From: Micrococcales bacterium
GTDB taxonomy: Bacteria > Actinomycetota > Actinomycetes > Actinomycetales > Microbacteriaceae
DNA: 50,436 nucleotides
Reading direction: 5' to 3'
Assembly: GCA_947489135.1 (NCBI GenBank)
Contig: CANLCU010000003.1
Location: 1 to 50,436 of the forward strand
The notes beneath the pieces were generated by a model that saw only the letters and a list, made by a program, of their open reading frames with translations, was not told the DNA's origin and did not search any database. Position numbers and translations under genes: made by a program. The first letter of the stretch is position 1, and each line of letters begins with the position of its first letter. Positions 1 through 50,436 of this stretch are shown piece by piece.

Positions 1-2664
1 TCAGAAGCACAAGCAATTGCTGAGCTTAGAAAGATTGCTAGTAAAAACAGAATCACTACCTCTCTTATGGGACAGGGCTACTACGGCACTAACACTCCAA
101 CAGTTATCAAAAGAAATGTTCTGGAGAACCCTTCTTGGTATACCGCCTACACTCCTTACCAACCTGAAATCTCTCAGGGACGCCTAGAAGCAATCATTAA
201 CTTCCAGACCATGGTGACAGACCTAACCGGCATGAAGACAGCTAACGGATCAATGCTTGATGAAGGAACTGCAGCCGTTGAAGCAATGCTGATTGCTCGT
301 CGTTCATCATCAAATGAATCAAACATCTTCTATGTCTCAAGTGACATATTCCCTCAGACCAAGGCACTACTTGATCACAGAGCGGAACCTGTAAACATTG
401 AGGTTCGCTACTTTGACTTGGCCGAAGCTTCAAAGAACCCTGCACTTCTATCTGAAGAATTCTTCGGTGTCTTTGCTCAGTACCCAGGTGCTTCAGGTCA
501 CCTCTATGACCTAACCGCTTTGTTTGCTCACGCTAAATCTCATGACGCTATTGCAGTTGCAGCAGCAGATCTTCTAGCACTAACTCTCTACACCCCACCA
601 GGCGAGATGGGTGCTGATGTTGTTATCGGTTCAACCCAACGCTTCGGTGTTCCTATGGGCTTTGGTGGTCCTCACGCTGGTTACCTAGCAGTTAGAGAAG
701 ACCTAGAAAGATCTATGCCAGGACGTTTGGTTGGAGTATCAATTACTTCTGATGGTTCTCCTGCATACAGACTGACTCTTCAGACTAGAGAGCAACACAT
801 TAGACGTGAGCGAGCAACTTCTAACATCTGTACTGCTCAAGTTCTACTTGCAGTTATGGCAGGTATGTATGCCGTGTATCACGGACCAGCGAGACTAAAA
901 GCTATTGCTCAAGATGTTCTATCTCAAACTCACTCTCTAGCTAACGCTCTCAGAGCCAGTGGCCTAGAAGTTTCTAAGGGCAACTTCTTTGACACCTTCA
1001 CTGTTTCTAACGTTGATGCCAAGAAGATCTTCGAGGCAGGTAGATCAAAGAACATCACCATGCTTTTTCTAGATGAGAAGACTATTGGTATCTCACTCGA
1101 TGAAACAACCTCAGCAAAGACACTTGTAGATGTTCTAGCTGCCTTTGGTGTTTCAGGTGGACTGAAGGACACAAAGGTACAAGTAGAACTTGCTCGAACT
1201 TCTGATTACCTAACCCACGAAGTCTTCAACTCTTATCACTCAGAGACAGCGATGCTTAGATACCTCAAGCGTCTTGCTGATTATGACTTTGCATTAGACA
1301 GAGGAATGATTCCTCTAGGTTCTTGCACCATGAAGCTCAACGCAACTACTGAGATGGAAGCTGTTACCTGGCCTGAGTTTGCTGGTCTTCACCCATTTGC
1401 TCCTAAGGAAGATGTTCAGGGTTACCTTGAACTCATTGGTCAACTTACTTCTTGGCTAAGTGATGTAACAGGTTATGAAGAAGTTTCTCTGCAACCTAAC
1501 GCTGGAAGCCAGGGAGAACTTGCGGGTCTTTTGGCTATTCGTGGATATCACCTATCTCGAGGTGATGCTCAGAGAACTACCTGTTTGATTCCTTCAAGTG
1601 CTCACGGAACTAATGCTGCATCAGCTGTTCTTGCAGGCATGGATGTGGTCGTTGTTGCTTGTGATGAGAATGGAAACGTAGATGTTTCTGATCTGCAGGC
1701 AAAGATTGCTGCTGCTGGTGACAAGCTTGCTGCCCTAATGGTTACCTACCCAAGCACCCACGGTGTTTATGAAGAAGCAATTGTTGATATCTGTGAACAG
1801 GTTCATGCTGCCGGTGGACAGGTCTACATTGATGGAGCAAACACCAACGCTGTAGTTGGTTATGCAAAGTTTGGTCTATTCGGAGGCGATGTCAGCCACC
1901 TGAACCTGCACAAGACTTTTTGTATTCCTCACGGTGGTGGTGGCCCTGGTGTTGGTCCTGTTGCAGCTAGATCACACCTCAAGGAATTCCTACCAGGTCA
2001 CGATAGAGCCCAATCAACTCTCCCTAACTATGGTCCTGTGTCAGCGGCTCCTTACGGTTCAGCAAGCATTCTTCCTATCTCATGGGCATACATCAGAATG
2101 ATGGGTGCTTATGGTTTGCAGAATGCAACAGCAGTTGCTGTTCTGTCAGCAAACTACATTGCTAAGAAACTAGATCATGCCTTCCCACTTCTTTACACAG
2201 GCAAGAATGGCCTGATTGCTCACGAGTGCATCATCGACATCAGAGGTATCACCAAGGACACCGGTGTTACTGGAGAAGATATTGCTAAGCGTCTAATCGA
2301 CTATGGATTCCATGCTCCAACGATGTCTTTCCCAGTAGCTGGAACTCTAATGATCGAGCCAACTGAATCTGAACCTAAGGAAGAAGTTGATCGATTTATT
2401 GATGCCATGTTGGCAATCAAGGCAGAGATTGATGAAGTAGCTGCAGGTAAGTACTCAATTGAAGAGTCCCCTCTAAGAAATGCTCCTCATACCGCTAAGA
2501 ACATCGCTTCTGAATGGGATAGAAAGTATGACCGGGAGGTAGCTGTCTTCCCTGCTAAACAGTTCAGGAACAAGTACTGGCCAATAGTGAACCGCATTGA
2601 CAACGTTTATGGAGATAGAAACCTTGTTTGTTCCTGTCCTCCGATCGAGTCTTTCTCTAGTTAG
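1..2664 (+). CDS. gcvP: Glycine dehydrogenase (decarboxylating), P-protein, 5' truncated by the window
   Basis: This is the P-protein of the glycine cleavage system. It decarboxylates glycine with PLP and passes the aminomethyl group to the lipoyl H-protein. The frame is open from base 1, so the true start lies upstream. 887 codons are visible of a family length near 950, and the ATG at 67 is internal. The N-terminal half has the [27 protein letters not shown] stretch (given in family terms: Gly-rich GFGGPHAG). The C-terminal half has LGSCTMKLN and the PLP-lysine motif [15 protein letters not shown], with the lysine codon at 1912-1914. It ends with NKYWP and a Cys-containing tail typical of the family. 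No gcvT or gcvH is visible. Its last 44 codons and stop recur, about 86 percent identical, at 3740-3874, which marks a recombination event at the 3' end. Confidence 0.97.
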
Positions 2665-2801
2665 CAACACTTTAGGCGAAGCACTTCTGGACTAAGATTT
2701 TTGGATTTTTTCCAATCGAAAACATCTTTTTCAATTTCGGTGCTTTCCCAGATGAGTACTAGGATTATTTAGAGGCATTGACTATTAATTCGGGGGGACT
2801 T

Positions 2802-3701
2802 ATGCGGACGAAATTATTTTCAACATCCATTGTGCTTGCACTTACCGCAGCGCTTGGTTTTTCAAACGCAACCACACCACATGCTGCTGCATATCAGAGC
2901 TCAGTGAAGATTATTGATCAGGGATTTGATTTGGATAGCGATGTTGTACCCTCAAATCTGAAATGGAACGAGAAATCAATTCAGGTGGCTCAGCAGGCAC
3001 AGCGCTTCCTTTACAGAACAATCAAGAATGAGCTTAAGGCTCACAAAGACGCTGGAGCTGTTCGCATCGTTAGACTCAGTTCTTCGATTGACCCTGGTGT
3101 TCGAAACTGGCAAAAGCTTAAGCTAAGTGGCAAGTTATACAGCCTGAATGGATATGACGAAAACGATAAATTGGTTAGAAAAGGAAAGCCTCTTTTCGCC
3201 AAAAGTCAGTCCGTCCAACATATGACTGTGTATCTCACTCAGCAAAACTGTCTACTCAAATCATTCAACCTATTTGATTTTGAAACTTGGTTTTCTCCCC
3301 AATGTTCCATAACCGTTGAATCTAAAGAAGAATTCCTCCGGGCGGCAATGCAGTCTTGGATTTCCCTAATTGGAGGTTTCGACCCCGATGGAAAAGCAGT
3401 CCAACATGAACTTGAAGATCTTGCCTCCCAGAAAGGGTCTTTCAAAGTGGACAGCACGAGATTCTATTGCCTAAAGTGCTCCTTCTACTCTGGGCATAAG
3501 TACAGCTCATTCCCCCTGGAGTACAAAAAGGGACTATGGCCTTACAAAATTGAGTATTCCCGTACAACTCAAAAGTTCACCATGACCATCTTTGAACCGA
3601 ACTGGGCAGATCTCATGAGCAAGGTCTACCTTCAGACTGACGATTTGTTGAGATTCGAAGACAGAACAGGCTTCGATCCACTCTTCCCTTTTGTCAGTTA
3701 G
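2802..3701 (+). CDS. Secreted protein of unknown function (family shared with 37504-38337)
   Basis: I do not recognise a named family. The ATG at 2802 is chosen because a G-rich Shine-Dalgarno run (2791-2797) lies just before it and it opens a clean signal peptide (basic MRTK, hydrophobic core, AHA-type cleavage near residue 30). An in-frame TTG at 2778 would add eight residues in front of the signal. The mature part is about 270 residues with four conserved-looking cysteines. By eye it aligns along its length with the product of 37504-38337: a P-NL-W-KS block, then GAV-I, Y-L-G-D-N-K-V, VYL-Q--C, a second Cys, a FLRAA-type segment, and a late Cys followed by SFP. It lies between the intact gcvP 3' end and a displaced gcvP tail, so it was probably acquired as cargo. 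Function is unknown; it is likely extracellular or wall-associated. Confidence 0.8.
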   Translation: MRTKLFSTSIVLALTAALGFSNATTPHAAAYQSSVKIIDQGFDLDSDVVPSNLKWNEKSIQVAQQAQRFLYRTIKNELKAHKDAGAVRIVRLSSSIDPGVRNWQKLKLSGKLYSLNGYDENDKLVRKGKPLFAKSQSVQHMTVYLTQQNCLLKSFNLFDFETWFSPQCSITVESKEEFLRAAMQSWISLIGGFDPDGKAVQHELEDLASQKGSFKVDSTRFYCLKCSFYSGHKYSSFPLEYKKGLWPYKIEYSRTTQKFTMTIFEPNWADLMSKVYLQTDDLLRFEDRTGFDPLFPFVS

Positions 3702-3739
3702 GGATATTCAGCAACTGGCGAGGATAGAATAGAAATTAT

Positions 3740-3874
3740 GACCGAGAGTTAGCTCTATTCCCTGCTAAGCAGTTCAGAAACAAGTACTGGCCAATAGTGA
3801 ACCGTATTGACAACGTTTATGGAGACAGGAACCTAGTGTGTTCCTGCCCTCCGATAGAGTCCTTCGCAAACTAA
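3740..3874 (+). pseudogene. Displaced 3' fragment of gcvP (44 codons plus stop)
   Basis: This stretch can be read in frame as the last 44 residues of P-protein and a stop (begins [10 protein letters not shown], ends PPIESFAN). It matches 2530-2664 at 116 of 135 bases by hand count. Most of the 19 differences are synonymous, so the two copies diverged as parts of working gcvP genes in different lineages rather than by decay of a recent tandem copy. There is no start codon or upstream gcvP body, so it is a remnant. The best reading is that homologous recombination brought in a foreign gcvP 3' end together with the gene at 2802-3701 and pushed the resident end downstream. Confidence 0.9.
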
Positions 3875-3928
3875 CTGGGAAATTTCTTAGAGGCAGTCCC
3901 TCCACCGCTGGTAATTGCCTGCGTAAAG

Positions 3929-3934
3929 TAGAAT
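3929..3934 (+). promoter_or_regulatory. -10 hexamer TAGAAT, leaderless start of the TerC-family gene
   Basis: TAGAAT lies six bases before the ATG at 3941, with no Shine-Dalgarno sequence between. Transcription 6-7 bases after the hexamer would begin at the start codon. No clear -35 is seen. Confidence 0.5.
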
Positions 3935-3940
3935 TTAGCC

Positions 3941-4939
3941 ATGAACGTATCCCTAGAAGTCTGGCTGATTACAGCCGTTGTAATCGCTGCAATCATCACT
4001 CTTGACTTGCTGTTTCAGCTCAAGCGTAAAGGTGATCCGTCCTTCAAAGAATCAGCCATTTTCACAACCATCTTCCTAGGTGGAGCTATCGGATTCTTCT
4101 TCTTTGTTGACCAGGTTTGGGGTAAGCCTTACGGAAGCGAATACCTAGCTGGGTTCATTACTGAATACAGCCTCTCCATCGACAACCTGTTCATTTTCCT
4201 TATCATCTTCACCAGACTGGCAGTTCCAGACAAAGCTAGACGTCAGGCTCTAACCGTTGGTATTTTGATTGCCCTAGTTCTACGCTTCATCTTCATCGCT
4301 GTCGGTGCGGTTGCAATTGCTGCCTTCTCATGGGTGTTCTACATCTTCGGTGCATTCTTGATCTACACCGCTTACACACTAGTTCGCGACCACTTCAAGT
4401 CTCACGGACACGATGAAGCACCGGGTGGAAAGTTCATTGACTTCATCAAGAGAAGAGTCAACGTAACTGACGAGTACCACGGAGCAAAGGTCTCCATCAA
4501 GAAGGATGGCAAGCGTTACTACACCCCTCTTCTATTCGCGATGATTGCTATCGGTGCAGCTGACATCCTGTTTGCTCTAGACAGCATCCCTGCGGTCTAC
4601 GGTCTAACCAAAGAGCCATACATCGTCTTCACTGCAAACGCATTTGCTCTTCTAGGTCTTCGTCACCTGTTCTTCTTACTAAGTGGACTACTAACTCGAC
4701 TTGTCTACCTAGGACTAGGTCTTTCAGTAATCCTGGCTTGGATTGGTATCAAGCTTGTTATCCACGCACTTCACGAGAACGAGCTTCCATTCATCAACGG
4801 TGGAAAGCACTTCGAAGGACTTCCTGAGATCAGCACAAACACATCTCTTGGTGTGATTTTGGTAACGATCACTATCGCTACTGTTGCTTCTCTTATCAAG
4901 ACGAGAAACAGCAAGAACGATAAAGCAACCAAGCACTGA
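3941..4939 (+). CDS. TerC/Alx family integral membrane protein
   Basis: A 332-residue polytopic membrane protein of the TerC family. Members are linked to metal (manganese) efflux, tellurite resistance or help for membrane-protein insertion; the exact role here is not known. Hydrophobic segments are spread over the whole length. Family hallmarks include EYSLSIDNLFIF near residues 75-86 and FALDSIPAVYG around residue 212, both with membrane acidic residues. A short charged loop (FKSHGHDEAPGGKFI) splits the two halves. No Shine-Dalgarno sequence is present; a TAGAAT hexamer six bases before the ATG suggests leaderless expression. The gene stands alone and is convergent with the glutathione peroxidase gene. 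The gcvP remnant ends 66 bases upstream, so this is probably the old neighbour of gcvP. Confidence 0.9.
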   Translation: MNVSLEVWLITAVVIAAIITLDLLFQLKRKGDPSFKESAIFTTIFLGGAIGFFFFVDQVWGKPYGSEYLAGFITEYSLSIDNLFIFLIIFTRLAVPDKARRQALTVGILIALVLRFIFIAVGAVAIAAFSWVFYIFGAFLIYTAYTLVRDHFKSHGHDEAPGGKFIDFIKRRVNVTDEYHGAKVSIKKDGKRYYTPLLFAMIAIGAADILFALDSIPAVYGLTKEPYIVFTANAFALLGLRHLFFLLSGLLTRLVYLGLGLSVILAWIGIKLVIHALHENELPFINGGKHFEGLPEISTNTSLGVILVTITIATVASLIKTRNSKNDKATKH

Positions 4940-5068
4940 TTTTCTTGTTTCTAATCTCTGCTTCGGTGGAAATGTTCTTGGTTGGACTGCTGACAAAATA
5001 CAGCTATTTGAACTTTTGAATATCAAAGAACGCTGAAAACCTTAACTACCTAACCGGTAGTAATAAAG

Positions 5069-5551
5069 CTATTTAGCTAGGTTTGCCTCAATCGCTTCGA
5101 TGATTGGAGCAGCATCAGGCTTAGTGGTTGGTCTAAATCTCATTACCTCACCATTAGCTAGTACTAGGAACTTCTCAAAGTTCCACTTAACCTTGCCAGC
5201 ATTACCTTCAGAATCTTCGGCTTTAGTCAGTTCTTTGTATAGTGGGTGGGCACTCTTGCCGTTCAGCTTAGCTTTTTCGGTCATAGGAAAAGTTACTCCC
5301 CAAGTTGTTGAGCAATACTCCGAGATGTCATCCGAAGAACTAAGTTCTTGAAAGAACTGATTCGAAGGAACACCGACCACAGTGAATCCCTTGTCCTTGT
5401 ATTTCTTCTGCATAGCTTCAAGAGTTTCGTACTGAGGACTAAGGCCACATCTAGATGCAACGTTTACAACCATGGTTACTTTTCCCTGGATCTCGCCAAA
5501 GGTCTTGGTTGAGCCATCTAGCATTACAAGTTCAATGTCTTTTAGTTTCAT
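5069..5551 (-). CDS. Glutathione peroxidase family thiol peroxidase
   Basis: A 160-residue cytosolic peroxidase of the GPx family, which reduces H2O2 or lipid hydroperoxides. Bacterial cysteine members of this type usually take electrons from thioredoxin rather than glutathione. The peroxidatic Cys is Cys35 in NVASRCGLSPQY. The later WNFEKFLV supplies the conserved Trp/Asn. The usual FPCNQF is GVPSNQFFQE here, so that cysteine is absent. Cys80 (SEYCSTTWGVTFP), about 45 residues after Cys35, could be the resolving cysteine. Length is normal. There is no Shine-Dalgarno sequence; a TAGCCT hexamer six bases upstream of the ATG suggests a leaderless mRNA. The same 15 bases precede and include the start of the amylase gene. 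Confidence 0.93.
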   Translation of the reverse strand: MKLKDIELVMLDGSTKTFGEIQGKVTMVVNVASRCGLSPQYETLEAMQKKYKDKGFTVVGVPSNQFFQELSSSDDISEYCSTTWGVTFPMTEKAKLNGKSAHPLYKELTKAEDSEGNAGKVKWNFEKFLVLANGEVMRFRPTTKPDAAPIIEAIEANLAK

Positions 5552-5557
5552 GTTCTA

Positions 5558-5563
5558 AGGCTA
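5558..5563 (-). promoter_or_regulatory. -10 hexamer TAGCCT, leaderless start of the GPx gene
   Basis: On the minus strand the sequence reads TAGCCTTAGAACATG, with the final ATG being the start codon at 5551. The same 15-mer is found at the start of the amylase gene. A spacer of six bases leaves no room for a ribosome binding site. Confidence 0.5.
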
Positions 5564-5655
5564 CCTGAATGCTCTGGAACTAGGAAAGCCAATATTGAAC
5601 TTGCAAAGCACGCAACTACTTGGGGATACACTCGAACTAAGACAAGGGAGTAATC

Positions 5656-6456
5656 ATGAAGCTAGACGAAAAAGTCGTTGTTGTCACTGGGGCTGGAAGC
5701 GGCATGGGGCGTGAACTAGCTCTTGAACTAGCCCGACGAGGATCAAAAGTAGCTCTTGTTGATTTCCGAAAGGAAACTCTTGCCGAGACTGCTGCACTAG
5801 TTGCTGGACTAAAAGGTGTTTACTCAGAACACATTCTTGATGTATCTGATGCCAAAGCAGTAGCAGCTTTGCCTGCTGCAGTCATCAAAGCCCTAGGTTC
5901 AGTCGATGCACTGGTCAATAATGCTGGAATCATCCAACCTTTTGTGAGAGTAAACGATCTTGCTATGGAAGATGCTCATCACGTTATGAACGTTAACTTC
6001 ACTGGTCCACTTATGTTGATCAAGGCATTCCTACCTGAACTACTAAAAAGACCAGAAGCTCATATCCTTAACGTCTCTTCAATGGGTGCCTATGCTCCTG
6101 TCCCTGGTCAAAGTGTTTACGGTGCATCCAAGGCAGCAATCAAGTTGTTAACTGAAGGTTTGAGATCTGAACTTATTGATACCAAAGTTGGTGTGACAAT
6201 TGTTTTCCCTGGAGCAATTGCCACCAACATCGCTGCTAACTCCGGAATGGCAGCAATGCAGACAGATTCAAGTGAATCTTCATTCCCTACTACCCCAGCA
6301 AATGTTGCTGCCAAGCTCATGGTCCTTGCAATTGAGAAGAACACTCCAAGGGTTGTTATTGGTAAAGATGCCAAGACAATGGACTTCCTATCAAGATTGA
6401 ACCCATTGTTTGCAGCCAAGCTGATTTACAAGCAGATGGCTTCACTTCTGAAGTAA
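5656..6456 (+). CDS. Short-chain dehydrogenase/reductase (SDR)
   Basis: A 266-residue classical SDR, an NAD(P)-dependent oxidoreductase with a Rossmann fold; the substrate cannot be read from sequence. The cofactor motif TGAGSGMG is at residues 11-18, NNAG is near residue 90, and the catalytic Ser and YGASK (Tyr-x-x-x-Lys) are near residues 140-160. Asp37 (VDFRK) after the second beta strand favours NAD over NADP. Family PGAIATNI follows the active site. The ATG has a good ribosome site (GGGAG, six bases away) and a possible -10 TACACT further up. The gene stands alone, with the GPx gene divergent upstream. Confidence 0.92.
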   Translation: MKLDEKVVVVTGAGSGMGRELALELARRGSKVALVDFRKETLAETAALVAGLKGVYSEHILDVSDAKAVAALPAAVIKALGSVDALVNNAGIIQPFVRVNDLAMEDAHHVMNVNFTGPLMLIKAFLPELLKRPEAHILNVSSMGAYAPVPGQSVYGASKAAIKLLTEGLRSELIDTKVGVTIVFPGAIATNIAANSGMAAMQTDSSESSFPTTPANVAAKLMVLAIEKNTPRVVIGKDAKTMDFLSRLNPLFAAKLIYKQMASLLK

Positions 6457-6504
6457 TTTTGAGTGAACTGAACCTCACAGCATTTTCCCAAAAAGAGAAC
6501 AGTT

Positions 6505-6524
6505 ATATTCGCCTAGACGAATAT
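6505..6524. repeat. Inverted repeat (ATATTCG, 6-base gap, CGAATAT) upstream of the giant surface protein gene
   Basis: A perfect 7-bp inverted repeat lies between the SDR stop and the start at 6607, about 80 bases above the proposed transcription start. No T tract follows, so an operator is likelier than a terminator. The binding factor is unknown. Confidence 0.4.
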
Positions 6525-6593
6525 TTCATGTCAGCAATAGTTAGCAAGATACTGTAAAGCGAAACTCTCCAAGAGTCTCCAAAACCTCTAATT

Positions 6594-6599
6594 TACTCT
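6594..6599 (+). promoter_or_regulatory. -10 hexamer TACTCT, leaderless start of the giant surface protein gene
   Basis: TACTCT followed by seven bases (TGTTCCC) precedes the ATG at 6607. No purine-rich ribosome site is present. Confidence 0.45.
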
Positions 6600-6606
6600 T
6601 GTTCCC

Positions 6607-9600
6607 ATGAAGATCATCTCTTGGATCACACGTCGTTCATTAGTAGCGGTAATGGCTATTGCCACCGCTCTACTACTCCTTCTAGCCTCTGCCCAGGCAT
6701 TTGCATCCTCCCCGATGACAAGTAGTTTGTCTGTTTCATCGGTTGTAGCGGGTAACAAGGTGGATCTGATGACGCAGATACCGGCTGTTAGTGCAACGGA
6801 TCTCTCAACCCAAGAGATTATTCAGAACATTGATCCGCTAAAGGTGCGGCTAACTGGTGCATCTGATGTTAAAGCTCCAGCTGGCTGGACTGTCACCTAT
6901 TCAACTGATGGAACTACTTTCTTAGCAACACCTTCTAACTGGGCTCAAGTTGTAAAGGTTAAAGCAACTGGAACTGTTAATTCAAGTGGAGTTACTGGAG
7001 ATGGAAAGCAACTGTTCTCAACCACAGCAACGTCCCCAGGAACTTTGACCACAGTTTCGGGAGCAATTAGATCTGGAGGAGATGGTTTTAGCACTTCTTT
7101 TGATAGCAGAGGTTATGCATACAACACCTACCACCGAGGACTTGTGAATGGCTCTATTGACTGTAGAAACATCATCGATGGAACCTTCTGTTCAGCTGCT
7201 TGGCCTTTCAATATGGCAACTCATGGATTTAGCTCAAACATTGCATCTACCCAGTTCTTTGATGAAGTAAACAAACACATCTGGATTGGCAACGCTGACT
7301 CAACTCAAGGAACTGGCTTTGTTTGTGTTGATGTTTCTGACGTTAAAGTTCCAGAACTTTGTGGGGGATCTAAGGCGACCGCCTTCAAACTCATCCAAGC
7401 CAGAACAGGAGCTACCTCAACTAGCGTCTTCAACATTATTGCGGCGGAAGGCAAGATTTACGCTTGGGACATTGCGGTACCTAGAATCCTATGTCTTGAC
7501 TACCTTGCAAATGATGGCATGAGTCAGACCTGTACATCTCCTGCCTTGACTGGTCTTTCCGGAACCACTCCAACTGGTATTGCTAACGCTTGGCCTAACA
7601 TCATGACTAACCTAAACCTTGCCTTCGGCAATGTGTACGGTCAGTACGGAAGTTACGCGGTTTGTTTCAATGCATCAACTCAAGCCCTATGTCCAGGATG
7701 GACTGGCTACAACCAGCTTCTAGGTTCTACTGCATCTAACGTTGCAATGTACTTGCAGCCAAATGCTGCAGGACAGATTGCTGGTGTTTGTTTCACAAAC
7801 GACAACAAGTGTTTTGCTGCCGATGGAACTAGATTCAATGGAAACAACACTGTCCAGGCTGCAATTACAAGCATCGCAACCGGTAGATTCCAAAATTCAA
7901 CTGAGACAGTTGGTAGCAAGTTCTTGATTGCTAACCAATTCAACACAAACTCTTCTGTTTACTGTTACGACTATGCAACTAATGCTGGCTGTGCCAACTG
8001 GCCAGCTTCAACATCAGTGACTGGTATGGGTCAGATGAGAATGCTTTCTGGCGTTGACTGGAAGGTTTACACCATTGAGTCAGATCCTAGAAACAGCGAC
8101 TGTCTATGGACTAACGGTGACTCTGGAGTTTTGGGCCAGGTAACAATTTCTACTGCAACCTTTGGATGTCAGATTGATTTGCCGACAGCAACCTTCAAGC
8201 AAGCAGAACTCGGCCAGAGCCTTGCCTGTGATGGCGTATCTGGAGCAGGCTATGAAAAGTTCACCCTTGGTGGTCTTGTAAGAGGAACTGATTACACCTC
8301 TGCAAGTTTGACCATCAAGAAAGCTAACGGTTCAGTTCTTGTCTCTGGCGGTCAGACTTGGAGCGGAGTAGCTTTCAATGCTCAGGACTTTGTAGATCTA
8401 AGTAGCATTTCCATGGCTGACATTGGCACAGGAGCTACCTTCAACGTTTCCTTCGTTGGCAAGAACAACAACAAGTCTTCAACTGGAACTCTTCTTATGG
8501 AGAGTAGTTCTGCTCAGCTTTGTCTATCACTGACAGTAAACGTAATCTGTCCTGCAACCACCTTGGTTGGAACAGTAGATACTGCTTACGTAAGCTTCGA
8601 AGCAACTGGAAAGACAACAAGTTCAACAAGCCAGGTGACAAACTACACTGTCACATCTTCTGACCTAACCGTTGCTCCACCAGCTCCTTCTGCTTGTGGA
8701 TTCCTACTTACCGCCCAAGTGGGTCGAGGGCAGCCATCACAAGCCTTCCCTGCCAATGCACCTGTAGTTGTCGGTGCGACAGCTATTCTTGCTGACTCTT
8801 CTGGCACCACACTCAACGATGCTCAAGGGCAGCCAATAACTGCTGTGTCAGATGAATCAGGTGTTCTAAGTTTTGGATACGTAAAGCCTGGTACTTACAA
8901 AGTTAAGTTCACAGACTTCCCTCTAGTAAATGGCACTGGAGCTGGTGACATTGTTTCTACCTACATTGCTCCATATGGTTTCGTTACTGGTCAGATTGAA
9001 CGAGACACTGCAGTTAACTTCGCAGCTATCAAGACACCGCTTGCAACACCTTCATTCACTGGTGCTACAGGGACACCGACGATTGTAAAAGCTCTTTACA
9101 TCATGCGAGCAAGTGGAACTAACGATGTAGTTGCGATAAAGACTGGATCTGCAACGTTGATCGACGTGGTTGCTAACGACACACCTACTACTACTGCATC
9201 TTTCGCATTGAGTTGGCTAAAGATTTGTGCTGCAGGAACTACTTCAGGTTGTAACTTAGACACCCTGACAGTTGCAAACAAAGGTACCTTCACAGTGGAA
9301 ATAGGTTTAATCAAATTTACTCCAGTCGCAGGCTTCTCAGGTGTGGTTGATGACATCACCTATTCAATCAAGGACAACTACGCAGGCACGCCTACTATCA
9401 CCGCGAGACTTACAGCAACTGTCGTCCCTGCTCCTACCCCAGCACCTGACACTCTAAGCGGTAACACCCTTGCCCCAATCACGGTGGATGTTACTTCAAA
9501 TGATTCCGTAGCTGCTGGAGCAACACTAAACAAGGCAAGCGTGAAGCTTTGTGCAAGCGGAACAACAACTAACTGTGCACAAACAAGCGTTCTAATCACC

Positions 9601-12600
9601 GGTAAGGGAACCTACTCAGTGAACAACCTAGGTGTTGTTACCTTTACCCCAGTTGATGGTTTTGTTGGCCCAGTGACAGCTTTGACTTACTCAATCCAAG
9701 ACACTGCTGGAAACACTGTAACCAGCACAGTAACTGCAACAGTAACCAACACTCCTCCAAGACTGACTACTCCTGCGTTTGCTACAGCGAAGCAAGGTAT
9801 CCAAGCTACATACACTCAAAGCATCACTCAAGGAACAGGAATAATTCCTGCCACCGGTGGTTGGGCAGTTGTGGGATCAGTGCCACCAGGAATGACATTC
9901 AGCGTTGATACCGGTGCCATATCTGGTGTTCCGACGGCTCCTGGAACTTATGAGTTCACAGTCACCGTTACTGATGCAAATGGTCTTAGCTCTTCAAAGG
10001 TTGAGTCAATTACAGTTGCCACACCTCCACTAATCACAACAAGTCCATTGACATATAAGTTCTATAAGGATGTTGCAAATAACATTCCTGCTACTGCAAC
10101 TGCTGGAACAGGAACTATTGCTGCAACAGGTGCATGGAGTGCTACTGGACTACCTGCAGGGCTAAGCATCAATACAGCTACTGGTGCAATCTCTGGAACA
10201 GCAACAACAACCGGAACATACACAGTTACTCAAAAGGTAATTGACTCAAATGATCTGTTTGACACTGAAGATATCACCATCAAGGTAGTTGCTAAACCAG
10301 TTATCACTACCCCTGCCCTACCTGGTTTTGAGCTCAACAAGGCCATCACACCAGTTGAGCAAACAAAGACAGTTGGTTCTGCTCTACTTCCTGGAACTAA
10401 TGCTTGGTCGATTGTTGCAGGAACTCTGCCTAATGGTGTGAGCCTAAACCCGAACACTGGAGAGATCACCGGTACACCTACTCAGTCGGGCACCTTCCCA
10501 ATCACAGTCAAGTTGATTGATGAGGATGGAGAGTTCTCTCAACAGGTCCAAACAATCAACGTCGGCGTTCCTCCGCTAATCACAACCACACCACTCACAC
10601 ACAAGCTGTACGTTGGTGTGGCTGCAAACCTACCAAGCACTGCTACTGCTGGAACTGGTGCTCTACAAGCTAGTGGTTGGACTGCTACAGGTCTACCTAC
10701 TGGCATGAGTATCAACCCTGCTTCAGGTGCAATCAGTGGCACCCCAAGTGCTACTGGAACCTTCGAAGTAATTCAGAAGGTTACTGACGTGAACAACCTG
10801 TTTGATGTTGAGACAATCAACGTAACAGTTGTTGCTAAGCCAGTGATCACTACAACTGTTCCACTACCTAAGTTGGTCTTGAACGCAGTTGCTACGCCTA
10901 TCACTCAAACAAAGACTGCTGGTTCTGCAGCTATTCCAGCTACAGGTGCCTGGTCAATCGCATCTGGATCACTTCCAGCTGGTTTGACACTAAACCCAGA
11001 TACAGGAGCTATCTCAGGTACTCCTACCGTTGCAGGTAGCTTCCCAATTACTGTGAAGCTAACTGATGCTGATGGTGAGTTTGCAACCAAGGAAGAAACT
11101 GTTGAAGTTATTGCTCCACCAGTTATCACCACTTCACCGACTGCTAGAACACTAAACATCAGTGTTCTTGGAAACATTGCTAACACAGTCACAGTTGGTA
11201 GCGCAAACATTTCACCTTTCAATGGTTGGACTGCAACTGGATTACCTCAGGGTCTAAACATAAATGGCATCACTGGCGTTATCTCAGGAACTCCAACCGC
11301 TCTGGGCTCTTACCCAGTAACTGTTAAAGCTACCGACCTTAATGGACTATTCGATGAAGAAGTTCTAACTATTACTATCGTCAATGGTCCGGTTATCACT
11401 ACTACCCCAACTAGCTACACATTTGGTGTTGGTAACGATCTGAAGTTCATTGCTGATGACTTCTTTGCAGGTAACTCTGTTCTAAGTAGTTCAAGAGAAA
11501 TCGTTAACACTGCAACTAAGGGTTCAGCAGATATTCGTACTACAGCTGGTTGGTCTGCTGTTGGTCTACCTGCGGGTCTAACAATCAATCCTGACACTGG
11601 AAAGATCTCAGGGGCTGCGACAACCGTTGGTGTTTACCCGGTTGATGTGAAGGTAACTGACACTGCTGGATTCTTCTCAACCAAGACCCTAACCATCAAC
11701 ATTGTTCAGGGACCAAAGAACACCACTCCTCGTGTCTACAGCTATGAACTAGACATCAAGAAAAAAATCGGAATCAAGGTCTATGACGTCAAACAAACAT
11801 GGACTCTTGGCTCTGCTGAACTAGCTCGTGGTGTTCCGTTCTTCATCCAAGGATCTAAGCCATCTCCGGTATCTGGAGTGAGCATTGTCAGCGGTGAAAT
11901 CACAATATTGCCTTACCTGTTCCAAGCACCAGGTAAAGAAAAGTATGGTGCTTACACTCTCAAGACATTGATCCTAGATAGAAATGGTGCTTACGATTTA
12001 GCCACCTTCACTATCAACCTTGTGAAGCCTGGATCAAACCTCACAACACTTCCATTGCCAGTTGGTATTACTGATGGCATGCAGATGACTGCTTCTACCT
12101 ATCCATTGGCTGGAACTAGTTCAGCGAAGCTACCTGTTACCTACACATCTTCAACACCGAAGGTATGTACTGTTGACTCAGCTAAGAAGACCATGAAGAT
12201 GGTTAATGAAGGTACCTGTACCATCACTGCTTCAAGTGGAACTGGAGCTAAGTTATCTAAGGCAGCACAAAGCTTTACGATAACTAAGCTTCCTCAGACA
12301 GTCAGTATTGTTGCCCCTGGTCAACTAATTCCAGGTGGACTACTAACTGCTCCAATGCCAACTGATGACCCTAATGGTTTCAAGTTGTATGCAAATGCAA
12401 CCTCTGGCCTCACTCCTACATACGAATCACTTGACCCAAACATCTGTTCCATTGATGTCAATGGTCTTGTGATCTGGGATGCTGATTTAACCATTACTCC
12501 TCGAGTCGAATCAGACTTCTCTTGTCGTGTGAAGGTTAGTCAGCCAGGAAACACTACCTACTCTGCAGCTCCTCCGCAGACAATTACCTTGGTAGCAACT

Positions 12601-13272
12601 CACGTTGAACCTCCTGCTCCTGAAGGTGGAGTTGCTAAGGAACCTGCTCAATCAGCTAGCCTTCCAGCAGCCGGTGGCACTACACCGCTACTAGGTGGAA
12701 CTGGATTCAAGGTGATAGTAGATAGCAAGAAGAAGACAGTGACTGTTCAGCCAATGTCTAAGGGACGTTGGATTGGTCCTATCTATGCAGATATCACTAT
12801 CAAGCACCTACCGAAGGGATCAGCAACCCCTTACGTTCAAACCTGCAAGAGAAACTACTTCGGTATCGCTATCTACGACTCCAAGAAGGCTATGGTTACT
12901 CCTCCTCTAGGTGGAGACAACATGGTTGTTCCTGAGCTTCCTACACACAAGGCAGCGGTTACTGCTCTGATTAAGCAGTATCAGGATATGACCGGTAAGT
13001 TCGCAACAACCAAGGTTGTGAAAGGCAAGAAGGTTGTCTCCCCTGGTTACCTTGACTGGAAGCCTCTATTCGGTCAAACAACCTGTGTGCTTGATGCAAA
13101 GACATACGCTGCTTGGAAGTCTGGAATTCAGATTGAAGCTAAGGCCACAGTAACTCGTGACCGTCGCTGGCCAACCACTTACGCCAAGTACAAGTCATAC
13201 GACTGGAAGAACAAGAGCAACAACGGTTTGATCTTCCCAACAGTTGTTGAGTGGAATCTAAAGATCGGATAG
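6607..13272 (+). CDS. Giant secreted multidomain surface protein (Cys-pair repeats, cadherin/CshA-like and putative Ig repeats)
   Basis: This 2221-residue exported protein is probably an adhesin or cell-surface structural protein. Residues 1-34 are a signal peptide (MKIISWITRR, long hydrophobic core, AFA). About residues 180-530 contain roughly seven short units that each carry a cysteine pair and an aromatic/acidic signature (for example YCYDYATNAGCANWP), compatible with a beta propeller. A prealbumin-like segment follows near 705-790 (VSDESGVLSFGYVKPGTYKVKF). Two cadherin/CshA-like repeats lie at about 850-1055 (GTFTVEIGLIKFTPVAGFSG). Then come about eight putative Ig (He_PIG) repeats up to roughly 1700, each with GLPAGL-NP-TG-ISGTP. 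The C-terminus holds Ig-like Cys-containing segments and a basic domain. There is no LPxTG, C-terminal membrane helix or S-layer homology motif. It is a single gene closed by a terminator. Confidence 0.88.
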   Translation: MKIISWITRRSLVAVMAIATALLLLLASAQAFASSPMTSSLSVSSVVAGNKVDLMTQIPAVSATDLSTQEIIQNIDPLKVRLTGASDVKAPAGWTVTYSTDGTTFLATPSNWAQVVKVKATGTVNSSGVTGDGKQLFSTTATSPGTLTTVSGAIRSGGDGFSTSFDSRGYAYNTYHRGLVNGSIDCRNIIDGTFCSAAWPFNMATHGFSSNIASTQFFDEVNKHIWIGNADSTQGTGFVCVDVSDVKVPELCGGSKATAFKLIQARTGATSTSVFNIIAAEGKIYAWDIAVPRILCLDYLANDGMSQTCTSPALTGLSGTTPTGIANAWPNIMTNLNLAFGNVYGQYGSYAVCFNASTQALCPGWTGYNQLLGSTASNVAMYLQPNAAGQIAGVCFTNDNKCFAADGTRFNGNNTVQAAITSIATGRFQNSTETVGSKFLIANQFNTNSSVYCYDYATNAGCANWPASTSVTGMGQMRMLSGVDWKVYTIESDPRNSDCLWTNGDSGVLGQVTISTATFGCQIDLPTATFKQAELGQSLACDGVSGAGYEKFTLGGLVRGTDYTSASLTIKKANGSVLVSGGQTWSGVAFNAQDFVDLSSISMADIGTGATFNVSFVGKNNNKSSTGTLLMESSSAQLCLSLTVNVICPATTLVGTVDTAYVSFEATGKTTSSTSQVTNYTVTSSDLTVAPPAPSACGFLLTAQVGRGQPSQAFPANAPVVVGATAILADSSGTTLNDAQGQPITAVSDESGVLSFGYVKPGTYKVKFTDFPLVNGTGAGDIVSTYIAPYGFVTGQIERDTAVNFAAIKTPLATPSFTGATGTPTIVKALYIMRASGTNDVVAIKTGSATLIDVVANDTPTTTASFALSWLKICAAGTTSGCNLDTLTVANKGTFTVEIGLIKFTPVAGFSGVVDDITYSIKDNYAGTPTITARLTATVVPAPTPAPDTLSGNTLAPITVDVTSNDSVAAGATLNKASVKLCASGTTTNCAQTSVLITGKGTYSVNNLGVVTFTPVDGFVGPVTALTYSIQDTAGNTVTSTVTATVTNTPPRLTTPAFATAKQGIQATYTQSITQGTGIIPATGGWAVVGSVPPGMTFSVDTGAISGVPTAPGTYEFTVTVTDANGLSSSKVESITVATPPLITTSPLTYKFYKDVANNIPATATAGTGTIAATGAWSATGLPAGLSINTATGAISGTATTTGTYTVTQKVIDSNDLFDTEDITIKVVAKPVITTPALPGFELNKAITPVEQTKTVGSALLPGTNAWSIVAGTLPNGVSLNPNTGEITGTPTQSGTFPITVKLIDEDGEFSQQVQTINVGVPPLITTTPLTHKLYVGVAANLPSTATAGTGALQASGWTATGLPTGMSINPASGAISGTPSATGTFEVIQKVTDVNNLFDVETINVTVVAKPVITTTVPLPKLVLNAVATPITQTKTAGSAAIPATGAWSIASGSLPAGLTLNPDTGAISGTPTVAGSFPITVKLTDADGEFATKEETVEVIAPPVITTSPTARTLNISVLGNIANTVTVGSANISPFNGWTATGLPQGLNINGITGVISGTPTALGSYPVTVKATDLNGLFDEEVLTITIVNGPVITTTPTSYTFGVGNDLKFIADDFFAGNSVLSSSREIVNTATKGSADIRTTAGWSAVGLPAGLTINPDTGKISGAATTVGVYPVDVKVTDTAGFFSTKTLTINIVQGPKNTTPRVYSYELDIKKKIGIKVYDVKQTWTLGSAELARGVPFFIQGSKPSPVSGVSIVSGEITILPYLFQAPGKEKYGAYTLKTLILDRNGAYDLATFTINLVKPGSNLTTLPLPVGITDGMQMTASTYPLAGTSSAKLPVTYTSSTPKVCTVDSAKKTMKMVNEGTCTITASSGTGAKLSKAAQSFTITKLPQTVSIVAPGQLIPGGLLTAPMPTDDPNGFKLYANATSGLTPTYESLDPNICSIDVNGLVIWDADLTITPRVESDFSCRVKVSQPGNTTYSAAPPQTITLVATHVEPPAPEGGVAKEPAQSASLPAAGGTTPLLGGTGFKVIVDSKKKTVTVQPMSKGRWIGPIYADITIKHLPKGSATPYVQTCKRNYFGIAIYDSKKAMVTPPLGGDNMVVPELPTHKAAVTALIKQYQDMTGKFATTKVVKGKKVVSPGYLDWKPLFGQTTCVLDAKTYAAWKSGIQIEAKATVTRDRRWPTTYAKYKSYDWKNKSNNGLIFPTVVEWNLKIG

Positions 13273-13289
13273 CTAAAGCTAAAGAAAGA

Positions 13290-13313
13290 GAGGGAGTGAT
13301 TATTCACTCCCTC
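13290..13313. terminator. Bidirectional rho-independent terminator
   Basis: A perfect 10-bp stem (GAGGGAGTGA / TCACTCCCTC, loop TTAT) is flanked by an A-rich side on the left and TTCTTCGTTT on the right. It serves the convergent genes ending at 13272 and 13335. Confidence 0.85.
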
Positions 13314-13334
13314 TTCTTCGTTTAATGTCTTTAG

Positions 13335-14324
13335 TTAGTTCTTTGGAGCAGTCTCCTTCACCCAGGTAGTTACCTCTGAGTTGAAGACATTTGGCTGTTC
13401 TTCTTGAGGTAAGTGAGCGCTCTTATCAACTATGACTAGCTTGCTGTTCTTGATTTCAGTAGCAAGACGTTCGGTATCTGCAGCTGCAACTACTTCGTCA
13501 AACTTGCCCGTAATCAACAGAGTTGGCTGGGTAATGCTGTCCAGGTTCTCTTTCAATTGGTTATCCCTAGGAGCAGTTGAAAACTCCCAGAAAGCCCTCT
13601 CCCAGCCATCTATCTCTAGAGGTGCCAGATAGCCTGCTCTAACCTCTTCGGTTAGCTGTGCCTGGTCGTAGTAACTTCTCTTTAGAAGATCCTGTCCACT
13701 TGATGCCACTTCTCTAACTAGGAATGGACCTAGGCGATCGATTTGAGGAATGACTTTCAAAGTAGTGAGCCATGAAGGGCTAGTTCCCGAAGAATAAACA
13801 GCTGGGTCAACCAAGATAAGTCTTTGAACCTTGTCTGGGTTTAGGCGAGCATATTCTGCTGCTAGCTGTCCACCTGCTGAATGTCCGACAAGGATGATTT
13901 CTTGACCTGATCCAAACTTAGAAATCAACCCATCAAGGAGTTCAAAGTTTCCTGCAAAGCCATAAGGATTAGTGCCAGTCCAACTGGTTGGTCGATCTGT
14001 GAAACCAAAGCCTGGTCGATCGTAGGCAAGAACTTCTCCTTGCTTACTTAGTGAATCCATCGCGTAACGCCAAGAGAAGGTGCTTGCTCCAAAGCCGTGC
14101 ATCAAAATGAATAGTGGAACATTGTCTACTCTGTTGCCTGAGTAAGGCTCGGTATCAACGTGCACGTTTATGTCATTGACTAAAGCAAACTCAGCGTTCA
14201 CTCCAGCTGCTTCAATGTTTGTTTTAGTGCCACTTGAATCAAATGGAATAACCATTGGCACGATGAGGAAAGCCGCAATACCCAATAGCAAAGCTCGGGT
14301 CATAAATCTTCTGAATGCTCGCAT
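13335..14324 (-). CDS. Alpha/beta-fold hydrolase, membrane-tethered or exported
   Basis: A 329-residue alpha/beta hydrolase; the substrate is not evident. The nucleophile motif is GHSAGG (VGHSAGGQLAAEYARL, about residue 147). The oxyanion region is HGFGASTFSWRY near residue 75. The acid is probably Asp in TGKFDEVV and the catalytic His in KSAHLPQEEQP near the C-terminus. Residues 8-25 form one hydrophobic segment, so the domain is probably outside the membrane, anchored or cleaved. The overall pattern resembles hydrolases of the epoxide-hydrolase/haloperoxidase group. Transcription looks leaderless (TAAACT seven bases before the ATG). It is convergent with the giant surface protein. Confidence 0.88.
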   Translation of the reverse strand: MRAFRRFMTRALLLGIAAFLIVPMVIPFDSSGTKTNIEAAGVNAEFALVNDINVHVDTEPYSGNRVDNVPLFILMHGFGASTFSWRYAMDSLSKQGEVLAYDRPGFGFTDRPTSWTGTNPYGFAGNFELLDGLISKFGSGQEIILVGHSAGGQLAAEYARLNPDKVQRLILVDPAVYSSGTSPSWLTTLKVIPQIDRLGPFLVREVASSGQDLLKRSYYDQAQLTEEVRAGYLAPLEIDGWERAFWEFSTAPRDNQLKENLDSITQPTLLITGKFDEVVAAADTERLATEIKNSKLVIVDKSAHLPQEEQPNVFNSEVTTWVKETAPKN

Positions 14325-14331
14325 AGCCCTA

Positions 14332-14337
14332 AGTTTA
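14332..14337 (-). promoter_or_regulatory. -10 hexamer TAAACT, leaderless start of the hydrolase gene
   Basis: The minus strand reads TAAACT, then seven bases (TAGGGCT), then the ATG at 14324. TAAACT also appears as a plausible -10 before the DivIVA-like gene at 41839 and before orn. Confidence 0.5.
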
Positions 14338-14365
14338 GGTGAGCAAGAGCAAATACTCTGAAGAA

Positions 14366-14854
14366 CTACTTCTTTGGGTTTTCAGTCTTTTTAGCAGCAG
14401 TTGACTTCTTGGTCGCATAAGCGAATATGGCAAGACCTGTTACCAAAGCACCTGCTCCTAGACCATAGGAAACAACATCAGCAGCTCTATCTACGTCAAC
14501 AAATACACCAACGAAGATAACGGCGATGATGGCTACCACCACACCAATTAGCTTGGACTTTAGATCGTCAAGGTCATGAACCTGCAACCAGGCTGGAACC
14601 TCAAGATCAGTGTCAACAAAGAGTTCGTAAAGACCATAACCAATAACTAGAAGTACTGTTCCTAGCAGGATTGCATCTACTGCTGTTAGGACTTCAACGA
14701 TAGTTACCTTCAGATATGACTTAGCGGTGACGCTATCAATAACTGCCTTGACCATGGCGATGGATCCTTGGGCCATCAGCAATAGTGCTCCAATGATGGA
14801 GGCAACTGCTGGAATAAAGACGACGTATCTAGTAAGTCCAAGAATCTTTCTCAT
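14366..14854 (-). CDS. YqhA/UPF0114 family membrane protein
   Basis: A 162-residue membrane protein with about four hydrophobic helices and a basic tail (AKKTENPKK). Its layout matches the UPF0114 (YqhA) family: an N-terminal helix, a central helix with VDAILLGTVLLVIGYGLYELFV, and then a DLDDLKSKLIGVVVAIIAV segment matching the family's DLKNKV block. The function of the family is unknown. The upstream hexamer TAGACT ends seven bases before the ATG and implies a leaderless transcript separate from the pst genes. An 8-bp direct repeat (ACCTAAGT twice, 14 bases apart) lies at 14881-14902 upstream. Confidence 0.8.
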   Translation of the reverse strand: MRKILGLTRYVVFIPAVASIIGALLLMAQGSIAMVKAVIDSVTAKSYLKVTIVEVLTAVDAILLGTVLLVIGYGLYELFVDTDLEVPAWLQVHDLDDLKSKLIGVVVAIIAVIFVGVFVDVDRAADVVSYGLGAGALVTGLAIFAYATKKSTAAKKTENPKK

Positions 14855-14861
14855 GTGTCCA

Positions 14862-14867
14862 AGTCTA
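14862..14867 (-). promoter_or_regulatory. -10 hexamer TAGACT, leaderless start of the YqhA-like gene
   Basis: On the minus strand TAGACT is followed by seven bases and the ATG at 14854, with no ribosome binding site in the gap. Confidence 0.45.
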
Positions 14868-14914
14868 TTGCTGGAGGGTGACTTAGGTTCCTGAACTTAG
14901 GTGTTATCTAGGCT

Positions 14915-15796
14915 TTAGCCGAAGCGGCCTGTTACGTAGTCTTGGGTTCTTGGGTCATCAGGGTTCTGGAAGATCTTGGTAGTATCCCCCTGCTCAACGA
15001 TCATTCCTGGAGTTCCAGCTTCAGCTAGGAAGAAGGCACACTGGTCAGAAACGCGGGCAGCTTGTTGCATGTTGTGGGTAACGATAACGATTGTTACCTC
15101 GCTAGCTAGCTCCAAGATGGTCTCTTCAATGCGGAAGGTTGATGTTGGGTCTAGAGCTGAACAAGGCTCATCCATAAGCAATACACGAGGCATTACAGAA
15201 AGCGAACGAGCAATACAAAGTCTTTGCTGCTGACCACCGGAAAGACCTCCACCAGGGGCGTCTAGGCGGTCTTTAACCTCTTTCCAAAGCCCTGCTTTGG
15301 TTAGAGACTGCTCAACAATGTCATCAAATTCGCTCTTGCTCTTCTTGATCGAAGTCAGGCGAAGACCTGAGATTACGTTCTCGTAGATGCTCATTGCTGG
15401 GAATGGGTTTGGCTTCTGGAAAACCATACCGATTTCACGTCTAGCATCTGTTACACGCTTAGTTGGGTCATAGATGTCCACTCCATCAAGCAAAACTTGA
15501 CCAGCCATTGAAGCACTAGGAACAAGCTCGTGCATTCTGTTTAGAACGCGAAGGAAAGTTGACTTACCGCAACCAGAAGGACCAATAAGAGCGGTTACCT
15601 TTCCTGGCTGCATGGTTAGGTTGATTCGATCTAGAACTTTACGCTGACCAAACCAGGCAGATACATCCTCTCCGGTGATGGTAGCTAGGCTTGCTGATCC
15701 TGCACTCTTCTTTGATGTGCGGTTCATGTTGATTGGCTTTACTGCAACTCTAGAGTCGCTGGTGGTTGGCGACTTAGGTCCTGTTGCTGGGCTCAT
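14915..15796 (-). CDS. pstB: Phosphate ABC transporter ATP-binding protein PstB
   Basis: The ATPase of the high-affinity phosphate importer, acting at the inner face of the membrane with PstC and PstA. Walker [10 protein letters not shown] is near residue 92, the signature LSGGQQQRL near 195, Walker B VLLMDEP near 215, and the switch His lies in [10 protein letters not shown]. PstB hallmarks DGVDIYDP and FQKPNPFP are present. Length is 293 residues. About 40 N-terminal residues (Ser/Thr/Lys rich) exceed the usual 250-260. A strong ribosome site (AAGGAAAGG) supports the ATG at 15796. It is the last gene of the pst cluster, separated from pstA by four other genes rather than following it directly. 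Confidence 0.96.
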
Positions 15797-15820
15797 TTGA
15801 GTACCTTTCCTTGAGTTTCT

Positions 15821-16798
15821 CTAAAGCAAATTCGGTAGTAGTTGAATAATCTGAGATGCCCAGACGCCGCCGAAGAAGACAATCGCTGGAGCTCCTGCGA
15901 TCCATGCCTGCGCTCTGCCCCACTTACGTGAAAGCCAGCTGATAGCAAACATGAGAACAATCAGGAACTGTGTCATAAAGATAAGTGGTGTTACAGCATC
16001 CATGTTTGATGCCAGTGCTGCTTCATTATCTGCAATAGCTCTATTTGGAATTACTCGGTTAGGTGTTGGCTTCGGTGCACCATCAAGAGTTGCTTCAACG
16101 CGAAGAACATCGGTTGCGAAAAATGGCAAACCTGATGCAGAAACAAGAGTCAATCTGCCCATTGATGAGCCAAGACCGTTAGTGGCTTCATCGCCAGCTC
16201 TTCTGATCTTTGAAACTGTGTAGGAGGCTTCGCCTTGACCGGTAATAGTTTCGATCTTGTCGCCTACTTCTAGTTCACTCAATCTAGAAAAGACTCCGCT
16301 ATAAGCCGACTGTCTTCCATAAATAACTGAAATGCCAGCTTGACCAGGAAGAACTGTGTCCCTGCGGTGACCAGGACCATCAACTGTTACTGCTGAAGAT
16401 GTTCCTTCGAGAACTATTTCATTGACGTCAATCTTCTGGATCTTAAGAACCGCAACAGGTGTTCCCTGTTCGATTAGGTAGCCATCGGAATCTACCTGTC
16501 CAACAGGTGCTGTTCCGTTAGCTAGTTCAAATCTGAATGTTTCATTTGCTTTGAATTGTGCACTCTCATACTGCACGTGGGAAACAATAAACAATTGCCC
16601 CAAGAAAACTAATGCTGCAGCTCCAAGAGCTACAAGTGCTCTACCTGCAAAGAATCTGACGTTTTCAGGCTTTGGTGTAGGCACCATGTTGTCGATGAAC
16701 TGTGAACTTTCGGTTGCCTGCTCAAGCTTTGGTAAAGATAACTTAGGTATAGCGAGCTTAGGAATGAGGGAACTCTTAAGAAGTTTCACTCCACGCAC
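15821..16798 (-). CDS. Sortase-like membrane protein lacking catalytic His and Cys (pseudosortase)
   Basis: A 325-residue protein with a class D/E-like sortase fold. A cytoplasmic N-terminus with an IPKL/LPKL repeat leads to a membrane helix at 52-75. The sortase core spans about 112-238: VAVLKIQKIDV, EGTSSAV, GPGHRRDTVLPGQAG, L-ELEVGDKIET. Two more helices lie at about 273-317. The GH of the catalytic His is GR (Arg162), and the TLVTC of the catalytic Cys is TLVSAS (Ala221). Only the downstream Arg233 (VLRVEA) remains, so transpeptidase activity is not expected. It sits between a secreted binding-protein-like gene and pstB, so it may scaffold or tether the surface proteins of this locus (inference). 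The start is uncertain: GTG at 16798 or GTG nine bases later. Confidence 0.8.
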   Translation of the reverse strand: MRGVKLLKSSLIPKLAIPKLSLPKLEQATESSQFIDNMVPTPKPENVRFFAGRALVALGAAALVFLGQLFIVSHVQYESAQFKANETFRFELANGTAPVGQVDSDGYLIEQGTPVAVLKIQKIDVNEIVLEGTSSAVTVDGPGHRRDTVLPGQAGISVIYGRQSAYSGVFSRLSELEVGDKIETITGQGEASYTVSKIRRAGDEATNGLGSSMGRLTLVSASGLPFFATDVLRVEATLDGAPKPTPNRVIPNRAIADNEAALASNMDAVTPLIFMTQFLIVLMFAISWLSRKWGRAQAWIAGAPAIVFFGGVWASQIIQLLPNLL

Positions 16799-16827
16799 CG
16801 TTCTGTTTGTTTGTCTAAATAAGCCTA

Positions 16828-16859
16828 TATCGTGGCCCCCTTGTTAGGGGGCCACGATA
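16828..16859 (-). terminator. Very strong hairpin between the 734-residue gene and the pseudosortase gene
   Basis: A perfect 13-bp GC-rich stem (TATCGTGGCCCCC and its complement) has a 6-base loop. It lies just after the stop of 16882-19086. No clean U tract follows in the minus direction, so it may be a partial terminator or a 3' mRNA-stabilising hairpin that sets different expression within the cluster. Confidence 0.6.
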
Positions 16860-16881
16860 CCTAGACTTTGCTACTTTTTTG

Positions 16882-19086
16882 TTACTTTACGACCTTGAAG
16901 GTCTTTGTTGTGGTTGATGCTGCTACTTCTGCGCTACCACCGTAGAACACCTTGACGGTGTATGTGCCTACAGTTGTGATCTTCGCGAACTTTAGAGTCG
17001 CTGTACCAGTTGCTGATAGCTTCACAAGAGCTGATGACACCTGGACAGGAACCTTCTTTGAGTTGTAAACAACTGCAAATACAGTACCTGTAGCTCCTAC
17101 GTTGCTAGTGACTTTTCCAGCCTTGATGGTTACTGAAACAGTTGGAAGTGCTGATGTCTTGTAAGACGCACCAACTGTGATCAGTGAGTAGCTTGTGTTC
17201 TTTAGAGCTACCGCTACTGCAGCAGAGGTTCTGCTGGTTTCCGCAGTTGCTGTGTTTGTAGGAACAAACTCACCAACTAGGTTGTAGCTCACTGCTTCAC
17301 CATTTGCCTGGTCGATTGTTACAGTCGCGGTTCCACCAGTTACAGCCACAGTCTTCAAGATTGCTCCTGAGAAGTTTGTGTTGTAAACATTTAGGTTACC
17401 GTTCTGACCACCAGTGATGGTTGCTGTGAAGCTAGCTGATAGACCGTTAGCTGCAACTGTTGCTGCACCGAATGAAACGCTAGTTGCAGTCTTTACTGCA
17501 GCTGGAGCAGCCAAGGTGATTGTAGCTGTAGTTGTGCTTGAGCTTACGTCAACACCTGCAAGAACAGGTACGAACTGAGCTGTAACAGTCTTTGTCAGTG
17601 CTGCAGCAGTTGTGTTTGTAACTGTGATGTCAACTTCTGTTGCACCCTTCGCTACTACACCTGATGCAACTTCTGCCTGGTTTGCAGTTCCAAAGTCAGA
17701 GAACAAAGTTACTGTTCCACCCTGGTTACCGTTTGATGCAACTGTTGCTTTTACAGTTCCGGTTGATGCGCCTGCTGCAACTACTGGAGTACCAAGAGTT
17801 ACTGTGCTTGCTGATGGTGCGTAAACACGGTTAGCTGCTGTGATGTTTCCACAAACAGTTGCGTTTCCGCCTTCAGTTTCACCTGTAGCTGCATCAGTTC
17901 CAGTGTAAGAAAGAAGGCCGTAACCGAACTTCTGAATTACTGTCTGTGACTGGCAAACTAGAGAGTTTGTTCCACGGAATGCACGAGTGTACGCGTTTTC
18001 TTCATCTGCGTTGATCAGGGCTGTTGGAACGATGTTGTAAACAGCACGCTTGATTGCAGACCATGTTGGAGCAGTCGCGTAAACGCCATCTGTAACAACT
18101 GTTGCCTCTAGTCCACCCATTGAACGAAGGATTGCACCAGCAGTACGCTTTGGAGCAACACCGTTAGTCTGAGCAACCCACTGTGAGATTGAGAAACCAA
18201 CAAGTGCGTATGGGTCTGTAGCAACAGCTGTTCCATCGTGCTCCTGAACAGATAGACCAGTTGGTGTAACGTCCTTTGCAGGTACTGACTGGTTGGTGAT
18301 TTCAGTTTCAGAAATCTTTACCTGACCAATCCAGAATGAACGAGTTCCTGATCCTGCCTGAGGAATGTAAGCACGGATTGTGTTAGATACCTCACCTGCA
18401 GCTGGTGTATAAGAAGGAGCTGCTAACTTGATAAATGCACCGGTTGCCGCGTCCTCAATAACCTGGGTAATGTTTCCACGGTAGATGTTGATTAGAGAAA
18501 CGTTGTCTGTAACAGCAAGTGTTCCTAGAGGAATATCTGAAGGAATCTTTGTGATGTTCAAAGGAGCTGTTGCATAAGTCATGTTGTCCTGGGCGAAAGG
18601 AACATAAGTCACAACACCGTTAGCGACCGCTCCGCTAGGACCTGATGATGAACGAGCGTAGTGGAACTTTCCAGCAAGCTGTGCAGTGGTTGGGCTTACT
18701 GCAGTTCTTGCCTTGCCAAGATCGTCTGGAGCAATAGCAACTGAACCTGAGTTGATCTGGCCGATTGCGATACGAAGAGCATCGCGACCTGCACCTGAAC
18801 CATTTGCACGTGGAATAGCAATTCCATCTGCTGAAACTACTACGTCAGCTGAACCGATTGCCTTGTAGCTTGCAAGCTTTAGTCTGGTGTCAGCTACGCT
18901 GACGTTTCCAAGAGCTAATGAAATGCCATCCATGACGTCCATGGTTGTGTCAGAGCCTAGACCTACTAGCTCTGCATACTTGTTTACTGAAACTGGATCA
19001 GCCATTACCGGCATTGCGGTTCCTGCTGCGATAACAGCTGCACCGCTAAGGGCGACTGTTACTTGAGCGAACAACTTGTTCTTCAA
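16882..19086 (-). CDS. Secreted PstS-like substrate-binding protein with Ig-like C-terminal repeats
   Basis: A 734-residue secreted protein. Residues 1-29 are a signal peptide (core VTVALSGAAVIAAGTAMPVMA). About 36-425 resemble a periplasmic-binding-protein type 2 (PstS-like) fold: LVGLGSDTTMDVMDG, then IPRANGSGAGRDALRIA, IAPDDLGKA, FVPFAQDNM-type and GSGTRSFW segments that would line a phosphate-type pocket. About 430-735 are beta-rich Ig-like (Big_3-type) repeats ending GTYTVKVFYGGS. Unlike its two upstream relatives it has no membrane anchor. The start is a TTG preceded by AAAGGA; no better ATG is nearby. It lies 134 bases after the 794-residue gene, so it may have its own promoter, and is followed by a very stable hairpin. 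The ligand is unproven; phosphate is inferred from the locus. Confidence 0.82.
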   Translation of the reverse strand: MKNKLFAQVTVALSGAAVIAAGTAMPVMADPVSVNKYAELVGLGSDTTMDVMDGISLALGNVSVADTRLKLASYKAIGSADVVVSADGIAIPRANGSGAGRDALRIAIGQINSGSVAIAPDDLGKARTAVSPTTAQLAGKFHYARSSSGPSGAVANGVVTYVPFAQDNMTYATAPLNITKIPSDIPLGTLAVTDNVSLINIYRGNITQVIEDAATGAFIKLAAPSYTPAAGEVSNTIRAYIPQAGSGTRSFWIGQVKISETEITNQSVPAKDVTPTGLSVQEHDGTAVATDPYALVGFSISQWVAQTNGVAPKRTAGAILRSMGGLEATVVTDGVYATAPTWSAIKRAVYNIVPTALINADEENAYTRAFRGTNSLVCQSQTVIQKFGYGLLSYTGTDAATGETEGGNATVCGNITAANRVYAPSASTVTLGTPVVAAGASTGTVKATVASNGNQGGTVTLFSDFGTANQAEVASGVVAKGATEVDITVTNTTAAALTKTVTAQFVPVLAGVDVSSSTTTATITLAAPAAVKTATSVSFGAATVAANGLSASFTATITGGQNGNLNVYNTNFSGAILKTVAVTGGTATVTIDQANGEAVSYNLVGEFVPTNTATAETSRTSAAVAVALKNTSYSLITVGASYKTSALPTVSVTIKAGKVTSNVGATGTVFAVVYNSKKVPVQVSSALVKLSATGTATLKFAKITTVGTYTVKVFYGGSAEVAASTTTKTFKVVK

Positions 19087-19220
19087 TGTAGTTCCTTTCG
19101 AAGGTTTGGACTCTGCTGTTCCACGGTGGAAAGCACAGGTTTTTGTACACCTGCAGTCTCAACTTGATTAGTAAACGCGCCACGACACTAAGGTGTCCAG
19201 TTGGTTAACTTGGGGCTAAT

Positions 19221-21605
19221 TTACGCTTGCTTTTCCTTGCGTTTTCTGGCTCTAGCAAGCAGGAACTGGCCTACAACCAGTCCAGGGAAACCAAAGATGA
19301 GAGATGCCAAGACAACCGATGAACTCACTGAGCTACCCTCAGACATTGTCTTGAAGGAGTCGGCTCTTGGTCCTGAGCCTGGGTCAACAGGATCTACTGG
19401 GTCAATCGGTCCAGGTTCTGGGTCAACCGGTTCTGTTGGGGTTGGAGTTGGCTTTTCTTCTTCAGGAAGATTGCTAGGGCAATCCTTGGCAACTGTGCTG
19501 CTTGTTAGAGCCTTAGCGGCTGCCTTTGCCTTGCTTGAGAGGTTTGCCTGAAGAGGTACGTATCCGTAAGGGAGCATGCCTTGAGCTTCACCAGTTATCT
19601 GACCAGGACCAGCTGCATAGTTCAACATAGAGCTGTATTCGGAGAGAGCTTTAGGTGTCTGTGTGCAGACGTTTACTACAGCATATGTAAGTGAAGTCCA
19701 AGGATAAGCTGTGCCCTTTACTGACTTGCCATCGTTGTAGAGAATTCCTGTACTTGCATCTACTGGCATAGCAGACACTGCAGCGTTCATAGTGCTAGCA
19801 GTAGGTTTGCTCTCTTGGCCAGTTGAGCTAACCAAAGTCGCGACACCTAGCCCATATCTTTCAGCTGCTGGAAGGTCGGTGATTGCCAGCATGAATCTCT
19901 GTCCAATTGGTTGAGCTCCACCTGAGGCGAAAGCAGCAGGAATCTTGTTTGGATCCCAAATCGTTTTACTCTTTGAATCTCCACGTCTAGCTGCAGCTGC
20001 AGCATCCAGCATGTCATGAGAGTAAGGTCTCATGTCAAGAGTTGAAAAGCCTGGCTCAGGGGTACTTGAGTTCGGTCTGTATGTTGAAAGATCCGCCTTA
20101 GGGAAAGACTCGATTTCAGTGTCTGTTGCTAGCTCAAGGGTTGAGTAGAACTTGTTTAGTTTCATCCCCCATTGGTCAGAAGTTCCTTTGAGAAATGAGC
20201 TAGCTTTAGGGTCATTTTGTAGCCAACGCCATACAAGTGCAGTTGAGTCAGATGAACCCAGTGCAACCAGTAGACCACCAGGTTCAAGACCTCTTTGGAA
20301 GTACTCGAAGTCAGGGTTTAGTTGGATGAATTCTGGGTCTGCCACCAAGCTTCTCGGGTTGTCTTTTACGTGCTCTTGAGTGTTTCCACCAGGAACATCG
20401 TTTCGGTAAGACTGAGTTAGAAGTTTTGCGACAAGTCGTGCATTTAGTTTTAGATCAGTGACGAGAGCACCGTTTTGTGAAACTAGTGGAGAGTCGGACT
20501 TGAAGTTCTTTTCAATGTTGAATGCCACTACTACTGCAGAGTTAGCAACCGGTGCGTAGACGAGCTGATTCTTGCCCCTAAGTTCTTCATCTATCGGGTC
20601 AGCGATAAAAGCTAGACCTGATGAACCAAAGAGAGATCCGGTGATCTGTCTTCTTGCTTCACCATCACCGATTTGAGAGTAACCGAAGGTTGCAATGTCT
20701 TTACAAAGCGATGGCTGCCAGGAATAGAAGGCAGCTGAAATCATCTCGGTACCGACTACTCTTCTTTCAGAGTTTCCAAGAGCACAGGAAACGGTTAGCG
20801 GAGAGAAGCTCAAAGGAATCTGCACGCGGTTTGCCCAGTGGGAGGCAGATAGCGGTGATCCACTTATTCTTTCACCTTCAAGAATTCTTGTTCCATTAGC
20901 TCGTAGCTCACCTCGAGGAATGACTACTAGCCAACAATCTCTAGGACCTGTCGCAGTCTGAGCTCCACAGCCTAGATGAGGTGCTTCAAGTGCTGTCTGA
21001 ACTTCAAATACAGCCTCTCCTCCGCCGCTCACACCTGTAGGTGCAGCAGAGAATTCGTTGCTTGTCTCATTTGAGAAGTACTTGATGAAGTTGTAGGTGG
21101 TTTCGCCACCAACTGTCTTGAAAGGTACTCTGTACGACTTTAGGAACGGCTGGTTTACAGGAGGTGGAATCAAGAATGAAGTGTTGTAGGCCTGGTTAGG
21201 GTCTTCACCTTTCATAAGGTCTCGGTTAGCAGTGAATGAACCCATTAGGTTTTCAGTGGCTGTAATTGGAGAACCCCACTGACACTGCTGAGGAGTTGGA
21301 CCGGTTTCGTCTCCCCAACACTGCATGATTTGAACGTAGTTGCTAGCCAACTCTCCAGGCATAGTTCGGTCGAGACCTGACCAGCTGACTGTCACACCCT
21401 GGTTTGAAAGGTTGCGGGTTTGCGAAACAGTCACTTGAAAGTTTTCAAACTCATCATAGAAGTGACTGGTCTGATCTCGTGTGTCAGAAAGCCAAGTCTT
21501 TGATACTTCACTACCGGTTTGAGCAGTCGAAGCAGAAGGTGCGACCAGAAAAGTCAAACCAATTGCTGAGACTAAAAGAAATCTCAAAACCGTTCTAAGA
21601 TTCAT
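19221..21605 (-). CDS. Surface substrate-binding-like protein with Pro-rich stalk and C-terminal membrane anchor
   Basis: A 794-residue protein. It has a signal peptide at 1-29 (AQT cleavage region) and a large extracytoplasmic domain with six or more cysteines. Binding-protein-like segments are seen (SAVVVAFNIE, LNARLVAKLLTQSYRNDVPG, LVALGSSDSTALVWRWL). A Pro/Asp/Glu stalk of the PTPTEPVDPEPGPIDP type follows near 715-745. The C-terminus is a membrane helix (about 763-785) followed by RARKRKEKQA. This resembles a wall-anchored protein but has no LPxTG. Its ATG overlaps the stop of pstS by one base (TGATG), so it is translationally coupled to the transporter. I do not recognise a named family beyond PstS-like binding proteins. 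A second extracellular phosphate-related binding or transfer role is inferred. Confidence 0.8.
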   Translation of the reverse strand: MNLRTVLRFLLVSAIGLTFLVAPSASTAQTGSEVSKTWLSDTRDQTSHFYDEFENFQVTVSQTRNLSNQGVTVSWSGLDRTMPGELASNYVQIMQCWGDETGPTPQQCQWGSPITATENLMGSFTANRDLMKGEDPNQAYNTSFLIPPPVNQPFLKSYRVPFKTVGGETTYNFIKYFSNETSNEFSAAPTGVSGGGEAVFEVQTALEAPHLGCGAQTATGPRDCWLVVIPRGELRANGTRILEGERISGSPLSASHWANRVQIPLSFSPLTVSCALGNSERRVVGTEMISAAFYSWQPSLCKDIATFGYSQIGDGEARRQITGSLFGSSGLAFIADPIDEELRGKNQLVYAPVANSAVVVAFNIEKNFKSDSPLVSQNGALVTDLKLNARLVAKLLTQSYRNDVPGGNTQEHVKDNPRSLVADPEFIQLNPDFEYFQRGLEPGGLLVALGSSDSTALVWRWLQNDPKASSFLKGTSDQWGMKLNKFYSTLELATDTEIESFPKADLSTYRPNSSTPEPGFSTLDMRPYSHDMLDAAAAARRGDSKSKTIWDPNKIPAAFASGGAQPIGQRFMLAITDLPAAERYGLGVATLVSSTGQESKPTASTMNAAVSAMPVDASTGILYNDGKSVKGTAYPWTSLTYAVVNVCTQTPKALSEYSSMLNYAAGPGQITGEAQGMLPYGYVPLQANLSSKAKAAAKALTSSTVAKDCPSNLPEEEKPTPTPTEPVDPEPGPIDPVDPVDPGSGPRADSFKTMSEGSSVSSSVVLASLIFGFPGLVVGQFLLARARKRKEKQA

Positions 21606-23218
21606 CAGTTCTGCTTACGTCTTCTTAATACAGATAAGACTGGCACAGCAAGTAAGAGTGCGATGAAGAGAACTATTAGGAAAATGATTTGTGCTTGAGC
21701 AAAAGCTCTTCCAGATGGATTCGGTGGGTTAATTGCCTCTGCAGACACTGCTTGGCATATGCCAGTGTCGTTGTCACAGAATCCTGGACCAACTATTCCG
21801 TTATCAACGATTCCGCCGTTATCGACATAACCGCCGCCACCAGTTCCTGGGTTAGTTCCAGGATCTGTTCCGGGATCAGTCCCAGGGTCAGTACCCGGAT
21901 CGGTTCCTGGGTCTGTGCCAGGGTCTGTGCCTGGATCAGTTCCTGGGTCAGCACCTGGGTCAGTTCCGGTGTAGCCCTTCTTATCTGCAGCTGGAGGCAT
22001 TGGTGCATTCTTGGCTAGCAGGTTTGTTCCGTCAGCAGAGAAGGTTGGGTTGTTACATTTAGCAACATCCTTGTTCTTCGCACTTACTCCAGGGATCTTC
22101 TTGACCTGTTCAAGACCTGCCTTCACCAAGTTGATTGGTAGCGGTGAGTAACCGAGCACTTCAGCCTGCTGCTGTCCTTCACAAAGGTAGTAGTAAGCAA
22201 AGTCTCCGAGGGTTGCACCTTTGGCTGCAGTGAAAGATCCGGAAACTGCAGTTGGAATAATCAAGTACGAATAGCTAGACAATGGATAAGACCTTGGGTC
22301 TTTAGAGCTGTAAACACCAGTCAAAATCTGAGTCAAGTAAGAGTTACCTGGACGAGTATCAATCTTTGCTTCCAAAAGAGCAACAGCCACGTTAGAAGCT
22401 GTTGGCAAAACATAGTGATCTGACTTATTCAAAAGCTTCAGTACAGGGAAGCCTGTTTTCAACGCATAGGAATACTCAACGTAAGTAATGGTTCCTTCGT
22501 TAGCGTTCTGAGAAACGTAACCTGAAACACCTTGGGAACCAGGCTGAGAAACATATCCCTTTCCAGAAACTACAGGGTAGTTAGAGGTAAGGCCGCAAGG
22601 AGTGCTTCTTCCAGCAAGCTTGCAGTAGTCATCCCAAATCTTGGTGTGCTCATCTGCCATCCATGAAGTGAACTGAGCCGTAGATCCGGAACCGTCAGAA
22701 CGAACAACCGGAACAATCTTTCGCTTAGGTAGAGATACGCCTGGGTTCTCTGCTGCAATAGCAGGGTCATCCCAAGATGTAATTACTCCAGTGAAAACCT
22801 TGGTTAGGTTTTCACCTGACATCTTCAGGTTGGTAAATCTCTTGCCACCAATCTTTAGGTTGTACATCAAAGCTGTACCACCAGCAACTAGAGGAATGTA
22901 AGCAAATGCTCTAGAAGGAAGAGCGTCAACTACTGATCCATCTTTCAATCCATAAGGAATTTCAGAGGAAGCAAAGTCAACTGTTCCAGCCTTGAACTGG
23001 TTTCTACCATCAGATGAACCTGTGCTGGCGTAGTTCACACGCATTCCATACTGAACTACGTTTCGACGCCACTGGTCAATAGCGTTTGCAGACCAAGAGG
23101 ATCCAGCACCGTTAACCGGAACATACTCAGCTGCTTCTGCAGGTGAAGCAGAAAAACCAAAGAGGATTGCTGGAGTCAGCAGTGCTGATACCAATCGAGT
23201 TTTCAGACTAAGTCTCAT
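21605..23218 (-). CDS. pstS: Phosphate-binding protein PstS with PGTD-repeat stalk and C-terminal membrane anchor
   Basis: A 537-residue PstS. It has a signal peptide (1-29, AEA) and a phosphate-binding fold at about 30-385: NGAGSSWSANAIDQWR, ASTGSSDGRNQF, VDFASSEIPY, and RSDGSGSTAQFTSW near 165, the classical phosphate-loop motif. A stalk of ten PGTD-type tetrapeptides follows near 420-460. The C-terminus is a membrane helix at about 508-528 ending RRRKQN. There is no lipobox Cys, so attachment is by the C-terminal helix rather than a lipid, with the stalk able to project the binding domain into or through the wall. It overlaps pstA by one base (TAATG) and the next gene by one base. Confidence 0.93.
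   Translation of the reverse strand: MRLSLKTRLVSALLTPAILFGFSASPAEAAEYVPVNGAGSSWSANAIDQWRRNVVQYGMRVNYASTGSSDGRNQFKAGTVDFASSEIPYGLKDGSVVDALPSRAFAYIPLVAGGTALMYNLKIGGKRFTNLKMSGENLTKVFTGVITSWDDPAIAAENPGVSLPKRKIVPVVRSDGSGSTAQFTSWMADEHTKIWDDYCKLAGRSTPCGLTSNYPVVSGKGYVSQPGSQGVSGYVSQNANEGTITYVEYSYALKTGFPVLKLLNKSDHYVLPTASNVAVALLEAKIDTRPGNSYLTQILTGVYSSKDPRSYPLSSYSYLIIPTAVSGSFTAAKGATLGDFAYYYLCEGQQQAEVLGYSPLPINLVKAGLEQVKKIPGVSAKNKDVAKCNNPTFSADGTNLLAKNAPMPPAADKKGYTGTDPGADPGTDPGTDPGTDPGTDPGTDPGTDPGTDPGTNPGTGGGGYVDNGGIVDNGIVGPGFCDNDTGICQAVSAEAINPPNPSGRAFAQAQIIFLIVLFIALLLAVPVLSVLRRRKQN
21843..21962 (-). repeat. Ten 12-bp units encoding the PGTD stalk of PstS
   Basis: Ten in-frame 12-bp units code for Pro-Gly-Thr/Ala/Asn-Asp repeats. 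The amino-acid pattern is kept while third positions differ between almost all units, so the protein repeat is selected and not a fresh slippage product. Confidence 0.9.
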
Positions 23219-24324
23219 TATGCGACCTTCTTCTTGGTTAGCTTTCTGATGTTCTTTACTAAGTTGCCGAAAACGTTCTTATCTGAACCTAAGATTCGAG
23301 CAAGCATAAAGAGGATTAGAACTAGGAACATTAGAACTGCAGCAGTTCCAAAGCCTCGAGCAATCATTGTTGGTTCTGGTGATTTTACGAACTGGAAGAT
23401 TGCTAGTGGCAGAGAAACCATAGGACCTTCAGTTGGGTTTAGATTCAAGCTCGCTGTAAATCCTGAAGTTAGAAGAACAGGTGAAGTCTCACCGATACCT
23501 CTAGCAGTAGCCAAGATGATTGCTGTGGTTAGACCTGATCTTGCTGTTGGAAGAGTAACCATCCAAGCAGTTCTCCAAGCACCTGCACCTAGACCTAGAG
23601 AAGCTTCTTTCAAAGTTCCTGGAACGATACGAAGAACAACATCGGATGCTCTAATCATGATTGGAAGCATCATCACGCTGATCGCAAGAGCAGCAGCAAA
23701 CCCAGACTTCTGAACACCAAGCAACAAGATTGCTGTCGCGTAGATAAACAAACCAGCAACGATGGAAGGCAGAGCAGTCATAGCCTCAACCATGGTTCTA
23801 ACAAAGCGGCTGTATTTTCCTGGAATCTCATTTAGGAAGACAGCTGTAATCAAACCAAGTGGAATGGTGATAGCTAGAGCAATTGCGATCTGGATAAGAG
23901 AACCCAGAATAGAGTGCAGGATTCCACCAGAACTTAGCGGGTCTAGAGGACCAGCAAGGCTCATGTCTTGAGTGAAGAAGTTCAGATAAGGAAGAGCTTC
24001 AAATCCTCTAGAGATTGTGAAGACCACAATAAAAACCAGAGCGGAAAAGATAATCACAGCAGCTGAGCGGATGATTACCGAAGCAACTCTGTCCTTTACT
24101 CCCTCACGGTCATCGTCTATGGCTGTAATTAGAGCGAAGAAGACAATGAACAGTACGTAAGCGATAAGTACGAAAGTTAGCACTCCATTTAGTGGAGCAA
24201 TAGAGAACAAGAAACCTGTAGCAGCAACTGCAGAAGTTGCGGCAGTTAGCGTAGTAAGAAGATCACGGATTCTAATTCCATGAAGTTGACGCTTCTGCTC
24301 TTCCACGATGTTTTGAGTAGTCAT
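23218..24324 (-). CDS. pstA: Phosphate ABC transporter permease PstA
   Basis: An inner-membrane permease of the PstSCAB importer, 368 residues. Two hydrophobic helices (about 30-80) and a charged loop precede the usual PstA body, so it is about 70 residues longer than typical. The ABC permease coupling loop is EAALGLGA-type here: LKEASLGLGAGAWRTAWMVTLPTARSGL (Gly, Pro and Ala positions conserved) near residue 235. The core region has LPSIVAGLFIY, as in PstA/PstC. It overlaps pstC and pstS by one base each (TAATG), a tightly coupled unit. Confidence 0.95.
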   Translation of the reverse strand: MTTQNIVEEQKRQLHGIRIRDLLTTLTAATSAVAATGFLFSIAPLNGVLTFVLIAYVLFIVFFALITAIDDDREGVKDRVASVIIRSAAVIIFSALVFIVVFTISRGFEALPYLNFFTQDMSLAGPLDPLSSGGILHSILGSLIQIAIALAITIPLGLITAVFLNEIPGKYSRFVRTMVEAMTALPSIVAGLFIYATAILLLGVQKSGFAAALAISVMMLPIMIRASDVVLRIVPGTLKEASLGLGAGAWRTAWMVTLPTARSGLTTAIILATARGIGETSPVLLTSGFTASLNLNPTEGPMVSLPLAIFQFVKSPEPTMIARGFGTAAVLMFLVLILFMLARILGSDKNVFGNLVKNIRKLTKKKVA

Positions 24325-25352
24325 TAGCTGCTCGCTCCTGATCTTGAACGGGCAACGATAGACGAAGCAGCGAAGTTGACAATCAAAGTCATGATGAACA
24401 GAGCTAGACCTGCAGCCATTAGAGCTGACATACCCATCTGAGTTGCCTCACCGTATCTCAAAGCAATAAGGCTGGATACTGAGTTAGCACCGTTCTCAAG
24501 AATTCTTGGCTGAACTACGAACACCGGAGAGATGATCATGTAGACAGCAATGGTTTCACCAAGTGCTCTACCTAGCCCCAGCATCGTTGCTCCGATAATT
24601 CCACCCTTACCGAATGAAAGGACAACGTTTCGAACCATTCCCCAACGAGTAGAACCTAAACCAAGTGCTGCTTCTCTTTCTCCAATAGGTGCCTGGGAGA
24701 AAACTTCTCGCATAACTGAAGTAACAATCGGAGTAATCATTAGCCCAACAACGATTCCAGCAATCAAGCTTGAAGATGTGAAAACTGTATTGCTAGTTAG
24801 CGGATCTGATGGATCACTTCCTTGAACTGAAAGGAAAGGAATCCAACCAAAGTTTTGTGATAGCCATTTAGCGACCGGGGTTACTTCGTTCTGAAGGAAG
24901 AAGAAACCCCAAAGACCAAAGACAACTGAAGGAATAGCTGCCATTAGGTCAACCATTGTGATTAGCAGACGCTTAATTCTTCTTGGTGCGTACTCACTTA
25001 TATAAAGTGCTGTTCCAAGAGAGAAAGGAACAGCAACCACAATTGCGATAATCGCAATGATTACCGTTCCCGCGATTACCGCTGCAATACCGAAGTTTCC
25101 TGAATCTGGCTCCCAAGCCTGAGTTGTAAAGAAACTAAAACCAACTGAACCTAAAGCTTCGGATGCTCTGAGGGTTAGGAATAAACCAACTAGACCCATG
25201 ATGACAAGTACCGAGCTTCCGGCACTTCGCATTACCCCTCTAAAGATGCGATCTTGAAAGTCCCAAACATACTTGAGTTGACGGGGTTTTTGGGTATCTG
25301 CGGCCATCGCCAAGGCATCTTTTGACAGAGACTGTTGGGTTTTAGTGGCCAT
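24324..25352 (-). CDS. pstC: Phosphate ABC transporter permease PstC
   Basis: Permease partner of PstA, 342 residues with about six membrane helices and first gene of the pst cluster. PstC features include SSVLVIMGLVGLFLTL, SEYAPRRIKRLLI, AAIPSVVFGLWGFFFL near residue 145, and a coupling loop (REAALGLGSTRW-MVRNVVL) near 225. The C-terminus is ANSVSSLIALRYGEA plus a last helix. The start ATG at 25352 lies six bases after a GATAAT hexamer, so the operon transcript is probably leaderless. Direct GTTCA-like repeats just upstream could be PhoP sites. Confidence 0.95.
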   Translation of the reverse strand: MATKTQQSLSKDALAMAADTQKPRQLKYVWDFQDRIFRGVMRSAGSSVLVIMGLVGLFLTLRASEALGSVGFSFFTTQAWEPDSGNFGIAAVIAGTVIIAIIAIVVAVPFSLGTALYISEYAPRRIKRLLITMVDLMAAIPSVVFGLWGFFFLQNEVTPVAKWLSQNFGWIPFLSVQGSDPSDPLTSNTVFTSSSLIAGIVVGLMITPIVTSVMREVFSQAPIGEREAALGLGSTRWGMVRNVVLSFGKGGIIGATMLGLGRALGETIAVYMIISPVFVVQPRILENGANSVSSLIALRYGEATQMGMSALMAAGLALFIMTLIVNFAASSIVARSRSGASS

Positions 25353-25358
25353 GGCTTG

Positions 25359-25364
25359 ATTATC
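25359..25364 (-). promoter_or_regulatory. -10 hexamer GATAAT of the pst operon
   Basis: GATAAT on the minus strand is followed by six bases (CAAGCC) and the pstC ATG. No ribosome site is visible, so a leaderless operon mRNA is proposed. Confidence 0.5.
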
Positions 25365-25379
25365 GCCTGAAGCAATGAC

Positions 25380-25413
25380 GTGAACCTGCTCCGAAGGTTA
25401 ACGCAAGTTGAAT
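25380..25413 (-). promoter_or_regulatory. Candidate PhoP (Pho box) direct repeats upstream of pstC
   Basis: On the minus strand ATTCAAC and GTTAACC are spaced 11 bases apart, and a further GGTTCAC lies 16-17 bases on, covering about -28 to -61 from the proposed start. Actinobacterial PhoP boxes are direct repeats with GTTCA-type cores at 11-base spacing. Only the first two units have the right spacing, so this is tentative. Confidence 0.3.
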
Positions 25414-25501
25414 TATTATCCACATCGGTTGAGAATGCTGTGAAAAAGAGGTCTTGCGCCCAGCGAACTCTAGGCCGAAAACAGGTGCGGTGGGTGCTAA
25501 T

Positions 25502-28500
25502 TTAGGGGTTATTGGTGACTTCTATAGCGTTTGAGACACCAATAGCTCCCGAAGAAGACTTGATAATTGCTGCAACTGTCAATTTCGCTCCTGCTGGGTA
25601 TTTAGCACCCGAGAGAATCATCTTCCAGTCCGCGGCATCGTCAACGCCTAATACCTGCCATGAACCGTTATTGACCTTGATAACGAAGGTGCAGGTAGAC
25701 GGATCATCCCAGTTAGTTATTGAGGCCTGTGGCTTCCATAGAGCAACGCCTTGATCCTTTGGCATTGTCAAAGTGATTGCACCGACAACAGGTTTCGCTG
25801 GCATGGCGCTCTGAGCCTTTAAGACCACGGCTTGCCTATCCCCCACAGAGATGGTCACGAACCCTTGGGCATCAGATGTAACTGTCTGCGTCTGACCCCA
25901 AACTTGAGTAAACGTAGTGTTTGGGCTTGAGGTCTTGAATCTAATTCCGGTCTTTGTGACCTGGGAGTTATTCAAGGCAACTAAATACTCAGTTCTATTA
26001 GCAGAATCAATTCGACTGAATGCAATGACGTTGTTTGCTGAGTATCTCTGAATCTGCGCACCGGTTTTTAAGGCTGGGTGGTTGTTGCGAAGTGAATTGA
26101 GCCAAGAAATACGCTCTTGAATTGGGTGATTGGTCTCGGTTAGATAACTGCCAGTACCAATAGGACTTGCTGCAATTCTGGATTCTGTCTTCCATGAGTT
26201 CACCGAGGTAGGGAAAAGATCTTGTCTTGCTTCTTTATCGCCACCATTACCAATGATTCCATTTTCATCACCGTAGTAAACATTAGGAATACCTCTCGAC
26301 ATGTACATAAGGTCATAGCCAAGTAGTGCGTCTCCCCAAAGATCATTAACTGGTGAACCAGCATTCTTTAGCATCAAACCGAATCGACCCATGTCGTGAT
26401 TGCCAAGGAAAGTCACCTGGTTATATGCATTTGTCGTGTTGGTTGTGTACCAGTCATCAGCACCAAAGACATTAGTTATGTCAGAGATGTTATTGCCTGT
26501 TGCAAACTGCACCGCAGCAGATTGGAATGCAAAGTCAAGAAGCGATGGAATCCCTCGATCTCTAACAAACGCTGTCAGTGATGCAGTTCCAAAGTCATAC
26601 ACCTCACCAAAGGCAAATAGATCAGGCTTGTTCTGAGCCGTTAGCTCTAGAACTCTTGGCCACCACGCACCTAAGAATGCATCATCGACATGCTTAGCTG
26701 TATCAATTCTGAAACCATCAACTCCATAGTCGTTTACCCATGCTGCATAAACTTGCGCAAACCCTTCAATTACTTCTGGCTTGGTTGTTGCGATGTCATC
26801 TAGGCCGAAGAAGTCTCCGTTTTGAGATTGTTCTTTGAGGTTCCAGTTCTGCACATCTCCACGGTTGTGATAGTTAGAAAGATCATTCAAGAAAGCTGGC
26901 TTACGTAGGTTCACATCACTTGGTGCCACAGCAGCAGTTCGGGGAGCACCGAAGTTGTAGTTTCCTGAAGGATAGTAATTTACATCTCCAGTGTGATTCA
27001 TAACGATATCTAGAACGACCTTCATGCCTTGTGAGTGAGCACAGTCAACCAACGCCTGAAAGTCAGCCTTGGTACCTAGATGTGGGTCTATGTCTGTAAA
27101 GTCTGTGATCCAGTACCCGTGATAAGAGGCACTCGAACCTTGTACATAGCGCTGCTTGAAAGGTGGGGTTAGCCATAGCGCTGTGAAGCCCATGTCTTTC
27201 AGCCTCTTTATACCGTTACCGGTGGTGCAGCCATCTGTTAGCCCTGCTAGATCTCCGCCGTGGTAGTAAGCAGTTGATGCTGGGTCAAAGGCAGTGACGT
27301 CTCGAGAACCAGATAGACCCATTCGGTCATTTGAAGTATTTCCGTTCTGGTATCTATCTGTCATCACGAAATAGATGTTGTCTGCCGCCATCGAAGATCT
27401 GATTGATTCAGATGCAAGGGCAGTTGCTTGAGACAAAGTTGGAGCAGAAACTGGAGCAGGTGGTACAGGCGGGCCTGGTGGCACAACTACAGGAGGTTGA
27501 TCCATTGGAACCGGAATTGTGTAACGAAGACTTGAATTTGAGTTCACCGAACCAGACTCGTACCAGATCTCTCCCTTGGTAGAAGCTAGAACTACCAATT
27601 GGTCAGCTGCTGATGGATCCTTAACGTTTCCCTTGTGAATAATTATTGGAACACTCTTTGAGTTCGCTACTAGTGGGATTACATACTTCACTCCCCATGC
27701 ACCTGGAGTTGGACTTACGGGAAGAATCGGAGCAGCCCAGTTAACTGTGAGTGTTGTTCCTCCATCAACTTCCTTCCAAGAGTGAATACCCCAACCCGAG
27801 TAATTACCGTCAGCTCGGTAGTAGTTGATTGTTAGCTTGTCTAAAGCCCATGATTCTGAAGTTCGAACTCCTGTAAATGAATCACTAACCCAAACTTTTC
27901 CCGCTTTGTGAGGATTTACGTAATAGGTCTTGCCAGCTTTTGTCTTGTTGAGGACAGTGAACTTCAGCGACGAAGTGCTGGCTGTGACTGGAACATTTAC
28001 ATATCTCTTGGTTCCAGAAGAAGTGAATTTGTAAGTTTTCACACTCTTGCCAATAGTTACTTTGACAGAACGATTGTTTAGAGCAGAACCTTTAGCCATT
28101 AATGAAATCTTGTATTTGAGTGAAGCACTTGTTTCATAGAGAAAAGGAACTCCTTTGGAGCTCAACCATAGTTCTCGAGTTGTTGAAGGATTTATCGATA
28201 CCGATGACTCAGCCAACCTGGTGGCTTTTACTCGAACAGCCGAAGATCCTGCTGGAATGTTAACTACTCCAAACCAGCCGAAAGAGTCTTGGCCTATGAG
28301 CCTGGACTGTGTCTGGTTATTTGAATTGGCGGCATCGGTCAAGATCACCTGCGCATCAGCAGGAACAACACCTGCCACATTCGGCACATGCACAACTATC
28401 TGATAGCTCTCCTGAGCAGATGCCTGGGGAACAAAGACGATAGATGGAATAGCTAAGGCGAAAGCTAAAGCCAATACCTTAGTGAATCTGGAAACGTTTT

Positions 28501-28510
28501 CATGCCGCAT
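25502..28510 (-). CDS. Secreted GH13 alpha-amylase with N-terminal carbohydrate-binding-type domains
   Basis: A 1002-residue exported starch/alpha-glucan hydrolase. It has a signal peptide at 1-32 (AQA). Residues 33 to about 340 are beta domains, including a stretch like the starch-binding modules of pullulanases (YQIVVHVPNV, VRTSESWALDKLTINYYRADG). A Pro-rich linker lies at about 340-362. The GH13 barrel is about 375-830, with region I VVLDIVMNH near 495, region II GFRIDTAKH near 598 (nucleophile Asp), region III FGEVYDF near 638 (acid Glu) and region IV FLGNHDMGR near 705. A C-terminal beta domain and a further module (TCTFVIKVNNGSW) follow. All catalytic residues are present. It is a single gene with a leaderless-type promoter and no visible regulator or sugar transporter next to it. 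Confidence 0.94.
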   Translation of the reverse strand: MRHENVSRFTKVLALAFALAIPSIVFVPQASAQESYQIVVHVPNVAGVVPADAQVILTDAANSNNQTQSRLIGQDSFGWFGVVNIPAGSSAVRVKATRLAESSVSINPSTTRELWLSSKGVPFLYETSASLKYKISLMAKGSALNNRSVKVTIGKSVKTYKFTSSGTKRYVNVPVTASTSSLKFTVLNKTKAGKTYYVNPHKAGKVWVSDSFTGVRTSESWALDKLTINYYRADGNYSGWGIHSWKEVDGGTTLTVNWAAPILPVSPTPGAWGVKYVIPLVANSKSVPIIIHKGNVKDPSAADQLVVLASTKGEIWYESGSVNSNSSLRYTIPVPMDQPPVVVPPGPPVPPAPVSAPTLSQATALASESIRSSMAADNIYFVMTDRYQNGNTSNDRMGLSGSRDVTAFDPASTAYYHGGDLAGLTDGCTTGNGIKRLKDMGFTALWLTPPFKQRYVQGSSASYHGYWITDFTDIDPHLGTKADFQALVDCAHSQGMKVVLDIVMNHTGDVNYYPSGNYNFGAPRTAAVAPSDVNLRKPAFLNDLSNYHNRGDVQNWNLKEQSQNGDFFGLDDIATTKPEVIEGFAQVYAAWVNDYGVDGFRIDTAKHVDDAFLGAWWPRVLELTAQNKPDLFAFGEVYDFGTASLTAFVRDRGIPSLLDFAFQSAAVQFATGNNISDITNVFGADDWYTTNTTNAYNQVTFLGNHDMGRFGLMLKNAGSPVNDLWGDALLGYDLMYMSRGIPNVYYGDENGIIGNGGDKEARQDLFPTSVNSWKTESRIAASPIGTGSYLTETNHPIQERISWLNSLRNNHPALKTGAQIQRYSANNVIAFSRIDSANRTEYLVALNNSQVTKTGIRFKTSSPNTTFTQVWGQTQTVTSDAQGFVTISVGDRQAVVLKAQSAMPAKPVVGAITLTMPKDQGVALWKPQASITNWDDPSTCTFVIKVNNGSWQVLGVDDAADWKMILSGAKYPAGAKLTVAAIIKSSSGAIGVSNAIEVTNNP

Positions 28511-28516
28511 GTTCTA

Positions 28517-28522
28517 AGGCTA
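28517..28522 (-). promoter_or_regulatory. -10 hexamer TAGCCT, leaderless start of the amylase gene
   Basis: TAGCCTTAGAACATG on the minus strand ends in the start codon at 28510. It is identical over 15 bases to the GPx gene start. Confidence 0.5.
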
Positions 28523-28608
28523 GCCCAAGGGATGCCATCAACTGTTTTACCCCACAAAATCTCACAGATTCTCTTCAGCCTTGAAAACTACCCAGTCTTG
28601 ACCTTGAC

Positions 28609-28932
28609 CTAGAAAGCTAATCGAAGCAGAGCTGCTGTAGCAGCGGCGGCTATGACAATGACAAGAAATGGTGCTTTAAGTTTCAACAAGACCATCGCAA
28701 CAATCAGCGCTAAGAAGCGGGCGTCGAAAACCACTTCATGAGCACCCGTGGATGGACTCTTGCCGCTAAAAGTCTGAACTCCGACCAGCCCAGAAAGCAA
28801 AGCGATCGTTAGAAAGCCTGCAAGCTTCTGCAAGAATTTTGACTCCAAGAACCTGCGAGGCACCAGGTGCCCGAGATACTTCCAAGAAAACACGGCTGCC
28901 GAAGCAGCAATGATTGCTACCCAGCTATTCAT
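28609..28932 (-). CDS. azlD: AzlD-like branched-chain amino acid exporter subunit
   Basis: A 107-residue, four-helix membrane protein of the AzlD family, the small partner of AzlC in branched-chain amino acid (and analogue) export. The AzlD pattern is visible: WVAIIAASAAVFSWKYLGHLVPRRFLES, then VVFDARFLALIVAMVLLKLKAPFLVIVIAAAATAALLR. It overlaps the 3' end of azlC by eight bases, so it is translationally coupled. Confidence 0.88.
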   Translation of the reverse strand: MNSWVAIIAASAAVFSWKYLGHLVPRRFLESKFLQKLAGFLTIALLSGLVGVQTFSGKSPSTGAHEVVFDARFLALIVAMVLLKLKAPFLVIVIAAAATAALLRLAF

Positions 28933-29593
28933 GCTTGCCTCTATTCAGCATGAATCCAACTACAACTGCACACAATGCTCCGAGTAAGACTGGTGGCCCA
29001 GATGGCAAAACTAGAGAGAAGAGCACGCTTGCGATTATGGCCGTTGAGGCAATGATTGCTCCAGCAGATTTTTGAATGCGTGGCCAGACAAGAGCAAAGA
29101 GAGCTGCAGCCGCAGCTGCATCGAGCCCAAAAGTCTCAGGATCACCAATTTGCTGCCCTAGCAATGCTCCAACAACGGTCGCCAGATTCCAGAAGACAAA
29201 AACTGAAATCCCGGTGAGCCAAAATCCCTTACGCTGTTCTTCTAAAGTTTGGCGTGAAGTTGAAACCGCAGCAGTCTCGTCAATGGTCAACTGAGCCGCA
29301 AAAATCTTACGAATACCTTTGGTTTCCAGAATTGGAGCAAGGCTGAGAGCATAAAACCCATTTCTAACTCCAACTAACCATGAAGAGGTTACAGCTGTGG
29401 CGAGATCTGAGAAGCCAACGGCAACAAAGGCAAATTGTGAACCCCCACTGAACATAAGAACGCTCAGTGCGAGAGTTTGCCAGATGTCAAAGCCTGCAGT
29501 GACCGAAAGAGCTCCAAAAGAGATGCCGTAAATGCCAGTAGCGATTCCAACGCTCAACGCGACGTTAGAGACTTTCCCAGCTGAATTGGTCAT
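28925..29593 (-). CDS. azlC: AzlC-like branched-chain amino acid exporter subunit
   Basis: A 222-residue polytopic membrane protein of the AzlC family, which forms an exporter with AzlD. Family features are the early GIYGISFGALSVTAGFD, LSVLMFSGGSQFAFVAVGF near residue 42 and the RNGFYALSLAPIL segment near 77. The DETAAVS motif follows in the middle. Two genes make the operon (azlC, azlD). No Lrp- or AsnC-type regulator is adjacent. Confidence 0.9.
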   Translation of the reverse strand: MTNSAGKVSNVALSVGIATGIYGISFGALSVTAGFDIWQTLALSVLMFSGGSQFAFVAVGFSDLATAVTSSWLVGVRNGFYALSLAPILETKGIRKIFAAQLTIDETAAVSTSRQTLEEQRKGFWLTGISVFVFWNLATVVGALLGQQIGDPETFGLDAAAAAALFALVWPRIQKSAGAIIASTAIIASVLFSLVLPSGPPVLLGALCAVVVGFMLNRGKHE

Positions 29594-29665
29594 AACTCAA
29601 ATTCTCGCAGAAGTGTCAAGAACTCACTGTCGGAAACAGAACCAAAATTGGTTTTCGATTTAGCT

Positions 29666-30103
29666 TTAAGACTTCTTTTCCTTGAGTGAAACAAAGAACA
29701 GTGCGAGAAGAAAGAAGAAAGCGGGCCAATTAAGTGCTTCGCCTGGTGGAGTGTGTGAACTCTCAATTTTGCCCATCTGACCAGCCAATGCTCTCATTGG
29801 TGCATCAAGGCTCAAGAAGAGAATGACTAGAGGCGTTAACCCCTTATATGCGAAGAAGATTACAAGCAACAGCGCAGCTAAAACCAGCTGGATTGCTCCC
29901 CACTGATGAAACAGTGCGATCACATTATTTCCATCAGGGCCACTGACATCGATACCAGCAATGCTGTTCGCACCACCATCTGGGGCAAATAAGTGAACAG
30001 CACTTCGAGCTACGACAATCATGAGAAACAGGAAGGTGAGAACCCTGACCAATCGATAGCCTTGGTATGTCTTTGGGTTGGCGGGGAAAAGAATGCTACG
30101 CAT
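29666..30103 (-). CDS. Small four-helix membrane protein of unknown function
   Basis: I do not recognise a family. The protein has 145 residues and four hydrophobic segments, at about 22-42, 68-85, 86-100 and 124-138, with a short polar loop (APDGGANSIAGIDVSGPDGN) that is likely extracytoplasmic, and a basic C-terminus SLKEKKS. The start is well supported by a strong Shine-Dalgarno (AGGAGGG, four bases before ATG), unlike many neighbours. A possible -10 TATGTT lies above it. It is a single gene between azlC and tRNA-Arg. Confidence 0.75.
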   Translation of the reverse strand: MRSILFPANPKTYQGYRLVRVLTFLFLMIVVARSAVHLFAPDGGANSIAGIDVSGPDGNNVIALFHQWGAIQLVLAALLLVIFFAYKGLTPLVILFLSLDAPMRALAGQMGKIESSHTPPGEALNWPAFFFLLALFFVSLKEKKS

Positions 30104-30159
30104 TGTACCCTCCTCTAAACATAGAGATCGAAAGATCTGATTTTGAAGAACTTACTGAG

Positions 30160-30232
30160 CGCCCTCGGCAGGAATCGAACCTGCGACCAAGAGATTAGAA
30201 GGCTCTTGCTCTATCCACTGAGCTACGAAGGC
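30160..30232 (-). tRNA. tRNA-Arg (anticodon TCT)
   Basis: A cloverleaf can be folded on the minus strand. The acceptor GCCTTCG pairs with CGAGGGC, the D stem is GCTC/GAGC, the anticodon loop is CTTCTAA with anticodon TCT, and the T arm is GCAGG-TTCGATT-CCTGC. CCA is not encoded. It reads AGA codons, which are common in this window. Confidence 0.95.
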
Positions 30233-30273
30233 ATGCCTTATCAAGAACAAGGCTCCCCTAGTTTACCCCATGA

Positions 30274-31131
30274 GTGAGGTTAGAGTTAGGTGTGCTGAGA
30301 AGACTAATCACTATTTCAAGACCTGTGCTTTGGGTCAACACTATTGGCACGACCATGATGGGTCTATGGCTCACCGGATCGCTATGGAGCTGGGATGCTA
30401 TCTGGCTGCTTCTTTGGGTGACTCTGCCTTTCAACCTTCTTATCTACGGCATCAACGACATCTTTGACCAGGAAACTGACAACATCAACATTCGTAAGGG
30501 TGGATACGGTGGAGCAAAGATTGATCCTAAGGAGGTTCCTTGGATTTCATGGGGTGTAGTTCTACTAAATGCTCCTTTCCTAGTTTTCTTTGCCCTTAAC
30601 TACTCAGTTGAAGCAAACATATGGATCTGGGCATACAGCCTTACCTTCTTGTTCTACTCAGCTCCCCCGGCAAGATTCAAAGGACGTCCATTTCTAGATT
30701 CCATCAGCAATGCTGATTACGCTTTCCCGCTAGCAATTGTTCCTCTTGCTCTTGGCAAGGAACCTATTTGGCTAGCAGTCTTCGCTCTTATGGCATGGAG
30801 TCTTGCAAAGCACACATACGACGCCATTCAAGACATTGAAGAGGATGAGTTTGTTGGAATCAAAACAACAGCTGTCTATCTGGGTGTGAAGAAATCTCTC
30901 TACTGGGTTGGTTTCTGGTGGCTGGTATCGACAATCATGTTTGCCTTTGTAAACATTCCATTAGCGATAGCCAATGGCGCATATGCTTTCTGGTTGATAA
31001 GGCTAATGATCAAAGACAACTCTTCAGCAAATGCAAAGAGGATTTATAAGTATTCCGTTGCTTATCCGTATGTAGTTGGAACTGTTGCAGGTTTCCAGCT
31101 AGTCACATTTTTGGTCTTGGAGCTTCTGTAA
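30274..31131 (+). CDS. UbiA-family prenyltransferase, probable lycopene elongase-type
   Basis: A 285-residue polytopic membrane prenyltransferase. The first Asp-rich motif is NDIFDQETDNIN near residue 60; the second is DAIQDIEEDEFVG near 190. Membrane helices fill the rest. Its pairing with a CrtI-type desaturase (the next gene starts directly after this stop) points to carotenoid modification, as in lycopene elongases (CrtEb/LyeJ) that make C50 carotenoids. Other UbiA substrates (quinone, chlorin) cannot be excluded. The start is taken as GTG at 30274; a second GTG 18 bases on is possible. A TAGTTT hexamer lies nine bases above the first GTG. Confidence 0.85.
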   Translation: MRLELGVLRRLITISRPVLWVNTIGTTMMGLWLTGSLWSWDAIWLLLWVTLPFNLLIYGINDIFDQETDNINIRKGGYGGAKIDPKEVPWISWGVVLLNAPFLVFFALNYSVEANIWIWAYSLTFLFYSAPPARFKGRPFLDSISNADYAFPLAIVPLALGKEPIWLAVFALMAWSLAKHTYDAIQDIEEDEFVGIKTTAVYLGVKKSLYWVGFWWLVSTIMFAFVNIPLAIANGAYAFWLIRLMIKDNSSANAKRIYKYSVAYPYVVGTVAGFQLVTFLVLELL

Positions 31132-32577
31132 TTGAAGAAGACGATAGTTATTGTTGGAGCTGGCTTAGGCGGGCTAACAGCAGCTGCACTCTTAGCTAAA
31201 GCAGGACACCAGGTAACAGTTCTTGAGAAGAACTCCTGGATCGGTGGCAAGTCAAGACGTATAGATGTAGCAGGTCAAAGAATTGATACTGGACCTTCCC
31301 TTGTTACCTTCCCTGCAGTTCTAGAAGAACTGTTCTCTCGCTATAACAAACTAGGTAAAGCAACCTCTGCATCTATTGCAGATTTAAAGCTTCAAAAACT
31401 ACCTGACGTTGGCACCTATTATTTCGGTAAAGAAGTAGTGAACCTTCCAGTTCAAGAAGGTCACTCTTGGTATCCAGCTTGGCAACGTTTTGTAAAAGAA
31501 CATGGCGACTTAGGTCCTGCTATTACAAAACTTCTAACCTCAGACCCATTCAATCCAAAAACTTTGCCAGCTGTAACAGCCATTTCTAAGAACTACGGAA
31601 TTCACCTCTCAACAAGTTCTTACCTAAAGCATCTTGATTGGATGCCAGAAGGTTTGAAAGAAGTAATCGCCATTCACACTCTTAACGCTGGTATCTCCCC
31701 TGAGAGAACTTTGGCTTTGTATGCAACCATGCCTGCAGTTATGGCTAAAGAAGGAATCTTTGTTCCTGAAGGTGGAGTTTACGAAATAGCTCTAGCTCTA
31801 GAAAAACTTGCTCTTCAGGCAGGAGCAACTGTTAAGACCAATATTCAGGTCACCGAGATCAGCAAAGGCTTTGTCATTGCTGACGGTCAAGAACTAAAAG
31901 CTGACTATGTAATAGGTGCAGCAGATGCTCAAGTAATTGATTCACTTCTAGGTAAAAGGGTCAAGCAACCTAAGTTGGTTTCCTGTTCAGGTGTTGCTCT
32001 CTTTGCTGTTCTAAAGAAACCACTTCCAGAAGGTACCGTTACTCATTCAGTAATCATGCCTAGTTCCCCTTCTTCTCTTCACGCTGATTTGGATAAAACC
32101 GAAGTTCCTGAAGAGACCATGGCTTTCTTGAACTACTACAAGCCAAACCACATCTATCCAAATGACAAAGCAACGGCGGCTATCTTGCTCACAGCTCCAG
32201 CCAATGGAGAACGTTTCACACTAGAAAGTGAATTTGTTCAACGAGAGCTTGCTCGCATTAGTTCTCTAATCGGTTTGAAAGAGAACCTTGCCGATCTGAT
32301 CCTGGATTACCAGATTCTTGACCCTATGTATTTTGCTGAGTTTGGAGCTCAGGGTGGCTCTCTATATGGAGCTACTAGACCTATCTGGCAAGGTGGTCCA
32401 TTCCATACCCCTGGCTACACCTCTCTATTCAGACCATGGTTATGGCGAGTGGGGGCATCTGTTCATCCTGGAGGCGGTATTCCAGCGGTTATTGGCGGAG
32501 CCATGAACTCAGTGGCTAGATTGCTTGGATCCACTGGGGAAAACGACGATATGGACGATCTGCTCATCTTCCCTTAG
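31132..32577 (+). CDS. CrtI/CrtD-type FAD-dependent carotenoid desaturase
   Basis: A 481-residue flavin oxidoreductase of the phytoene desaturase family. The N-terminal dinucleotide fold is GAGLGGLTAAALLAKAGH, followed by VLEKN and GGKSRR (FAD binding). The C-terminus carries the family motif GASVHPGGGIPAVIGGA. It starts with TTG immediately after the UbiA stop (zero gap), so the two genes form an operon. It may be phytoene desaturase itself or a later CrtD-like desaturase acting on hydroxylated or elongated carotenoids. The UbiA partner favours the latter, but the sequence does not decide. No crtE, crtB or cyclase is in the window. Confidence 0.88.
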   Translation: MKKTIVIVGAGLGGLTAAALLAKAGHQVTVLEKNSWIGGKSRRIDVAGQRIDTGPSLVTFPAVLEELFSRYNKLGKATSASIADLKLQKLPDVGTYYFGKEVVNLPVQEGHSWYPAWQRFVKEHGDLGPAITKLLTSDPFNPKTLPAVTAISKNYGIHLSTSSYLKHLDWMPEGLKEVIAIHTLNAGISPERTLALYATMPAVMAKEGIFVPEGGVYEIALALEKLALQAGATVKTNIQVTEISKGFVIADGQELKADYVIGAADAQVIDSLLGKRVKQPKLVSCSGVALFAVLKKPLPEGTVTHSVIMPSSPSSLHADLDKTEVPEETMAFLNYYKPNHIYPNDKATAAILLTAPANGERFTLESEFVQRELARISSLIGLKENLADLILDYQILDPMYFAEFGAQGGSLYGATRPIWQGGPFHTPGYTSLFRPWLWRVGASVHPGGGIPAVIGGAMNSVARLLGSTGENDDMDDLLIFP

Positions 32578-32631
32578 AAGAACCTGAGGTTTGGGGTTAG
32601 GGTCCTTAGGTGTCTGGAGAGTTTGTTAGCC

Positions 32632-32661
32632 TTGAAAAGCAGGGTAAAGCATTAGTATTAT
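32632..32661 (+). promoter_or_regulatory. Promoter of the RND exporter gene (TTGAAA - 18 - TATTAT)
   Basis: TTGAAA at 32632-32637 and TATTAT at 32656-32661 have an 18-base spacer. The start at 32697 gives a leader of about 30 bases with a GGAG ribosome site. The operator-like palindrome overlaps the end of the -10. Confidence 0.55.
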
Positions 32662-32674
32662 TTACCTAGGTAAA
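32661..32674. promoter_or_regulatory. Operator-like perfect palindrome TTTACCTAGGTAAA
   Basis: A perfect 14-bp palindrome sits at the expected transcription start of the RND gene. An extra GGTAAA half-site at 32643-32648 lies between -35 and -10. This is the geometry of a repressor-controlled exporter (TetR or MarR type). No regulator gene is adjacent. Confidence 0.55.
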
Positions 32675-32696
32675 CATATTTAACTATTGGAGATTC

Positions 32697-35600
32697 ATGT
32701 TCAGCTTGTCAAAAATTAGCCTTGCCAACCGTTCGGTGGTTGCACTTCTAACCTCGATTCTTGCCGTATTCGGTTTCATCTCGGTTGGTTCTCTAAAGCA
32801 AGAGCTATTCCCTTCTCTTGAGTTCCCTCAAGCAGCGATCGTTACCACTTACCCAGGTGCATCACCTGAGGTTATGGACACTCAGGTCAGCAGACTAATT
32901 GAGTCTTCTGTTGAATCTCTAGAAGGTGTGACAACTACTTCTTCAACAAGCCAGAGCAGCCTTTCAACTGTTCGAGTAACTTTTGACTTCGGTATCACCT
33001 CAGCGAAGGTAACCGAATCTCTAAACGCCGCTCTTGATTCAGTAAAAGCTAATCTTCCAACTGGAGCGAATGCTCGAGTACTAAGTGGTGGCTTAGACAC
33101 AATCCCAGTATTAGTTCTTAGCGTTGCTTCTGACTCAGGTGACAACACCGAGATCTCAAAGCTGCTTCCAGATATAGCACCAACTCTTTTCAAGAAAGTA
33201 CCTGGTGTCAAGGATGTTCAGATCGGTGGTATTCGTGAATACCGCGTGAACCTAAAGCTGAACCAAGCAGTAATGGCAGCTAATGGAATTTCTGCTCAGA
33301 GTATCTCTAATGCTCTAAAGACAAACGGTTTAGTTATCCCTGCTGGAACTCTTGAAGACAGCAAGGGTGAAATCACAGTTCAGGTTGGAACTCCAGTTGA
33401 AACTATCGCTGCTATCAAGTCTCTTCCACTTGCAGGAACTGTTCCAGGTCAAGTAACAACAATTGGTGATGTTGCCAAGGTAAGTTACGAACTTGCTCCA
33501 GTAGCTTCAATCTCAAGAGTTGATGGCAAGCCATCTCTAGCTATCTCTATTACTAAGACTCAGGATGGAAACACTGTTTCTATCTCTAAGGGCATCAAGC
33601 CTCTTGAAGACGAACTAGCTACCAAGCTAGGTGGCGATGTAACCATCAAGGAAACTTTCAACCAGGCACCATTTGTTGAGAAGTCAATTTCTGACCTAGT
33701 CAAAGAAGGTCTGCTTGGTCTTACCTTCGCCATCGTTATCATCTTGGTTTTCTTGAGATCATGGCGTTCAACATTGGTGACAGCCATCTCTATCCCAACA
33801 TCTCTCCTAGTTGCGTTCATTGGTCTAGCAGGATTCGGTTACTCACTGAACCTATTCACCCTTAGTGCTCTAACCATCGCTATTGGTCGTGTTGTTGATG
33901 ACTCGATTGTTGTGATTGAAAACATCAACCGTCACTTGGCTTATGGTGAGAAGAAACTTGAAGCAATCATCAACTCAGTCAAGGAAGTTGCAGGAGCTAT
34001 TACAGCAGCCACCTTGACTACCGTTGCTGTATTCCTTCCTATTGCAGTTGTTGGAGGTCTAGTTGGTCAGCTCTTTAGACCATTTGCTCTCACCTTCGCT
34101 CTAGCACTGGTTGCTTCCCTATTCGTATCGCTAACTATCGTTCCTGTGATTGCTTACTGGTTCCTAAAGACTCCAGTAGTTGAAGCAGGTATGACTGAAG
34201 CTCAAGCTAAGAAGTTTGCAGAGAAGGCTAGAAAAGAAGAGGAAGAGCACGAGAGGAAGTCAATTCTTCAGCGTGGTTACATCCCTGTTCTAACAGCTAC
34301 TCAGAAGCGTCCGGTAATCACTATCGTTGCTTCAGCTTTGGTACTGGTCTTCACCTTTGGGCTAGTGCCATTCATCAAGACCAACTTCATCGGTAGCTCA
34401 GGTTCAACAACTTTTAGCATCAACCAAGAAGTTCCCCTTGGTGCTTCTCTAGAAGACAAGGCTGCAGCAGCTGATGGTGTCGAGAAGATCCTTCTAGACA
34501 GTGGCGACACTGTTGCCGTTACAACCACCATTGGTGGAACTGCTGATAGCCGTGTTGCTTTTGGTCAGTCTGCTGGTGGAATCCAGATCCAGGTATCTAT
34601 TGATGAATCTGTAAACGGAGATGACTTCCAGGCAAGAATGCAGAAGCTATTCGATGCAGACAGCTCTCTTGGTAAGGTCAGCTTCCAGTCAGGTCAGTCA
34701 TTTGGTTCAACCGGAACAATTGACGTAACCGTTACAGCAAAGACAGATGAGCAGCTACGTGAAGGTATCAAGGTTGTTCAGGATGCACTTGAAGGCAAGG
34801 TTGACAACGTCTCTCCTGATGTAGTGACAACTCTTAGCGAGAAGCAGAGAACTCTAAAGGTAACTGTTGATCGTGAACAAGCTACACGTCTTGGTCTGAG
34901 TGAAATTGCAGTTGCAACTCTGGTTTCTAACGCAATGAGCCCGCAGAGCATTGGTTCAGTGAACATCGATGAGAAGCAGACTGATATCTACATCAAGTCT
35001 GAAAACGTTCCAGAGACCATCGCTGAGGTTAAGGCAATTCCGCTTAGCCCATTCGGTCAGGTAACTCTAAGTTCTGTAGCGAAAGTTGAACTTGTTTCAG
35101 TTCCTACCAAGGTAACAACTCAGGATGGAGACCGTGCAGCAACTGTTTCACTAACTCCAGATAAAGACGCAAGCCTTGGCCCAATCACCATTCAGGTTGC
35201 TGGAATTGTTGAAGGACTTCAGGACAAAATGCCTGCTGGTTCATCACTTCTACCAATCGGTGGAGTTTCAGCAGATCAGGCAGAATCATTCGGTCAGCTA
35301 GGTCTAGCTCTGCTTGCTGCTATTGCGATTGTTTACCTAATCATGGTCGCAACATTTAGAAGCCTTGCTCAGCCACTAGTTCTTCTAGTGTCAATTCCAT
35401 TCGCAGCTACCGGAGCATTCGTTGCTCTGCTAGCAACTAACACAGCTCTGGGTCTTCCAGCTCTGATCGGTATGTTGCTGCTGGTTGGAATTGTTGTTAC
35501 AAACGCGATTGTTCTGATTGACCTGATCAATCAATACCGCTTGCAAGGTATGCCATTCGAAGAAGCAATCATCAACGGTGCTCGTCAGAGACTACGCCCT

Positions 35601-35888
35601 ATCTTGATGACTGCTCTTGCAACCATTGGAGCATTGAGCCCACTAGCTCTAGGCTTCACCGGTTCAGGTGGATTCATCTCTCAGCCACTAGGAATTGTGG
35701 TTATCGGTGGTCTGTTCTCTTCAACTATCTTGACCCTGGTGATTGTGCCTGTTCTCTACCGTTTGGTAGAAGGCAGAAAAGAGCGCAAGGCTAAGAAGAA
35801 GCTAGCCAAGTTAGAGAAGAAGACAGTAGCCAAAAAGCCTGCTGCTAAAGCTCCAGCCAAGGCAAAGACATCAGCTAAGACCGCTTAG
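32697..35888 (+). CDS. RND-superfamily efflux transporter (HAE1/SwrC-like)
   Basis: A 1063-residue proton-driven exporter with the two-fold RND plan: a helix near 13-32, a large extracytoplasmic domain, a helix bundle (about 340-490), a second loop domain and a second bundle (about 875-1030). The start LSKISLANRSVVALLTSILAVFG and FPSLEFPQAAIVTTYPGASPEVMD resemble Gram-positive SwrC/YerP. Motif IGRVVDDSIVVIENINRH includes the conserved Asp-Asp pair of the proton relay. The tail after the last helix is about 40 residues rich in Lys, Ala and Pro. No membrane-fusion partner or outer-membrane channel is present, as expected for a Gram-positive. The substrate is unknown. The upstream palindrome suggests repression by a TetR- or MarR-like protein. 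Confidence 0.92.
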   Translation: MFSLSKISLANRSVVALLTSILAVFGFISVGSLKQELFPSLEFPQAAIVTTYPGASPEVMDTQVSRLIESSVESLEGVTTTSSTSQSSLSTVRVTFDFGITSAKVTESLNAALDSVKANLPTGANARVLSGGLDTIPVLVLSVASDSGDNTEISKLLPDIAPTLFKKVPGVKDVQIGGIREYRVNLKLNQAVMAANGISAQSISNALKTNGLVIPAGTLEDSKGEITVQVGTPVETIAAIKSLPLAGTVPGQVTTIGDVAKVSYELAPVASISRVDGKPSLAISITKTQDGNTVSISKGIKPLEDELATKLGGDVTIKETFNQAPFVEKSISDLVKEGLLGLTFAIVIILVFLRSWRSTLVTAISIPTSLLVAFIGLAGFGYSLNLFTLSALTIAIGRVVDDSIVVIENINRHLAYGEKKLEAIINSVKEVAGAITAATLTTVAVFLPIAVVGGLVGQLFRPFALTFALALVASLFVSLTIVPVIAYWFLKTPVVEAGMTEAQAKKFAEKARKEEEEHERKSILQRGYIPVLTATQKRPVITIVASALVLVFTFGLVPFIKTNFIGSSGSTTFSINQEVPLGASLEDKAAAADGVEKILLDSGDTVAVTTTIGGTADSRVAFGQSAGGIQIQVSIDESVNGDDFQARMQKLFDADSSLGKVSFQSGQSFGSTGTIDVTVTAKTDEQLREGIKVVQDALEGKVDNVSPDVVTTLSEKQRTLKVTVDREQATRLGLSEIAVATLVSNAMSPQSIGSVNIDEKQTDIYIKSENVPETIAEVKAIPLSPFGQVTLSSVAKVELVSVPTKVTTQDGDRAATVSLTPDKDASLGPITIQVAGIVEGLQDKMPAGSSLLPIGGVSADQAESFGQLGLALLAAIAIVYLIMVATFRSLAQPLVLLVSIPFAATGAFVALLATNTALGLPALIGMLLLVGIVVTNAIVLIDLINQYRLQGMPFEEAIINGARQRLRPILMTALATIGALSPLALGFTGSGGFISQPLGIVVIGGLFSSTILTLVIVPVLYRLVEGRKERKAKKKLAKLEKKTVAKKPAAKAPAKAKTSAKTA

Positions 35889-35952
35889 CCCTAAAGGTAA
35901 ACTTATTTAGTGCCCTTGAATAATGAGGGCTCTAAACAAGTTTGAAGGAATC

Positions 35953-36561
35953 ATGAACATACCCGAGTACTTAGTCTGGATTGACTGCGAGATGACAGGG
36001 CTAAACCCTGACACCGAATGCATTGTTGAAATAGCAGCAGTTATCACTGACTTTGATCTAAATGTTCTTGATGAAGGCATTGACCTAGTTATCAAACCTA
36101 GAGCTGGAACAGTTGAAGCCATGGGTGACTATGTTCGCAAGATGCATACTGACTCAGGTCTCATCAAGGAATTCGCATCTGGCATTGAGCTAGAGGATGC
36201 AGAAGCTCAAGTTTTGGAATACATCAAGAAATACATTCCAAACGCTAAGACTTCTCCCCTAGCTGGTAACACAATTGGTACAGATCGCATGTTTATCTCT
36301 AAATACATGCCTAACCTAGATGCCCACCTGCACTACAGAAACATTGATGTTTCAACCATCAAGGAACTCTCTAAGCGTTGGTATCCAAGGGTCTATTTCC
36401 AAGCCCCTAAGAAAGATGGTGGCCATAGAGCTCTAGCCGACATTCTTGAATCTATTGAAGAACTCAAGTATTACAGAAGCGGCGTATTTGTTGAAGCCCC
36501 AGGCCCAACAAGCGAAGAAGCACAGGCACTAGCGCAGGTGCTGAAGACTGATAAACTTTGA
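35953..36561 (+). CDS. orn: Oligoribonuclease
   Basis: A DEDDh 3'-5' exoribonuclease that degrades 2-5-mer RNAs and pGpG, 202 residues. Exo I is WIDCEMTGLNPDTE at the N-terminus (catalytic Asp and Glu). LAGNTIGTDRMF carries Exo II, and HRALADILESI carries Exo III His and Asp. The ATG at 35953 begins MNIPEYLVWID, the usual family N-terminus, and has AAGGA just upstream. An in-frame ATG at 35923 would add ten residues and is less likely. A TAAACT -10 lies at 35898-35903. It is followed 30 bases later by tRNA-His. Confidence 0.96.
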   Translation: MNIPEYLVWIDCEMTGLNPDTECIVEIAAVITDFDLNVLDEGIDLVIKPRAGTVEAMGDYVRKMHTDSGLIKEFASGIELEDAEAQVLEYIKKYIPNAKTSPLAGNTIGTDRMFISKYMPNLDAHLHYRNIDVSTIKELSKRWYPRVYFQAPKKDGGHRALADILESIEELKYYRSGVFVEAPGPTSEEAQALAQVLKTDKL

Positions 36562-36594
36562 GAGTTCATTTCGTCTAGTCCGGAATAAAACATG

Positions 36595-36670
36595 GTGGGT
36601 ATAGCTCAGCTGGTAGAGCGCCTGGTTGTGGTCCAGGATGTCGCGGGTTCAAGTCCCGTTACTCACCCCA
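36595..36670 (+). tRNA. tRNA-His (anticodon GTG), CCA encoded
   Basis: The acceptor GTGGGTA pairs with TACTCAC, the D stem is GCTC/GAGC, the anticodon stem CCTGG/CCAGG holds a GTG anticodon, and the T arm is GCGGG-TTCAAGT-CCCGT. The base before the acceptor is G (36594) and position 73 is C, which gives the extra G-1:C73 pair that defines tRNA-His. CCA is at 36668-36670. Confidence 0.96.
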
Positions 36671-36673
36671 AAA

Positions 36674-36705
36674 GAAAAACCCGAGGTTAGTAGCCTCGGG
36701 TTTTT
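36674..36705 (+). terminator. Rho-independent terminator of tRNA-His
   Basis: An AAAAACCCGAGG / CCTCGGGTTTTT stem with a small loop and T tract lies directly after the tRNA. It matches 38347-38378 at 31 of 32 bases, so it is one arm of a pair bracketing the 36854-38337 island. Confidence 0.93.
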
Positions 36706-36853
36706 GCATTCTCGATTCTTGAGCCTTAGCTGAGCGATACGAACGAACTTCATTCAATATGAGTTTGTTGCGGTTTGGTAACAGGCTGATTGCTATCGGA
36801 AGCAAGTGTGAACTTGCGAATAGACTGACTTCAGAAACGAAAGGGGGCTCTGC

Positions 36854-37492
36854 ATGGGGGTAAAAATATTACTTGCAGGGACGGTCGCAACCGGCCTAAC
36901 AGTTTTTGGCCAAACTGGGGCATTTGCTTTAGACAACGAAGAAATCTGCACGGCAAAGAGCTATGACAGTTATTCCTGCGTGGCAACTTGGGGTTATGTT
37001 GGTCAAGATCCATACAATGTAGATTATTTTTCAGAAGGTGAGGGCAATGAGCCAAGACATGGCTGCACATCATTTGCGGCATACATGATTTCACTGTTTA
37101 GTCCTTGGATGCCAGCCATTTCTCATTTTGACAGCGCACAGTACTGGGACACCCAGGCGTCTAGCAGAACTCCAGCAACATTGAGTGTCGTTCCTCATGT
37201 AGGAGACATTGCACAATGGAACGCAAAAGGAGAACTTAAATTGGGTCATGTTGCCTATGTCATGAGTGTCGTTAGAAACTCATCTGGAAAACTGCTACAT
37301 ATCGACGTTGCAGACGACAATGGCAATCGAAGGATTACTACTCAACGTAGGCTTTATCCTGGCGTCCAAACAGGAACCATCAGATGGCCAGACAATTTCA
37401 TAACATTCCCAAAGACCCTGACATCTTTCGGTGGTGGTGGCGGAGGCAGCACTCTAATTAACATGCAATCATTCCCATTAAATGGAGGTTAG
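36854..37492 (+). CDS. Secreted CHAP-domain cell-wall hydrolase
   Basis: A 212-residue exported protein with a CHAP (Cys/His-dependent amidase or peptidase) domain, likely cleaving peptidoglycan. The signal peptide is 1-25 (AFA). Catalytic Cys71 is in HGCTSFAAYM, and His132 is in GDIAQWNAKGELKLGHVAYV. A third polar residue is likely in IDVADDNGN near 150-157. The C-terminus has a Gly stretch (GGGGGG) and a short tail. It has a good ribosome site (AAAGGGGG). The next gene starts 12 bases after its stop, so the two form a pair. It lies between the tRNA-His terminator and its duplicate, probably an acquired unit. The role could be wall remodelling or antagonism of other cells; this is not decidable here. 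Confidence 0.86.
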   Translation: MGVKILLAGTVATGLTVFGQTGAFALDNEEICTAKSYDSYSCVATWGYVGQDPYNVDYFSEGEGNEPRHGCTSFAAYMISLFSPWMPAISHFDSAQYWDTQASSRTPATLSVVPHVGDIAQWNAKGELKLGHVAYVMSVVRNSSGKLLHIDVADDNGNRRITTQRRLYPGVQTGTIRWPDNFITFPKTLTSFGGGGGGSTLINMQSFPLNGG

Positions 37493-37503
37493 GTGCTAAG
37501 GAA

Positions 37504-38337
37504 TTGAAAATTTACATTATTTTCACCACTCTTTTGATATGGCTGCTAAGCCTCGGAAATGTATCGCAACAATCTCTGGCTGGTTCAAGCGATCCATTGG
37601 TGGTCGTAAATAGCTCTAACACTTTCACAACAAAAATACCGACTAATTTGGTCTGGGGTGCGAAATCGCTCGAAGCTTCAAGGAAGGCCATCAAATTTCA
37701 GACGAGTGAAATTAAAATTTCACTCTCTAAGCTGACCATGAAGGGTGCTGTCAAGATAACCAAGACCTATGTAAAGACTTCGACATTGGCATATCCTGAC
37801 TGGAAAACATATGTGCCAACCTTCAGTCAGTACGTTCTTTCAGGATTGGATGCCAACGGCAAAATCGTGGGACGTAGCATAAAACTTCCTTCAAATTCGC
37901 CAAACTTAGCGAGTCGATGGGTCTATCTCAAACAATCGGAGTGTATTCCAGAGGGGTCTAGCCCGGTGCCTGGCCTCTCTGACTGCGTTATCTCCAAACC
38001 AAAAGCCGAAAACTATTTGAGAGCCGCTCTGCGAACAGCCACTGGCAACGGTCAACTTGAAGACCTGGGTGGGCACATCTATCAGCAGCTATTTACTTGT
38101 CTTAAAAATAAGAGGCCTTTCACGTTGAAGAATGGGATTTTCGACTGTCCTTCCAACGCAAAATTGTTTGGTGGAGATAGAAGCTTCCCGGTGAAGGGCA
38201 ACTTTGCTACCCGCAGTTACTCAATAGTGTTTAGTCCAGACAAGCGATCAGCCACTTTGACTTACGGGCCGAGCGATTTCACTCGCATCGCTCTTACCGG
38301 TAGGTGTGTAGATGGTTCAGTCGTAAGGTTCGGCTGA
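37504..38337 (+). CDS. Secreted protein of unknown function (paralogue of 2802-3701)
   Basis: 277 residues with an N-terminal signal (IYIIFTTLLIWLLSLGN, cleavage near residue 26). No known family is recognised. By eye it shares the order of conserved features with the product of 2802-3701: KIPTNLVWGAKSLEASRKA, GAVKI, YVLSGLDANGKIV, VYLKQSEC, a second Cys in LSDCVIS, LRAAL, a late CxxxxxSFP-type region and SATLTYGPSDF. Both are therefore members of one secreted family placed in two accessory islands. The TTG start is preceded very closely by AAGGA, so the exact start is uncertain. It is co-transcribed with the CHAP gene and ends at a terminator shared with gatB. Confidence 0.78.
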   Translation: MKIYIIFTTLLIWLLSLGNVSQQSLAGSSDPLVVVNSSNTFTTKIPTNLVWGAKSLEASRKAIKFQTSEIKISLSKLTMKGAVKITKTYVKTSTLAYPDWKTYVPTFSQYVLSGLDANGKIVGRSIKLPSNSPNLASRWVYLKQSECIPEGSSPVPGLSDCVISKPKAENYLRAALRTATGNGQLEDLGGHIYQQLFTCLKNKRPFTLKNGIFDCPSNAKLFGGDRSFPVKGNFATRSYSIVFSPDKRSATLTYGPSDFTRIALTGRCVDGSVVRFG

Positions 38338-38346
38338 GTCGCAAAT

Positions 38347-38378
38347 GAAAAACCCGAGGTTATTAGCCTCGGGTTTTT
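38347..38378. terminator. Bidirectional terminator, near-copy of the tRNA-His terminator
   Basis: The CCCGAGG/CCTCGGG stem with A and T tracts on both sides lies between convergent 37504-38337 and gatB. 31 of 32 bases match 36674-36705. The copy marks the right edge of the accessory island. Confidence 0.93.
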
Positions 38379-38390
38379 CACATTAAAGAA

Positions 38391-39893
38391 TTACTGGTTA
38401 GCTCTTTCGAGAACTAGTTCTCTAACCCTTGCAGCATCTGCTTGACCCTTCATGGCCTGCATTACAGCACCGATAACAGCTCCTGCTGCTTGAACTTTAC
38501 CTTCACGAATCTTTTCAAGAACATCAGGCTGCTTAGCTAGTGCTTCATCAATAGCTGCAATAAGTGCACCATCATCAGAAACGACTTCTAGGTTTCTTGA
38601 AGAAACAATCTCAGTAGGTGATCCTTCTCCCTCTAGAACTGCTGAAAGAACTTCGCGAGCAATACGGTCATTGATCTTGCCTGATTCAACAAGAGTTGCA
38701 ATCTCTGCTACCTGAGTAGGTGTGATGTTCATTTCTGAAACATCTTTATCTTCTGAGTTAGCAATACGAGCAATCTCACCTGAATACCACTTGCGTGCAG
38801 CCTGAGGCTTTGCTCCTGCTGCTACAGCTTCTTCAATGAAGTCAAGAAGACCAGCGTTTACAACATCTCTGAATTCCATCTCAGCGAAGTTCCACTCCTC
38901 TGCAAGACGCTTGCGTCTATCTGCTGGGTTCTCTGGAAGAAGTGAACGTAGCTTCTCAATTAGTTCATGAGAAGGTTCAACTGGAACTAGATCTGGTTCA
39001 GGGAAGTAACGGTAGTCATCAGCATCAGACTTAGGTCTTCCAGCGCTTGTTGAACCCTTGTCTTCGTGCCAGTGTCTGGTTTCCTGAGTGATAGTTCCAC
39101 CAGCAGCCAAGATTGCTGCTTGTCTTTGGATTTCATATCTAACTGCACGTTCGATTGAACGAAGTGAATTAACGTTCTTAGTCTCAGTTCTGGTGCCAAG
39201 TTTCTCTTGACCGTGCGGTCTAATAGAAACGTTGGCATCACAGCGAACATTTCCACGTTCCATACGAGCATCGCTAACACCAAGTGCTTTAACGATTTCT
39301 CTAATTGAACGAACGTAAGCAGCTGCTAGTTCAGGAGCTTCTGCACCTGCACCGAATACTGGCTTAGTAACGATCTCAACTAGTGGAACACCAGCACGGT
39401 TGTAGTCAACGAGTGAGTATTCAGCTCCTTGGATACGACCGGTTGAACCACCGATGTGGGTTAGCTTTCCAGCATCTTCTTCCATGTGTGCACGTTCAAT
39501 TTGAACTGTGAACTTATTGCCGCTAGGAACTTCGACTTCTAGCTGACCTTCAAATGCAATTGGGTCTCTGAACTGTGAAGTCTGGTAGTTCTTAGCTAGA
39601 TCTGGATAGAAGTAGTTCTTTCTAGAGAACCCTCCAGTAGGTGCAATCTGGCAACCAAGGGCTAGACCAATTGAGATTGAAGATTCAACAGCCTTGCGGT
39701 TCACAACCGGAAGAGATCCAGGTAGACCAATACAGATTGGACAGACGTTTGTGTTTGGCTCATCACCGAAGTCGTTCTTACAACCACAGAACATCTTGGT
39801 GTTGGTGTTTAGTTCAATGTGTACTTCTAGACCAATGACCACTTCAAAAAGCTCTAGAGCCTTGTCGTAATCCATCAAGTTTGCTTTAGCCAT
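38391..39893 (-). CDS. gatB: Asp-tRNA(Asn)/Glu-tRNA(Gln) amidotransferase subunit B
   Basis: The tRNA-binding kinase/transamidation subunit of GatCAB, 500 residues of normal length. The N-terminus EVVIGLEVHIELNTNTKMFCGC carries zinc-site cysteines, with CPICIGLPGSLP further on. VDYNRAGVPLVEIVTKP and GNVRCDANVSIRP are family blocks. The GatB/YqeY helical tail domain occupies about 350-500. Its ATG overlaps the gatA stop by one base (TAATG), so expression is coupled. Last gene of gatC-gatA-gatB. Confidence 0.97.
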   Translation of the reverse strand: MAKANLMDYDKALELFEVVIGLEVHIELNTNTKMFCGCKNDFGDEPNTNVCPICIGLPGSLPVVNRKAVESSISIGLALGCQIAPTGGFSRKNYFYPDLAKNYQTSQFRDPIAFEGQLEVEVPSGNKFTVQIERAHMEEDAGKLTHIGGSTGRIQGAEYSLVDYNRAGVPLVEIVTKPVFGAGAEAPELAAAYVRSIREIVKALGVSDARMERGNVRCDANVSIRPHGQEKLGTRTETKNVNSLRSIERAVRYEIQRQAAILAAGGTITQETRHWHEDKGSTSAGRPKSDADDYRYFPEPDLVPVEPSHELIEKLRSLLPENPADRRKRLAEEWNFAEMEFRDVVNAGLLDFIEEAVAAGAKPQAARKWYSGEIARIANSEDKDVSEMNITPTQVAEIATLVESGKINDRIAREVLSAVLEGEGSPTEIVSSRNLEVVSDDGALIAAIDEALAKQPDVLEKIREGKVQAAGAVIGAVMQAMKGQADAARVRELVLERANQ

Positions 39894-41395
39894 TAGTTAA
39901 CCTCCAACTTAGGAGCAAAGTCCATCATGCGCTTACCCCAGATGCCTTCAAGGATTCCTTCTAGTGCTGCTCCTACTTCATACAGAGCAGCATCTTTGTG
40001 TGCTGGTGCTAGGAACTGAATACCAACTGGAAGGTTGTCTTCATCAGCTAAACCGATAGGAACAGAGATACCTGGGATTCCAGCAAGGTTAGCTGGAATG
40101 GTAGCAATGTCGTTTAGATACATAGCTAAAGGATCAGCTACCTTTTCACCAAATTTGAATGCTGTTGTTGGTGCTGTTGGTGAAACTAGAACATCTGCCT
40201 TAGCGAAGGCTGCATCAAAGTCTCTTTGAATAAGAGTTCTTACCTTTAACGCTGCTCCATAGAACTTGTCGAATGAACCAGCTGAAAGAGCATAAGTTCC
40301 AAGAATGATTCTTCTCTTCACTTCTGGACCAAAGCCTGCTTCACGGGTAGCAGCCATTACTCGTTCAATGGTTGGGTTACCTTCTGGAGTAACTCTCATA
40401 CCAAATCGAACTGAGTCGAACTTAGCTAGGTTGCTTGATGCTTCCGCAGGAAGAATCAAGTAGTAAGCATCAATTGCATACTCAAAAGATGGGCAGTCAA
40501 CTTCAACAATTTCTGCTCCAGCATCGGTGATTAGTTTCAATGCTTCAGCAAATCTGTTCTGAACACCCTGTTGGAATCCAGCACCTGAAAGCTGCTTGAT
40601 TAGACCAACCTTCTTGCCCTTGAGTGATCCGTTCTTAGCAGCTTCAACCATTGAGCCAAGTGAGTCTTTTAGTGAGGTGCTATCTCTTGGGTCATAGCCT
40701 GCAATTACATCTTGAAGATAAGCAGCATCTAGAACATTTCTTGCCACTGGACCAATCTGATCAAGTGATGAGGCAAGTGCGATAAGTCCGTATCTTGAAA
40801 CAGCACCATAGGTTGGCTTGATACCAACAGTTCCAGTTACAGCTCCTGGGAAACGAATCGATCCACCGGTGTCTGAACCAATAGCTAGAGGAGCTTGAAA
40901 AGAGGAAACAACAGATGAAGATCCACCACCAGAACCACCAGGGATTCTTGTTAGATCCCATGGGTTCTTGCTTGGCCCGTAGGCAGAGAACTCAGTAGAA
41001 GAACCCATAGCAAATTCATCAAGGTTGGTTTTACCCAAGATAGGCATCATCTCTTGGCGAAGCTTGGTAATAACGGTTGCATCGTAAGGAGCAATCCAAC
41101 CCTCAAGAATCTTTGAACCTGCGGTTGTTGGAGCATCGGTAGTTGTGAGGTTGTCCTTCACAGCGATTGGAACGCCAGCTAGAGCTGGAAGAGATTCCCC
41201 GGCTGCTCTCTTGCGGTCAACTTCAGCCGCTACCGCTAAAGCTCCTTTAGTGGTTAGATGAAGGAAAGAGTGAACGGCATCGCCAACACTTGAAATCTGG
41301 TCAATGTGAGCCTGGGTAACTTCAACAGAGCTAACCTCGCCCTTACCTAGCATCTCTGCAAGTTCAGAGGCATTTTTCCTAATAAGTTCAGACAT
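39893..41395 (-). CDS. gatA: Asp-tRNA(Asn)/Glu-tRNA(Gln) amidotransferase subunit A
   Basis: The glutaminase subunit of GatCAB, an amidase-signature enzyme of 500 residues. The Ser-cisSer-Lys triad can be located: Lys in AVKDNLTT near residue 78, the Gly/Ser-rich [12 protein letters not shown] near 153, and the nucleophile Ser in [11 protein letters not shown] near 178. It supplies ammonia for transamidation of mischarged tRNA. gatC lies a few bases upstream. Confidence 0.97.
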
Positions 41396-41400
41396 CAGGC

Positions 41401-41697
41401 TTACTCCTCGTCCAAGATTGCAGCTACGCGGAAACGGCCTTGACCCTGATCAGGAGCACCAGAAAGGGCCTGTTCTTGGCTTAGAGAAGGCTCAATTACG
41501 TCTTCCCTGAAAACATTTGTAAGAGGAATTGGGTGGCTTGTAGAGGGGGTATTTTCATCAATAGCTGAAGAAATCTTCGCTACTGAATCCAAAATAACGC
41601 CTAGTTGTTCTGTAAAGCGAACTACTTCGGACTCATCTAGCTCGATTCTGGCCAAATTGGCTAGATGTCGCACTAAATCAGGGGTCACATCTGACAT
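41401..41697 (-). CDS. gatC: Asp-tRNA(Asn)/Glu-tRNA(Gln) amidotransferase subunit C
   Basis: The small stabilising subunit of GatCAB, 98 residues. The family pattern is clear: [29 protein letters not shown], then [16 protein letters not shown]. The ATG at 41697 is chosen: it begins [12 protein letters not shown] and has GAGGA upstream. The TTG four codons earlier lies in that ribosome site. First gene of the gat operon; a TATACT hexamer at 41736-41741 on the minus strand is a likely -10. Confidence 0.95.
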
Positions 41698-41735
41698 GGG
41701 GTTCCTCAAAACTGTGGTTGTTGTTATCTCCTATA

Positions 41736-41741
41736 AGTATA
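41736..41741 (-). promoter_or_regulatory. -10 hexamer TATACT of the gatCAB operon
   Basis: TATACT on the minus strand lies 38 bases above the gatC ATG, leaving a short leader with the GAGGA ribosome site. No convincing -35 is seen. Confidence 0.4.
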
Positions 41742-41748
41742 TCGGGGC

Positions 41749-41777
41749 TTACCCAATCCCGCTTACTGGACTAAACT
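41749..41777 (+). promoter_or_regulatory. Promoter of the DivIVA-like gene (TTACCC - 17 - TAAACT)
   Basis: TTACCC at 41749-41754 and TAAACT at 41772-41777 are separated by 17 bases. The leader is about 55 bases and ends in an AGGAGA ribosome site before the ATG at 41839. Confidence 0.5.
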
Positions 41778-41838
41778 TACATAGTTGCTGGGCCTCCAAA
41801 AGGGGCCTTGAACTAAGTATGTTTCAGGAGAATACAAA

Positions 41839-42930
41839 ATGGCTGAAGAAGAGAACTTCGACGACGTCGTCCGCGCTACTGATCGCGAAGACTTCGATGT
41901 TGTGATGCGCGGTTATGACCGCAATCAGGTAGATAAGACCATCGAAGAGATGCGTCTAGAGATTGAGCACCAGGCTACCTATAACGAGCAAGCTGCCTCA
42001 GAGATCACCATCCTCAAAGCCGAAGTAGACAACCTAAAGGTCCAGGTCAAACAGGGTGGTCCTAACGGCTATGCAGCCCTAGGTGCTCAGTTCGAGCAGA
42101 CCCTACGCCTTGCTGAAGAGCAAGCCAAGAAGATGATTGCCGATGCCGGCCAGGATGCTCTTCGTATTCGTGAAGAAGCTAAGGGTGAAGCAGACGCTCT
42201 AAAGAGAAGCGCTAAAGATAAAGCTGATCGCGTCATTCAAGAAGCTGAAATCAAGATGGAAGAAGCCCGTCTTGATGCTGATAGACGCCACGGCGAGATG
42301 CTAAACACTGCATCAGCAAGTCTTAGCGAAGCAAACGAAAGAATTCAAACAGCTCAAAGAGAAGCAGCTGCTATCAAATCTGATGGTGAAAGATATGCTG
42401 CTGAACTTCGTTCACAGGTTCACCGTGAGACTGAAGAAGCTAGAGCTCTTGCAACTGAACTAAGCCAGAGAACTGCTCAGGCTCGTGTTGACCTAGAAGC
42501 AGAACTAAAAGCTAAGCGTGATGAAGCAGAGCAGGAAGCTCTTCGCATTTACCAGACTGCTGTTGGTCAGGCTCAGGCAATTACTGAAGAAGCTAACCGC
42601 TCGCTTGCAGAGTCTTCTGCTCGTGCATCTGAGATTCTTACTGAAGCAGAACGTGTTTCAAGAGAAGCAAGAGCAACTCGTGATGAGATTCTTGCTGATT
42701 CACAGAAGCGTTCAACTGATCTAATCAACCAGTCTCGTCGTCGTGCAGAGATTCTTTCTCGCAAGGCTCAGGGATATGCTGAAAACGCGATCAAGGATTC
42801 TCGCGAACGCTTGAACAAACTATCTGAAGAACGCGAAGAAGTTGCCGACTTCCTAGATTCAATGAGCAAGTTGATGTCAACCGAAAGCATGGTTGCTGTT
42901 GATGAATCTGAAATCGACGAAGCTAAGTAA
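41839..42930 (+). CDS. DivIVA-domain coiled-coil protein
   Basis: 363 residues. The N-terminus has a DivIVA-type membrane-curvature motif (FDVVMRGYDRNQVDKTIEEM, residues 19-38). Next come a long coiled coil and an Ala/Glu/Arg-rich heptad region to about residue 320, with no cysteines or membrane segment. In Actinobacteria such proteins mark poles and septa and organise wall growth. Whether this is the main Wag31 or a secondary member is unclear, as the usual Wag31 neighbours (sepF, lspA, ileS) are absent. It has a good ribosome site and its own promoter, divergent from gatC. Its stop codon directly abuts the ligA stop. A related gene starts at 50111. Confidence 0.88.
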   Translation: MAEEENFDDVVRATDREDFDVVMRGYDRNQVDKTIEEMRLEIEHQATYNEQAASEITILKAEVDNLKVQVKQGGPNGYAALGAQFEQTLRLAEEQAKKMIADAGQDALRIREEAKGEADALKRSAKDKADRVIQEAEIKMEEARLDADRRHGEMLNTASASLSEANERIQTAQREAAAIKSDGERYAAELRSQVHRETEEARALATELSQRTAQARVDLEAELKAKRDEAEQEALRIYQTAVGQAQAITEEANRSLAESSARASEILTEAERVSREARATRDEILADSQKRSTDLINQSRRRAEILSRKAQGYAENAIKDSRERLNKLSEEREEVADFLDSMSKLMSTESMVAVDESEIDEAK

Positions 42931-45054
<2,124 letters not shown>

Positions 45055-46203
45055 CTAAACAGCACCATTGACACTAGAGCCAATACTCGCCGAGGCTGTT
45101 GAAAAAGAGTCAACAGCTGACACTGTGTAATCAATAGTGGTCTGTGCAAGCACTCTCGTGCCTAGGTAAATCACTGCAGTTTGTCCTGGAGCTACTCCAT
45201 AAATTGGTTCATCACATCTAATGACCATGGCACCATCAACGACAGCTACTTCACAAGCAACCTGTTCACCGTGAGCTCTTACTTGAACATGGGCTGGGAA
45301 GAGTACTTCTGGGTTTTCTTTAGGCTTACCGCACCAGGTGAACTTGTTACCCGTAAGTTCAACTACTGCTAGAGCTTGCTGAGGTCCAACGACAACCTTG
45401 TTTGTCTTCACATCAACAGCTAATACATAACGAGGCTTGCCATCCACTGCTGGTCTACCAAGCTGAAGACCTTTTCTCTGACCAACTGTGAAGCCGTGAG
45501 CACCTTTGTGTTCACCTAGAACATTGCCCTGCATATCAACAATTTCACCTGTTGTGTTTCCCAGACGATCAGCCAGCCAGTCTTGGGTATCCCCTTCAGG
45601 AATAAAGCAGATGTCGTACGAGTCTGGTTTAGCAGCTACTGACAGTCCACGCTCTGCCGCTTCTGCTCTAATTAGGTCTTTGCTTGCTGTGTGACCTAGA
45701 GGAAACATTGAATGCTGTAGTTGCTCAGCAGTTAGAACACCTAAGACATAGCTCTGGTCTTTAGCTAGGGCCATAGATCTGTGTAGTTCTAGATTGCCTT
45801 CATCATCACTCAGGATGCTGGCATAGTGACCTGTGCAAACAGCATCAAAACCTAGTGCTAAACCTTTTTCTAGAAGAGCAGCGAACTTGATTCGCTCATT
45901 GCATCTCATACAAGGGTTAGGAGTTCTACCTGCTTCGTATTCGCTGATGAAGTCATCAACTACCTCGAGTTTGAATCTCTCACTGAAGTCCCATACGTAG
46001 TAAGGAATACCAATTACGTTCGCTGCTCTTTGAGCATCCATGCTGTCTTCAATAGTGCAGCAGCCTCTAGAACCAGTTCTAAGCGTGCCAGGCATTCTAG
46101 ATAGCGCTAGGTGAACACCAACGACTTCATGTCCTGCCTCAACAGCACGTGCAGCAGCAACAGCGCTATCTACGCCACCACTCATTGCTGCTAATACCTT
46201 CAT
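45055..46203 (-). CDS. mnmA: tRNA-specific 2-thiouridylase MnmA
   Basis: Thiolates U34 of Lys, Glu and Gln tRNAs using ATP and a persulfide sulfur. The PP-loop [10 protein letters not shown] is at the N-terminus. Catalytic Cys lies in [12 protein letters not shown] near residue 101 and in [12 protein letters not shown] near 200. FTVGQRKGL is typical. At 382 residues it is somewhat longer than average, with a Ser/Ala tail. The cysteine desulfurase gene directly upstream (14-base gap) would supply its sulfur. Confidence 0.96.
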
Positions 46204-46217
46204 GATCTAATTCTCTC

Positions 46218-47387
46218 TTAACTCGTAAGCCCTGCTCGGGCAGCACCATCAAGTGCCTTAGGTAATGCAGCTAACACTGCATCAATGTCAGCATCAGTGC
46301 TTTCTTTACCTAGAGTCATACGAATACAACCGAGTGCTTCTCGCTCTGTTCTACCCATCGCCACTAGAACGTGTGAAGGACCATTCACTCCAGCCTGACA
46401 GGCAGAACCAACAGACACGCAAACACCCTGTTGATCTAGAAGGAACAGTAGTGAATCCCCTGAACATCCTTCAAAGGTGAAGTGTGCATTGTGCGGCATA
46501 CGTTTTGAATCTCTTGCTGTGTGATGAGCAAGTGGAGAGAGTGCCAACACACCTTGAACTAAGCGATCACGAAGTGCAGAGAGTCTTTTAGTTTCAGTTT
46601 CTAGTTCAGCAACAGCTAGTTCAGCAGCAAGCGCAAATGCTTTAGCCACTGGAGCATTCATGGTTCCAGATCTCATGCCTCGTTCTTGACCGCCACCGTG
46701 AATGATTGAAACAAGCTTTGTGCTTCTAGAAACTATTAGAGCACCTGCTCCAACTGGACCGCCAACCTTGTGAGCTGAGATACTCATGGTGCTAAGTCCA
46801 GAGTTTGAAAAACTTACTGGAATGTGACCAAAGGCAGCAATAGCGTCTGAGTGAACCGGGATGTCAAACTTCTTAGCTATTGCAACTACCTTTGCCATGT
46901 CTGTAACAACACCGGTTTCATTGTTTGCCCACATCAAATTCACTAGAGCCACTCTTTGATGGTTTTCTTCCAGAAACTTCTCAAAGAAATCAAAATCAAT
47001 GATTCCCTGGTAATCAACCGGCAGCCAAACAATCTCAGCTCCATCATGGTTTTGTAACCACTCCATTGGATCAATAGAGGCATGATGTTCTGTTCCGGAA
47101 GAAACTATCAAAGGTCGAACGATTTCTTCACTATTCCTTTGCCAGTAGAGACCTTTGATAGCTAGGTTGTCGCTCTCAGTACCACCAGCGGTGAAGATAA
47201 CTTCACTTCTATTGCAATCAACTGATCTTGCTACAGACTCTCTAGCTTCTTCTAGAGCTCTGCGAATCTTTTGACCTGTGCTGTGCACAGAAGAAGGGTT
47301 ACCTAGGTTCTGTAGATGTTCTGCGTAGCACTCAAACACTTCTTTACGAAGTGGTGCGGTTGCTGCATAGTCAAGATAAACAGTCAT
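46218..47387 (-). CDS. Cysteine desulfurase (NifS/IscS class)
   Basis: A PLP enzyme that releases sulfur from cysteine as persulfide, 389 residues. The N-terminus YLDYAATAPLRKEV is typical. The PLP lysine is in SISAHKVGGPVGAGAL near residue 206. The catalytic Cys is in VSVGSACQAGVNGPSHVL near 330, on the flexible loop of IscS-type (class I) enzymes. Directly upstream of mnmA, it probably serves tRNA thiolation, perhaps also Fe-S assembly (no isc or suf scaffold gene nearby). It is preceded by two bases from the TPR protein stop. Confidence 0.94.
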   Translation of the reverse strand: MTVYLDYAATAPLRKEVFECYAEHLQNLGNPSSVHSTGQKIRRALEEARESVARSVDCNRSEVIFTAGGTESDNLAIKGLYWQRNSEEIVRPLIVSSGTEHHASIDPMEWLQNHDGAEIVWLPVDYQGIIDFDFFEKFLEENHQRVALVNLMWANNETGVVTDMAKVVAIAKKFDIPVHSDAIAAFGHIPVSFSNSGLSTMSISAHKVGGPVGAGALIVSRSTKLVSIIHGGGQERGMRSGTMNAPVAKAFALAAELAVAELETETKRLSALRDRLVQGVLALSPLAHHTARDSKRMPHNAHFTFEGCSGDSLLFLLDQQGVCVSVGSACQAGVNGPSHVLVAMGRTEREALGCIRMTLGKESTDADIDAVLAALPKALDGAARAGLTS

Positions 47388-47389
47388 GA

Positions 47390-48319
47390 CTAGAACAACT
47401 TAACTGCAAGTAACTTACGAGCTTCAACTACAGCGGGGTGTGATTTACCAACAGCATTGAATAGTTCTAGGAAGAGTGCAGATAAAGCCGCTCTCTCATC
47501 AGGGTTAGCTTTATCAAACCAGGCAAGTAAAAGTTCAAATGCTTCTTCAGATTGACCAACTGCTAGCTGGAAGTCGGCTTTACGCATTGCTTCAGCAACA
47601 GTCTTTGGCTCTATGGAGAGTTCCTTCTCCATGTCTCCACTGTATGTTCTCTCAACAAGTTTTACTTGGGCTAAACGGGCAACTAATTCTTCATTGGAAG
47701 GGCTTTGTTTTAGTTCTTCTTCGTAAATCTTGACCGCTGCACCAAAGTCACCCTGATCCATGGCATCTAGAGCAGCTTGCTCTGATGCTGAGAGTTGAGG
47801 TTCGGTTTCTGTTGGCTCAGCACCATCTACTTCTAGAGTTCCGTTTAGGCCTTGAGCTGCAGAAACTTCAACTAGCTTTCCGATGAAATCAACAAGTGAA
47901 GATTCAATCTGATCCCCTTGGAATAGTGGCTTTGGTTCGCCGGCCAGGATTACTGCAACTGTTGCAGGAAGGTCTACGCCGAAAGCTTCAGCAATCTTGG
48001 CATTGGCTTTGATGTCTACTTTGGCTAGTAACCACTTGCCATCTGAGGAGTTAGCTAGCTTTTCTAACTTGCCAGTAAGGGTCATGCTCTCAGCGTTGTC
48101 TGGGTTATAGAAGGCAACTACTACCGCAACTATTGAAGAGATTTCAATGATTGGCTTTAGGTTGGCTTCGTTGAGGTCAACAGCAAATGCTGGAACCTTG
48201 ACTCTTCTGCCCTGGTCAACTTGAACTGTGCTGGTGTTAGCAAGCTTTTCTTGAACAACTTTGTTTGCCAGAGAAGATAAATCAACTCCGCCACGCATTT
48301 GTGAATTCATGTCGCTCAA
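47390..48319 (-). CDS. Thioredoxin-like/TPR protein (YbbN-like) without CxxC
   Basis: 309 residues. The N-terminal part (about 50-150) has a thioredoxin-like fold (VVAFYNPDNAESM, WLLAKVDIKANAKIAEAFGV, PATVAVILAG), but the active-site CxxC is replaced by NPDN, so no redox role is expected. The C-terminal half (about 175-300) has TPR-like helices (ALDAMDQGDFGAAVKIYEEEL, ADFQLAVGQSEEAFELLLAWF). This is the plan of actinobacterial YbbN-type co-chaperones. The TTG start overlaps the upstream stop as TTGA, which supports coupled translation; an ATG nine bases later is an alternative. Confidence 0.85.
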   Translation of the reverse strand: MSDMNSQMRGGVDLSSLANKVVQEKLANTSTVQVDQGRRVKVPAFAVDLNEANLKPIIEISSIVAVVVAFYNPDNAESMTLTGKLEKLANSSDGKWLLAKVDIKANAKIAEAFGVDLPATVAVILAGEPKPLFQGDQIESSLVDFIGKLVEVSAAQGLNGTLEVDGAEPTETEPQLSASEQAALDAMDQGDFGAAVKIYEEELKQSPSNEELVARLAQVKLVERTYSGDMEKELSIEPKTVAEAMRKADFQLAVGQSEEAFELLLAWFDKANPDERAALSALFLELFNAVGKSHPAVVEARKLLAVKLF

Positions 48320-50037
48320 TTTATTGACCGAACACTTAGTAGACCCTGAGATGCACCAACAAGTCGAATCTTTTCATCTGATCCTGATTCAGGAACATAG
48401 AAGAGCAGCATGTTGCTATAAACAATCTTTAGGCCAGTTGAACTTCCAAGTGAACCTAGAAGAAGCTTCTGATCTAATGCCTTAACCGATACCGCAGCTC
48501 CTTGAGCCTTTGGTGTGATGGTTGAAGTGTCGTTCATGGTTAGGGCAATCAATCCACCGCGTTCGACTGTTTGCAGGCCGAGGATGTTTTGGTTACCCAA
48601 AGAGTGCTGGAACTTAATCTTTGAACCTACTTTTTCAACTTCATTTTTCTGTTGAATCTGAGATTCAGATAGTTCTGCATAGAACTCATCCGAGTCCAAA
48701 TTAAATTCAGTAGCGAACTTACTCTCAAGACCCTTGTTGAGTGTGTCTCCATATTTAAATGGAATGCTCTTTAGAGGTGTTACCAGGAAGGAGTCATCTT
48801 TAGCAACTGGGAGTGCTCCTACTGATTGAGCGGCTACGTTAGGGAAGTTGTCATCAGGTAGCAAATCAATTAGATACCAAAGCTTGTAGTTTTCTCTTGG
48901 GCTACTCTGCTGCAACACAAGCATCTGTGGTGCACTGGTTGTTGATTCAGACTTTGTTACAACCATAAGTGTTCTAGGCTGCCAGCCAAGTTCAGGTGCA
49001 GGTAACTCCATTGGCAGAGCAACAGTTATTGGGTTAGCCACAATTGCAGGAAGCTTAGGAATCTTCTTGCTCTTTGACTGAAGTAGATACTGAACTCTTC
49101 TGATCTGCAGAGCAGATCCTGCAACTCGCTTAACTAAAGCTTTGTCATCTCTGCTTGCATCTGCATCTTTCACAGTGGTGGCAACATCAGCAACTATTCT
49201 CTGAAGTTGAGCTTCAGTGACAACTACGGTAACTGACTCGTACTTTGGTCCTTCAAGTTCGGCAGTTGGGGAAGAACATCCTGCCAATAGAGAAAGTGAT
49301 ACTACGGCGACCGGTGCTGCCATGAATCTTCTTCTATTTGATTTGCCTATAGCTCGTCTACCTCTAACTGGAACGTTCTGCTGAATCTTGCGACGATATC
49401 TAGGACCGGTAGGTGACTTAGGAATTCTTCTTCTAGGCCCACGAAGTTTTCTAATGTGACGGAATGCCACGTAGTTCATGATCAGCGCTGCTAGAAGTAA
49501 AACAAATCCACCGATAACTAAAACCTGAGGCCAATTAATAAGTGGCTTTGAATCCCAAATCACTGCAATCTTTTCTGGTGCTCTGCTGAGTCCATTGCTT
49601 GCCAATAGAACAGCTGTGTCATCAAACATGGTCACTACGTTGAGAAGCTTGTTCTTCACAGTTAGCTGGCTTCGCCACATGTCGCTACCTGCTGGGTCGG
49701 CATCAAGGCCACCTGAGGTTACTGTGCTCACATCAGGTTCAAAGGTCTTTAGATTCAGGTTTAGGCGAGAGTAGTTAGAGGTTCCGATCCAGTCCTGGAT
49801 GTCTCTCTCACGTCCATCAGCATAGAAAATCTCATCAATACCGCTGGCTTCAACAGAAATCTCACCATCAAAGGCGGTTAGGGTGCTGTTTGGGATAAGT
49901 ACGTAGGAATAGGCTGTCGGGACCTCAAATTCGACCCTGTGGCCTGTGCTTTCAGCAAAAGGCTCACGGATAGCAAAGCCCAGTAAAACGCTTATACCTG
50001 AGGCTATTAGTAGCACTGTGGCTATAACAAAACGCAT
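48316..50037 (-). CDS. Membrane protein with internal lipoprotein-type signal, unknown function
   Basis: 573 residues; no family is recognised. Residues 1-26 are a signal anchor, about 27-165 an extracytoplasmic beta-rich domain, 171-193 a membrane helix, and 194-238 a strongly basic cytoplasmic stretch (RRRIPKSP, RGRRAIGKSNRRR). Residues 239-254 then read like a lipoprotein signal with a lipobox (MAAPVAVVSLSLLAGC, Cys254). Residues 255-573 are a predicted extracellular domain. It may be a fusion of a bitopic membrane protein and a lipoprotein, or the ATG at 49323 may be used as a second start. The 50037 start has a strong AAAGGAG ribosome site. It is first in the run with the YbbN-like gene. 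Confidence 0.75.
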   Translation of the reverse strand: MRFVIATVLLIASGISVLLGFAIREPFAESTGHRVEFEVPTAYSYVLIPNSTLTAFDGEISVEASGIDEIFYADGRERDIQDWIGTSNYSRLNLNLKTFEPDVSTVTSGGLDADPAGSDMWRSQLTVKNKLLNVVTMFDDTAVLLASNGLSRAPEKIAVIWDSKPLINWPQVLVIGGFVLLLAALIMNYVAFRHIRKLRGPRRRIPKSPTGPRYRRKIQQNVPVRGRRAIGKSNRRRFMAAPVAVVSLSLLAGCSSPTAELEGPKYESVTVVVTEAQLQRIVADVATTVKDADASRDDKALVKRVAGSALQIRRVQYLLQSKSKKIPKLPAIVANPITVALPMELPAPELGWQPRTLMVVTKSESTTSAPQMLVLQQSSPRENYKLWYLIDLLPDDNFPNVAAQSVGALPVAKDDSFLVTPLKSIPFKYGDTLNKGLESKFATEFNLDSDEFYAELSESQIQQKNEVEKVGSKIKFQHSLGNQNILGLQTVERGGLIALTMNDTSTITPKAQGAAVSVKALDQKLLLGSLGSSTGLKIVYSNMLLFYVPESGSDEKIRLVGASQGLLSVRSIN

Positions 50038-50058
50038 AATGCTCCTTTCAGGCTAAAC

Positions 50059-50087
50059 TTGGGTTGATTGACGACCCCGTCTATTCT
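50059..50087 (+). promoter_or_regulatory. Promoter of the second DivIVA-like gene (TTGGGT - 17 - TATTCT)
   Basis: TTGGGT at 50059-50064 and TATTCT at 50082-50087 have a 17-base spacer, about 17 bases ahead of the AGGAGAG ribosome site of the gene starting at 50111. The spacing and the divergent layout support it. Confidence 0.5.
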
Positions 50088-50110
50088 ACCCAAGCCCCAG
50101 GAGAGCACCC

Positions 50111-50436
50111 TTGGCAGCCGATGAGACTGATTTCCCGCTAGTGATGCGTGGCTATGACCGCGGTCTAGTCGACGACTCTATTAGGGATTTCCGCAAAGAG
50201 CTTATAAATCTGACCAATCTGAACAATCAGTTGGCTACAGAGCTAAGAGAAGCCCAGAATCGCCTAATTGAGCTTGAATCTGACGCTCAAGAGGCTAAAA
50301 GCCCTAGTTATGCAGGAGTTGGAGCAAAAGCTGCTCAAATCCTAAGTAATGCTGAGGAATTGGCCCTTAGGTTGGTTGCCGATGCTGAAGCAGAGCGTAA
50401 AGGCGTTCTAGATGGTGTCACAGCAGAACTTGAACA
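50111..50436 (+). CDS. DivIVA-like coiled-coil protein, 3' truncated by the window
   Basis: The frame is open from a TTG at 50111 to the window end (108 complete codons). The start is supported by CCAGGAGAG six bases upstream. It begins LADETDFPLVMRGYDRGLVD, matching the DivIVA-type motif of the 41839 product (residues 19-33), followed by a coiled coil (about 30-65) and a segment with YAGVGAKAAQILSNAEE, like the YAALGAQFEQTLRLAEE part of that protein. It is therefore a paralogue with a shorter N-terminus. A role in polar growth or division is inferred. Confidence 0.85.
   Translation, partial: MAADETDFPLVMRGYDRGLVDDSIRDFRKELINLTNLNNQLATELREAQNRLIELESDAQEAKSPSYAGVGAKAAQILSNAEELALRLVADAEAERKGVLDGVTAELE

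Follow-up and report, generated by a model that had tools for sequence, protein, structure and literature searches.

Class E sortases are the closest described counterparts of the protein reported here; for SrtE1 of Streptomyces coelicolor (PDB 5cuw) the catalytic triad is reported as His251, Cys320 and Arg329, and Tyr229 as a residue of the S3 subsite (PMC5148588). The second described system is the PstSCAB phosphate importer, whose components PstS, PstC, PstA and PstB all recur, above their equivalog cut-offs, in a gene cluster of the window (the whole stretch of 50,436 nucleotides that we analyzed, from a Micrococcales bacterium). The usual PstS proteins of Actinobacteria are lipoproteins. 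To the PstSCAB set, the window-type cluster adds receptors that are tethered by a helix and have no visible lipobox, extra receptor-like proteins, and a sortase-fold protein that we call the Pst-linked pseudosortase. The latter differs from SrtE1 in that it lacks the triad, carries an Arg where the GHY motif has its Tyr, has two C-terminal membrane helices, and is surrounded by tethered neighbors that are almost devoid of a sorting motif. The classical WxL/WxLIP clusters, to our knowledge, contain no pst genes, and neither domain was found by Pfam in the eight window proteins scanned. Nevertheless, one relative (L085) has WxL and WxLIP proteins, both above the Pfam cut-offs, upstream of its pseudosortase, and in a second (L061) a WxLIP protein narrowly passes the cut-off. 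The WxL and WxLIP genes of L085, at 5707-8376, lie within an actinobacterial pst cluster. We found no description of a Pst-linked pseudosortase in the open full-text literature (PMC), as judged by titles and the first lines of abstracts, and the word sortase does not occur in a review on phosphate transport in Streptomyces and its relatives (PMC7866108).

The Pst locus of the window is made up of the following features:

14915..15796, minus strand: pstB, the importer ATPase (PstB equivalog, 351.5 against 343.2 bits), directly downstream of the pseudosortase
15821..16798, minus strand: the Pst-linked pseudosortase, 325 amino acids, C-terminus LLPNLL
16828..16859, no strand: 13-bp inverted repeat without mismatches, in the gap that separates SP3 from the pseudosortase gene
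16882..19086, minus strand: SP3, a secreted protein of 734 amino acids without a membrane tail (PstS-like domain in relatives)
19221..21605, minus strand: PstS2, with a linker and a C-terminal membrane helix (PstS fold at residues 276-708)
21605..23218, minus strand: PstS1, the canonical phosphate-binding protein (206.4 bits against a cut-off of 205)
23218..24324, minus strand: pstA permease (equivalog, 203.6 against 193.45 bits)
24324..25352, minus strand: pstC permease (equivalog, 261.7 against 196.45 bits), the sole full pstC match in the genome bin of the window

With all four components above their cut-offs in a single cluster, the locus encodes a Pst importer, whose cargo, judging from the family, would be phosphate. 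PstS1 features an acidic repeat linker, a juxtamembrane DTG motif and a C-terminal membrane helix, and PstS2 has an extra N-terminal domain ahead of its PstS fold. The window copy of SP3 had no Pfam match; in relatives, Ig-like repeats occur in the SP3 part of the cluster. A sequence-only reading of this DNA had placed the pseudosortase between three secreted binding proteins and pstB; PstS-like proteins do lie upstream and pstB directly downstream, but two of the three proteins are tethered to the membrane. The 66 bases around the inverted repeat fold at −35.6 kcal/mol (z −7.9), and the repeat may end or trim the upstream transcript, in which case the pseudosortase and pstB would be expressed apart. 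An alpha-amylase-family protein adjoins the cluster at 25502-28510 (Pfam, 181.7 bits), and the C-terminal part of an amylase was also seen beyond pstB in two relatives (L003, 42-671, above the Pfam cut-off; L005, 26-679, below it). On the plus strand, at 6607-13272, the window encodes a very long, secreted-looking protein of 2221 amino acids, in which seven putative Ig domains and also CshA-type repeats were recognized.

The pseudosortase frame, which starts with GTG in a mechanical ORF call, encodes an N-terminal membrane helix, an external sortase-fold domain and then two C-terminal membrane helices, with these landmarks:

16520..16669, minus strand: long N-terminal helix (model residues 44-93) with a single membrane span, from predicted secondary structure and the hydropathy of a near relative (L028)
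16076..16510, minus strand: sortase-fold domain, about residues 97-241 (structural matches cover model residues 81-241)
16361..16366, minus strand: Arg145-Arg146 of the GHRRD motif, Arg145 occupying the position that Tyr has in GHY
16313..16315, minus strand: Arg162, at the place of the catalytic His
16136..16138, minus strand: Ala221, at the place of the catalytic Cys
16106..16108, minus strand: Val231, at the place of the catalytic Arg
16100..16102, minus strand: Arg233, on the same strand of the fold, two residues past the place of the catalytic Arg
15839..16003, minus strand: two C-terminal membrane helices (model residues 266-293 and 295-320), from predicted secondary structure

By its beta-barrel fold and a match to PF04203 above the cut-off (2.9e-13; 50.1 against 26.6 bits), the protein belongs to the sortase superfamily, and these data together with the structural matches uphold the sortase core that had been read from the sequence. 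It stays far below the NCBIfam cut-offs for class E (NF033747, 49.5 against 160 bits, with three relatives at 57 to 79) and class D sortases (NF033746, 38.1 against 165 bits), and among predicted viral structures the model found no counterpart with an E-value of 0.001 or lower. Arg162 and Ala221 indeed stand where all 11 intact sortases aligned have the catalytic His and Cys, as the sequence-only reading had claimed, and a profile alignment also sets Ala221 against the Cys of the solved sortases 4d70 and 8t28. One earlier alignment put the Cys one column off Ala221 and three later ones put it at Ala221; there is no Cys in either register. The same reading was mistaken in taking Arg233 for the remaining catalytic Arg, as the Arg of the 11 intact sortases faces Val231, while position 233 is Val or Ile in intact sortases and variable in the family. 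Judged by these alignments, the window protein keeps none of the three residues, His, Cys and Arg, that a sortase enzyme requires. Nor does it have the S3-subsite Tyr of class E: Arg145 replaces a Tyr found in 10 of the 11 intact sortases, and the GHY motif matches this position to Tyr229 of SrtE1. The sequence evidence bears out a genuine pseudosortase, which would not transpeptidate by the chemistry known from sortases and is a conserved member of a phosphate-uptake locus. The two additional C-terminal helices are present as proposed, but they are not particular to this setting, as eight intact class E-like sortases outside pst loci (L148, L150, L156, L164, L165, L168, L180 and L182) share the C-terminal layout, including LP-type ends such as LLPANY, LLPSNF and LLPASI. 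Hydropathy gave three helices in five of these eight and two in L150, L156 and L165, as it also did in the family member L028. Unlike the pseudosortase, the eight have both His and Cys, and BLAST found no pst genes in the 5-18 kb around them except for weak PstB matches in four, which we take to be other ABC ATPases.

To describe the family, we counted 111 distinct frames scoring at least 200 bits, the window copy included; the first profile had returned 126 frames, the rest being 11 weaker ones, counted as ordinary sortases, and four duplicates. Arg162, Arg199, Gln188, Gly223 and Asn323 are present in all 111 members, Arg146 in 110, Arg145 in 105 and Trp299 in 109, and an LPN-type motif forms the C-terminal end of 110. 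Position 221 is Ala in 100 members, Gly in 10 and Thr in one (position 222 is variable), position 231 is Arg in none, and position 233 is Arg in 70, His in 20, Tyr in 17 and another residue in four. Nine members have a His directly after Arg162, which is not the catalytic place. A Cys/His pair elsewhere in the fold was rejected, as the stretch from residue 81 to residue 240 is free of Cys in every member. In 109 of the 111 members (the exceptions being L100 and L137) pstB lies downstream on the same strand, and its distance to the frame end never exceeds 578 bases. The survey of homologues that had been suggested from the sequence therefore confirmed, across the 111 members, both the loss of His and Cys and the co-occurrence with pst genes.

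Regarding distribution, a set of 59 genomes, including that of the window, held four orthologues of 36-40% identity, each followed by pstB. A scan of one genome per species gave 263 relatives, and the 80 best of these were retained; because they were picked by patterns around GHRRD and LPGQ, the frequency of these motifs among the best 80 of 263 is biased. By contrast, no pattern was used to pick the 30 members that came from the order as a whole, for which 396 genomes were searched. These 30 (the window's own included) scored at least 226 bits and were followed by a gap down to 93 bits, the score of a partial match in G212 that was left out of the co-occurrence count. Carriers belong to the Streptomycetaceae, Micromonosporaceae, Microbacteriaceae, Cellulomonadaceae, Pseudonocardiaceae, Jiangellaceae, Nocardioidaceae and other families; among 24 genomes of the class of G431, examined with a view to more basal members, the pst-linked form appeared at high score in G431 only. 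Probably, Pst-linked pseudosortases are annotated as plain sortases.

The gene is under purifying selection in the one pair compared: against its closest relative (L028, 89% identical), dN/dS was 0.084 for the whole gene, with dS near 0.9. For the same pair, PstA, PstC, PstS1 and PstS2 were lower (0.027-0.059) and SP3 higher (0.169), and within the pseudosortase the sortase core was at 0.036, the C-terminal part at 0.061 and the loose N-terminal 80 residues at 0.334. In a tree of 92 rows, 49 pst-linked pseudosortases fell on one side of a branch (support 98/92) and 43 other sortase-family rows on the opposite side, which argues that the pst-linked forms share one origin. The five deepest or distant pst-linked members (L144-L147 and L149) have Arg or Lys in place of the His and Ser, Thr or Ala in place of the Cys, and only one of them has Arg145; in L147, which reads GRRTTYGAPF and TTSNPEY, the catalytic Arg is retained. 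In these five loci the gene is inside the pst cluster, and pstB is present yet does not adjoin it. The simplest history would be that an intact polytopic class E-like sortase came into a pst locus and became inactive there, the His and Cys disappearing ahead of the Arg.

We also looked in the opposite direction, at loci other than L028-L107, mostly with about 1.5 kb of flank, and counted BLAST matches from 250 bits upward for PstB, from 150 for PstC and PstA, and from 70 for PstS. None of 63 distinct frames with the His and Cys signatures had pst genes in the fetched flanks. Both signatures were lacking in 31 pst-linked frames. Within those flanks, no pst locus showed a homologue whose triad is intact, which would have marked the window copy as simply decayed. 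Four pst-linked frames showed one pattern, His alone in L127 and L129 and Cys alone in L134 and L142. By alignment, the first three have Arg162 and no Cys in the core, and L142 reads GRRAGFGG and TAGGS; we take the lone patterns to come from outside the domain. Another six frames lacked both signatures and showed no pst genes. Three belong to the family by score (L137, which has no pstB match; L139, at a contig edge; and L149, whose wider locus, L173, does have pst genes), and L152, L160 and L207 do not. Pst genes were likewise not seen with L155 (Cys alone) and the cut frame L021 (His alone). L152 and L160 (genomes G551 and G678) are triad-less class E relatives with AGYR or AGFR, TTTAPS and a long Pro-rich tail; they stand elsewhere in the tree, among the 43 other sortase-family rows, and form an independent pseudosortase line. 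L207 comes from G530, and L155 (G664) retains its Cys and has Asp at the place of the catalytic His (VAGDR).

We are confident that the pseudosortase is a conserved, non-catalytic protein of the Pst locus that acts with the importer. Sequence and model show a sortase fold, a triad lost in full, purifying selection, a single origin, and close linkage to pst genes and PstS2. How it acts we can propose only tentatively. The importer would be a specialized Pst system with membrane-tethered binding proteins and the pseudosortase as its non-catalytic subunit, so that a former cell-wall stapling enzyme would organize or gate the receptors at the membrane. The protein would sit in the membrane with its sortase domain facing outside, and the old substrate groove, lined by arginines and free of a nucleophile, would hold the juxtamembrane tails of the PstS proteins uncut. 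The part held would be the acidic DTG...PV motif, the helix and the basic end, whereby two or three PstS-type receptors would be kept assembled around PstCA, much like a substrate-trapped sortase turned scaffold.

The sequence-only reading had suggested that the protein may be a docking module for the surface proteins, and docking of their tails is our leading guess because the tethered PstS tails carry conserved short motifs. By simple patterns, a hydrophobic helix closed by basic residues forms the C-terminus of 61 of 65 PstS1 and 67 of 71 PstS2 proteins of relatives, no lipobox was seen in either, and an LPxTG-type motif is absent from 64 of the 65 and 70 of the 71 tails; the tail has the layout of a sorting signal minus the cleavable motif. 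Just before the helix, [DE]xDTG occurs in 31 of 61 PstS1 tails (0.7 in shuffles) and P[VIM][STAEQN] in 47 of 61 (10.1 in shuffles), although the patterns were chosen after inspection and the carriers are homologous, so that shuffles overstate significance. As patterns in sequence, these counts show local conservation, not binding. DTG is missing from 24 of the 61 PstS1 tails and rare in PstS2 tails (11 of 67, against 4.0 in shuffles), and in the tails of distant members the motif is only partly present. In a class A sortase study, C208A complexes, in which the Cys is changed to Ala, are reported to hold peptides uncut, with the catalytic Arg gripping the peptide backbone (PMC9520033). Together, the layout of the tails, their motifs and the uncut holding favor a tail-holding scaffold; with the catalytic Arg gone, binding similar to that of a sorting signal would need other contacts. 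Against the proposal, pstB does not adjoin and Arg145 is mostly missing in the five distant loci, and an anion would fit the conserved arginines just as well as a peptide would. Taken whole, tail docking included, a non-catalytic sortase-fold Pst subunit is therefore a possibility to which we would give somewhat less than an even chance, and we are equally tentative about the wider claim of a dead sortase as a fixed ABC-importer subunit in Actinomycetota, whose arginine groove clasps receptor tails or phosphate itself. If correct, nutrient import would employ a family of pseudoenzymes that descends from sortases. The data point to an old wall-anchoring enzyme reused as a non-cutting importer part in many actinobacteria, and they open two questions to experiment: which functions are left to a sortase groove once the Cys is gone, and by what means phosphate receptors stay at the surface where bacteria tether them by membrane helices.

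It is rather unlikely that the arginine site is a receptor for phosphate or for an anionic polymer of the envelope and reports the supply through the helices to PstCAB or to regulators. The gene sits in a phosphate locus and the four arginines at 145, 146, 162 and 199 are nearly or fully invariant, and the alignment would place Arg162 in the active site and the other three within or beside its lining loops. However, the cluster already has PstS-type receptors, Arg145 is missing from four of the five distant members, and we know of no anion-binding or sensing role for a sortase fold. We judge it similarly unlikely that the conserved function resides in the membrane part, with the three helices, a WG..W cytosolic loop and the LPN tail contacting PstC, PstA or PstB and the sortase domain serving as a spacer or stabilizer. 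The conservation of the LPN-type tail and of Trp299 and the proximity of pstB would agree with such contacts, but the external core is the slowest part in the pair compared and holds most of the invariant residues, and the same C-terminal helices occur in intact relatives away from pst loci. A helper that presents Pst proteins to a separate, active sortase for wall anchoring seems improbable: some carriers, for example G029 and G445, do have intact sortases, but the window genome (79% complete) gave no other sortase match and nearly all PstS tails are without an LPxTG-type motif. About as improbable is the survival of another chemistry, that of an unusual hydrolase or transferase: the former site does keep several invariant residues, but the place of the Cys offers no nucleophile (Ala, Gly or, once, Thr) and the core has no Cys. 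Finally, despite the low class E score, we rejected a decayed or misaligned ordinary sortase, or a pseudogene, as having next to no chance, given purifying selection, a single tree branch, the same losses in 111 members and frames free of stops in the family matches from the sets of 59 and 396 genomes.

Within the genus of the window, only four of 36 genomes, many of them incomplete and its own included, gave a clear match to the Pst-linked pseudosortase. Moreover, the genus has two divergent versions of the cluster, that of L003-L005 and that of the window and L028, which fall in different parts of the tree. This patchy and split occurrence would reflect transfer or repeated loss.
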